Source of the DNA: Bacteroidaceae bacterium
GTDB taxonomy: Bacteria > Bacteroidota > Bacteroidia > Bacteroidales > Bacteroidaceae
Direction: 5' to 3'
Assembly: GCA_017650045.1 (NCBI GenBank)
Contig: JAGCFP010000058.1
Span: forward strand, 1-43,437
Length of the DNA: 43,437 nt
Both the position numbers and the translations under genes were made by a program. Every line of letters starts with the position of its first letter. The stretch's first letter is position 1. Below the pieces are notes generated by a model, which ran no database searches, was not told the DNA's origin, and saw nothing but the letters and a program-made list of their open reading frames with translations. Of this stretch, positions 1-43,437 are shown piece after piece.

Positions 1-255
1 AACGCCCTGAATCACGGCTACACCGTCCATGTTAGTAATACCACCAATGGTAGTACCCTTCACCAGCACGTTGGCACCGATCACTTCTCCCAATGCATCA
101 CGAACAGTTACGGTCACTGTACGACCGTTCTGCTGGATACCCTGAACTCCGTTTGTCTCATTCACACCCGCTGATGCACTCATAGGCATGCATAAAGCGA
201 GCATTAAAGGCAATGCATAGAGTCCCAATTGCTTTTTAAAAAGATTGTTTCTCAT
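1..255 (-). CDS. SusC-family TonB-dependent outer-membrane transporter, N-terminal part (cut by window edge)
   Basis: The first 85 codons of a SusC-like porin are present; the rest lies beyond the left edge. It starts at an ATG (253-255) with the MRNN-FKKQLGL-ALPL signal peptide shared by the other SusC proteins here, followed by the start of the carboxypeptidase-regulatory-like domain (GRTVTVTV-DALGEVIGANVLVKGTT). The DNA is roughly 90% identical to the first 255 bases of the SusC at 2454-5825. SusC proteins form the ligand-gated outer-membrane channel that imports glycans with a SusD lid; by analogy the partner susD should lie just outside the window. The leader shares TTAACCTTAGAA and AAAAAGGT immediately before the ATG with the SusC at 5825. 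The substrate cannot be told. Confidence 0.93.
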   Translation of the reverse strand, partial: MRNNLFKKQLGLYALPLMLALCMPMSASAGVNETNGVQGIQQNGRTVTVTVRDALGEVIGANVLVKGTTIGGITNMDGVAVIQGV

Positions 256-332
256 ACCTTTTTCGTTCTAAGGTTAATTAATAATTTGTTAGTTATTTAA
301 ATAGATTGTTTCCTAAAATCCATTTCATGCCG

Positions 333-387
333 TAAAATTATCTTAAATGCACTCATAGCACTTGTCATATTTTCAATTAGGATTGTC
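333..387 (-). promoter_or_regulatory. Predicted promoter with 21-bp-spaced direct repeat for the left-edge susC
   Basis: On the minus strand a -7-like box TAATTTTA (333-340) lies 20 nt downstream of GACAAG (361-366), which is itself 21 bp from a second half-site GACAAT (382-387). The same arrangement with identical spacings is found before the SusC at 5825, so it is probably the promoter plus an activator site. There is no TTG -33 element; the proximal half-site sits where it would be. Confidence 0.5.
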
Positions 388-438
388 TTATATTTTGGTG
401 CCCAAAATAGGTACCATCCCAAGCCTATAAACACAGAA

Positions 439-470
439 ATGGGGAGCACACTTTTTGGTATGCTCCCCAT
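439..470 (-). terminator. Intrinsic terminator after susD (534-2396)
   Basis: A 13-bp stem (439-451 with 458-470) and 6-nt loop lie 64 nt past the SusD stop. Read as minus-strand RNA all 13 pairs form, one being G-U; read as plus-strand RNA that pair becomes an A-C mismatch, which fits termination of the minus-strand operon. The following T-run is weak (TTCTGTGTTT). Confidence 0.7.
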
Positions 471-533
471 CCTCTAACAAATGTATTTAGGTTAACCTAA
501 GCGAATAGTGTCACCTCAAATAAATAGCAAACA

Positions 534-2396
534 TTACTTCCAGTTCACATTCTGAACAAAGCGACCTTCTGCAGTCTGTATCTCAGATTCAGGAATTGGG
601 AAAGTCACCATGTTTGGAGTGTAAGCATTAATGTACTTGGTCTTCTGGCCACCAGTAGGACTCTGCTCAAATGCGATGAATGCATTCAGCTGGTCTGGGC
701 CTTTGCCCCAACGAGCCAAGTCGTACCAACGACCACCTTCCATACCAAGCTCTGCACGACGCTCACGCATCAAAGCTGTAGTAGCTTCTTCTGCACTGCC
801 AAAGCTCTTGTACAAGCCCATACGGTAGTTTGCTGCAGTACCAGGAACAGTCTTGCCATTCACCTTATCATCCAGAGTATATGCAGCCTTTGTGATACCC
901 TCTTCAGCTGCCACGAAACCATTAGCTGCACGGGCACGTACCTTGTTGATGTATTCCAAAGCACCATTCAGGTCGCCATCATGGATGCAGCACTCAGCAT
1001 ACATCAAATAAACGTCAGCCAGACGTAAGATGTGGAAGTTTGCCACACTTGATACAGGATAGTTGTCGCGAGCCAATGCTCCACGGTCGGCATGACGAGT
1101 CTGACTCTTCTTTGACAGATAAGGACCACCGTTAGCGAAAGAACGGATCCAAGTAGCATCTGGAGTAGAATGCCAGTCAAGCATTGGTACACCAAAGCGG
1201 GCAACGGTAACATCCAGACGTGGGTCTGTGGCTGTCTCCAAGTCACTAATTACATCTGTATGCTCAGTTTCCAGACCTTCATCGATCAGCTTAGTCAGTG
1301 TCAGTGCAGGAACATCACGGAAGTTGGCTGCAGGAAGACCATCGGCATCTACTAAGAAGCTATTCACAAACTCAGAGGTAGGCTGATAGAATCCCCAACC
1401 ACCACCAGGCATACCATCACCAGCTACGAAGCCGATGTAGTAAGAAGCATAGATACCATTTGGCAATGCGTTAGGACCATCAAGTGTCAACTGAGCATCG
1501 ATCACGCTTTCACCAGTCCAGTCGGAGGTCTTAGGAGCGAACAAATCCTCATAGGTTTCAGCTAATTGGTACTTATTACCCTTAGCATCCACACCACTGT
1601 CGATTACTTCCTTGAACAGGGCCTTAGCCTCGCTCCAGTGGTCAGCTGTTCCGTTGGTGCCGTTGTAAGGAGATGACCAATAGAGGTAAACCTTACCAAG
1701 CAGCGCCTTGGCCATCCAAGAAGTAGCACGGCCATACTCACCAGTACTCTTCCAATCAGCAGGCAACTTAGAGATGGCATCCTTCAGGTCTTCTACCACC
1801 TTGTCCCAGATATACACATAGTTGCCATTCTCGTCCACGTTAGATACCTGTGGATCCACGTTAGCCTCATAATCCTCTACAGAAACGTAAGGAATAGCGG
1901 CACCGTACATCTTGATACCTTCAAACAGCCACAGAGCCTTCAGGAACTCAGCCTGACCGATAATCTGGTCACCATTGGAGATAGCATCACCACCCTTATT
2001 CACCATTGAAATAACGTTATTGCAACGTTTCACAACTTCATAAATAGCTCCCCACTTATTACGGATGTAAGAGTTAGCTGAAGTAAATGTGAAGGTTTCC
2101 AGCAGTGTCCAGTCTGACTGGTCACCAGCCGTAGAACCCTTGTTGGCATCTGCACCGCAGACATCACCGAACACGATATTCGACAATGAGTTTCCTGGAT
2201 TGTCCCAAGGACCAGGAATCATACCGTTCAGAGAAGCGTATGCACCTGTCAGCACGAAGTCAATACCCTGATCGTTGAGAAGGGTACCCTCACTCACAGA
2301 ACCAGCAGGATCAAGCTGCAGGAAATCATCACCGCAGCTGCTCATGCCCATTGTCATGGCAAGAGCCATCGCTGAATATAATATTGTTTTTTTCAT
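534..2396 (-). CDS. SusD-family surface glycan-binding lipoprotein
   Basis: A 620-residue SusD/RagB-family lipoprotein, the outer-leaflet lid that captures oligosaccharides and closes over its SusC partner. The N-terminus MKKTILYSAMALAMTMGMSSC-GDD is a lipoprotein signal with cysteine at residue 21. The acidic residues just after it resemble the Bacteroidetes surface-export signal. The rest has typical SusD content: a helical TPR-like N-terminal part (WGAIYEVVKRCNNVI), GRATSWMAKALLGKVYLYWSSP, LRLADVYLMYAEC, INKVRARAANG, and a C-terminal RRAELGMEGGRWYDLARWG followed by FPIPESEIQT. AAGGA lies 5-6 nt before the ATG. It sits 57 nt downstream of its SusC (2454-5825) and is followed by a terminator at 439-470. 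The substrate is unknown; no glycoside hydrolase is adjacent. Confidence 0.95.
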   Translation of the reverse strand: MKKTILYSAMALAMTMGMSSCGDDFLQLDPAGSVSEGTLLNDQGIDFVLTGAYASLNGMIPGPWDNPGNSLSNIVFGDVCGADANKGSTAGDQSDWTLLETFTFTSANSYIRNKWGAIYEVVKRCNNVISMVNKGGDAISNGDQIIGQAEFLKALWLFEGIKMYGAAIPYVSVEDYEANVDPQVSNVDENGNYVYIWDKVVEDLKDAISKLPADWKSTGEYGRATSWMAKALLGKVYLYWSSPYNGTNGTADHWSEAKALFKEVIDSGVDAKGNKYQLAETYEDLFAPKTSDWTGESVIDAQLTLDGPNALPNGIYASYYIGFVAGDGMPGGGWGFYQPTSEFVNSFLVDADGLPAANFRDVPALTLTKLIDEGLETEHTDVISDLETATDPRLDVTVARFGVPMLDWHSTPDATWIRSFANGGPYLSKKSQTRHADRGALARDNYPVSSVANFHILRLADVYLMYAECCIHDGDLNGALEYINKVRARAANGFVAAEEGITKAAYTLDDKVNGKTVPGTAANYRMGLYKSFGSAEEATTALMRERRAELGMEGGRWYDLARWGKGPDQLNAFIAFEQSPTGGQKTKYINAYTPNMVTFPIPESEIQTAEGRFVQNVNWK

Positions 2397-2453
2397 ATTG
2401 TTCCTTATATATTTTAGTTTAAACTATTATTTCCATTCTATGACTGAATAGAT

Positions 2454-5400
2454 TTAGAACTCAATGTTCAGACCAAACAGATACTGACGAGGTACACCAT
2501 AAGCACCGTAGTCGATACCCTTACCTCTATCACCGCCTGTACGAACCTCAGGATCCAGACCCTCGTAACCAGTGATGGTAAATACGTTGGACATCTGAGC
2601 ATAGAGACGAATGCGAGACAATGTCAACTTCTGAACCAACTTGCGAGGCAAAGTATAGCCTAAAGTCAGAGTCTGCATACGCAGGTAAGAACCGTCTGCA
2701 ATGTAACCAGAGTGAGACTCGTTAGCCTCAGGCATGGTATTGGTTGAAGTCCACATAGGCAGTGTTCCGTTAGGATTCTCTGATGGATGCCATGCTTTCT
2801 CCACACGGTCGTAACTCCAAGCAGAACCACTGGTCAGGTTACCCCACAGGGTATAATACTCAAAGTGCTTGAACAGATCGTTGCCGATAGAATAGTACAG
2901 ATAAGTACTCAGATCCCATTCTTTCCAGTTCAGACCAATGTTGAAACCACCGGTCAAATCTGGGTGAGGATTACCAATGATGGTACGGTCGGATGCGTTG
3001 ATGAGACCATCACCGTTGAGATCCTTAAACTTGTAGTGACCTACCCATGCAGCTGGTTTCAGTGCTTTCGCATCAGTCACACCATAAGGAAGTGCATTAT
3101 AGCCTGTCACATCAGCTTCACTCTTGTAAAGGCCATCCACTTCATAACCATAGAACATAGAGATAGGCTGACCAACAGTAGTAATAGCCAACTGGTTCAG
3201 ACGGCTTGATTCATACAAGTTAGAAGAACCAAGTTTCACCACTTCATTCTTGTACCAAGAAGCATTGGCATTGATGTTGTAAGATAATTGGCCAATCTTG
3301 TCTCTCCAACCGATAGAGAAGTCAATACCGGTATTCTTCATGTCACCAATATTCACATTTGGCTTAGAACCTGTACCTGCCAAGTTTGTCCAGTTAGCAG
3401 ACACCAACATATCAGAAGTCTTCTTGATATAGAAATCGAAACTTGAGGTCAATCTGTTGTTCAGAGCGGTGAGGTCCATACCAACGTTGAACATCTTCAC
3501 GGTCTCCCAACGAGCCTCCAAGTCACCTAAGTTAGTGTTTCCATAACCAACACTTGCACTGGCATTACCACCAGTAATACCATAGTTATAGTAACCATTA
3601 GAACCTACACCATACTGGAATGCATAGTTGTAAGCACCAATGTTAGAGTTACCTGTGGTACCATAACCGGCACGGATCTTCAAGTCATCCAACCAAGTTT
3701 CATGAGCACTGGCAAGGAAAGCCTCATCAGAGATACGCCAACCCAAAGATACGCTTGGGAAGGTACCCCAACGGTGTCTTTCAGAGAACTTAGAAGAAGC
3801 ATCACGACGGATAGTAGCTGTTACCAGATACTTGCCCATGTAAGAATAGTCGAGGCGGCCGAAGAGACCGAACATTGTGGTCTTGCTACCCATGCCACCA
3901 CCATTTGACAAGTTTGATGCACCACCATTATTGATAGTCCAGGTATTAGGATCCTTCTCGAATGCATAATTCTGACGAGAAGCGCTAAGGCTACGACCAA
4001 TACCACTCTTAATAGCTTCAGAACCAACCAATACAGTAAAGTCATGGTTCTCTGCTACCGTAAACTTATAAGTGGCTGTGTTGGTCCACTGCCAACCAAA
4101 GCCCCAGCTACCGTTCTCACTCAAGCTGTTCACACTTGAACCTTCCTTGTTCCACTCAGTAGTGCGCTCGTTCATGCTCAAGCCCCAACCACCATTCAGA
4201 TTCACAGAGAACTGAGAACGCAGACTCAGACCCTGGATCCATGGATCCTTCAACTCAGCAAACCAAGCAGTCTGCAGACGGAAGTTACGGTTCCAGTCAT
4301 TCTTTGAATTCAAAGAACCTGCCAAAGCTGTGTCGGCACGACCGAGGTTACCACGGGTACCACCGAATGCACCACCTACATTGTAAGCAGGAGCCAAAGA
4401 AGAAACGGTATAAGTACGTGCGAAGGTGCTATCATCACCCTGACCACCCTGCTCACCATTTGTTTCCATCAAAGCAGCATTGGTATTCTGACCGATGGTG
4501 AAGTGCTTGGTAGGATTGAAGGTAGTATTCAGACGGATGTTATAACGCTCAAATGCAGAACCCTTGATCGGACCTTCACGATGGGTATAACCGAATGACA
4601 TAGAGTATTGACCCTTGTCACCACCACCCTGAACAGAAAGTTCATGGTTCTGTGAGAAGCCTGTGCGCTTTACATAGTCCAACCAATCGGTACCCTTGCG
4701 AGCCTCCATTTCACTCTTACCCTCATCTTCCATCAGGTAGTAGTAAGAAGACTTTGCAAAGTAATATCTGTCATCGTTTGGATTGTATGCCTTCACCCAG
4801 TTGTCAACGCTGCCATATTCAGCTTTAATCTGCTCCAATGAAGTACCGTTAGGATATACAGCGTAAGGCATCTGAAGAGGACCGTTGGCGATTGAGCCAA
4901 ACTGACCCATAGGATCCACTACATTGGCGATGTCCTCACCTTGGAACTGTACACGATTCTGCTGAGATTTTTCCTCATACTTCATCAAATCCCAAGCGGT
5001 CAGCATGTTGTAACCGTTGTTTGCCAAAGTTGAAGCTGATACATAACCATTGTAGGATACACGAACCTTACCCTCCTTGTTACCCTGCTTGGTAGTGATG
5101 ATGATCACACCGTTAGCAGCCTGGGCACCGTAGATGGCAGTTGCAGCAGCATCCTTCAATACCTGCATAGACTCAATGTCGTTAGGATTCACTGAACTAA
5201 TACTTGCACCCTGAATACCATCAATGATAATCAATGGGTCTGAACCGTTCACAGATCCCACACCACGGATACGGATGGTAGTATCACCAGAAGGACCACC
5301 ACCATTGGTGATATACACACCAGATGCACGTCCCTGCAAAGCCTCTGCGAAGGTAGCCACTGGCTGCTCAGCGATAGCGTCGCGTGATACAACTGCTACA

Positions 5401-5825
5401 GAACCCGTAATGTCTTTCTTGGCCTGCGTACCGTAACCTACCACAACGACTTCTTCCAAAGTCTCAGAATCTTCGCGGAGGGTTACTTCCAGAGATGTCT
5501 GGCTATTATCCAGCTGAATGGTCTGGGTAACGTAACCTACGTAAGAAACTACAATCGTAGCATTGTTTGGAACGCCTTGAATCACGGCAACACCGTCCAT
5601 GTTCGTGATACCACCAATGGTAGTACCCTGCACCAGTACGTTGGCACCGATCACTTCTCCCAAAGCATCCTTAACAGTCACGGTTACTGTACGACCGTTC
5701 TGTTGGATACCCTGAACTCCGTTTGTCTCATCTACACCCGCCGATGCATTCATAGGCATGCAAAGAGCGAACATCAAAGGCAATGCGCAGAGTCCCAATT
5801 GTTTTTTAAAAAAATTGTTTCTCAT
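2454..5825 (-). CDS. SusC-family TonB-dependent outer-membrane transporter
   Basis: A complete 1123-residue SusC/RagA porin. It has a signal peptide (cleavage likely after ASA, residues 27-29), a carboxypeptidase-regulatory-like domain (about 46-118), a TonB-box-like ETLEEVVVVGYGTQ (121-134), a plug domain (about 135-245, ending in YGAQAANGVIIITTKQG) and a long beta-barrel ending in YLFGLNIEF with the terminal phenylalanine expected for BAM insertion. No STN domain is present, so it probably answers a regulator other than a SusC-coupled anti-sigma factor. The plug motif usually written YGARAANG carries glutamine at residue 235; the paralogue at 37420-40836 keeps arginine. The first 260 residues closely match that paralogue, while the barrels differ more. 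It forms a pair with the SusD at 534-2396. Confidence 0.96.
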   Translation of the reverse strand: MRNNFFKKQLGLCALPLMFALCMPMNASAGVDETNGVQGIQQNGRTVTVTVKDALGEVIGANVLVQGTTIGGITNMDGVAVIQGVPNNATIVVSYVGYVTQTIQLDNSQTSLEVTLREDSETLEEVVVVGYGTQAKKDITGSVAVVSRDAIAEQPVATFAEALQGRASGVYITNGGGPSGDTTIRIRGVGSVNGSDPLIIIDGIQGASISSVNPNDIESMQVLKDAAATAIYGAQAANGVIIITTKQGNKEGKVRVSYNGYVSASTLANNGYNMLTAWDLMKYEEKSQQNRVQFQGEDIANVVDPMGQFGSIANGPLQMPYAVYPNGTSLEQIKAEYGSVDNWVKAYNPNDDRYYFAKSSYYYLMEDEGKSEMEARKGTDWLDYVKRTGFSQNHELSVQGGGDKGQYSMSFGYTHREGPIKGSAFERYNIRLNTTFNPTKHFTIGQNTNAALMETNGEQGGQGDDSTFARTYTVSSLAPAYNVGGAFGGTRGNLGRADTALAGSLNSKNDWNRNFRLQTAWFAELKDPWIQGLSLRSQFSVNLNGGWGLSMNERTTEWNKEGSSVNSLSENGSWGFGWQWTNTATYKFTVAENHDFTVLVGSEAIKSGIGRSLSASRQNYAFEKDPNTWTINNGGASNLSNGGGMGSKTTMFGLFGRLDYSYMGKYLVTATIRRDASSKFSERHRWGTFPSVSLGWRISDEAFLASAHETWLDDLKIRAGYGTTGNSNIGAYNYAFQYGVGSNGYYNYGITGGNASASVGYGNTNLGDLEARWETVKMFNVGMDLTALNNRLTSSFDFYIKKTSDMLVSANWTNLAGTGSKPNVNIGDMKNTGIDFSIGWRDKIGQLSYNINANASWYKNEVVKLGSSNLYESSRLNQLAITTVGQPISMFYGYEVDGLYKSEADVTGYNALPYGVTDAKALKPAAWVGHYKFKDLNGDGLINASDRTIIGNPHPDLTGGFNIGLNWKEWDLSTYLYYSIGNDLFKHFEYYTLWGNLTSGSAWSYDRVEKAWHPSENPNGTLPMWTSTNTMPEANESHSGYIADGSYLRMQTLTLGYTLPRKLVQKLTLSRIRLYAQMSNVFTITGYEGLDPEVRTGGDRGKGIDYGAYGVPRQYLFGLNIEF

Positions 5826-5898
5826 ACCTTTTTCATTCTAAGGTTAATTAATAATTATAGTTAATTAGATAATTGTTACAATAAGTCTTTTAACTGGG

Positions 5899-5953
5899 CA
5901 AAAGTATCTCAAATGTTTGCATGGCTATTGTCGTATTTTACATTTCGATTGTC
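5899..5953 (-). promoter_or_regulatory. Predicted promoter with 21-bp-spaced GACAAT repeats for susC (2454-5825)
   Basis: On the minus strand a perfect -7 box TACTTTTG lies at 5899-5906. GACAAT half-sites lie at 5927-5932 and 5948-5953, 21 bp apart in direct orientation, with 20 nt between the proximal site and the -7 box. These spacings match those at 333-387. The absence of a TTG -33 element suggests an activator-dependent promoter. The 5'UTR would be about 70 nt. Confidence 0.6.
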
Positions 5954-6001
5954 TTATATTACAAAGAAGCCTATAGGCACAAAAAAGGGACAAAAAGACA
6001 C

Positions 6002-6033
6002 AAAAAAGGGGATATGTCTTTCGACACATCCCC
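6002..6033 (-). terminator. Strong intrinsic terminator, orphan (no gene directly upstream)
   Basis: An 11-bp stem (6008-6018 with 6023-6033) closes a GAAA tetraloop on the minus strand and is followed by six T. One pair is G-U on the minus strand and A-C on the plus strand, so it is built for minus-strand RNA. The nearest upstream minus-strand gene, nhaC, ends about 450 nt away. Its position relative to the susC promoter is the same as that of the terminator at 439-470 that ends a susD. Confidence 0.75.
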
Positions 6034-6278
6034 GTCATTTTTACACCTTATTATATATATAGGGTTAAGAGTAGCGAATATTCACAGTCATAGTAGTTAA
6101 GGTTCAGGTTAATGTGTGTGTACTAAATTTTAAAAATAATTGAAATGAAACGAAAGCTGCATTTCTGCGAAATGTTCCGATTGATGCAGAAAAGGATGTT
6201 TTTTTGTAGATGCTGAGATAGTACTTATGTGATATCTGCAAAAATATACAAGATACGGAAACCAATATTCATATTATT

Positions 6279-6355
6279 CTCGCGTGAGGAAATTTAGCCT
6301 CCCTCACGAGGGAATTTTTACGCCCTCACGGAGAAGGTCAAATTTCAGGGTAAAG
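6279..6355 (-). repeat. Three-module palindromic intergenic repeat, left copy
   Basis: Read on the minus strand it begins CTTTACCC, then AAATT, followed by three short palindromic modules built on CCCTCGTGAGGG or variants, separated by AT-rich TAAAAATT-like spacers. A second copy with the same order and spacing lies on the plus strand at 35211-35285. It is not coding and contains no transposase signature. Confidence 0.65.
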
Positions 6356-6480
6356 AAAGGAGCGCTCTACTCCTATTATTCTGCATAAATATACAGTTTT
6401 AGGTTTCCTTATAATTTATACGGCAAAGGTTTTTAGTACAGATGTACGCAAATGGAGTTGGCGAATCTGTGTAGAAATAT

Positions 6481-7926
6481 TTAGAGTTTGGAGTCTATTT
6501 CTTGCTCTTGACGTTTGAAGATCTTGTACCCGATGGCAGCAATGCAGATGCTCATCAGCGGACTGATAATATTGAAGAAACAATAAGGGAGGTAGGTTAA
6601 GGTAGGCACCCCTAAGATGGTGGCTTGTGTCATACCACAACTGCTCCAAGGAATCAACGGAGAAGTGACGGTACAGCTATCTTCAATGCTTCGACTGAGC
6701 AGACGGTTCTCATACCCGTTTTCATGATAGATGCGTTTGAACATATTACCCGTGAGAATGATGGACAGGTATTGATCGGCCACCATGGTATTGAGCAACA
6801 TTCCTGTAGAGACTGTAGTAGCTACCATGCCCGTACGACGGCGGCAGAGTGGAACCAACAAACCGGTGATGCGACGTAACATCCCACTGGCCGTCATGCA
6901 GGAACCGAAGGTCATGGCAGCGATGATAAGCCATACCGTACCCAACATGCCTGCCATACCTGAAGTTGAAACCAGATCGTTAATGGCCGTTACACCTGTC
7001 TCTATCTGCGTCTCCCCATAGATGCTCCTGATCATACCCGTGAACAGCTCCAAGCCACGCGGGGCATCGGAGCCTGCCACTTCCAACAACACATGGGGCT
7101 GGAAAATCAGGGCGGCAATGGCAGCCAACAGGGTGGAGAGGAACAGCACAATGAGTGCAGGCATCTTGCGGGCTATCATCCATACCGTGAGTATGGGAAC
7201 CAACAAGAGCCAAGGTGAAAGATTAAATTTCTGTTCCAACGTCTGAATATAGAGCGCTATCTCTCCTGCGTCAGTGACAGGATGTGCCAGACCTAAAATG
7301 GTAAAGATGACCAACGTAATGACCATGGTAGGCACTACGGTATAGACCAAATAACGTATGTGGCCGAACAGGGGGACTTCTGCCATGGTAGAAGCCATGA
7401 CCGTAGTATCACTGAGGGGGGACATCTTATCCCCAAAATAGGCTCCTGAAATAATCGCACCTGCAATGATGCCCTGACTGAATCCTTGTGCCTCACCGAT
7501 ACCCAGCAACGCAATGCCAATGGTGGCAATGGTGGTCCAGGAGCTGCCCGTCATCACTGAGACAAGGCTACAAATGAGGCAGGTACATAGCAGGAAGAAA
7601 CTTGGGCTGATGATCTGTAATCCATAATATATAAGGAGGGGGACTACCCCACTGAGAATCCATGTGCCTGAGATGGCTCCGATAAGCAGCAGTATGACCA
7701 ATGCAATGCTCACATTGGCCACATTCTCCTTAATGCCATTTTCCAAGGCTTTCCACTTCACCTTGAAATAGGTCATGGCAATGAAACAGCACAGTCCTGC
7801 AGAGGCCATCAAGGCTGTCTGGCTGGCGCCCGAGAGGGCACTGCTGCCAAAGACATGGATGGTAATGGCTAAGACGGCGATTAAAACCACCACAGGAATA
7901 AGCGATATGAGAATGTCCTTTTTCAA
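6481..7926 (-). CDS. nhaC: NhaC-family Na+/H+ antiporter
   Basis: A 481-residue inner-membrane antiporter of the NhaC family, exchanging sodium for protons. Around twelve hydrophobic segments are visible. The family hallmark SGAYFGDKMSPLSDTTVMAS occupies residues 160-179, with the conserved MTGSSWTTIATIG (125-137) before it. The first codon is unusual: the reading frame opens with TTG directly after an in-frame TAA, and the next methionine is residue 40, inside what would be the second hydrophobic segment. The TTG start giving MKKDILISLIPVVVLIAVL is therefore the best choice. It lies 44 nt downstream of the LysE-type gene on the same strand and is probably cotranscribed with it. Confidence 0.92.
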   Translation of the reverse strand: MKKDILISLIPVVVLIAVLAITIHVFGSSALSGASQTALMASAGLCCFIAMTYFKVKWKALENGIKENVANVSIALVILLLIGAISGTWILSGVVPLLIYYGLQIISPSFFLLCTCLICSLVSVMTGSSWTTIATIGIALLGIGEAQGFSQGIIAGAIISGAYFGDKMSPLSDTTVMASTMAEVPLFGHIRYLVYTVVPTMVITLVIFTILGLAHPVTDAGEIALYIQTLEQKFNLSPWLLLVPILTVWMIARKMPALIVLFLSTLLAAIAALIFQPHVLLEVAGSDAPRGLELFTGMIRSIYGETQIETGVTAINDLVSTSGMAGMLGTVWLIIAAMTFGSCMTASGMLRRITGLLVPLCRRRTGMVATTVSTGMLLNTMVADQYLSIILTGNMFKRIYHENGYENRLLSRSIEDSCTVTSPLIPWSSCGMTQATILGVPTLTYLPYCFFNIISPLMSICIAAIGYKIFKRQEQEIDSKL

Positions 7927-7970
7927 TTATGAATTATGAATTTTATAATTCTTGAATTTTTGAATCTTAA

Positions 7971-8651
7971 TTAGTACCAGTATAAACTACGGCCAAGTAG
8001 CGTGAAAAGGAAACCTAAGGCTGAAACGACCATCACCGTTCCACCTATCAACCGATTCATCCACCAGATGCCATGCAAATTGAACTTATTACGCGCCTTG
8101 TTGATAAACCAGGTAAGGCAAAACCACCAGAGTAAGGCACCACAAGCGATGGAAAGGTATCCGGTGACCGTCTCTGACACCAATTCTCCTGGGCCTACAA
8201 ATGAGAAGCGGGCAAAAAGACCTATAAAAAGGAAAATAATCAGCGGATTAGACAAGGTAACTAAGAAACCCGTCAGGAAGTTCTTGGAATAGGTGCCTTT
8301 CTTCCCCGAAGGCGGACGAAGTAAATGTAAGGGATTGCTTCGGAACATCAATAATCCGAAGAGGAAGAGCAATGCACTACCGAATAACTGAAGATAGAAG
8401 ATGTTCTGACTGAGGTAATCGAACACCAGACTCATGCCTAAACCCGTAATAAGGGCATAGATGATATCGCTCAGCGCTGCTCCACAACCCGTAATGAAAC
8501 CATACCAACGCCCTTTATTCAGCGTTCGCTGTACACAAAGCACTCCCACGGGCCCCATCGGTGCCGATGCGACAATACCTATCAACAAGCCCTTCCAGAT
8601 AATGTTCAGTATAGTACCCACGTCAATAAACATTGTGCAAATATCGGACAT
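7971..8651 (-). CDS. LysE/RhtB-family amino-acid exporter
   Basis: About 226 residues with five to six hydrophobic segments. The N-terminal GLLIGIVASAPMGPVGVLCVQRTL contains the PMGP motif typical of LysE/RhtB exporters, and GFLVTLSNPLIIFLFIGLF matches the conserved second half. The family exports amino acids or related metabolites; the substrate here is unknown. The longest frame opens at 8711, but that ATG overlaps the start of purL and the extra 20 residues are not membrane-like. The ATG at 8651 (MSDIC) or 8633 (MFIDVG) is more plausible. It is divergent from purL, with about 58 bp between the starts, and sits ahead of nhaC. Confidence 0.85.
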   Translation of the reverse strand: MSDICTMFIDVGTILNIIWKGLLIGIVASAPMGPVGVLCVQRTLNKGRWYGFITGCGAALSDIIYALITGLGMSLVFDYLSQNIFYLQLFGSALLFLFGLLMFRSNPLHLLRPPSGKKGTYSKNFLTGFLVTLSNPLIIFLFIGLFARFSFVGPGELVSETVTGYLSIACGALLWWFCLTWFINKARNKFNLHGIWWMNRLIGGTVMVVSALGFLFTLLGRSLYWY

Positions 8652-8677
8652 TTTTATGAAACTCGCAATTATTTTAT

Positions 8678-8685
8678 TATCTTCG
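8678..8685 (+). promoter_or_regulatory. Candidate -7 box for purL
   Basis: TATCTTCG differs at one base from the TAnnTTTG consensus and lies 24 nt before the purL ATG, which would give a leader of roughly 15-20 nt. No clear TTG is found at the -33 distance, so support is modest. Confidence 0.35.
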
Positions 8686-8709
8686 CAGCAAAATATAAAC
8701 CTTAAAGTC

Positions 8710-11700
8710 ATGATTCTATTTTACAGGACCAAACAACAGAGTGTGATTGCCGTGGAAAGCGATCATCAACTTCCTCAAGCAGAGAATGAAAAGTTATGTT
8801 GGCTTTTCAGTGGTGCGACTCCAGATAACGAAGAGAACCTGAAGGGTTACTTCGTAGGACCCAGACGTGAAATGATTACCCCATGGAGTACCAATGCGGT
8901 GGAAATCACCCAGAACATGGGTATGAAAGGCATCTCACGTATCGAGGAATATTTCCCCGTGAAAGACGAGAATGCCGACCATGACCCAATGCTGCAACGC
9001 ATGTATCACGGACTGGACCAGCGCATCTTCACGACGAATCGTAAACCTGAGCCTATCGTCTACATTGAGAATCTGGAAGAATACAATGAGAAGGAGGGTT
9101 TGGCACTGTCAAAAGATGAAATGGACTATCTGAAGAAGGTGGAGAAAGATTGCGGTCGCCCTCTGACGGATAGCGAGGTCTTCGGTTTTGCACAGATCAA
9201 CTCTGAGCACTGCCGCCACAAAATCTTCGGGGGTGTGTTCGTCATCGATGGGGAAGAGAAAGAATCATCACTCTTCCAGCTCATCAAAAAAACAACCAAA
9301 GAGCATCCGAATAAAATCATATCTGCCTATAAAGATAATGTGGCTTTTGCACAGGGACCTATGATTGAGCAGTTTGCTCCTGCCGACCATTCCAAGCCCG
9401 ACTATTTCCAAATAAAGAATATTGAGAGTGTCATTTCTCTGAAAGCTGAGACACACAACTTCCCAACGACCGTGGAACCATTCAATGGGGCTTCTACGGG
9501 TACGGGTGGAGAGATTCGCGACCGTATGGGTGGTGGTAAGGGTTCCTGGCCAATTGCAGGTACTGCCATCTATATGACCAGCTATCCACGTACCGATACT
9601 GGTCGTGGATGGGAGGATATCCTGCCGGTGCGCCAGTGGCTCTATCAAACCCCGGAACAGATACTTATCAAGGCTTCCAATGGGGCCAGTGACTTCGGAA
9701 ACAAGTTCGGACAGCCATTGATCTGTGGCTCCTTACTTACCTTTGAACATAAGGAAGGGAATGAGGTCTATGGGTATGATAAAGTGATCATGCTGGCAGG
9801 TGGTGTGGGCTACGGCACTAAGCGCGATTGTCTGAAAGGTGAGCCTAAACCAGGCAACAAGATTGTGGTACTGGGTGGTGACAATTACCGCATCGGACTG
9901 GGTGGCGGCTCTGTGTCTTCCGTGGATACGGGACGCTACAGCAATGGCGTGGAGCTGAATGCCGTACAACGTGCCAATGCCGAAATGCAGAAACGTACAT
10001 ATAACGTGGTGCGTGCGCTCTGTGAAGAAGAAGAGAATCCTGTGGTATCTATCCACGACCATGGCGCTGCCGGCCATGTGAACTGCCTCTCTGAATTGGT
10101 GGAAGATTGTGGCGGCCTTATTGAGATGGACAAACTGCCTATCGGAGACAAGACGCTTTCTTCCAAGGAAATCATTGCCAACGAAAGTCAGGAGCGCATG
10201 GGACTCTTAATCCAGGAAAAGTCGCTGGAACATGTACGTAAGGTTGCCGAACGTGAGCGTGCGCCAATGTATGTGGTGGGTGAAACGACTGGCGACCATC
10301 GCTTCGCTTTCCAACAGGCAGATGGGGTGAGACCTTTCGACTTGGCTGTCAGCCAGATGTTTGGCTCTTCTCCTAAGACCTATATGATAGACAAGACTGT
10401 AGAGCGCCACTACGAGAATCCAACTTATGAATTGGCTAAGCTTCAAGAATACCTTGAGAACGTGTTGCAACTGGAGGCCGTAGCATGTAAAGACTGGCTG
10501 ACCAACAAGGTGGACCGTGCGGTGACGGGTAAGATAGCCCGCCAACAAACCCAAGGCGAAATACAGTTGCCACTGAGTGATTGTGGCGTGGTGGCCTTAG
10601 ATTATCGTGGAGAGAAAGGTATCGCTACCGCCTTAGGACATGCCCCACAGGTGGCATTGGCAGATCCCGCAGCAGGTTCCATCATGGCTGTGAGCGAGGC
10701 ATTGACCAACATTGTCTGGGCTCCTATGGCAGAGGGATTGGATAGTATCTCCCTGTCTGCCAACTGGATGTGGCCTTGTCGCTCTCAAGAGGGTGAAGAT
10801 GCCCGTCTCTATAAGGCGGTACAGGCTTTAAGCGACTTCTGCATCGACCTTAAAATCAATGTGCCGACAGGTAAAGACTCTCTGAGTATGACCCAACAGT
10901 ATCCTGACGGGACCAAGGTCATTGCCCCAGGTACCGTGATTGTGTCTGCTGGTGGTGAGGTGAGTGATGTAAAGAAAGTGGTCTCTCCAGTATTGGTCAA
11001 TGATCCTAAGAGTACCATCTATCACATTGACTTCAGCTATGATAAGCTACGCTTGGGAGGTTCTGCCTTTGCTCAACAGCTGAATAAGATCGGTGATGAC
11101 GTGCCTTATACCCGCAGCGCAGAGTATTTCCGCAATGCTTATATGGCCGTACAAAAGTTGGTAGAACAAGGACTGATCCAGGCTGGACATGATATCAGTG
11201 CCGGTGGTTTGATCACGACCCTTCTGGAAATGTGCTTCGCCAATGTGGATGGTGGTATGGAGATAGATCTGGATGCCATCAAGGAAAAAGACCTTATCAA
11301 GATACTGTTTGCTGAGAATCCGGGAGTAGTGATTGAAGTCAGCAAGGAACATAAGGCTGCCGTGAAGCAAATCCTGTCTGAAGCAGGGGTGGCTTTCGTT
11401 AAGTTAGGACATCCTGCCGAGGAGCGCCAAATACTGGTGAGCAAGGAAGGGGCTACGTATCAGTTCCTTATCGACCATCTGAGGGATGTCTGGTATAGTT
11501 CTTCTTACCTGTTGGATCGTAAACAGAGCAAGAACGGCTGTGCCAAGAAGCGTTTCGAGAACTACAAGATGCAACCTCTGGAGATTATCTACAACAAGGC
11601 ATTTACTGGTCAGTTCGCGCAATTCGGCATTGATCCGAACCGGCGCACCCCTACAGGCATTCGCGCAGCTGTCATTCGCGAGAAAGGTACCAATAGTGAG

Positions 11701-12408
11701 CGTGAAATGGCCTATCTGCTCTATTTAGCAGGGTTTGATGTGAAAGATGTGACCATGACCGACCTTGAAAGTGGGGAGGAGACGCTGGATGACGTGAACA
11801 TGATAGTGTTCTGCGGTGGATTCTCCAACAGTGATGTTCTGGGCTCTGCCAAGGGATGGGCAGGTGCCATTCTCTATAATCCAAAAGCCAAGGAAGCCAT
11901 TCACCGTTATTATGCACGAGAAGATACCTTGTCTCTGGGCGTGTGCAACGGCTGCCAGTTGGTGATGGAGCTCAATCTGCTTAGTCCTGACCGCAAGGAT
12001 ATCGGAAAGATGGTACACAATGATTCTCATAAGTTTGAATCGGCTTATGTATCTGTGACTATCCCGACCAATCGCAGCGTGATGTTTGGCAGTCTAAGTG
12101 GCAGTAAGATAGGAATCTGGGCGGATCATGGAGAAGGAAAGTTCAAGCTTCCAGGCAAAGAGTATGATTACAATGTCATTGCCAAGTATAGCTACGATGA
12201 ATATCCTGGCAATCCGAATGGTTCGGATTATGCAGTGGCAGGACTGGCCAGTAAGGATGGCAGACATGTGGCCATCATGCCGCATCCTGAGCGTGCCTTC
12301 TTCCCATGGCAATGTGCCTTCTATCCAGTCGATAGGAAAGATGACCAGATCACCCCATGGGTGGAAGCCTTTGTCAATGCCCGGCGATGGATTGAGAATA
12401 AAAAGTAA
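8710..12408 (+). CDS. purL: Phosphoribosylformylglycinamidine synthase, single-chain type
   Basis: A 1232-residue large PurL that converts FGAR, glutamine and ATP to FGAM in step four of purine synthesis. N-terminal, synthetase and glutaminase parts are fused, as in other Bacteroidales and Proteobacteria. Visible motifs include FAQINSEHCRHKIFGG, GASTGTGGEIRDRMGGGKG, HDHGAAGHVNCLSELV, HDISAGGLITTLLEM and the C-terminal class I glutaminase with GVCNGCQLVMEL and MPHPER. The glutaminase triad is C1079, H1192 and E1194. The open frame extends upstream to 8461, but those 83 residues run antisense through the LysE gene and past the promoter; MILFYRTKQQSVIAV at 8710 matches the usual N-terminus. It ends in a bidirectional terminator shared with the convergent gene at 12463. 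Confidence 0.97.
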   Translation: MILFYRTKQQSVIAVESDHQLPQAENEKLCWLFSGATPDNEENLKGYFVGPRREMITPWSTNAVEITQNMGMKGISRIEEYFPVKDENADHDPMLQRMYHGLDQRIFTTNRKPEPIVYIENLEEYNEKEGLALSKDEMDYLKKVEKDCGRPLTDSEVFGFAQINSEHCRHKIFGGVFVIDGEEKESSLFQLIKKTTKEHPNKIISAYKDNVAFAQGPMIEQFAPADHSKPDYFQIKNIESVISLKAETHNFPTTVEPFNGASTGTGGEIRDRMGGGKGSWPIAGTAIYMTSYPRTDTGRGWEDILPVRQWLYQTPEQILIKASNGASDFGNKFGQPLICGSLLTFEHKEGNEVYGYDKVIMLAGGVGYGTKRDCLKGEPKPGNKIVVLGGDNYRIGLGGGSVSSVDTGRYSNGVELNAVQRANAEMQKRTYNVVRALCEEEENPVVSIHDHGAAGHVNCLSELVEDCGGLIEMDKLPIGDKTLSSKEIIANESQERMGLLIQEKSLEHVRKVAERERAPMYVVGETTGDHRFAFQQADGVRPFDLAVSQMFGSSPKTYMIDKTVERHYENPTYELAKLQEYLENVLQLEAVACKDWLTNKVDRAVTGKIARQQTQGEIQLPLSDCGVVALDYRGEKGIATALGHAPQVALADPAAGSIMAVSEALTNIVWAPMAEGLDSISLSANWMWPCRSQEGEDARLYKAVQALSDFCIDLKINVPTGKDSLSMTQQYPDGTKVIAPGTVIVSAGGEVSDVKKVVSPVLVNDPKSTIYHIDFSYDKLRLGGSAFAQQLNKIGDDVPYTRSAEYFRNAYMAVQKLVEQGLIQAGHDISAGGLITTLLEMCFANVDGGMEIDLDAIKEKDLIKILFAENPGVVIEVSKEHKAAVKQILSEAGVAFVKLGHPAEERQILVSKEGATYQFLIDHLRDVWYSSSYLLDRKQSKNGCAKKRFENYKMQPLEIIYNKAFTGQFAQFGIDPNRRTPTGIRAAVIREKGTNSEREMAYLLYLAGFDVKDVTMTDLESGEETLDDVNMIVFCGGFSNSDVLGSAKGWAGAILYNPKAKEAIHRYYAREDTLSLGVCNGCQLVMELNLLSPDRKDIGKMVHNDSHKFESAYVSVTIPTNRSVMFGSLSGSKIGIWADHGEGKFKLPGKEYDYNVIAKYSYDEYPGNPNGSDYAVAGLASKDGRHVAIMPHPERAFFPWQCAFYPVDRKDDQITPWVEAFVNARRWIENKK

Positions 12409-12412
12409 AAAG

Positions 12413-12444
12413 AAAAGAGGATGTGCGAACACATCCTCTTTTTT
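12413..12444. terminator. Bidirectional terminator between purL and the Gfo/Idh/MocA gene
   Basis: A perfect 9-bp stem GAGGATGTG/CACATCCTC (12417-12425 with 12430-12438) with a CGAA loop, followed by six T on the plus strand and preceded by four A (four T on the minus strand). It serves both convergent genes, purL and the minus-strand oxidoreductase ending at 12463. Confidence 0.85.
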
Positions 12445-12462
12445 CTTTCAGCACTAAAGCGA

Positions 12463-13953
12463 TTAGCAACGCTTGTCGAGGTAAGGCAGCACGTAAGGCT
12501 TGCGATACTCGTAGTAGTACAGACGGTGGTTAGCAGCCTCCTTGTCGTTACCAACGAAGGTACGAGTAGCTGGGTTCCACTTCACTGGACGACCAAGCTC
12601 ATAAGCAATGTTGCACAAGCAGCAAAGAACTGCGGTTCCTGCACCTGCCTCGATAGGAGCGATAGTCTGCTCGCGAGAACGGATACAGTCGATGAAGTTC
12701 TGAGCATGTGGTGAGCTGATCTCGTAAGCTGGCTGAGCCTGTGGACGAGCCTGCTGCTGGTTGCGGTTCTGCTGTGGCTGCTGCTGCTGTGGACGGCGCT
12801 GGCCAGGACGGGTACCGCGGATGTTCTCAGGAATGAGTGACATGTCAGAGCACTCGATGTGTGAACGAGATACATCTACATAACCATTCGTACCCATGAA
12901 CTTCAAGCCCTGTGAATTAGGACTATCCTCAAGATAAGCATGCTCCATCATGATGGTGCCATCAGGCCAACGGCAAGAATATGCCTCACCTTCATTCCAG
13001 TAGTTACGTGGATAGTACTCAACTGGCTGCAGGCCGTCGAAGCCCATAGCGCAGTTAGCGATGTCGTGCATGTGAGCACCCCAGTCAGCGGTGTAACCGT
13101 TACCGGTCTCACGATACCAACGCCAAGCACCCCAGAAACCTTCGCTCTTACCTGGGATAACTTCAGTCTTCTTACCCTTAGTGATAGTCTGTTCCAGAAC
13201 GATCTGTGGGCAGAGCTGCTCGTTGTACTCAATCTTAGGATCGTTCAACGGGCCTAACCAGAGGTTGAAGTTCAGGTTAGCAGGGATAGGCTGAACGCCA
13301 CCGAACTCCTCATACATCTTCTCGATTGGACGTGGAGGATCACCTACCTTAGAGTAGATCTTCTCTACGTGACCGATCTTACCTGCCTGGATGATCTCAA
13401 TAGCCTTCTGGAAAGTAGCACCTGAACGCTGCTGGCTACCAGTCTGGAACACGCGCTTGTTCTGACGAACAGCATCCTGCATAGCATAAGCCTCAGTAAT
13501 GGTGTAAGTCAAAGGCTTCTGGCAATATACATCCTTACCTGCCTGGCAAGCGTGGATGGTGTGCAGTGTATGCCAGTGGTCTGGAGAAGCTACCTCCACT
13601 GCATCGATGTCCTTACGCTCAAGGAGCTGCTCATAAGACTCATAAATGTCGCAACGCTCGTTCATACCACGTGATGCCTGCCACTGGGCAACGGTGCGGC
13701 GGAAACGCTCAGTCTTCAGAGTGTCAACATCGCTACAAGCTGCTACCTGTACACCTGCACATGAAGCGAGGCCACGGAAGTCGCTCAATGCCTGACGGCC
13801 AAGACCGATAAAACCTAATACAACACGGTCACTTGGAGCCACCTTCACACCATTCTGTGCCCAGCTAGGCATAATGGTAAGGCTTGACAAACCAAGGGCG
13901 GAAATGCGCAGGAAGTTTCTGCGGCTCATTCCATTCTTACTTGTTTTTTCCAT
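12463..13953 (-). CDS. Tat-exported Gfo/Idh/MocA-family sugar oxidoreductase
   Basis: A 496-residue NAD(P)-dependent oxidoreductase with an N-terminal twin-arginine signal (SRRNFLRISALGL, arginines 11-12) ending near PSWAQ, so it should act in the periplasm with a cofactor loaded before export. The Rossmann turn is VVLGFIGLGRQ (44-54), the catalytic lysine motif is QKPL (K146), and the conserved DWGAHMHDI (290-298) supplies the histidines. Residues 381-408 form a Q/P/R-rich low-complexity insertion (RPQQQQPQQNRNQQQ) before the C-terminal AYEISSPHAQNFIDC block. It follows the Tat TIM-barrel gene by 31 nt. Such pairs are known from Bacteroidetes keto-sugar pathways; the exact substrate here is unknown. 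Confidence 0.9.
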   Translation of the reverse strand: MEKTSKNGMSRRNFLRISALGLSSLTIMPSWAQNGVKVAPSDRVVLGFIGLGRQALSDFRGLASCAGVQVAACSDVDTLKTERFRRTVAQWQASRGMNERCDIYESYEQLLERKDIDAVEVASPDHWHTLHTIHACQAGKDVYCQKPLTYTITEAYAMQDAVRQNKRVFQTGSQQRSGATFQKAIEIIQAGKIGHVEKIYSKVGDPPRPIEKMYEEFGGVQPIPANLNFNLWLGPLNDPKIEYNEQLCPQIVLEQTITKGKKTEVIPGKSEGFWGAWRWYRETGNGYTADWGAHMHDIANCAMGFDGLQPVEYYPRNYWNEGEAYSCRWPDGTIMMEHAYLEDSPNSQGLKFMGTNGYVDVSRSHIECSDMSLIPENIRGTRPGQRRPQQQQPQQNRNQQQARPQAQPAYEISSPHAQNFIDCIRSREQTIAPIEAGAGTAVLCCLCNIAYELGRPVKWNPATRTFVGNDKEAANHRLYYYEYRKPYVLPYLDKRC

Positions 13954-13984
13954 ATAAAATAATTAATAAGTGATAAAAAAGTTT

Positions 13985-15034
13985 TTAAAGTAATATCTGA
14001 CGGGCATAGTTGATGCAGATTCCTACCTCACGCACGGCATTTGACCATGGCTTCACTGGATATTCGAGCTCGATATCGCAATAGAAAGGCTTCTTCTCGT
14101 CGCGGATGTAGTGCAACAGGTCTTCCAATGGTGTCTGACCCTGACCCCATACCTGGTTAGCATTAGGCTCCTGGGCGTTAGGACCAGTCTTGTCTTTCAT
14201 GTGGATAGAGTAGATACGATCTCCGTACTTCTTAATGAAGTCCACAGGATGCTTGCCGGTAGAACCGAAGTAGTGACCCTGATCGAAGTTGAGCATGATG
14301 TTTGGAGAAATAGCCAAAACTGGGTCTGGACCGTCTTTCCACTCATCGGTAGAATACTGCATGTGGTTGTGGAAAGCGAGAATCATATCGTGCTTCTCAG
14401 CAAATGGAGCTACGCGCTTTGCTGCATCGAGGCTGAGCTCGGTGGTCACGGCACGGGCACCCATGGCCTTAGCCAACTTGAAAGCATAGTCCAGATCTTC
14501 GTCAGAGCTGTTGGCTCCAGGACTGGTCTTCACGATGTGGATGTCGATGCCCAGATCATTGAAGCGCTTGCGAACCTCGGCAACCTTGTCCCAATCCATG
14601 TTGGCACGCCAAGCCTTTAAGGTCTCCTGATACTTGGCCATCTCTGCCTGTGCTTCAGGACCTAACTGCATACGACCACCCTGAATGGTCTGTCCAGCAC
14701 GCTCTGCTGCTGCTCTAGCTTCAGCCATCAGGCGCTGCTGTGGACTCTCTGGGATGCCTAAGCAGCCTTCCAGGTCGTTACCCATAAGCTCAAGATTGCT
14801 CACACCTGCATCCTTGCAGTAGCCAAGAAGATTCTCTAAACCACCAGGAGTACCACGGAAACTATAGGTAATACAACCCATGGCTACACCTGCAAAATTA
14901 GAATTTACCTTACCATCGGCAGGAGCAGCAGCTTTATTATCAGCACCTGCACATGAGGTCAGAGAAGGTAACACGGTAATACCTGCCAAAGCAGCGGCAG
15001 ATACACCTAAAAAATGACGTCTTGATTTGTCCAT
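13985..15034 (-). CDS. Tat-exported xylose-isomerase-like TIM-barrel lipoprotein (sugar isomerase/epimerase family)
   Basis: A 349-residue AP-endonuclease-2/xylose-isomerase-like TIM barrel. The N-terminus combines a twin-arginine motif SRRHFLG (R5, R6) with a lipobox LTSC (C28), so it is probably a Tat-exported lipoprotein. Likely metal and catalytic residues are E199 (TTELS), H222/H224 (AFHNHMQY), D251 and H254 (NFDQGHYFG), H278 (SIHMKD) and E322/E324 (CDIELEY). Relatives isomerise, epimerise or dehydrate sugars. It is first in a two-gene operon with the Tat Gfo/Idh/MocA enzyme, so a joint periplasmic oxidation/elimination or epimerisation of a sugar is a reasonable inference. Confidence 0.88.
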   Translation of the reverse strand: MDKSRRHFLGVSAAALAGITVLPSLTSCAGADNKAAAPADGKVNSNFAGVAMGCITYSFRGTPGGLENLLGYCKDAGVSNLELMGNDLEGCLGIPESPQQRLMAEARAAAERAGQTIQGGRMQLGPEAQAEMAKYQETLKAWRANMDWDKVAEVRKRFNDLGIDIHIVKTSPGANSSDEDLDYAFKLAKAMGARAVTTELSLDAAKRVAPFAEKHDMILAFHNHMQYSTDEWKDGPDPVLAISPNIMLNFDQGHYFGSTGKHPVDFIKKYGDRIYSIHMKDKTGPNAQEPNANQVWGQGQTPLEDLLHYIRDEKKPFYCDIELEYPVKPWSNAVREVGICINYARQILL

Positions 15035-15092
15035 TATTTAATAAAATTAAAATTAGAGATTTCAGTTCTTCTGTTTTAAACATAATAGGCTT

Positions 15093-15123
15093 CAAATATA
15101 GGAATAATTAATCATTCTAACAA
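15093..15123 (-). promoter_or_regulatory. Predicted promoter of the Tat sugar-enzyme operon
   Basis: On the minus strand a perfect -7 box TATATTTG (15093-15100) and a TTG -33 element (15121-15123) are separated by 20 nt, the Bacteroidetes housekeeping arrangement. The leader to the ATG at 15034 would be about 50 nt. Confidence 0.65.
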
Positions 15124-15181
15124 ATAATCTTTCACTTTTTTAAAAAATGAGAAGAAAAAGGCGGTTCTCCGGCACAAGAGA

Positions 15182-15205
15182 CACTCCGTTTAACACATAT
15201 TAAGT
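15182..15205 (+). promoter_or_regulatory. Conserved operator-like element upstream of the first DUF6057-like gene
   Basis: CACTC followed by CGTTTAACACATATTAAGT. The same element with one single-base indel and one substitution lies at 20301-20323, before the second paralogue. In both cases its TTAAG ends exactly 33 nt before the first base of the -7 box. The core TTAAC-ATATTAA is an imperfect palindrome. Confidence 0.55.
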
Positions 15206-15215
15206 GATTAGATGT

Positions 15216-15244
15216 TTGAAATACATATTATCATTGTACTTTTG
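15216..15244 (+). promoter_or_regulatory. Predicted promoter of the first DUF6057-like gene
   Basis: TTG (15216-15218), 18 nt spacer, then a perfect -7 box TACTTTTG (15237-15244). Transcription would start near 15250, giving a leader of about 22 nt before the ATG at 15273. Confidence 0.65.
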
Positions 15245-15272
15245 TATTCGATTTTTAGGTTATTGACTGCAG

Positions 15273-17066
15273 ATGAATTCTAATAATATCGGAAAACCCA
15301 AAAAGTTGTTTCCCTTGCTATGGGTATCAGGCATATTGATAGCAGCATGCTTGCTGTTGTTCTATTTTCTGCAAAGTTCTCAGGAGTTTATTTATTATTA
15401 CAGAGAACAGCAACAAATCTTTCTCTATGACAACGACTATCTCCTGAAATTGCTGAAACCCATTGGCGGTTTTGCAGTGATGGCTGGCCAATGGCTGGTG
15501 CAGTTCTTCGTACTTCCATACATGGGAGCCTTGATTTCCACACTTTTGACACTGATAGCTGCCATCTTCCTGGGGCTCTCTTTGAAGAAACTGGATCAGA
15601 AGAACCTCTGGTGGATCCCACTGGTATTCCTGCCTTTCTTCCTCTATCATATCTGTTTACAGGATGTGTATGTGCATTATGACGGATTGGTGGCATTGAC
15701 CATAGGATGCATCTGTCTTTGGAAATACACCATGCTTCCGAAAGACAGGTGGGGGCTTCGGTTGACAGGGGGCATAGTCATTACTATAGCATTGTTCTAT
15801 CTGGCTGGTTCCATTGCCGTACTTATCAGCTTGACGATGCTGCTGTTCGATTTACTTCGCAAAGCTCCTAAGGCTTATTTGAGTGTGTTGCCCCTCGCCT
15901 TGGTGTTGATTACGGGTATCATCGCCGTGTATTACGGCTGGGTGGTGGATTATACCTATGCGTTCTGGACAAAAGGTTATTGCGAATATTACTTTGAGCC
16001 AACTTCCACCCATACCTTGTCGTGGGTTTCTATCCCTATCCTGCTGCTGATTGTCTGGTTATCGGCCCGATGGGAGAGTAAACGCGTATGGATTCAACCC
16101 TGCCTGTCATTTGCATTACTGGTTTTGGTATGCTTTGGATGCCAACGCCTGGCAACTGCCCAAATGAACTATCCTTACTATTCATTCCTAAAGCAGACGC
16201 ATTATGCTGACAGAGAGGAATGGGATAAGCTGACTAAGGTACTGGATATCAGCGCCACGAACGAAATACAGATGAACTACCTGAATCTGGGACTCGCCCA
16301 TCAAGGGCGACTGCTTACAGACCTTTTCCTTTATCCACAACAGAACATCAACTCTCTGATGACTTCGTATGTGCAATATACGGATATGGGGGTATTAATG
16401 AGCCGACTCTACTATCAGATGGGGGTAATTGGAGCAGCGCAATATCAGGCTTTCAGCAGTACAGTGGGCATCACTTATGGCAATCCGTCAATGGCCAAAT
16501 TGCTTGTCAAGACCTATCTCATCAATGGCAACTACCAGATTGCCGAAAAGCAAATTAGGCTTTTGGAAAAGAGCTGGTATTATGCAGATTGGGCAACGGA
16601 TATGCGCAAATACCTATATAATGACGACGCGGTGATGTCAGATGCAGAACTGAAGAAGATGCGTTTAAGTCTGCCAGATAATGATGGATATGCCATGCTA
16701 TATGGTCCCTTGGTGGATTTGCAAACGGTGATGGATGCCAATCCCGACAATCGCGAAGCGGCAGATTACTTTATCGCCATGCTGTTGATATCAAAGGATT
16801 ACGATGGAATCAACTTCTTCGTTGATCGCTATTATGGAAAGGGTTGCATGACCACATTGCCAGAACGACTTCAGGAAGCGATAGTAGCCATCCATGAACA
16901 TGACCCTGATTATTGCCGTGCTCATGGAGTAAGCGAAGAAACGATCAATCGTTTTAGTCAGTTCCGACAAGATGTATTGACTCTGCGACGTAGCGGAGCT
17001 ACCAATATGTCACGTCTGGCAGCTGGATACGGGAAGACGTTTTGGTATTATATGGTCAAAAATTGA
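15273..17066 (+). CDS. Polytopic membrane protein with helical C-terminal domain, DUF6057-like (copy A)
   Basis: A 597-residue protein of unknown function. Residues 1 to about 290 contain around ten hydrophobic segments, starting with LLWVSGILIAACLLLFYFL, with conserved REQQQIFLYDNDYLLKLLKPIGG and QWLVQFFVLPYMG between them. The remaining half is soluble and helical with TPR-like pairs (ARLYYQMGVIGAAQY, LLVKTYLINGNYQIAEKQI, EAADYFIAMLLISKDYDGI) and ends in GKTFWYYMVKN. I recall this as the DUF6057 family of Bacteroidetes but cannot verify it. A haem-c propeller lipoprotein gene follows 109 nt downstream on the same strand. A close paralogue lies at 20391-22172. A role as a membrane partner of the lipoprotein is inference from the repeated pairing. 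Confidence 0.85.
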   Translation: MNSNNIGKPKKLFPLLWVSGILIAACLLLFYFLQSSQEFIYYYREQQQIFLYDNDYLLKLLKPIGGFAVMAGQWLVQFFVLPYMGALISTLLTLIAAIFLGLSLKKLDQKNLWWIPLVFLPFFLYHICLQDVYVHYDGLVALTIGCICLWKYTMLPKDRWGLRLTGGIVITIALFYLAGSIAVLISLTMLLFDLLRKAPKAYLSVLPLALVLITGIIAVYYGWVVDYTYAFWTKGYCEYYFEPTSTHTLSWVSIPILLLIVWLSARWESKRVWIQPCLSFALLVLVCFGCQRLATAQMNYPYYSFLKQTHYADREEWDKLTKVLDISATNEIQMNYLNLGLAHQGRLLTDLFLYPQQNINSLMTSYVQYTDMGVLMSRLYYQMGVIGAAQYQAFSSTVGITYGNPSMAKLLVKTYLINGNYQIAEKQIRLLEKSWYYADWATDMRKYLYNDDAVMSDAELKKMRLSLPDNDGYAMLYGPLVDLQTVMDANPDNREAADYFIAMLLISKDYDGINFFVDRYYGKGCMTTLPERLQEAIVAIHEHDPDYCRAHGVSEETINRFSQFRQDVLTLRRSGATNMSRLAAGYGKTFWYYMVKN

Positions 17067-17175
17067 ACATTGAACATTGAGAAGTATTCTTGTGCAGGTA
17101 TAGAACAAATAAAGCTTGCTTTTATTTGACGAGGCGTAGCCGATAAACTTTTTGAACTAGTAACATTTAGGTATT

Positions 17176-18648
17176 ATGACATATAAATCTTTTATCTGTC
17201 TTATTATGACATTGGCTTTGATCGCTTGTGGAAAGGGCGATATTACCATATACGGCCAGCTGGGCGAGGAAGTTGCCATTACTCCCGACTACAAGGATGT
17301 AACCATTCCTCCAAACATTGCTCCTCTTGATTTCCAAACAGAGATAAAAGAGGCTACTTGTCTCATCATCAGCGATGAGCTTGGGAATAGTTTCCAAGTC
17401 CATGCGAAAGAAGGACTTTTTACCATTCCCATTGGCAAATGGAAAGCACTACTGCAAAAGAATAAAAGTAAGAATCTGACTCTGACCGTTTGTAAGAAAG
17501 AGGGTAACAAGTGGAAGTCGTATAATCCTTTTAATATTCACATTGCAGAGGAAGAAGCAGATCCTTACATTGCTTATCGACTGCTGGTATCATGCTATGG
17601 GCAATGGAATCGGATGGGTATTTATCAGCGCAATATCAGCAATTTCGACCAAAGTCCAATTTATGAGAATAGTCTGACAGATTACAATTGCATCAATTGC
17701 CATAGTTTTCCCAATCAGGACCCGAGCAAGCTTTTTTTCCACATGCGTGCTAAAAATGCAGGTACTGTGTTGATACAAGATGGTGAAGTGCAAAAACTTA
17801 ATACAGCGACCCCTGAAACCATGTCGGCTTTGGTGTATCCTTATTGGCACCCTTCGGGCAATTTCATTACAACTTCAGTAAACAAAACATCTCAGAGTTT
17901 CTTCTACCATCATGAGAATACGTTGGAAGTCTATGACACCGATTCTGATGTCGTTATTTACGATGTGGAGCGTCAAGAAATCTTTTCTAGTCCTGCATTG
18001 AAAGCCGACAGTGTCTTTGAAAGTTTTCCTACCTTTTCTCCTGATGGGCACAGTTTGTATTTCCTCACTGCGCGTGCCAAACAGATGCCAGTAGAGTACA
18101 AAGACTTACGCTACAGCCTTTGCCGCATAGACTTCGATCCTGAAACCCGAACATTAGGGCAACAGGTGGATACCATTTTCAATGCAGAAAAAGAACAGAT
18201 GAGTGTGTCATTTCCACGCATTTCTCCAGATGGCAGATTTCTGGTTTTTGGCATGCAGAAGTTTGGAAACTTCTCTGCATGGCATAAGGATTGCGACCTC
18301 TATTGTCTGCGTTTAAACGATGGAGATATTTATCCGCTTACTGCTGTCAATAGCGATGAATCAGAGAGTTATCACAGTTGGAGCAGCAATAGCCGTTGGA
18401 TGGTTTTCAGTAGTCGAAGAATGGACGGATTGTTTACGCGCACTTATTTCTCTTATATCGATGCAGACGGTGTGGCACACAAGCCATTTTTGTTGCCACA
18501 AAGGAATCCTGTGCAATACTATAATGACTTGCTGTTAGCCTACAATCTTCCTGAGTTTATCAAGGATAAAGTGTCAGTGAATCCACACAAGATTGCCACT
18601 GTAATGCGTAATACAGAAGGAGTAAACGTCACGTATCGCAAGGACTGA
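17176..18648 (+). CDS. Predicted mono-haem c-type lipoprotein with PD40/TolB-like propeller (copy A)
   Basis: A 490-residue secreted lipoprotein (signal MTYKSFICLIMTLALIAC, C18). An N-terminal domain with DYKDVTIPPNIAPLDF leads to YENSLTDYNCINCHSF, a CxxCH haem-c site (C172, C175, H176). M190 in FFHMRAK is a possible sixth ligand. The remainder shows propeller blades of the PD40/TolB type: YPYWHPSGNFI, FPTFSPDGHSLYF, FPRISPDGRFLVF, YHSWSSNSRWMVFSS. The haem motif and its surroundings are kept in the paralogue at 18657-20144, which argues against chance. It is probably cotranscribed with the upstream membrane protein. The function is unknown: an electron carrier, a redox sensor or a haem-dependent enzyme are all possible. 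Its stop lies 8 nt from the convergent paralogue's stop. Confidence 0.87.
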   Translation: MTYKSFICLIMTLALIACGKGDITIYGQLGEEVAITPDYKDVTIPPNIAPLDFQTEIKEATCLIISDELGNSFQVHAKEGLFTIPIGKWKALLQKNKSKNLTLTVCKKEGNKWKSYNPFNIHIAEEEADPYIAYRLLVSCYGQWNRMGIYQRNISNFDQSPIYENSLTDYNCINCHSFPNQDPSKLFFHMRAKNAGTVLIQDGEVQKLNTATPETMSALVYPYWHPSGNFITTSVNKTSQSFFYHHENTLEVYDTDSDVVIYDVERQEIFSSPALKADSVFESFPTFSPDGHSLYFLTARAKQMPVEYKDLRYSLCRIDFDPETRTLGQQVDTIFNAEKEQMSVSFPRISPDGRFLVFGMQKFGNFSAWHKDCDLYCLRLNDGDIYPLTAVNSDESESYHSWSSNSRWMVFSSRRMDGLFTRTYFSYIDADGVAHKPFLLPQRNPVQYYNDLLLAYNLPEFIKDKVSVNPHKIATVMRNTEGVNVTYRKD

Positions 18649-18656
18649 CCCCCACT

Positions 18657-20144
18657 CTACGGCTGTGTGCTGAAGCTGACGTCAATCCCGTTGGTTTCTT
18701 TCATCATACGGGCGATATCCTTCTGATCGAATTCCACCTTATTACTGATGAATTCTGGAATATTGTAGCAGAAAAAGAGGTCATCGTAAAACTCTACAGG
18801 GTTTTTCTGTGGCAACAAAAATGGCTTGTGTGCCACACCATTTGCATCGATGTAGGTAAAGAAAGGACGTGTGTAGAGGTCACCCATTCTTCGACTGCTG
18901 AAAACCATCCAGCGGCTATTGCTGCTCCACGAGTGGTAACTGTCTGTGCCATCTGGGCAATTAGCTTCCGTGAGTGCACGCATCTCACCACTCTGTAGAT
19001 TGATGATGTAGAGGTCGGCCTCAGAGTGCCAGATAGAGAAATTGCCCGCATCATGCAAAGTTACCACCATGAAACGTCCGTCAGGTGAAATGCGAGGAAA
19101 GGATACACTGCGTCCCTCTGTCTTAGCATTATAGAGCGTATCAACCTTGCTACCGAAAGTACGGCTCTCAACGTCTACATCGATGCGACAAAGACTGTAG
19201 TGCACATCCTTGTAGGTCATGGGAAGGCTTTCCACCTTGGTTGCTGAGCAGAAATAAAGGCTTCTGCCATCAGGAGAGAACATGGGGAACGTCTCAAATG
19301 CGTCATCCGACTTCAACAGTGGACTGCTGAATACTTCGTGACGATTCACATCATAAACCACCACATCAGAGGCATTATCGAACACCTCCAGGATATTCTG
19401 GTTATGCGCAAAAAAAGACTGATGTGTGTCATTGACGGAGAATGCGATATATTCACTCGTAGGATGCCAAAACGGATAAACTAATGCAGAAATTGTTTCA
19501 TCGGTCTTAGTATTCAGTTTTTCGGCATCCTTACCTTGAATTAATACCGTACCTGCATGCTTTGCCCTCATGTGAAACAAGATCTTCTCTGAATCACGTG
19601 AAGAGAAGCTATGGCAATTGACGCAATTGTAATCGGTAAAAGCATTTTCATATATAGGCATCTGCTCAAAAGACTCCAAATCACGCTGATAAATACCCAT
19701 TTCATTCCAGAAAGTATAGGTGGGTTGAATAAGGCGATAAGCGATATAAGGATTTATCTCTTCCTGAGCAACATGCATGTAGAACGGTAAATAGGCCGTC
19801 CATCCATCTTGTGTCTTGCGACAAACGGTCAAAGTAATGTCTTGCCCTCTATTACAATCCAAGAGGTTCTTCCATTTATTCGCTGGAATGGAGAACAATC
19901 CCTTGGCATCACCTAACACCTGAATACTCTCGCCTTGAATGCCTGTCAACAAAAGAGCGACTTCTTCCTGAACTTGAACTTGGAAATTTAGCGGGGCGAT
20001 GTTTGGCGGAATCGTTACGTCTTTATAATCGGGGAAGATAGAAACTTCCTCATCAGAATGCTGAGAGACTTCTATAGCTGAATTGCATGAAACCAGCAAC
20101 AATAGCAAAAAAAACTGAATGATGACATTAAATCGTATAGTCAT
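18657..20144 (-). CDS. Predicted mono-haem c-type lipoprotein with PD40/TolB-like propeller (copy B, inverted)
   Basis: A paralogue of the gene at 17176, roughly half identical by eye, in opposite orientation. The ATG at 20144 gives MTIRFNVIIQFFLLLLLVSC, a good lipoprotein signal. The alternative ATG at 20165 would coincide almost with the predicted transcription start, so I reject it. Numbered from the longer start, the haem site DYNCVNCHSF has C181, C184 and H185, with M199 in LFHMRAK. Propeller blades are YPFWHPTSEYI, FPMFSPDGRSLYF, FPRISPDGRFMVV and YHSWSSNSRWMVFSS. It has its own strong promoter at 20174-20203 and is divergent from the second membrane-protein gene at 20391. Confidence 0.86.
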   Translation of the reverse strand: MTIRFNVIIQFFLLLLLVSCNSAIEVSQHSDEEVSIFPDYKDVTIPPNIAPLNFQVQVQEEVALLLTGIQGESIQVLGDAKGLFSIPANKWKNLLDCNRGQDITLTVCRKTQDGWTAYLPFYMHVAQEEINPYIAYRLIQPTYTFWNEMGIYQRDLESFEQMPIYENAFTDYNCVNCHSFSSRDSEKILFHMRAKHAGTVLIQGKDAEKLNTKTDETISALVYPFWHPTSEYIAFSVNDTHQSFFAHNQNILEVFDNASDVVVYDVNRHEVFSSPLLKSDDAFETFPMFSPDGRSLYFCSATKVESLPMTYKDVHYSLCRIDVDVESRTFGSKVDTLYNAKTEGRSVSFPRISPDGRFMVVTLHDAGNFSIWHSEADLYIINLQSGEMRALTEANCPDGTDSYHSWSSNSRWMVFSSRRMGDLYTRPFFTYIDANGVAHKPFLLPQKNPVEFYDDLFFCYNIPEFISNKVEFDQKDIARMMKETNGIDVSFSTQP

Positions 20145-20173
20145 AAGAATGTAGTTTTCTGTCATTATTATTG

Positions 20174-20203
20174 CAAAGGTACAGATTATTATTTTCTTTT
20201 CAA
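20174..20203 (-). promoter_or_regulatory. Predicted promoter of haem-propeller gene copy B
   Basis: On the minus strand TTG (20201-20203), a 19-nt spacer and a perfect -7 box TACCTTTG (20174-20181). Transcription would start near 20167, so the ATG at 20144 gets a leader of about 20 nt. This decides the start codon. Confidence 0.75.
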
Positions 20204-20300
20204 CAAATAGTTAATGTTTTCTCATATCTATGTTTATTATTTGTTTAAAATTGTGAGAATCGCAAAACATCTAAATGGTTTCCTTCGATGACCAAGGGGC

Positions 20301-20323
20301 CACTCATTTAACATATATTAAGT
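20301..20323 (+). promoter_or_regulatory. Conserved operator-like element upstream of the second DUF6057-like gene
   Basis: CACTC followed by ATTTAACATATATTAAGT, the counterpart of the element at 15182-15205. The distance from its TTAAG to the -7 box is 33 nt, the same as in copy A, although the sequence in between has diverged. Confidence 0.55.
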
Positions 20324-20354
20324 ATATCTTTATTATTAATAGGACCATAAGATG

Positions 20355-20362
20355 TAACTTTG
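20355..20362 (+). promoter_or_regulatory. Predicted -7 box of the second DUF6057-like gene
   Basis: TAACTTTG matches the consensus fully and lies 28 nt before the ATG at 20391. No TTG is found at the -33 distance, so an activator bound at the upstream element may be needed. Confidence 0.55.
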
Positions 20363-20390
20363 TAATGTATTTGATTAATAACGACAAGTA

Positions 20391-22172
20391 ATGAATCCTG
20401 ATAAATCTTCAAATCTTAGATTGTTGTTGATAGTAGGCATGCTAATAGCAGTATGTCTATTGTTGTATTTTATTTTAGAAGGTACTCAAAAGTTTGTTTA
20501 TTATTATAGGGAACAGCAGCAGATATTCCTATTTGATCGAACTTATATTCTAGGTTTACTAAAGCCTATCGGGGGGTTGGCCGTGATGGTAGGACAATGG
20601 TTGGTGCAGTTCTTCGTGTTGCCACATGCAGGCGCCTGGATTTCAACATTACTCAGCCTGATATTTGCCTTCTTCATCTTCTTGGGCTTGCGAAAGTTGG
20701 ATGCACATGGTTGTTGGTGGGTGCCATTAGTATTCATACCTGTTTTTCTATACCACATTTGCTTGCAAGAAAGCCATGTACATTATAATGGATTAGTGGC
20801 ACTAACCATCGGAAGTGTCAGCCTTTGGGGATATTCCTTGCTGACCAAGATGCATTGGAAGTTTCGCATTATAGGTGGTGTGGTGATTGCACTGGTACTG
20901 TTCTATTTGGCAGGTTCCGTTGCCGTTCTTATAAGCTTGACGATGCTGCTTTTCGATTTACTCCGCAAGGCTCCAAAAGCCTATCTGGGAGCAGTACCAT
21001 TGGCAGTAGTGCTTTTCATGGGCATCTTGGCTGTATCTTTCAGGTGGTTAATGGATTATGACTATGCATTCTGGACAAAAAGCTACTGTGAATATTACTA
21101 TGCTCCAACCACCCTACATACTTTGTCTTGGATCTCACTACCATTGCTAATGCTTTTAGTGGGAGTGTCGGCCAAATGGCAGTGGCGCAAGACTTGGATG
21201 GAACCAGTATTCGCCGTGGTACTGATAGGGCTGATGACCTTCAGCTATCTGCAAATATCAAGAGGTGTGAAAAATGATGCTTACTACACTTTGCAGGAGC
21301 AGATACACTATGCCGATACGCAAGAATGGGATAAGTTGACCACCGTAGAGGGTGTTAGTGCCAATGACGATATACAAATGAACTATTTCAATCTAGGACT
21401 TTCACATCAAGGACGGCTGCTTTATGACCTGTTGATCTATCCACAGAAAGGCATGTCATCTCTGATGATAGACAATGTGCAGGATACGGATATGGGCGTA
21501 CTGATGGCACGCCTGTACTATCAAATGGGGGTAATAGGAGCAGCCCAATATCTATCTTTTTGTGCTACTGTGGGCATAACCTATGGTAACCCCTCTATGA
21601 CTATGTTGCTGATTAAGACCTACCTCATCAATGGCTCTTATCAGATGGCTGAGAAGTATATTAAGATGCTTGAGAAAAGTTGGTATTATGCCGACTGGGC
21701 AAGGGAACAACGCCAGTTCCTTTATAACGATAAAGCAGTAGAAGCAGACCCAGAGTTAGGGAAGATGCGGCGGGGATTGACAAAGAATAATGACGAATTT
21801 GTAATAATTCATGGTCCTTTATCAGATTTAGCCTCGGTATTGGATGCGAATCCAGGCAACAAAGAAGCAGCCGAATATTTAATAGGTATGCTATTAGTTT
21901 CCAAAAATTTCGATGGTGTTATAGAGTTTGTGGAACGGTATTACGGAAAAGGTTGCATGACCACATTGCCAGAACGACTTCAGGAAGCGATAGTAGCCAT
22001 CAATGAACATGACCCCGAATTCTGTCGTGCCCATGGTGTGAGTGAAGAAACCATCGACCGATTTACCAATTTCAGACAGGATGTGATTACCTTAAGAAGG
22101 AATGGAGCTACCAACTTTTCTGGTTTGGCTGCCAAATATGGCAAGACTTTCTGGTATTACATGATAAAATAA
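20391..22172 (+). CDS. Polytopic membrane protein with helical C-terminal domain, DUF6057-like (copy B)
   Basis: A 593-residue paralogue of the protein at 15273, with the same plan: about ten hydrophobic segments in residues 1-290, REQQQIFLFDRTYILGLLKPIGG, QWLVQFFVLPHAG, then a helical TPR-like half ending GKTFWYYMIK. A 51-nt stretch (21951-22001) is identical to 16842-16892 in copy A although flanking DNA has diverged. Its haem-propeller partner (18657-20144) is upstream and divergent rather than downstream, so each copy of the module has one membrane protein and one lipoprotein but different gene order. The stop lies 10 nt from the convergent recQ stop. The function is unknown. Confidence 0.85.
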   Translation: MNPDKSSNLRLLLIVGMLIAVCLLLYFILEGTQKFVYYYREQQQIFLFDRTYILGLLKPIGGLAVMVGQWLVQFFVLPHAGAWISTLLSLIFAFFIFLGLRKLDAHGCWWVPLVFIPVFLYHICLQESHVHYNGLVALTIGSVSLWGYSLLTKMHWKFRIIGGVVIALVLFYLAGSVAVLISLTMLLFDLLRKAPKAYLGAVPLAVVLFMGILAVSFRWLMDYDYAFWTKSYCEYYYAPTTLHTLSWISLPLLMLLVGVSAKWQWRKTWMEPVFAVVLIGLMTFSYLQISRGVKNDAYYTLQEQIHYADTQEWDKLTTVEGVSANDDIQMNYFNLGLSHQGRLLYDLLIYPQKGMSSLMIDNVQDTDMGVLMARLYYQMGVIGAAQYLSFCATVGITYGNPSMTMLLIKTYLINGSYQMAEKYIKMLEKSWYYADWAREQRQFLYNDKAVEADPELGKMRRGLTKNNDEFVIIHGPLSDLASVLDANPGNKEAAEYLIGMLLVSKNFDGVIEFVERYYGKGCMTTLPERLQEAIVAINEHDPEFCRAHGVSEETIDRFTNFRQDVITLRRNGATNFSGLAAKYGKTFWYYMIK

Positions 22173-22182
22173 ACCTCTGTTA

Positions 22183-23880
22183 CTATTTCGAGTTCAAGCA
22201 ACAATCACAGATACCACAATTGTGCGGATTGTCTTCTCCGAAATAGCGCAGCAACATGCGGCTTCGGCAATTCACGTCATTCTCTGCGTAATGTATGATG
22301 GCATCGAGCTGTTTTTCTAACCGTTCCTTACGCTTTTCATAGATCTCTTTAGAGAAATGAAGGTCTCGGAGTTCCATGCGCTCACGTGTATAAATGATAT
22401 AGGGTGTCTTCTTGGCAGGGATATAACTGATGATATGCAATTTAGCCAAACGGATAAGTCGTTTATAGATGTCTTGTCTCTCCATGTGAAGGCGAATGGA
22501 AAGGAGTTCTTCACTGATATAGGCATAATCCGTAAAGACACCCGTATATGAACGAAGGATGGTTTGAATAAGACGGTCGGTATCCTTATCCGTTTCATGC
22601 AAGCGGTAGAGTTCATCTCTGGATAGGATAAACATCAATCGAGAGGCATTGTCCTGCTCATCAGTATATTCCAGATACCCCGCTTGTGTCAGTAATTTCA
22701 GAGCGTTATGTACGGGTACGGGGAAATGCTTAAACTTATGGCAGAAATCATCTATGTCAAACACTTTTATACATCCGATTCCATCTCCCATGGCCATCTG
22801 GTAATAGTATTGCAGATGCTCATACACCTGACGGATATAATCTTTCTGTGGGAAAGTATCGGGCACACGTCGATGCAGGATGGTCTTGTCGTGTGGATGA
22901 AAGAGCAATACGGCGTAAGCTTTCTGACCGTCTCTTCCTGCACGACCAGCTTCCTGGAAATATGCCTCAATGGAATCAGGTAAGTCCATGTGGATAACCA
23001 ATCGCACATCAGGCTTGTCGATGCCCATCCCAAAAGCATTGGTAGCCACCATTACCCTACTCTCTCCGTGCTTCCAACGCTGCTGTCGTTGGTCTTTGAC
23101 AGCATCATCCAGTCCTGCATGATAGAATTCGGCCGTAATTCCAGCTGTATGAAGCAATTCAGCTATTTCCTTCGTCCTTTTACGATTACGCACATAGACA
23201 ATGGCACTCCCTGTTGTACGCTGTAAGATATGGAGCAATTCCTGAGGCTTATTCTCTGTTTTTCTTACGACGTAGGCCAGATTCTTTCGCTCAAAGCTCA
23301 TGCGAAAGACATTCTCTTGAGGAAACAGCAATTGTTTCTGGATATCCTTGACCACCTCTGGAGTGGCAGTGGCAGTAAGTGCCAATAAAGGGATCTCTGG
23401 AAGCAACTCCCTGATTTCTGCAATTTTCAGATAGGCAGGACGGAAATCATATCCCCATTGAGAGATACAATGACTCTCATCTACGGTAATAAGGCAGATG
23501 TTCATCTTCACCACTTTCATACGAAAGAGTTCCGTACCTAAACGCTCTGGAGAAATATATAGGAATTTATAGTTTCCGAAAATACAATTGTCTAAAGTGG
23601 TCAGGATCTCATCACGTGACATACCAGAATAGACAGCCAATGCCTTGATGCCCTTTTCCCTTAAGTTCTGTACTTGGTCTTTCATAAGAGCTATCAGAGG
23701 GGTAATGACTAAACATAACCCGTCCATGCATAGCGTAGGTACCTGGAAGGTAATGGACTTACCACCTCCAGTGGGCATTAAGCCAAGCGTGTCACGTTTC
23801 TGAAGAATGCTATGGATAATATCTTCCTGGATTCCTCGAAAAGAATCAAAGCCCCAATACTTCTTCAGAACGTTGAGCAT
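22183..23880 (-). CDS. recQ: RecQ-family ATP-dependent DNA helicase, short form
   Basis: A 565-residue superfamily 2 helicase unwinding DNA 3' to 5' in repair and recombination. Motif I is MPTGGGKS (35-42), motif II is DESH (134-137) rather than DEAH, followed by the RecQ signature ISQWGYDFRPAYL. Helicase domain 2 has VATNAFGMGIDKPDVR and QEAGRAGRDG. The zinc ligands C538, C555, C558 and C561 keep the RecQ spacing C-x16-C-x2-C-x2-C but sit at the very C-terminus, after about 190 residues that look winged-helix-like, instead of right after the helicase core. No HRDC domain follows. The gene starts 20 nt after recJ, so the two are probably one operon. Confidence 0.94.
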   Translation of the reverse strand: MLNVLKKYWGFDSFRGIQEDIIHSILQKRDTLGLMPTGGGKSITFQVPTLCMDGLCLVITPLIALMKDQVQNLREKGIKALAVYSGMSRDEILTTLDNCIFGNYKFLYISPERLGTELFRMKVVKMNICLITVDESHCISQWGYDFRPAYLKIAEIRELLPEIPLLALTATATPEVVKDIQKQLLFPQENVFRMSFERKNLAYVVRKTENKPQELLHILQRTTGSAIVYVRNRKRTKEIAELLHTAGITAEFYHAGLDDAVKDQRQQRWKHGESRVMVATNAFGMGIDKPDVRLVIHMDLPDSIEAYFQEAGRAGRDGQKAYAVLLFHPHDKTILHRRVPDTFPQKDYIRQVYEHLQYYYQMAMGDGIGCIKVFDIDDFCHKFKHFPVPVHNALKLLTQAGYLEYTDEQDNASRLMFILSRDELYRLHETDKDTDRLIQTILRSYTGVFTDYAYISEELLSIRLHMERQDIYKRLIRLAKLHIISYIPAKKTPYIIYTRERMELRDLHFSKEIYEKRKERLEKQLDAIIHYAENDVNCRSRMLLRYFGEDNPHNCGICDCCLNSK

Positions 23881-23900
23881 TGAACAATGGATATTGAAGA

Positions 23901-25622
23901 TTAAACTTCGTTTGGCTTAATGTCTTCTATCTGCAACTGGACTTCACCCTTCTTGTGCGTATTTTCCTCAATGGTATAGACAATGTCGAAACTGCGCTTG
24001 GTCTTGATGAATCGCACATGTGAACTTTGTCCGAAGGCAATGCCGTTCATCACCTTGTTAGACTTGTTGTCCACCAGTTCCAACTTGATATGTTCCTGAC
24101 CACGTCCTACCACCTTACTGGTACCATAGTCATACACATGGTGGGTGCAGAAAACAGGTTTCTCGTTGTTAGGACCAAAGGGATTGAACTTCTTCAAATC
24201 TGCATAAAACTTGTTGGAAATGTCCTTAAAATCTATTTCTGCATTGATGTCTATCACAGGCAACATTTGTTCAGAAGTGATGTGCTCAGCCACAAAAGCC
24301 TCAAATCTCTCCCTAAAGATAGGAACATTCTCTGCCTTCATGGAAAGACCTGCCGCATAGGTATGACCTCCAAAGTTTTCCAGTAAGTCACGACAAGATT
24401 CAACAGCTTTATAAACGTCAAACCCTGTAACGGAACGGGCAGAACCTGTTGCTAAGCCACCCGTATAAGTGAGTACCACAGAAGGTTTATAGAACACCTC
24501 CGTCAATCGGGATGCCACGATACCAATTACGCCACGATGCCATTCTGGATTATACAACACGATGGAATGTTTATCGTTCAGTGCCGAGTGTTCTGCCACA
24601 ATCTTGTTGGCTTCTTCGGTCATGGCTTTATCCAGATCCTTGCGCGTCTCGTTATACTGATTGATGGTGTTGGCTTTTTCTACTGCCGTGGAGAAATCCT
24701 TCTCTGTCAATAAATCTACCGCTTCCTTTCCGTTCTGGATTCTACCTGATGCATTGATGCGTGGCCCTATTTTGAACACGATGTCGCTCATTGTAAGCTC
24801 TCTATCGTTAAGTCCGCATACATCAATGATGGCTTTCAATCCTACGCTTGGGTTGCTGTTGAGTTGTTTCAAGCCATGGTAAGCCAAAATGCGGTTTTCT
24901 CCCATGATGGGTACGATATCACTGGCAATACTCACAGCACAAAGGTCAAGTAATGGGACCAAGTTATGGAAGTCGATGCCGTTATTAAGGGCAAATGCCT
25001 GCATGAACTTGAACCCTACTCCACAACCAGATAGGTGCTCATAAGGATAAGTATTGTCTTTACGCTTGGCATTGAGAATAGCAGCTGCAGGAGGGAGTTC
25101 ATCATCTGGCACATGATGGTCGCAAATGATGAAATCTATGCCTTTCTCCTTCGCATAAGCAATCTCCTTCACAGCCTTAATGCCACAATCCAGCACGATG
25201 ACCAGTTTCACACCAGTCTCCTCGGCATAATCCACCCCCTGGAAGGAAACGCCATAGCCCTCTTCATATCGATCTGGGATGTAATAATCGATATTCGAGT
25301 AAAACTGTTGAATAAACTTGTAGACCAGCGCTACAGCGGTAGTGCCGTCTACGTCATAATCTCCATAGACGAGAATACGCTCCTTGCGACCCATAGCCAG
25401 ATTTAGCCTTTCGACCGCAAGGTCCATGTCCTTCATCAAAAATGGGTCGAGCAACTCAGAAAGCTGCGGACGGAAGAACTTCTTCGCCTCCGCCGCCGTC
25501 GTGATACCGCGCTCTACCAAAAGTCTGCCCAATATCGGACTCATACCCAAGTCTTTGGCCAATAGTTGGCTTGTCTCGACCAGGTGGGGAGATATAGGCA
25601 AATAATTCCATTTGTGAGTCAT
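23901..25622 (-). CDS. recJ: Single-stranded-DNA-specific exonuclease RecJ
   Basis: A 573-residue DHH-family 5'-3' exonuclease used in recombination and mismatch/base-excision repair. Motif I is VYGDYDVDGTTAVAL (D88, D90, D92), motif III is ICDHHVP (D168, H169, H170), and the DHHA1 part has NFGGHTYAAGLSM. The C-terminal OB-like region follows. The length matches RecJ. It is transcribed with the downstream recQ (20-nt gap), so resection and helicase functions are coexpressed. A promoter is predicted at 25698-25729. Confidence 0.96.
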   Translation of the reverse strand: MTHKWNYLPISPHLVETSQLLAKDLGMSPILGRLLVERGITTAAEAKKFFRPQLSELLDPFLMKDMDLAVERLNLAMGRKERILVYGDYDVDGTTAVALVYKFIQQFYSNIDYYIPDRYEEGYGVSFQGVDYAEETGVKLVIVLDCGIKAVKEIAYAKEKGIDFIICDHHVPDDELPPAAAILNAKRKDNTYPYEHLSGCGVGFKFMQAFALNNGIDFHNLVPLLDLCAVSIASDIVPIMGENRILAYHGLKQLNSNPSVGLKAIIDVCGLNDRELTMSDIVFKIGPRINASGRIQNGKEAVDLLTEKDFSTAVEKANTINQYNETRKDLDKAMTEEANKIVAEHSALNDKHSIVLYNPEWHRGVIGIVASRLTEVFYKPSVVLTYTGGLATGSARSVTGFDVYKAVESCRDLLENFGGHTYAAGLSMKAENVPIFRERFEAFVAEHITSEQMLPVIDINAEIDFKDISNKFYADLKKFNPFGPNNEKPVFCTHHVYDYGTSKVVGRGQEHIKLELVDNKSNKVMNGIAFGQSSHVRFIKTKRSFDIVYTIEENTHKKGEVQLQIEDIKPNEV

Positions 25623-25697
25623 TATATATATTATTTTTTATTTTTTTCATTGTATGTAAAATTTATTAGAGCCCATTAAGGCATTATAATGAATGTG

Positions 25698-25729
25698 TAA
25701 AGATACAGCTTTTATTTTAATATATGCAA
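25698..25729 (-). promoter_or_regulatory. Predicted promoter of recJ-recQ
   Basis: On the minus strand TTG (25727-25729), a 21-nt spacer and TATCTTTA (25698-25705), one base from the -7 consensus. The leader would be about 70 nt. Confidence 0.5.
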
Positions 25730-25769
25730 GGATATTCGTAAAATATTTTTAGAGATGATTATATAAAAG

Positions 25770-25798
25770 AAAAAACGCAGTGTAAAAGCACTACGTTT
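25770..25798 (-). terminator. Intrinsic terminator after the thioesterase gene
   Basis: A 10-bp stem (25773-25782 with 25789-25798) and 6-nt loop lie 21 nt past the thioesterase stop on the minus strand, followed by a T-run (GTTTTTTCTTTT). One pair is G-U on the minus strand only. Confidence 0.8.
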
Positions 25799-25819
25799 AT
25801 CGGATATTTACATGAATTT

Positions 25820-26284
25820 TCAGAGTTGCAAGGGGCGACGTTTATTTCTTCGGACATCCTTACCTTCAAATCGGCAAATGGCCTCAATCCATTCCTCCTT
25901 CAATGGCATGGATTCATGTGCTATCAGATCATAGGTAACCATGACCGACATACCCTTACATTTAACCTCACCACTGTTGAGGTCGATAACCCGCTGGCTC
26001 AAGTGAAAACTCTTGTTACCTATCTCGGTGACAGCGGTTTGCACAGCTATATGATCCGTTTCATAAATCTGGGAAAGAAAGTCTGCTTGCACATGAACTG
26101 CCACAATGCCGTAATTCCGCCAGTTCACATGGGGGCATACATGGGCAAAATATTGGCTTTTTCCTAAGTCGTAAAAAGAGAAATACACTTCATTATTCAC
26201 ATGTCCGAAACGATCCACATCATTCCAACGCAACTGGATAGGCATTGTATGGTGATATTGCAACTCTTCTTTTTCTTCTTCCAT
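25820..26284 (-). CDS. Acyl-CoA thioesterase, 4HBT/hotdog family
   Basis: A 154-residue hotdog-fold protein of the YbgC/FadM type that hydrolyses acyl-CoA or acyl-ACP thioesters. The N-terminal signature is PIQLRWNDVDRFGHVNNEVYFSFYDLGKSQYF, where the first aspartate of NDVDRFGHVNN is the expected catalytic residue. The later HLSQRVIDLNSGEVKCKGMSVMVTYD is the conserved second strand pair. It is a single-gene unit with its own terminator and a promoter that shares a palindrome with the divergent yrdC operon. The physiological substrate is unknown. Confidence 0.9.
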   Translation of the reverse strand: MEEEKEELQYHHTMPIQLRWNDVDRFGHVNNEVYFSFYDLGKSQYFAHVCPHVNWRNYGIVAVHVQADFLSQIYETDHIAVQTAVTEIGNKSFHLSQRVIDLNSGEVKCKGMSVMVTYDLIAHESMPLKEEWIEAICRFEGKDVRRNKRRPLQL

Positions 26285-26316
26285 CGATTTTCTTATTACT
26301 ATTTCTTATTTTTTTG

Positions 26317-26333
26317 CAAAAATACTATTTTTG
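26317..26333. promoter_or_regulatory. Back-to-back -7 boxes of the thioesterase gene and the yrdC operon, forming a perfect palindrome
   Basis: CAAAAATA-C-TATTTTTG. The right half (26326-26333) is a perfect TAnnTTTG box for the plus-strand operon, and the left half (26317-26324) is one for the minus-strand thioesterase gene. The leaders would be about 60 and 25 nt. Neither has a clear TTG -33 element. Confidence 0.5.
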
Positions 26334-26396
26334 CATCTAAATTCATGTCCGAATAGTGAAAGAATTAAAAATTAGCATATAAAAAATGTGAAGGCT

Positions 26397-26972
26397 ATGA
26401 CAAAGGCTATGATGGATGAGATTAAAAAAGCCTGTGAGGTGATGCGACAAGGAGGGCTGATTCTCTATCCCACAGATACGGTTTGGGGCATCGGTTGTGA
26501 TGCCACCAACGAGGAAGCTGTGCGTAAGGTCTATGCACTGAAACAGCGTGAAGACTCTAAAGCCATGCTCGTACTGGTGGATAATGCCGTAAAGGTGGAT
26601 TTCTATGTCAAGGAAGTTCCGCCTGTGGCTTGGGATTTGTTGGAGGTTGCCACTAATCCTCTGACGATCATCTATTCTAGTGCCCGCAACCTTGCCCCCA
26701 ACTTATTGGCAGAAGATGGGAGTGTGGGCATTCGTGTCACTGAAGAAGAATTCTCCAAGCAACTCTGCTTCCATTTCCGAAGAGCCATAGTCTCTACAAG
26801 TGCCAATATCAGTGGTGAGCCTTCTCCCAGGAACTTTGCGGAAATCAGCGAAGAGGTAAAGAAAGCCGTGGATTACATTGTGAATTATCGGCAGAACGAC
26901 AAACAGAAACGTAAACCCAGCAGCATCATTAAATTAGGGCCAACGGGTGAAATAAAAATAATCCGACAGTAA
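26397..26972 (+). CDS. Threonylcarbamoyl-AMP synthase (Sua5/YrdC/TsaC family)
   Basis: About 191 residues of the YrdC domain, which makes threonylcarbamoyl-AMP for t6A modification of ANN-decoding tRNAs. Motifs are GGLILYPTDTVWGIGCDATN, KQREDSKAMLVLV (KxR/SK binding residues), SVGIRV and IVSTSANISGEPSPRNF. No Sua5 C-terminal domain is present. The open frame can start with GTG at 26388, but the ATG at 26397 is preferred; ATGs at 26409 and 26412 are also possible. The stop overlaps the start of the ClC gene by one base (TAATG), indicating translational coupling. Confidence 0.92.
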   Translation: MTKAMMDEIKKACEVMRQGGLILYPTDTVWGIGCDATNEEAVRKVYALKQREDSKAMLVLVDNAVKVDFYVKEVPPVAWDLLEVATNPLTIIYSSARNLAPNLLAEDGSVGIRVTEEEFSKQLCFHFRRAIVSTSANISGEPSPRNFAEISEEVKKAVDYIVNYRQNDKQKRKPSSIIKLGPTGEIKIIRQ

Positions 26973-28759
26973 TGAATAGTAAGAATAATTGGTTTGAAAG
27001 GTTTATCAATTGGAGAGAGACACACATCAGCAACCGCCAGTTTATACTGATTCTCAGTTTACTGGTCGGCATTGCCTGTGCTTTGGCGGCTTTGGTGCTC
27101 AAGCAGCTAATTCACCTAATCCAAACACTGCTCACCGCTGGATTCATTTCTTCTGAAGCCAATTTCCTTTATCTGTTGTATCCAGTAATTGGTATTTTCC
27201 TCACAGGGGTGTTTATCAGACGTGTGGTCAAGGATGACATCAGTCATGGCGTTACCAAAATCCTGTATGCTATTTCACGCAGAGAAGGACATATCAAGCG
27301 ACACAATACTTGGAGCAGCATCATTGCCAGTTCCATCACTATCGGATTTGGTGGATCTGTTGGAGCAGAGGCCCCTATCGTACTCACAGGATCAGCCATT
27401 GGTTCTACCCTTGGCTCAACTTTCCGTATGGACCAACGCACATTAATGCTTTTGGTGGGATGTGGTGCTGCAGGGGCTGTGGCTGGTATTTTCAAGGCAC
27501 CCATAGCAGGCTTGGTCTTTACTATTGAGGTCATCATGTTAGACCTTACCATGTCCTCTCTTTTGCCATTACTTATTTCTTCTGTAACGGCAGCTACCAT
27601 TGCATACATCACCACGGGCACCGATGCCATGTTCCAGTTTGCACAAGATGAGCCATTCGTACTCTCACGCATTCCTTACGTCATTATTCTTGGTATTGCC
27701 TGCGGACTGATTTCGCTCTATTTCACACGCGCCAATATTGCCATTGAGGAAATCTTTAGGAAGCTAAAGTCCCCCTATGCCAAATTAGCTCTGGGAGGGG
27801 TCATGCTAAGCGTGCTGATCTTCGTCTTTCCTCCTCTCTACGGTGAAGGATATGAGATTATCGAGCTATTGATAAATGGTACCAACAATGCCGATTGGGA
27901 AACGGTGATGAACAATTCGCTTTTCTATGGCCACGGAGAGCTCCTGCTGCTCTATCTGGTTCTGATTATCATCTTCAAAGTCTTCGCCATGACAGCAACT
28001 AATGGTGGTGGTGGCTGTGGCGGTATCTTTGCACCTTCCCTCTTCTTAGGATGCATTGCAGGCTTCGTTTTCGCCCATTTTTGCAATGGATACGACTGGT
28101 CGGAGCCTCTCCCAGAGAAGAACTTTGCGTTGATGGGTATGGCGGGTTTAATGAGCGGTGTGATGCACGCGCCACTAACCGGGGTCTTCCTGATTGCCGA
28201 ACTGACAGGAGGATACCACCTATTCCTGCCTTTGATGATTGTATCCATGGCATCCTACCTTACTATCGTACTGTTTGAGCCTCACAGCATCTATTCCATG
28301 CGCCTGGCAAAGAAAGGCGAGCTGCTTACGCATCATAAAGATAGAGCCGTATTGACACTGATGAAGATGGACAGTGTGATAGAAAAAGACTTCAAAGTGG
28401 TACATCCAGAAATGGATTTAGGGCAAATGATAGGAGCCATTTCCAACTCTAAGCGTAATATCTTCCCAGTGACGAATGCTAGTGGTGATTTCCTGGGGAT
28501 GGTACTGATGGACAACATTCGAAACATCATGTTCCGCCAAGAGCTTTACCACCATTTCAAAGTAGAACGCCTCATGACATCCCCTCCAGCACGACTGTAT
28601 GATACAGATAGTATGGAACAGGTGATGGAGAAGTTCGATGAAACGGAAGCATGGAATTTACCAGTCGTCAATGAAGAAGGGAAATACTTAGGCTTTGTAT
28701 CTAAGTCGAAAGTATTCAATGCCTATCGAGAAATGATGGTGCATTTATCTGAGGAATAA
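26972..28759 (+). CDS. ClC-family chloride channel/transporter with C-terminal CBS pair
   Basis: A 595-residue inner-membrane ClC protein. The gating-glutamate motif is GGSVGAEAP (E133), then GAVAGIFKAPIAGLVFTIEV (170-187) and the selectivity segment GGCGGIFAPSLFLG. Residues from about 465 form two CBS domains (IGAISNSKRNIFPVTNASGDFLGMV and MEQVMEKFDETEAWNLPVVNEEGKYLGFV) that usually bind adenine nucleotides. The position equivalent to the intracellular proton glutamate of E. coli ClC (E203) is V187, as in ClC channels rather than antiporters, so channel-like transport is possible. It is coupled to yrdC and 24 nt ahead of fmt. Confidence 0.93.
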   Translation: MNSKNNWFERFINWRETHISNRQFILILSLLVGIACALAALVLKQLIHLIQTLLTAGFISSEANFLYLLYPVIGIFLTGVFIRRVVKDDISHGVTKILYAISRREGHIKRHNTWSSIIASSITIGFGGSVGAEAPIVLTGSAIGSTLGSTFRMDQRTLMLLVGCGAAGAVAGIFKAPIAGLVFTIEVIMLDLTMSSLLPLLISSVTAATIAYITTGTDAMFQFAQDEPFVLSRIPYVIILGIACGLISLYFTRANIAIEEIFRKLKSPYAKLALGGVMLSVLIFVFPPLYGEGYEIIELLINGTNNADWETVMNNSLFYGHGELLLLYLVLIIIFKVFAMTATNGGGGCGGIFAPSLFLGCIAGFVFAHFCNGYDWSEPLPEKNFALMGMAGLMSGVMHAPLTGVFLIAELTGGYHLFLPLMIVSMASYLTIVLFEPHSIYSMRLAKKGELLTHHKDRAVLTLMKMDSVIEKDFKVVHPEMDLGQMIGAISNSKRNIFPVTNASGDFLGMVLMDNIRNIMFRQELYHHFKVERLMTSPPARLYDTDSMEQVMEKFDETEAWNLPVVNEEGKYLGFVSKSKVFNAYREMMVHLSEE

Positions 28760-28783
28760 TATTTACTCAATGTTCTATGATCT

Positions 28784-29749
28784 ATGGAAAAAAAAGAGTT
28801 AAGAATTGTCTATATGGGCACGCCCGACTTCGCAGTGGAGGCTCTTCGGTGTTTAGTAGAAGGCGGTTATAATGTTGTGGGTGTTATTACCATGCCCGAC
28901 AAGCCTGCAGGCCGAGGACATAAGATTCAATATTCCCCTGTGAAACAATATGCCTTGGAGCACCAATTACCACTGCTTCAACCCGAAAAACTGAAAGAAG
29001 AATCATTCATCGAAGCGCTTCGGGCATGGAAAGCCGACTTGCAGATTGTCGTCGCCTTTCGTATGTTACCAGAGATCGTATGGGCGATGCCTCGGTTTGG
29101 TACATTCAACCTCCATGCTTCCCTACTTCCACAATATCGTGGCGCTGCCCCCATCAACTGGGCAGTCATAAATGGAGAGACAGAAACGGGCATCACCACA
29201 TTCTTCCTGAAACATGAGATTGACACGGGGGAAGTCATACAACAGGTAGCAATCCCTATCGCCGACACTGATGATGTGGGCATCGTGCATGACAAGTTGA
29301 TGGTATTAGGCGGCAAACTGGTCATCGAGACCGTAGATGCCATCTTGAACGGTACCGTGAAATCCATCCCACAAGAAGAGATGATCACAGAGGAGTTGCA
29401 TCCTGCCCCCAAGATATTCAAAGAAACTTGTCGCATAGACTGGCACAAGCCCCTCAAGCAGATCTACGACTTCGTACGTGGATTGTCCCCCTACCCTGCA
29501 GCATGGACGGAACTACAGAAACCCGATGGCAGCGTGGAGATGCTAAAAGTCTATCAGACTGCCAAAATCCCTGATGCACATCAGCTTCCAAGTGGTACCC
29601 TCCGTACCGATAGCAAGACCTACTTGCATGTCGCTGTGGAAGGAGGTTTCATCTCAATCTTATCGTTGCAGCTCTCAGGAAAGAAACGGTTGAAAATTGA
29701 TGAATTATTGCGGGGCTATAAAATAACCGACGAATTCTGTGTGAAGTAA
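28784..29749 (+). CDS. fmt: Methionyl-tRNA formyltransferase
   Basis: A 321-residue enzyme that formylates initiator Met-tRNA using 10-formyl-tetrahydrofolate. Motifs are RIVYMGTPDFAVEAL at the N-terminus, MPDKPAGRGH, HASLLPQYRGAAPINWAVINGE with the formyl-transfer residues, and HEIDTGEVI. The C-terminal domain (LSPYPAAWTEL to the end) binds tRNA. The length is typical. It lies within the plus-strand run yrdC-clc-fmt-rpe-comEC; the next gene follows after 40 nt and has its own promoter box. Confidence 0.97.
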   Translation: MEKKELRIVYMGTPDFAVEALRCLVEGGYNVVGVITMPDKPAGRGHKIQYSPVKQYALEHQLPLLQPEKLKEESFIEALRAWKADLQIVVAFRMLPEIVWAMPRFGTFNLHASLLPQYRGAAPINWAVINGETETGITTFFLKHEIDTGEVIQQVAIPIADTDDVGIVHDKLMVLGGKLVIETVDAILNGTVKSIPQEEMITEELHPAPKIFKETCRIDWHKPLKQIYDFVRGLSPYPAAWTELQKPDGSVEMLKVYQTAKIPDAHQLPSGTLRTDSKTYLHVAVEGGFISILSLQLSGKKRLKIDELLRGYKITDEFCVK

Positions 29750-29761
29750 TCAGGTAATTAT

Positions 29762-29769
29762 TATCTTTG
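29762..29769 (+). promoter_or_regulatory. Predicted internal -7 box for rpe-comEC
   Basis: TATCTTTG matches the consensus and lies 20 nt before the rpe ATG, just after the fmt stop. No TTG is found at the -33 distance. It would allow rpe and comEC to be expressed apart from the upstream genes. Confidence 0.45.
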
Positions 29770-29789
29770 TACCAGTTAAACGGATAGCT

Positions 29790-30440
29790 ATGGAACCCAT
29801 CATTTCCCCATCAATACTTTCGGCAGATTTCTGTCATCTCGGCCGTGAGATAGATATGCTCAACAACAGTGAAGCAGACTGGATACACATCGACGTTATG
29901 GACGGTGTCTTCGTACCCAATATCTCCTTTGGCTTCCCCGTCTTGAAGCATGTAGCCAAGGCAAGTACCAAACCATTGGACGTACACCTGATGATTGTTC
30001 AGCCTGAGAAGTTCATTCAGGAAGTCCGTGCCCTTGGCGCCTTTCTCATGAACGTACATTACGAGGTATGTCCCCATCTGCACAGAGTGATACAGCAAAT
30101 CCGCGAAGCAGGAATGCAACCAGCCGTTACCTTAAATCCTGCCACCCCTGTCTCTCTGGTGAAAGACATCCTACCCGATGTCTATTTGGTGCAGCTCATG
30201 GGTGTTAATCCTGGTTTCGGTGGCCAGAAATTCATCGAGCGCACCGTTGAGAAAGTCCGTGAACTTCGCGACCTTATCAGTGAGACCAATTCCAAAGCCC
30301 TTATCGAGGTCGATGGTGGCGTGAACTTGCACACTGGTGACCGCCTTATTGAAGCAGGAGCCGATGTCTTAGTGGCAGGTAATGCTGTCTTTTCTGCCAA
30401 TGATCCTCAAGAGGCCATAAGGCAATTGAAGAATCTATAA
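29790..30440 (+). CDS. rpe: Ribulose-phosphate 3-epimerase
   Basis: A 216-residue TIM-barrel enzyme interconverting ribulose-5-phosphate and xylulose-5-phosphate in the pentose phosphate pathway. Motifs are ISPSILSADFCHLGREI, WIHIDVMDGVFVPNISFG, PLDVHLMIVQPE, VHYEV, LMGVNPGFGGQKFIE and LIEVDGGVN with the catalytic aspartates and metal histidines of the family. The length is typical. comEC follows 11 nt later. Confidence 0.97.
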   Translation: MEPIISPSILSADFCHLGREIDMLNNSEADWIHIDVMDGVFVPNISFGFPVLKHVAKASTKPLDVHLMIVQPEKFIQEVRALGAFLMNVHYEVCPHLHRVIQQIREAGMQPAVTLNPATPVSLVKDILPDVYLVQLMGVNPGFGGQKFIERTVEKVRELRDLISETNSKALIEVDGGVNLHTGDRLIEAGADVLVAGNAVFSANDPQEAIRQLKNL

Positions 30441-30451
30441 TATCCCATTTT

Positions 30452-32506
30452 ATGAAGAGCACCTCTTTGCTTCAAAAACATCCCATACTGAGGTTGCTCC
30501 TTCCCCTAATGCTAGGAATAGTGTTGGCTGATTGTTTCTATCAGGAATTAGCCAACTATCAAGATTTTTTACTAATCATTACGCTAACATCTTTCTTCCT
30601 TTTATTACTCTTTCTTTGGAAAATTAAAGGATGCTTCCCTTTTTTCTTGCCTTTAATAATGATGGGCATTGGCATGCTATTGACAGGGAAAAGTCTTTCA
30701 AAATCATTCTTCGTCTATCCAGAGGGGAATGCGGTTTATCGAGTACTCATTACAGAACAACCAGAGGAAAAGGAACGCAGCATCTTATGTAAGTCTTTAG
30801 TCTTGGAAAGGGCAGATACTATACAAAAAGGAGTTAGAGATAAAGTTTTCCTTCTCTACTTAGCGAAAGACTCTGCCTCTTTTGCCCTTGGGAAGGGGGA
30901 TTCTTTATTGATCTATGCCTCATTAGCTCCTGTATTGAACAGTGGAATTCCAGATGCCTTCGATTATCCTCGTTATCTACGGAGAAAGGGCATATGCGGC
31001 TCTGCATACATTGCAGCAGACCATTGGCAATTAACCGGACATGACGAAGCATTGACTAATGACAGACTAACTAAAACCAGAAACTACCTGAAAGAAAGGT
31101 ATGAAAGACTCGGCTTCAAAGGGGATGAACTAGCTATTCTTACGGCATTGACCATTGGTGATAAAGAAGAATTGAGCGAAGAGATACAAGAGATCTATTC
31201 CGTCAGTGGAGCAAGTCATATTTTGGCTATTTCAGGACTGCATATTGGTTTGCTTTATGCGGTCTTATGGATACTGCTTTCTCCTATGAGAAAGAGAAAG
31301 TATCTTAAATTCATGTCTGTCTTGCTTATTGTTAGCACATTATGGCTATTTGCCGCATTGACTGGATTTCCTGCTTCTGTAGTGCGTTCTGTCACCATGT
31401 TCTCATTGATTGCTCTTTCTTCATTGACACAAGAACGACCGCATACACTAAACACATTGGCTTCGGCAGCTTTTGTGATGCTTCTATTCCAACCTTTATG
31501 GCTTTTCGAAATAGGATTCCAGATGTCTTTTGCCGCAGTGGTAGCCATTGTCACTCTGAATCCTTTCCTCTCTTCTTTATGGCCAACGAGAAACAAATTT
31601 CTCTGTAGATTCAGGGATCTGTTGTCCGTTTCCATTTCTGCACAGATAGGAGTTGCGCCAATCGTTGCCTTTTATTTCCATCGCTTTTCTATCTATTTCA
31701 TCTTTTCTAATCTATGGGCGATTCCGATGGTTACCTTGATTATGTATATAGCTTTACTGATGCTTGTGTTCTCTCCTTTTTATACTATACAGCAATGGAT
31801 CGCTTTGTTGGAAAATAAACTGATCCACTGGCAGAATATAGGACTAGAGTATATCAGTCAGTTGCCTCATGCTTCCATTGATCGTGTATGGATAACCATC
31901 GGAGAAATTGTTGGATTCTATATGGTTATATGGCTGTTTTACCGTTTCTTCCAAAGACGGACTGCCAAAAATACCCTTTGGGCATTAGGGAGTATGTGCT
32001 TGTTGCTTTTTGCGCACTTAGGACTATCTATAAACAATAGGATGAGTTCATGCATTGTCTTTTATAATGTGCGAGGCTGCCCTACGGTTCACTTGATTTC
32101 AGATACAGGCAATTCTTGGATAAGTACAACGGATAGCTTGCCAAATATGAAGACGCTCATAAACCAAGCAAATCCCTATTGGATGCATCACAAGTTAGAA
32201 ATTCCAAAAATGCTAACTTGCGAAAATCAAATGGTGGATTATCATGGGAAGCGCATTTGCTTCATCAATGATGCTCGTTGGAGATGGAAGAAAAGTGACA
32301 CAAAACTTTCCGTTGATTACTTATATATTACCAGCGGATATAGAGGAACACTTGCAGAATTAGAAGAGTTGTTCGATATTAATGAGGTGGTCATTGATGC
32401 GTCCTTGTCTGCATTTTACACCAATCGTTTGGATACAGAATGTAATGAAAGACACATTCCTATACACCATTTAATCGACGAGGGAATACTCTGCATACCC
32501 ATATAA
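30452..32506 (+). CDS. comEC: ComEC/Rec2-family DNA-uptake channel protein
   Basis: A 684-residue polytopic protein. An N-terminal ComEC-N region (DUF4131-like) is followed by the Competence domain with YSVSGASHILAISGLHIGLLYAVLW (around residues 247-270) and FEIGFQMSFAAVVAIVTL. ComEC forms the inner-membrane channel for single-stranded DNA in transformation. The C-terminal part (from about residue 530) is short and has no HxHxDH metallo-hydrolase signature, so the usual beta-lactamase-like nuclease domain is missing or degenerate; I believe this is common in Bacteroidales. It is last in the plus-strand operon. Its stop codon overlaps the T-run of a minus-strand terminator belonging to a candidate small RNA. 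Confidence 0.92.
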   Translation: MKSTSLLQKHPILRLLLPLMLGIVLADCFYQELANYQDFLLIITLTSFFLLLLFLWKIKGCFPFFLPLIMMGIGMLLTGKSLSKSFFVYPEGNAVYRVLITEQPEEKERSILCKSLVLERADTIQKGVRDKVFLLYLAKDSASFALGKGDSLLIYASLAPVLNSGIPDAFDYPRYLRRKGICGSAYIAADHWQLTGHDEALTNDRLTKTRNYLKERYERLGFKGDELAILTALTIGDKEELSEEIQEIYSVSGASHILAISGLHIGLLYAVLWILLSPMRKRKYLKFMSVLLIVSTLWLFAALTGFPASVVRSVTMFSLIALSSLTQERPHTLNTLASAAFVMLLFQPLWLFEIGFQMSFAAVVAIVTLNPFLSSLWPTRNKFLCRFRDLLSVSISAQIGVAPIVAFYFHRFSIYFIFSNLWAIPMVTLIMYIALLMLVFSPFYTIQQWIALLENKLIHWQNIGLEYISQLPHASIDRVWITIGEIVGFYMVIWLFYRFFQRRTAKNTLWALGSMCLLLFAHLGLSINNRMSSCIVFYNVRGCPTVHLISDTGNSWISTTDSLPNMKTLINQANPYWMHHKLEIPKMLTCENQMVDYHGKRICFINDARWRWKKSDTKLSVDYLYITSGYRGTLAELEELFDINEVVIDASLSAFYTNRLDTECNERHIPIHHLIDEGILCIPI

Positions 32507-32534
32507 AAAAGAAGGGTATCTATCACAGACACCC
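32504..32534 (-). terminator. Intrinsic terminator of the candidate small RNA
   Basis: An 8-bp stem (32514-32521 with 32527-32534) and 5-nt loop, followed on the minus strand by TTCTTTTTT. One G-U pair on the minus strand becomes an A-C mismatch on the plus strand, so it does not serve comEC. Confidence 0.75.
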
Positions 32535-32572
32535 AATCTTTAATAACCTTAAATCTAATACCATGAAAAACA
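32504..32572 (-). ncRNA. Candidate small non-coding RNA, about 65-70 nt
   Basis: Between the convergent ends of comEC and the methyltransferase gene, the minus strand carries a perfect -7 box (32578-32585), then about 35 nt without a convincing reading frame (including GGTATTAGATTTAAGG), then an 8-bp terminator hairpin with a T-run. Promoter and terminator define a discrete short transcript. I recall similar GGTATTAGATTTAAGGTTA leaders as recurrent in Bacteroides genomes but cannot verify this. The target is unknown. Confidence 0.5.
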
Positions 32573-32577
32573 CTATA

Positions 32578-32585
32578 CAAAGGTA
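32578..32585 (-). promoter_or_regulatory. -7 box of the candidate small RNA
   Basis: TACCTTTG on the minus strand, a perfect TAnnTTTG match. The place where the -33 element should be is filled by the 20-bp palindrome at 32591-32610. Confidence 0.6.
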
Positions 32586-32590
32586 GTGAT

Positions 32591-32610
32591 TTTATGTTAT
32601 ATAACATAAA
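32591..32610. promoter_or_regulatory. Perfect 20-bp palindrome, probable operator of the small RNA promoter
   Basis: TTTATGTTATATAACATAAA is fully self-complementary. It starts 5 bp upstream of the -7 box, covering about -19 to -38 of the predicted minus-strand start. This position suits a dimeric regulator, either blocking polymerase or substituting for the missing -33 element. Confidence 0.6.
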
Positions 32611-32690
32611 TCTGTCTAGAAAAATGCCTTAATTTAACAAAATTTAAATATTAAACCCTATTTTTGCTTTGTAGAGTTGGACATTATCCA

Positions 32691-33875
32691 CTACTCCACA
32701 TAAAGTACCAAGCCTTTGAGGTATTCACCTTCGGGATGATAGATGTTCACTGGATGGTCGGCTGGCTGAGTAAGTTGGTGCAAAATGCGCACACTTCGTC
32801 CCGTCATAGCAGCAGCTGTGAAGATGGAAGTGCGGAATTGTTCCTTGCTGACGGCCTGAGAACAAGAGAAGGTGAACAAAATGCCTCCCGAATGTATCTT
32901 TTCCATAGCCTTCACATTAAGCTTGCGATAGCCCTGAAGGGCATTACGCAAGGCATCACGATGCTTAGCAAAGGCGGGAGGATCGAGGATAATGAGGTCA
33001 TATTGCCCATCGTCCATCTGATCGAGGAATTTAAAGGCATCCTCAGCATAGGCGGTATGACGCTGATCATCTGGGAAATTAAGACGAACATTCTGATTGG
33101 TCAATTCGATGGCTTTGGCAGAACTATCTACGGAATGTACCAGACGAGCACAGCCTCGCAAAGCATAGACGGAAAAACCGCCCGTGTAGCAGAACATGTT
33201 AAGTACATCACGGCCACAGGCATAACGTTCCAACAGGGCACGATTCTCGCGTTGATCAACGAAGAAACCTGTTTTCTGCCCTTTTGCCCAATCAATATGA
33301 AACTTCAAGCCATATTCCAAAGCGACATTCTCCTGACTGCCACCAATGAGAAAACCATTTTCAGCTCCAAGGTCGGCTTTATATGGCAAGGTGGTTTCTG
33401 ATTTATAATAGATGTGCCTAATACTTCCTTTCATCACCTCCAACAGGGCATCTGCAATCTGTTTACGGCAGCAATGCATGCCTACTGAGTGAGCCTGCAT
33501 CACAGCAGTCTGTCCATAAATGTCGATAACCAGACCTGGAAGATTATCGCCCTCACCATGTACCAATCGGTAGGTCGTGTGATCTGGTTGCTTACAGAGT
33601 CCGATACCTTGTCGCATCTCATAGGCTATTTGGAGCTTCCGCTTCCAAAAATCTTCATTGATGGCTTCATCCTGACGGAAAGTCAAGATTCTTACAGCAA
33701 TGCTGCCTATCTGATAATGGCCACGCGCTATGAAATCTCGCTTTGCTGTATAAATATCAACTAAATCTCCTTCCTCAGGGGTACCGTCGATATGGGAGAT
33801 GGCTCCAGAAAAGACCCATGGATGGAAACGCTTCAGTGATTCTTCCTTCCCTGACTTTAAATAGACTCTGTACAT
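32691..33875 (-). CDS. rlmI: RlmI-like class I rRNA large-subunit methyltransferase (PUA + SAM domain)
   Basis: A 394-residue enzyme of the RlmI family, which makes m5C in 23S rRNA (C1962 in E. coli). The N-terminal PUA domain covers about residues 1-70 (HPWVFSGAI, GDLVDIYTAKRDFIARGHY). The methyltransferase domain has FFVDQRENRALLE, VLNMFCYTGGFSVYAL (SAM binding), DLIILDPPAFAKHRDAL and the FTFSCSQ cysteine motif. Its start overlaps the end of the exonuclease gene by 19 nt on the same strand, so translation is probably coupled. The assignment to exactly position 1962 is by homology only. Confidence 0.92.
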   Translation of the reverse strand: MYRVYLKSGKEESLKRFHPWVFSGAISHIDGTPEEGDLVDIYTAKRDFIARGHYQIGSIAVRILTFRQDEAINEDFWKRKLQIAYEMRQGIGLCKQPDHTTYRLVHGEGDNLPGLVIDIYGQTAVMQAHSVGMHCCRKQIADALLEVMKGSIRHIYYKSETTLPYKADLGAENGFLIGGSQENVALEYGLKFHIDWAKGQKTGFFVDQRENRALLERYACGRDVLNMFCYTGGFSVYALRGCARLVHSVDSSAKAIELTNQNVRLNFPDDQRHTAYAEDAFKFLDQMDDGQYDLIILDPPAFAKHRDALRNALQGYRKLNVKAMEKIHSGGILFTFSCSQAVSKEQFRTSIFTAAAMTGRSVRILHQLTQPADHPVNIYHPEGEYLKGLVLYVE

Positions 33876-34507
33876 ATCTCTTCTTCGTTAACTTTCTTAA
33901 TGACAAAATCGCCCGACTGCCTTAATTCTTCCAACTTATGATAAATCTTTAGGCAAGCCCACGCATCGATAGCAGCATACTCCTGTTGGGCAACAGTCAA
34001 ATGTTCTGTATCCCAGTTTGACAGGCGCTGCACTTTAGAAATCTTCTCACCAAAGAGGATGGCATAGATTTTCTGCAGACTTTTTTCCTCTATGCCAAAT
34101 GTACTTACATACTCCTGAAGTTCTATATAGCCTCCAGGTGTAAAGGATGCCCGTTTCTGTAGCATCATAAAGTCATCTTTCAACGACAATCCTATTTTCA
34201 AGATCTGAGGATTCTCCAGAAGTTTTACAACTGAAGGAGTAAGTCCCACCTTATTCAGTCGGATAAGATAACAAACGTTATCAGTAGCCAATTGGAGTAA
34301 TGAAACCAGATGTACTTCGCCTTTCTTGAAGGAGGGTCGCGTTTCCGTATCGATGCCTAATACAGAGGATTTCTCAAGATAAAAGATGGCTTTTTCTATA
34401 TCCCACAGACTCTCCACCACCTTGATGCTACCATTGAACATGACACGGGGCATGGTGTTGATGGTTTCTTTGTCTATTATATTATGTATTATCATCGGTT
34501 CAGTCAT
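33857..34507 (-). CDS. 3'-5' exonuclease domain protein (DEDD superfamily)
   Basis: About 216 residues of an RNase D/WRN-like DEDDy exonuclease. Exo I is VLGIDTETRPSFKKG, Exo II is ILKIGLSLKDDFMML, and Exo III is QQEYAAIDAWACLKIY with the expected Y-x3-D. No HRDC domain follows, so it is a stand-alone nuclease. The longest frame begins with TTG at 34546. The ATG at 34507 forms ATGACTGA with the stop of the upstream DUF5063 gene, the best coupled start; ATGs at 34528 and 34495 are alternatives. It is the middle gene of a tight three-gene operon with DUF5063 and rlmI. The substrate, RNA or DNA, is unknown. Confidence 0.9.
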   Translation of the reverse strand: MTEPMIIHNIIDKETINTMPRVMFNGSIKVVESLWDIEKAIFYLEKSSVLGIDTETRPSFKKGEVHLVSLLQLATDNVCYLIRLNKVGLTPSVVKLLENPQILKIGLSLKDDFMMLQKRASFTPGGYIELQEYVSTFGIEEKSLQKIYAILFGEKISKVQRLSNWDTEHLTVAQQEYAAIDAWACLKIYHKLEELRQSGDFVIKKVNEEEICTESI

Positions 34508-35051
34508 AATACTTATCCTCTTCCTCATCGATGGTATCTGAAGCAAACTTCAATTCATGCAATGCTCGCAGAGTATTGACCAACTTCTGCCCCCAATAGA
34601 GCCTAAAATTCTCTTGACATAAGGCCAGAGCATCGTGCATGGTCAGATTCAAGCCTTGTCTAAATACAAAAATAAAATTACAGATGTCTTGATAAATATC
34701 AGCCAAATCTTCTGAGATATGCTTAGCTATTGGGGTATCGCTGTACTTCATGTCCTCCATAAACACATCGAGATACACATCATCTTTTGTCAGAATGCGG
34801 GAGATATTGGTACGGATGTATTCATAGTCTTCCTCGGTGACATGTTCTTCCAACAGTTCATTTCCCATGGATTCACAGGCAGGAAGCAGCAAGGCCTTGA
34901 TATAAAGCAAAGGCAAGACTTTCAAAGTGGTATCTATAAACTGGTCTTTCTCAGTAGCTACTGCCTGCTCCATGAGTTTACAGAATTCTGCTGCCACAGT
35001 GACAAAGTCTATCACGTTCCTATCAAATATCGCCTTGCTCTCTTTTGCCAT
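34500..35051 (-). CDS. DUF5063-family protein
   Basis: A 183-residue soluble, helix-rich, acidic protein that I recognise as the Bacteroidetes DUF5063 family (FVTVAAEFCKLMEQA, LPLLYIKALLLPA, EDYEYIRTNISRIL, EDLADIYQDICNFIFVFRQGL, FRLYWGQKLVNTLRALHEL). It ends in an acidic DEEEDKYYD tail. No catalytic motif is apparent. It is first in the operon with the DEDD exonuclease and rlmI, overlapping the former by 8 nt, which hints at a role in RNA metabolism. That link is inference only. The promoter at 35157-35187 leaves a leader of about 100 nt. Confidence 0.85.
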   Translation of the reverse strand: MAKESKAIFDRNVIDFVTVAAEFCKLMEQAVATEKDQFIDTTLKVLPLLYIKALLLPACESMGNELLEEHVTEEDYEYIRTNISRILTKDDVYLDVFMEDMKYSDTPIAKHISEDLADIYQDICNFIFVFRQGLNLTMHDALALCQENFRLYWGQKLVNTLRALHELKFASDTIDEEEDKYYD

Positions 35052-35156
35052 TTCTAATAATTCATGTATTTTTACTGTTTAAAGCTACCAGTAAACGAAG
35101 GCAAAGACAGTAAGAAGTCTTTACTGAATGTGAGTAGCTTCGCATAGTTTTCTTTG

Positions 35157-35187
35157 CAAAGATAATGTAAAAAGAATGTAAAAACAA
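35157..35187 (-). promoter_or_regulatory. Predicted promoter of the DUF5063-exonuclease-rlmI operon
   Basis: On the minus strand TTG (35185-35187), a 20-nt spacer and a perfect -7 box TATCTTTG (35157-35164). Confidence 0.7.
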
Positions 35188-35210
35188 AGTTATAGTAAAA
35201 GAACTCATAC

Positions 35211-35285
35211 CTTTACCCCAAATTCCGCTTCCCTCACGAGGGAATAAAATTTTCCTCACGAGGAAAGTCATTTTCCCTCGGGAGA
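35211..35285 (+). repeat. Three-module palindromic intergenic repeat, right copy
   Basis: Begins CTTTACCCC-AAATT, followed by TTCCCTCACGAGGGAA (35229-35244), TTTCCTCACGAGGAAA (35251-35266) and TTTCCCTCGGGAGA (35272-35285), separated by AT-rich spacers. The first two modules are perfect inverted repeats around a 2-nt centre. This is the same element, in opposite orientation, as the one at 6279-6355. Confidence 0.7.
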
Positions 35286-35315
35286 CTCCGTTTGCAAAGA
35301 AGGCAGAAAAATACG

Positions 35316-35379
35316 CTGTCAACTGTCCACAACTGTCTACCTATAGAGCAAAATGTGGACAGTTGTGGACAGTTGACAG
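35316..35379. repeat. 22-bp perfect inverted repeat with 20-nt loop
   Basis: Arms at 35316-35337 and 35358-35379 are exact reverse complements. Each arm contains repeats of AACTGTC / GACAGTT. On the minus strand the hairpin is followed by GCGTATTTTTC, so it could be a second terminator behind the one at 35411, or a binding site or recombination remnant. Confidence 0.75.
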
Positions 35380-35410
35380 TTAGTTATTGCCTTTTACACC
35401 AAAACAGAAC

Positions 35411-35436
35411 AGGGGCGAACCGTAAGGCTCGCCCCT
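35411..35436 (-). terminator. Intrinsic terminator after susD (35473-37293)
   Basis: An 11-bp stem (35411-35421 with 35426-35436) with a TTAC tetraloop on the minus strand, 36 nt past the SusD stop. One pair is G-U on the minus strand, A-C on the plus. The T-tract is weak (GTTCTGTTTT). Confidence 0.7.
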
Positions 35437-35472
35437 GAATTATAGCTTAGAAGATATGTCTAAACTGAAGGA

Positions 35473-37293
35473 TTACTTCCAGTTCTCATTCTGAACGAAA
35501 CGACCCATAGCGGTCTGAATCTCAGTCTGAGGAATTGGGAAGGTTACCCAGTCAGCAGAATAAGCATTACCGAACTTGCCTGGGAAGAACTGGCCTTCGT
35601 ATTCACGGTAAGCATTCAGCACGTTAGCAACAGTACCCCAACGGGCAATGTCAAACCAACGGTGACCTTCCATACCAAACTCTGCACGCATTTCACGAGC
35701 TAAAGCGGTCTTTGCCTCTTCTTTGCTAGCAAAGTTAGTATACAGACCAATCTTATAGGTAGCAGCTGCACCAGTCTTAGTCTCACCATTTACAAGGTCG
35801 GTAAATGTCTTACCTGCAGCAGGATTCTCGATAAAGCTGTTAGCAGCACGTGCACGTACCTTATTAATCAAAGTCAGAGCAGTACCCAGATCACCTTCTT
35901 CGATGGCACATTCAGCACGCATCAACAGGATGTCAGCGAAACGGATTACGTGGTAGTTAGCAGCATTTGAACTGATGGCAGTAGCCACAGCCGTAGAACC
36001 ACGGTCAGCCTTGCGGTGCTGATACTTGATGTTCATCTGAAGACCACCATTGGTGTAGTCACGTACCCAACCGTTCAACTCGGTAGGAATACCATAATCC
36101 AGATAAGGAACTCCGAAACGACCTGCGCAGTAGTCCAAACGTGGATCAACAGGAGTATCCAGGTCAGTTACAATCTTACCATCTTCGATAGTAGTCAAAG
36201 GATCAAAATCAGTATAGTTAGCCAAAGGCAGACCATTAGCGTCAACCATGAAGCTGTTTACAAACTCGTAAGTTGGCTGATAGAAACCCCAACCACCAAT
36301 ACCCAGAGCACCAGGAGAACCAGGAGCAGGGTTAGAGATGATGGCATTAGAATCGGTCTGAGTACCGCTGATTACCAACTGAACATCGAATACAGACTCA
36401 CCAGTCCAGTCAGAAGTGTTAGCATTATTGAACAACTCAGCATAAGTGTCGGCCAAACGGAACTTCTCACCTCTTGCATCTACACCATTATTGATAATAT
36501 CATCCAGCAGCGCCTTGGCATCTGCCCAATGATTTGCAGAAGCGTTCTTACCATTAAATGGAGAAGACCAATAAACATACAACTTAGCAAGCATGGCCTT
36601 GGCCATCCATGAAGTAGCACGACCCAATTGATTCTTTCCATATCCAGCAGATGTCCATGTTGCAGGAAGTCCAGCAGCAGCGTCCTTAAGATCCTGCTCA
36701 ACCAGATTCCAAATGTAAACATAGTTACCACTCTCATCAACATTTGACACCACTGGGTCTGTAGATGCCTGATAGTCCTCCAAAGTCACATAAGGAATGG
36801 CGGCACCGAACATACGGATACCTTCAAACATCCAAACACCCTTGATGAACTTAGCCTGGGCAATGATTTGGTCAGGGTTGGCAATCTTATCGCCAGCCTT
36901 GCCTACCATGTCAATCACGTTGTTGCAACGTTTTACAGCTTCATAAATGCCTGCCCACTTACCCTGAATGTAGGAGTTAGCAGCAGAAAATGAATAAACC
37001 TCGATAGCGGTGAAGTCAGACTGGTCTGAAGACTGAGATCCCTTGTTGGCATCAGCACCTGCAACGTCACCGAAGCAGTAGTTAGCCAGAGAAGCATAAC
37101 CCATCCAACCGGTCTGGTTCATGTTGTTCAGAGAAGCATAAGCACCTGTCAGCACCATGTCAATACCGCTCTCAGTGGTCAGCGTACCCTCAGACACAGA
37201 ACCAGCAGGGTCGAGTACCAGGAAGTCGTCGCCGCAACTGCTCATAGTCAGGGTAGCAAGTGCCATTGCTGAATATAATATTGCTTTTTTCAT
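35473..37293 (-). CDS. SusD-family surface glycan-binding lipoprotein
   Basis: About 606 residues, paralogous to the SusD at 534-2396 (shared CGDDFL-LDPAGSVSEGTL, INKVRARAANS, REMRAEFGMEGHRWFDIARWG, FPIPQTEIQTAMGRFVQNENWK). The signal MKKAILYSAMALATLTMSSC-GDD has a lipobox cysteine and acidic +3/+4 residues. The open frame extends four codons further to a TTG at 37305; the ATG at 37293 is homologous to the start of the first SusD and is chosen. Its SusC partner ends at 37420. The 126-nt spacer contains a folded GC-rich element. It is followed by a terminator. The ligand is unknown. Confidence 0.95.
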   Translation of the reverse strand: MKKAILYSAMALATLTMSSCGDDFLVLDPAGSVSEGTLTTESGIDMVLTGAYASLNNMNQTGWMGYASLANYCFGDVAGADANKGSQSSDQSDFTAIEVYSFSAANSYIQGKWAGIYEAVKRCNNVIDMVGKAGDKIANPDQIIAQAKFIKGVWMFEGIRMFGAAIPYVTLEDYQASTDPVVSNVDESGNYVYIWNLVEQDLKDAAAGLPATWTSAGYGKNQLGRATSWMAKAMLAKLYVYWSSPFNGKNASANHWADAKALLDDIINNGVDARGEKFRLADTYAELFNNANTSDWTGESVFDVQLVISGTQTDSNAIISNPAPGSPGALGIGGWGFYQPTYEFVNSFMVDANGLPLANYTDFDPLTTIEDGKIVTDLDTPVDPRLDYCAGRFGVPYLDYGIPTELNGWVRDYTNGGLQMNIKYQHRKADRGSTAVATAISSNAANYHVIRFADILLMRAECAIEEGDLGTALTLINKVRARAANSFIENPAAGKTFTDLVNGETKTGAAATYKIGLYTNFASKEEAKTALAREMRAEFGMEGHRWFDIARWGTVANVLNAYREYEGQFFPGKFGNAYSADWVTFPIPQTEIQTAMGRFVQNENWK

Positions 37294-37340
37294 ATTGTAT
37301 TTCAATTTAAAAGTTTTAATTTGTTAAACCTTTCTTCTTT

Positions 37341-37417
37341 TAATGAACTCTCCTTGAATGCCCCTCCCTCGATTGGGAGGGGCCGGGAGAAACTATCTTT
37401 TGGTAGTCAGTTCATTA
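37341..37417 (-). repeat. Folded palindromic element between susC and susD
   Basis: Outer 9-bp pairing TAATGAACT/AGTTCATTA (37341-37349 with 37409-37417) encloses an 8-bp GC hairpin CCCCTCCC/GGGAGGGG (37361-37368 with 37375-37382) and a second hairpin ACTATC-TTTT-GGTAGT. A related but diverged element lies in the other susC-susD spacer near 43227. It is probably an RNA structure tuning susD versus susC expression, or a REP-like repeat. Confidence 0.6.
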
Positions 37418-37419
37418 AA

Positions 37420-40400
37420 TTAGAAGTCGATATTCACACCGAACAAGTACTGACGTGGCATACCGTATGCACCATAGTCGATACCCTTAGACTGGTCACC
37501 TGATACGTTATTAACTTCAGGATCCAGACCTTCGTAACCAGTGATAGTGAATACGTTAGACAGCTGGAAGTACAGGCGGATGCGAGACAGAGTCAGCTTC
37601 TGAACCACCTTGCGTGGCAGAGTGTAACCCAGGGTCAGAGTCTGCATACGCAGGTAAGAACCGTCGGTTACATAGTCAGAGTGTGACTGAGTGTTCTCAG
37701 CGTGAGTATCACCGAATACCCACAATGGCAGAGTTCCGTTAGGATTGCTTGGGCTCCATGCGTTGTTTACACGCTCGTAGCTGTATACGTTACCAAGGTT
37801 ACCCCACAGAGTATAGTACTCATAGTGCTTATAGATATCGTTACCCAATGAGTAGTACAGGTAAGTGCTCAGATCCCAGTTCTTCCAGTTCAGGCTGAGA
37901 TTAACACCACCTGTCAGGTCTGGATGAGGATTACCGATGATGGTACGGTCGTCAGCATTTACCTTGCCGTCACCATTGATGTCTTTCCACTTGTAGTGAC
38001 CTACGTAGTTCTTTGCTGTAGGTTTAACCTCTGTTCCGTCAGGAAGAGTACCGCCAGTAAGGTAGATCATGTCAGTAACACCGTAAGGCAGAGTGCCGTA
38101 GCTAAGTACTTCGCTCTCGCTCTTATAGATACCATCGTCTACATAACCGTAGAACATACCAACAGGCTGACCAACGGTAGTGATAGTCATCTGAGAAATA
38201 CGAGAAGAGTAGAACAGGTCAGAAGCACCCAGTTTCACAACTTCATTCTTGTACCAAGATGCGTTGGCGTTGATGTTGTAAGACACCTGACCGATCTTGT
38301 CTCTCCAACCAATTGAGAAGTCGATACCGGTGTTCTTGATTTTACCCTGGTTGGTATTAGGCTTAGAAGCGGCACCTGACAGAGTAGTCCAAGAAGCTGG
38401 AACCAGCATGTCGGAAGTATTCTTGATATAGAAGTCGAAGGTTGAAGTCAGTCTGTTGTTCAAGGCTGTCAGGTCATAACCTACGTTGAACATCTTGATG
38501 GTCTCCCACTTAGCGTTCTTGTCACCCAAAGCTGAGATACCATAACCAGTAGCAGCAGAAGTATTGTCACCAACGATACCATAGAGGTAACGGGTTGGGT
38601 TAGAATACTGGAATGCGTAGTTGTAAGCACCGATGTTAGAGTTACCAGTTGTACCGTAACCAGCGCGGAGCTTCAAGTCATCCAACCAAGTTTCATGTGC
38701 CTTAGCCATGAATGGCTCGTCAGAAATACGCCAACCAAGAGAAATTGATGGGAAGGTACCCCAACGGTTAGCCTCTGCAAACTTAGAAGAAGCATCACGA
38801 CGAATGGTAGCTGTTACCAGATACTTGCCCATGTAAGAGTAGTCCAAACGTCCGAAGAGACCAAACATGGTATTCACAGAACCCATGCCACCACCGTTAC
38901 CCAGTGAAGAAGTACCACCATTACCGATGGTCCAAGTGTTGGTGTCATCCTCGAACACATAGTCGTTACGCCATGCGCTGATGTTGCGACCGATACCCAT
39001 CTTCAAGGCCTCGGTACCACCCAATACTGTAAAGTCATGGTTCTCAGCTACAGTAAACTTATACTGTGCGGTATTGGTCCACTGCCAACCAAAGCCCCAA
39101 GAACCGTTCTCAGACAACTGGTTGCGTGAGCGACCTTCCTTATCATACATAATAGAGATCTTGCCCATTGACAAACCCCAACCGCCGTTCAGGTTCACAG
39201 CGAACTGAGAGCGGAGAGTCAGACCCTTGATCCATGGATCCTTCAACTCTGCGAAGAAGGAAGACTGCAGACGGAAGTTACGGTTCCAGTTGTCATAGCC
39301 ATTTACCACGCTTGACAAAGCAGATACGTTACGACCACCATTACCCTGAGAACCAGCGAAATCGCCACCTACGTTGTAGGCAGGAACCCATGAGTTCATG
39401 GTGTAGGTCTGACCGAAGGTAGAACCATCACCCTGTCCACCACGCTCACCACGCGTCAGCATGATAGCTGCATTGGTGTTCTGACCTACCGTGAAGTGCT
39501 TGGAAGGATTGAAGGTGGTGTTCACACGGAGTGAGTAGCGCTCGAAGCTTGAACCCTTGATCGTACCGTTACGGTCCTGATAAGCGAATGACATAGAGTA
39601 CTGACCCTTTTCGCCACCGCCCATCACTGACAGCTCGTGGTTCTGTGACCAACCAGTCTGAGTAACAAGGTCGTACCAATCTGTACCACGACGAGCCTCT
39701 TCTTCAGTACCATGGAGTATTTCCTTAATATAGTAGTATGAAGACAATGCATATGAGTCACCGCCATTTGGCTTGTAAGCCTCAACCATACCCTCGTATG
39801 AGCCGAAACGTGCCATAGCTTCATTCTTGCTCAAACCTGCCGGAACAATGGTGTAAGGCATGTTGTTCTCAATGCTCATGCCTACGTAATTGCCGTTAGC
39901 ATCGTAAGCTGAACCGAACTGCTGATGACCTACTTTAAGTGGGTCGCCATCACGAACATCTACCAGGTTCTTCTGGCCCAGACCAATAGCCATCATGTAG
40001 TCGTATGCACCAAGAGTGGTGAAGCCGTCATTGGCCATGGTTGAAGCACTGATGTAACCAGAGTAAGATACGCGTACCTTGCCCTCCTTGTTACCCTGCT
40101 TAGTGGTGATGATGATCACACCGTTAGCAGCACGGGCACCGTAGATAGCGGTAGCTGCAGCATCCTTCAATACCTGGAAAGAATCGATATCGTTAGGGTT
40201 CACTGAGTTAACGTCTACACCCTGAACACCATCCACGATGATCAGAGGGTCAGAACCGTTCACACCACCGACACCACGTACACGGATAGTCGTTGATGCA
40301 CCAGGAGCACCACCACCGGATACATACACACCGGCTGCACGGCCCTGCAATGCCTCAGAGAAAGTAGCCACAGGCTGCTCAGCAATAGCATCACGAGATA

Positions 40401-40836
40401 CGACTGCCACAGAACCCGTAATATCCTTCTTGGCCTGTGTACCATAACCTACTACTACGACCTCTTCCAAAGTCTCAGAATCTTCGCGAAGTAAAACGTC
40501 CAAAGTAGTCTGATTGTTCTGCAAAGCGATTTCCTGAGTCACATAACCTACGTAAGAAACCACAATAGTAGCGTTGTTTGGAACGCCCTGAATCACGGCT
40601 ACACCGTCCATATTGGTGATACCACCGATCGTAGTACCTTTCACCAATACGTTGGCACCGATAACCTCTCCCAGTGCATCCTTTACAGTTACGGTCACTG
40701 TACGACCGTTCTGCTGGATACCCTCAATGCCTGTTGACTCGTTCACTGCTGCTGAAGCGCTCATAGGCATGCAAACAGCAAGGAACAGAGGCAATGCGCA
40801 TAATCCTAAATGTTTTTTCAAAAGATTGTTTCTCAT
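37420..40836 (-). CDS. SusC-family TonB-dependent outer-membrane transporter
   Basis: A complete 1138-residue SusC porin with a signal peptide (cleaved near SASA), a carboxypeptidase-regulatory-like domain, a TonB-box-like ETLEEVVVVGYGTQ, a plug ending YGARAANGVIIITTKQG, and a barrel ending YLFGVNIDF. No STN domain is present. It is the paralogue of the protein at 2454-5825: the first 160 residues are almost identical, while extracellular-loop regions differ, as expected for transporters with different ligands. It pairs with the SusD at 35473-37293. Its upstream region lacks the GACAAT repeats seen before the other two SusC starts, so it is probably controlled differently. Confidence 0.96.
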   Translation of the reverse strand: MRNNLLKKHLGLCALPLFLAVCMPMSASAAVNESTGIEGIQQNGRTVTVTVKDALGEVIGANVLVKGTTIGGITNMDGVAVIQGVPNNATIVVSYVGYVTQEIALQNNQTTLDVLLREDSETLEEVVVVGYGTQAKKDITGSVAVVSRDAIAEQPVATFSEALQGRAAGVYVSGGGAPGASTTIRVRGVGGVNGSDPLIIVDGVQGVDVNSVNPNDIDSFQVLKDAAATAIYGARAANGVIIITTKQGNKEGKVRVSYSGYISASTMANDGFTTLGAYDYMMAIGLGQKNLVDVRDGDPLKVGHQQFGSAYDANGNYVGMSIENNMPYTIVPAGLSKNEAMARFGSYEGMVEAYKPNGGDSYALSSYYYIKEILHGTEEEARRGTDWYDLVTQTGWSQNHELSVMGGGEKGQYSMSFAYQDRNGTIKGSSFERYSLRVNTTFNPSKHFTVGQNTNAAIMLTRGERGGQGDGSTFGQTYTMNSWVPAYNVGGDFAGSQGNGGRNVSALSSVVNGYDNWNRNFRLQSSFFAELKDPWIKGLTLRSQFAVNLNGGWGLSMGKISIMYDKEGRSRNQLSENGSWGFGWQWTNTAQYKFTVAENHDFTVLGGTEALKMGIGRNISAWRNDYVFEDDTNTWTIGNGGTSSLGNGGGMGSVNTMFGLFGRLDYSYMGKYLVTATIRRDASSKFAEANRWGTFPSISLGWRISDEPFMAKAHETWLDDLKLRAGYGTTGNSNIGAYNYAFQYSNPTRYLYGIVGDNTSAATGYGISALGDKNAKWETIKMFNVGYDLTALNNRLTSTFDFYIKNTSDMLVPASWTTLSGAASKPNTNQGKIKNTGIDFSIGWRDKIGQVSYNINANASWYKNEVVKLGASDLFYSSRISQMTITTVGQPVGMFYGYVDDGIYKSESEVLSYGTLPYGVTDMIYLTGGTLPDGTEVKPTAKNYVGHYKWKDINGDGKVNADDRTIIGNPHPDLTGGVNLSLNWKNWDLSTYLYYSLGNDIYKHYEYYTLWGNLGNVYSYERVNNAWSPSNPNGTLPLWVFGDTHAENTQSHSDYVTDGSYLRMQTLTLGYTLPRKVVQKLTLSRIRLYFQLSNVFTITGYEGLDPEVNNVSGDQSKGIDYGAYGMPRQYLFGVNIDF

Positions 40837-40894
40837 ATCTTTCTAATGTAAGGTTAATAATACATTTATTAATGTTAGTTCTTTATTAAAATGT

Positions 40895-40911
40895 TGACAG
40901 ACTAACTGTCA
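40895..40911. promoter_or_regulatory. Inverted repeat TGACAG-N5-CTGTCA in the susC leader or promoter
   Basis: A perfect 6-bp inverted repeat with a 5-nt centre, about 60-75 nt before the susC ATG. It could be a protein-binding operator or a small hairpin in the 5' leader. Confidence 0.4.
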
Positions 40912-41139
40912 TGATTGTTTGGTGTTTTTAAGTATCAGTTTTGTTTCATAGGCAATAAATGGTCATTTTTAATTGTTAATACTATTGTTTAATCTATTAT
41001 TAATCATTTTTAATACCTATGCATACTCATTGAATCTTTGTTAAGGACACAATAAGCACGCAGTATAACATCATTATTTATAGGAAGTTAGCTATACGCC
41101 AACCCCTATTATCAAGCATAATCCTCCTTTTTAACTTGC

Positions 41140-41147
41140 CAAAGTTA
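41140..41147 (-). promoter_or_regulatory. Candidate -7 box for susC (37420-40836)
   Basis: TAACTTTG on the minus strand matches the consensus, but no TTG is found at the right distance. If used, the leader would be nearly 300 nt. Confidence 0.4.
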
Positions 41148-41226
41148 CAAAAATTTTAATAACAAAACATTATTTTGCTTTTTTTTTTCAATAATCGTTT
41201 TATTTAGATATTTTTTAAATAATTAC

Positions 41227-41257
41227 AAAAAAGGAGCATGCCTTACGACATGCTCCT
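41227..41257 (-). terminator. Intrinsic terminator after susD (41282-43165)
   Basis: A 9-bp perfect stem AGGAGCATG/CATGCTCCT (41232-41240 with 41249-41257), extended on the minus strand by a U-G and a C-G pair to a GTAA tetraloop, then a run of T (TTTTTTGTAATT). It lies 24 nt past the SusD stop. Confidence 0.85.
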
Positions 41258-41281
41258 CTAAACTATTGCTTAATTAAAGAT

Positions 41282-43165
41282 TTATTTCCAAGCGGAGTTC
41301 TGAACCAGCTTACCCTGCATGGTAATAATTTCAGAAGTTGGGAGTGGGAACATCACCCATTTAGCATTGTAGGTCTTACCTACATACTTCACCAGGAAGT
41401 TAGACTCATAGTTGATGAAGTTCTGAACCTCAGGTTGAGCCATACCCCAGCGAGCCAGATCGAACCAGCGGTGGCCTTCCAGTGCCAACTCCATGTGACG
41501 CTCGGCGATCAAGGCCTGTCTTGCATCTGTTCCAGCTGGCCACAGACCGATACGGTAGTTACCGGCTGCACCTTCCTTCACTGTGCCGTTTACCAAGTCT
41601 TCCAGTACGTATGGACCACCAGAGGTAGTAGCGTCAGCCTTCACATATGAGTTGGCTGCACGGGCACGTACCTTATTAATGTATTCCAAAGCAGTAGCGT
41701 TGTCACCTGTCTCGATGCAGCACTCAGCATACAGCAGATAGATGTCGGCCAAGCGGATCAGGTGGTGGTTCTTAGAAGATGAACCTGTTGAATTACTGTT
41801 ACTGAAGCCACTGGACTTGTCAGCCTTTGAAGGCATGTACTTCTTGTTCAGGAAGTAACCACCGTTTGAGGTTGAACGTACCCAACCATCCACTGTGGTA
41901 GGAGTACCCCAGTCATAGTAAGGAACACCGAAACGACCTACGCAAACATCCAGACGAGGGTCTACGAAGACATCCAATTGGGTATTGATAAGCTCCTTCA
42001 TCTTCAGGTTACCCTCATCGTCATACTGCTCCTTGCCGTCCTTGTCCAGATCGGGCACCTTAGCAGGTTTAGACATAGTGTCACCCAGATCGCTTACTGG
42101 CAGACCGTTGGCATCTACCTTCATGGAAGAAGTCAGGTATACTGAAGGCTGGAAGAAACCCCAACCACCACCGAGGGCACCTGCCATAGCGATGTGAGAA
42201 CCACCGAGCAGAGCTGATGGGTTGTTGTTAGAAGTACCTACGATCACAGCCTGGATGTCGAATACTGACTCACCAGTCCAGTCACTCTTACCAGCTGTCC
42301 AGAGATCGCTATAATTCTCAGCCAGTTTGAACTTGTTACCCTTGGAGTCCACACCACTGTTGATAATCTGTTCCAACAGAGACTTAGCAGCAGCCCAGTT
42401 ACTGGTCTTGCCCGCACCGTTCTCAGCACCAGTGTATGGAGAAGCCTGATAAATCATCACCTTTGCCTTATAAGCAGCGGCTGCCCACTTGTTGGCACGG
42501 CCTACCTGGTTAGATGGCCAGGTCTCAGGCAGGTTGTTCATCGCATAGTCAAAATCGGAAATGATATTATCCCAAATGTAGATGTAGTTACCATTCTCGT
42601 CCACGTTGCTTATCATTGGGTCGGTGCTTGCGATTGAAGATTCATAGTCAACGTAAGGAACGGCAGCACCGAAGATCTTCACAGCCTCGAAGTGGAACAG
42701 ACCGCGCAGGAAAGCAGTCTGAGCCTTTACGAGAGTAAGGTCTGCCTCACTGATCTTGCCGGCCTCGGCGGTCATGTTAGCGATACGCTCGGCATCGTTG
42801 GCATATTTCACACCGTCATATACATAGCGGTACTTACTACGCAGATAGCCGTTGGCCGCATTGAAAGAGTAAGTCTCAATCTCCGTAAAGTCTGACTGGT
42901 CGGCAAACTCAGAACCCTTATTGGCATCACCGCCGAAGCAGTCACCATAGGTATAGTTTACCAATGGGCAGGAGAAATAGTCACGGCCTGGGGCATACAG
43001 GTTGGCGTATGCCTTTGTCAGTACATAGTCCACACCTTGTGCATCCATCAATGTTGACTCAGTCACAACACCCACAGGCTCCAGCAACAGGAAGTCGTCG
43101 CCACAGCTGCTCATGGTCATCGTAGCTGCCAACGCCATAGCTGAGTATAATAATGTTTTTTTCAT
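41282..43165 (-). CDS. SusD-family surface glycan-binding lipoprotein
   Basis: About 627 residues. The signal is MKKTLLYSAMALAATMTMSSC-GDD. SusD features include GRANKWAAAAYKAKVMIYQASPYTG, HLIRLADIYLLYAECCIETGD, INKVRARAANS, AERHMELALEGHRWFDLARWG and FPLPTSEIITMQGKLVQNSAWK. It is more divergent from the other two SusD proteins than they are from each other, for example LLEPVGVVTESTL in place of LDPAGSVSEGTL. The frame opens at a TTG (43177), but the ATG at 43165 is chosen by homology. The partner SusC ends 121 nt upstream at 43287 and is cut by the window edge. Confidence 0.95.
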   Translation of the reverse strand: MKKTLLYSAMALAATMTMSSCGDDFLLLEPVGVVTESTLMDAQGVDYVLTKAYANLYAPGRDYFSCPLVNYTYGDCFGGDANKGSEFADQSDFTEIETYSFNAANGYLRSKYRYVYDGVKYANDAERIANMTAEAGKISEADLTLVKAQTAFLRGLFHFEAVKIFGAAVPYVDYESSIASTDPMISNVDENGNYIYIWDNIISDFDYAMNNLPETWPSNQVGRANKWAAAAYKAKVMIYQASPYTGAENGAGKTSNWAAAKSLLEQIINSGVDSKGNKFKLAENYSDLWTAGKSDWTGESVFDIQAVIVGTSNNNPSALLGGSHIAMAGALGGGWGFFQPSVYLTSSMKVDANGLPVSDLGDTMSKPAKVPDLDKDGKEQYDDEGNLKMKELINTQLDVFVDPRLDVCVGRFGVPYYDWGTPTTVDGWVRSTSNGGYFLNKKYMPSKADKSSGFSNSNSTGSSSKNHHLIRLADIYLLYAECCIETGDNATALEYINKVRARAANSYVKADATTSGGPYVLEDLVNGTVKEGAAGNYRIGLWPAGTDARQALIAERHMELALEGHRWFDLARWGMAQPEVQNFINYESNFLVKYVGKTYNAKWVMFPLPTSEIITMQGKLVQNSAWK

Positions 43166-43226
43166 ACTGTATTTCAATTTTAAGTTTTATATAATTAAAC
43201 TACTTCCTTTTAGCCCTTCCTGTATT

Positions 43227-43250
43227 CCCCACCCCCGTGGGGGAGGAGAC
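43227..43250 (-). repeat. GC-rich hairpin in the right-hand susC-susD spacer
   Basis: CCCCACCCCCGTGGGGGAGG can fold with four to seven G-C pairs. The sequence next to it (GGAGAAACTATCTTTTT and TTCATTAA) matches the element at 37341-37417, so both spacers carry versions of one element. Confidence 0.45.
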
Positions 43251-43286
43251 ATAGGAGAAACTATCTTTTTGAAGTCAATTCATTAA

Positions 43287-43437
43287 TTAGAAGCCGATGT
43301 TCACACCGAAGAGATACTGACGTGGCATACCATATGCACCGTAGTCAACACCCTTATTCATATCGCTACCTACACGGCCGGTTTCAGGATCCAGACCAGA
43401 GTAACCAGTGATAGTGAATACGTTAGACATCTGAGCG
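43287..43437 (-). CDS. SusC-family TonB-dependent transporter, C-terminal end (cut by window edge)
   Basis: The last 49 codons of a SusC barrel: AQMSNVFTITGYSGLDPE, then VDYGAYGMPRQYLFGVNIGF and a TAA stop. The end matches the other two complete SusC proteins here (GYEGLDPE, YGAYG-PRQYLFG-NI-F), including the terminal phenylalanine. It is upstream of and paired with the SusD at 41282-43165. Confidence 0.93.
   Translation of the reverse strand, partial: AQMSNVFTITGYSGLDPETGRVGSDMNKGVDYGAYGMPRQYLFGVNIGF

Follow-up and report, generated by a model that had tools for sequence, protein, structure and literature searches.

The window, a stretch of 43,437 nucleotides that is the whole of its source contig in a Bacteroidaceae genome (2.27 Mb, 76.6% complete), carries two genes for membrane proteins of the DUF6057 family and two genes for PD40-repeat lipoproteins in one locus, with one lipoprotein gene inverted. 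This layout had been described in the first-pass annotation, and all of the open reading frames (ORFs) are present. The start of lipoprotein B is placed here at the first ATG, 20165; the 20144 given previously is a later ATG. The features of the locus are as follows.

15189..15204, forward strand: shared upstream element TTTAACANATATTAAG, ahead of DUF6057 A (window match search)
15273..17066, forward strand: DUF6057 membrane protein A, 597 aa (PF19529, E 6.9e-129; hydropathy and charge; AlphaFold)
17176..18648, forward strand: lipoprotein A, 490 aa, with lipobox Cys18 and a putative TolB-like propeller containing CINCH
17689..17703, forward strand: CINCH, residues 172-176 of lipoprotein A, candidate haem-c attachment site (sequence; invariant residues)
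18657..20165, reverse strand: lipoprotein B (inverted), 502 aa, with CVNCH (PD40, E 1.2e-11; ORF; order kept in the related genome L235)
19611..19625, reverse strand: CVNCH, residues 181-185 of lipoprotein B, candidate haem-c attachment site (sequence)
20307..20322, forward strand: shared 16-base element, ahead of DUF6057 B (window match search)
20391..22172, forward strand: DUF6057 membrane protein B, 593 aa (PF19529, E 1.3e-125)

The module is duplicated and rearranged in the window. The two membrane proteins share 65% identity and the two lipoproteins 57%. L235 has four counterparts at 87-93% identity in identical order and orientation, including the inverted lipoprotein gene, so an assembly error does not account for the inversion. 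Both DUF6057 genes of the source genome sit in the window. A third lipoprotein gene (L069) lies on another contig behind a SusD gene, and lipoprotein B is closer to this third copy (71%) than to lipoprotein A.

Named genomes were scanned with an 11-sequence profile and the best 80 of 504 confirmed loci were kept, a selection that favours close relatives; genes were called as mechanical ORFs. These best 80 of 504 related Bacteroidales loci hold 95 lipoprotein ORFs. CxxCH is present in 94 of them, the exception being a 307-aa fragment, and DUF6057 is encoded directly upstream on the same strand in 88, with a median gap of 3 bp and many 4-bp overlaps. Among the other seven, another gene stands between in L093, L114, L116, L135 and L140, the contig starts at L094, and L154 is a fragment. 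DUF6057 is likewise missing from the position directly ahead of three more lipoprotein genes, namely the third copy in the source genome and one gene each in L065 and L236. Common loss of the motif, or a lipoprotein living mostly without its membrane partner, had been named at the outset as outcomes that would speak against the module, and these loci show neither. Across 395 genomes of the phylum, DUF6057 is over the cut-off in six and strong lipoprotein matches occur in five, each of which has at least one pair; in the sixth genome (G351), DUF6057 is matched only in part and in two pieces. Genomes that bear the lipoprotein, hereafter carriers, make up 27 of the 247 in the order sample and 66 of the 154 genus-sample genomes. 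Literature searches returned no mention of DUF6057 and nothing on PD40 combined with cytochrome c, lipoprotein and Bacteroides; the pair itself was not found in titles and the openings of abstracts. The pair is a real, conserved two-gene module, undescribed so far.

Lipoproteins A and B both have a lipobox Cys, PD40 repeats of TolB-like type, TDYNC-x-NCHSF and FHMRAK, and the CxxCH reported for them earlier is plain in both sequences. From composition alone, a protein of this kind should contain about 0.004 CxxCH motifs. After exclusion of ORFs of 307, 394 and 619 aa on length, 92 of the 95 ORFs from the best 80 of 504 loci were aligned with the two window lipoproteins. All 94 aligned sequences carry CxxCH at the identical place, and the lipobox Cys, C172, N174, C175, H176, H189 and R191 are likewise invariant. 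CxNCH is kept even in four distant proteins (L071-L074) at 20-23% identity to lipoprotein A. The methionine of FHMRAK, to which the first-pass annotation had drawn attention, is present in both window lipoproteins but is not conserved among the homologues: Met follows H189 in just 37 of the 94 (best 80 of 504 loci), and an axial methionine was accordingly rejected.

The lipoprotein probably folds into a TolB-like propeller of six blades. Its profile matched propellers and TolB stretches in the PDB from E 7e-5, along with chance matches. The window lipoproteins, at 28.3 and 43 bits, do not reach the TolB family cut-off (NCBIfam TIGR02800, 343.15 bits), and a Pfam scan of both matched no cytochrome c domain. 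In the AlphaFold model of lipoprotein A (pLDDT 95.2), which is free of haem, residues 172-177 form a beta strand, and CxxCH and H189/R191 lie in consecutive strands (172-177 and 185-191). Canonical CxxCH haem sites are helical turns. At least three acidic residues follow the lipid-bearing Cys in none of the 94 aligned lipoproteins (best 80 of 504 loci), as against 9 of 40 SusD proteins.

The partner, previously noted just as a multi-pass membrane protein, does have that character and belongs to a known family whose GT-C-like and TPR architecture had been missed. Proteins A and B score 431.7 and 420.9 bits against a Pfam gathering cut-off of 29.8 for PF19529 and cover the profile over its full length (8-567 and 8-566 of 569). 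DUF6057 A is predicted to consist of an N-in membrane domain (residues 12-297) and a periplasmic TPR-like arm (residues 298-597; AlphaFold, pLDDT 94.5). This model bears a moderate, structural likeness to a GT-C membrane domain followed by a TPR arm. In the first extracytoplasmic loop, E45 is found in 69 and Q46 in 63 of 74 DUF6057 sequences, and this E-Q pair stands where GT-C enzymes have an acidic dyad. Against the PDB, the DUF6057 profile matched transporters only, at E 0.18 or worse, and single-sequence queries gave matches only above E 0.09. Among the few PF19529 matches below the cut-off that were checked in the phylum sample, Pfam identifies L008 as FtsW and L020 as a PMT_2 protein, and L010, L011 and L013 appear FtsW-like judging by eye from their neighbours. 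When weak PF19529 matches were compared as single sequences with hhalign, nothing was found, and a chloride-channel control scored no worse.

Carriers of the lipoprotein consistently encode a cytochrome c synthase. In the genus sample, PF01578 is over the cut-off in 66 of 66 carriers and 64 of 88 non-carriers (Fisher 3e-7), and in the order sample it is matched at E<=0.001 in 27 of 27 carriers and 172 of 220 others (P 0.002), P values that overstate the evidence because the genomes are related. Restricting the genus sample to its high-quality genomes weakens the effect (36/36 versus 46/56 at E<=0.001, P 0.005). PF01578 was also found in 49 of 50 named carriers, the exception being G687 (2.0 Mb), with no match; some of these named carriers are also counted in the genus sample, and the source genome, which holds both CcsBA and CcsB-CcsA, is in the order and the genus samples. 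The 66 genus-sample carriers and the 20 listed synthase-free genomes are similar in size. Two hallmarks of c-type cytochromes are thereby present, namely CxxCH in an exported protein, as marked by the lipobox Cys, and a synthase in the same genome. The nitrite reductase NrfA was detected in 12 of 51 carriers, the source genome included, one of the 12 matches being weak, and 39 of 51 are without it; a strong match occurs in 11 of the 27 order-sample carriers. Among order genomes without a strong NrfA match, with 13 weak order matches and one weak carrier match counted as absent, a synthase is found in 16 of 16 carriers versus 80 of 124 others; the 39/40 figure in the NrfA comparison mixes named carriers with the order background. 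No ORF with CxxCH was seen in eight of ten regions, each 11-12 kb long, that surround a separate CcsB-CcsA in carriers lacking NrfA.

A synthase gene shares an operon with the module in L234, a genome of the same genus, where one strand reads SusC-SusD-c1-DUF6057-lipoprotein-c0-CcsBA with gaps of 5, -4 and 1 bp from DUF6057 onward; GH3, GH26, GH130, a sugar transporter and an epimerase-like gene come after CcsBA. It is the one such case found, and CcsBA or CcsA was the best match in none of 88 lipoprotein neighbourhoods. The product of c0 is distantly related to the FkbO/Hyg5 chorismatases (48.5 bits, well under the cut-off of 325), and the gene occurs in 12 of the 88 neighbourhoods. It adjoins CcsBA in the source genome and likewise in 3 of 20 other synthase regions. 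By eye, it lies within 3 kb of the synthase match in 6 of the 47 carriers (of 51) that possess it; c0 is supportive and not proof of haem. The invariant CxNCH, the co-occurrence with a synthase, the L234 operon and the c0 neighbourhood all support the haem candidate proposed from the start; the haem-free model, in which CxxCH is a strand and not the normal haem-c turn, weakens it. On balance, and as a matter of judgement, the lipoprotein very probably carries covalent haem c; in view of the strand it is treated as a candidate and not as a proven c-type cytochrome.

The counts show that the module goes with SusC/SusD glycan loci, a link that had escaped the earlier annotation. Of 37 loci that span 19 kb or more, 24 contain SusD, versus 2 of 40 control regions, which were 17-20 kb stretches of carrier genomes chosen by hand on contigs known from synthase or NrfA matches, the SusC/SusD profiles having been derived from lipoprotein neighbourhoods. 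Of 32 candidate proteins from the controls that were checked with Pfam, one had SusD_RagB. SusD lies upstream within the same gene run in 15 of the 37 loci. The closest SusC/SusD pair in the window lies 9.4 kb off, and the module there is not in a SusC/SusD operon. Linked enzymes include GH28, GH31, GH123 and GH130 by Pfam, GH3, GH26 and GH130 in L234, and others assigned by eye; given this diversity, the module does not depend on any single glycan.

Several known systems resemble parts of the module. TolB of Tol-Pal has a similar propeller, but the window lipoproteins are lipid-anchored, contain CxNCH and fall far under the TolB cut-off. The alpha subunit of hydrazine synthase (5c2v) gave no sequence match to the lipoprotein profile at E<=10 and serves a different metabolism; its haems are located in other domains. 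Like classical c-type cytochromes that depend on CcsBA for maturation, NrfHA among them, the lipoprotein has a CxxCH and a synthase in the genome; unlike them, it matched no Pfam cytochrome c domain and has its motif inside a propeller blade. The distant proteins L071-L074 have CxNCH and a PD40-type propeller like lipoprotein A. In the three of the four that were scanned (L071, L072 and L074), TPR repeats and the PD40 or TolB-like part share one polypeptide, and unlike the window pair no DUF6057 was found adjoining any of the four. We know of no described function for these fused proteins. Their combination of propeller and TPR in one chain suggests that the propeller and the TPR arm belong together. 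The O-mannosyltransferases TMTC1-4 (PMC7801869) resemble DUF6057 in an N-in membrane part, an acidic residue in the first loop and a TPR arm outside. In DUF6057, E-Q replaces their DD dyad, and the likeness is one of architecture.

On these grounds, DUF6057 would sit in the inner membrane by its GT-C-like domain and extend a TPR-like arm into the periplasm, and the lipoprotein would be a periplasm-facing TolB-like propeller with CxNCH in an early blade. The motif would receive one covalent haem from the CcsBA or CcsB-CcsA synthase. The TPR arm may hold the propeller, stationing the haem lipoprotein next to the inner membrane, where it could act as a one-electron redox partner or a redox sensor in periplasmic glycan use. 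The conserved pairing, the invariant CxNCH, the synthase co-occurrence and the SusC/SusD link are observed; we infer from them the physical complex, the haem occupancy, the periplasmic side and the redox role. We consider the chances evenly balanced that the haem-c lipoprotein and DUF6057 form such a redox partner or sensor for a periplasmic glycan step. The membrane-bound redox or haem-sensing complex suggested by the first-pass annotation thus keeps its pairing and its candidate haem and loses its conserved methionine.

The main rival is glycosyl transfer by DUF6057, which could be compatible with a redox role. DUF6057 would then be an active, TMTC-like GT-C enzyme with the lipoprotein as its dedicated acceptor or co-factor and the haem motif secondary; the architecture is in its favour and the E-Q loop is not, and we regard it as doubtful. 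A general Bacteroidetes O-glycosyltransferase is unlikely given the 6 of 395 phylum and 27 of 247 order genomes mentioned above. The invariance of H189 and R191 beside CxNCH in the consecutive strands of the haem-free model also agrees with a metal or catalytic propeller site without haem, in which case the synthase link would reflect ancestry or life style. Since all carriers of the order and genus samples have a synthase, L234 has an operon with CcsBA, and carriers and synthase-free genomes are similar in size, this explanation seems unlikely. Far less probable still is that the lipoprotein accepts electrons from periplasmic glycoside 3-dehydrogenases of the 3-keto-glycoside pathway. A Gfo/Idh/MocA protein and a sugar-isomerase-like partner are encoded divergently from DUF6057 A, and the CcsB-CcsA genes of the source genome come after ThuA and lie opposite a BT_2158-type glycoside 3-dehydrogenase (878 bits). 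Relatives of the Gfo protein or of this dehydrogenase are rare, however, occurring in just 6 of 88 neighbourhoods, and the window Gfo protein is under the BT_2158 cut-off (108 versus 750 bits).

Bacteroidales carriers, some of them gut bacteria living on sugars of plants and hosts, are usually counted as fermenters, and the accepted picture of glycan use in this order consists of binding, hydrolysis and import. A conserved module close to glycan loci that probably bears haem would imply an overlooked redox step or form of redox control. It could also help to explain why a cytochrome c synthase is kept in some Bacteroidales without nitrite reductase, and through it DUF6057 gains a partner, a cofactor and a pathway context that can be tested. 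A bolder and rather improbable reading of the haem-c lipoprotein and its partner is a new periplasmic apparatus, in which the haem-c propeller on the TPR arm of a GT-C-like protein, present in many glycan-uptake operons and sometimes with its own synthase and the chorismatase-like c0, would link the import or processing of glycans with electron transfer. If so, a chorismate-derived redox compound might be involved.

The DUF6057 genes also share an upstream element. At up to two mismatches, the 16-base element has two matches in all in the window, where 0.11 would be expected. L235 has it ahead of the B copy too, and not exactly ahead of the A copy. Ahead of DUF6057 A, TTTAACANATATTAAG stands 33 nt before TACTTTTG (15237-15244), and ahead of DUF6057 B the spacing to TAACTTTG (20355-20362), likewise a Bacteroides-type -7 box, is equal. 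TACTTTTG fits TAnnTTTG, the consensus of the Bacteroides -7 box.

The genes for the two DUF6057 membrane proteins, A and B, share a stretch of 51 identical bases (window 16842-16892 and 21951-22001), and their identity is 47-79% per 150-column bin. Judged from sequence, this stretch is possibly a gene-conversion tract. In the alignment of the partner lipoproteins, a D-[ST]-[AILVMT] triplet, the O-glycosylation motif of Bacteroidetes, is situated at residue 332 in 83 of the 94 sequences. A distant CxNCH protein of the PD40-TPR type has genes for CxxCH proteins close by (L074:1478-7568); by eye, these look like a cbb3-type oxidase.

The window also holds the following genes:
12463-15034, divergent, adjoining DUF6057 A: Gfo/Idh/MocA oxidoreductase and sugar-isomerase-like gene
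534-5825, 35473-40836 and 41282-43177: three SusD genes, two of them accompanied by SusC

The order of the first pair beside DUF6057 A is kept in a related genome (L235), and relatives are few in the other lipoprotein neighbourhoods. Both proteins have Tat-like N-terminal starts. The N-termini of the three SusD products are alike, and by this region the third resembles the SusD encoded upstream of the third lipoprotein gene of the same genome (L069).

The gene for c0, a chorismatase-like Rid-domain protein, adjoins that of the cytochrome c synthase CcsBA (L234:8090-12703; L165:5514-8754; L179, L182 and L184). It also adjoins the DUF6057-lipoprotein pair, either in the same gene run as CcsBA or at other loci. 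Elsewhere in the window's own genome (L166:4943-9054), a ThuA gene is followed by CcsB-CcsA, with a BT_2158-type glycoside 3-dehydrogenase gene opposite, an arrangement that may link cytochrome c to the 3-keto-glycoside pathway.
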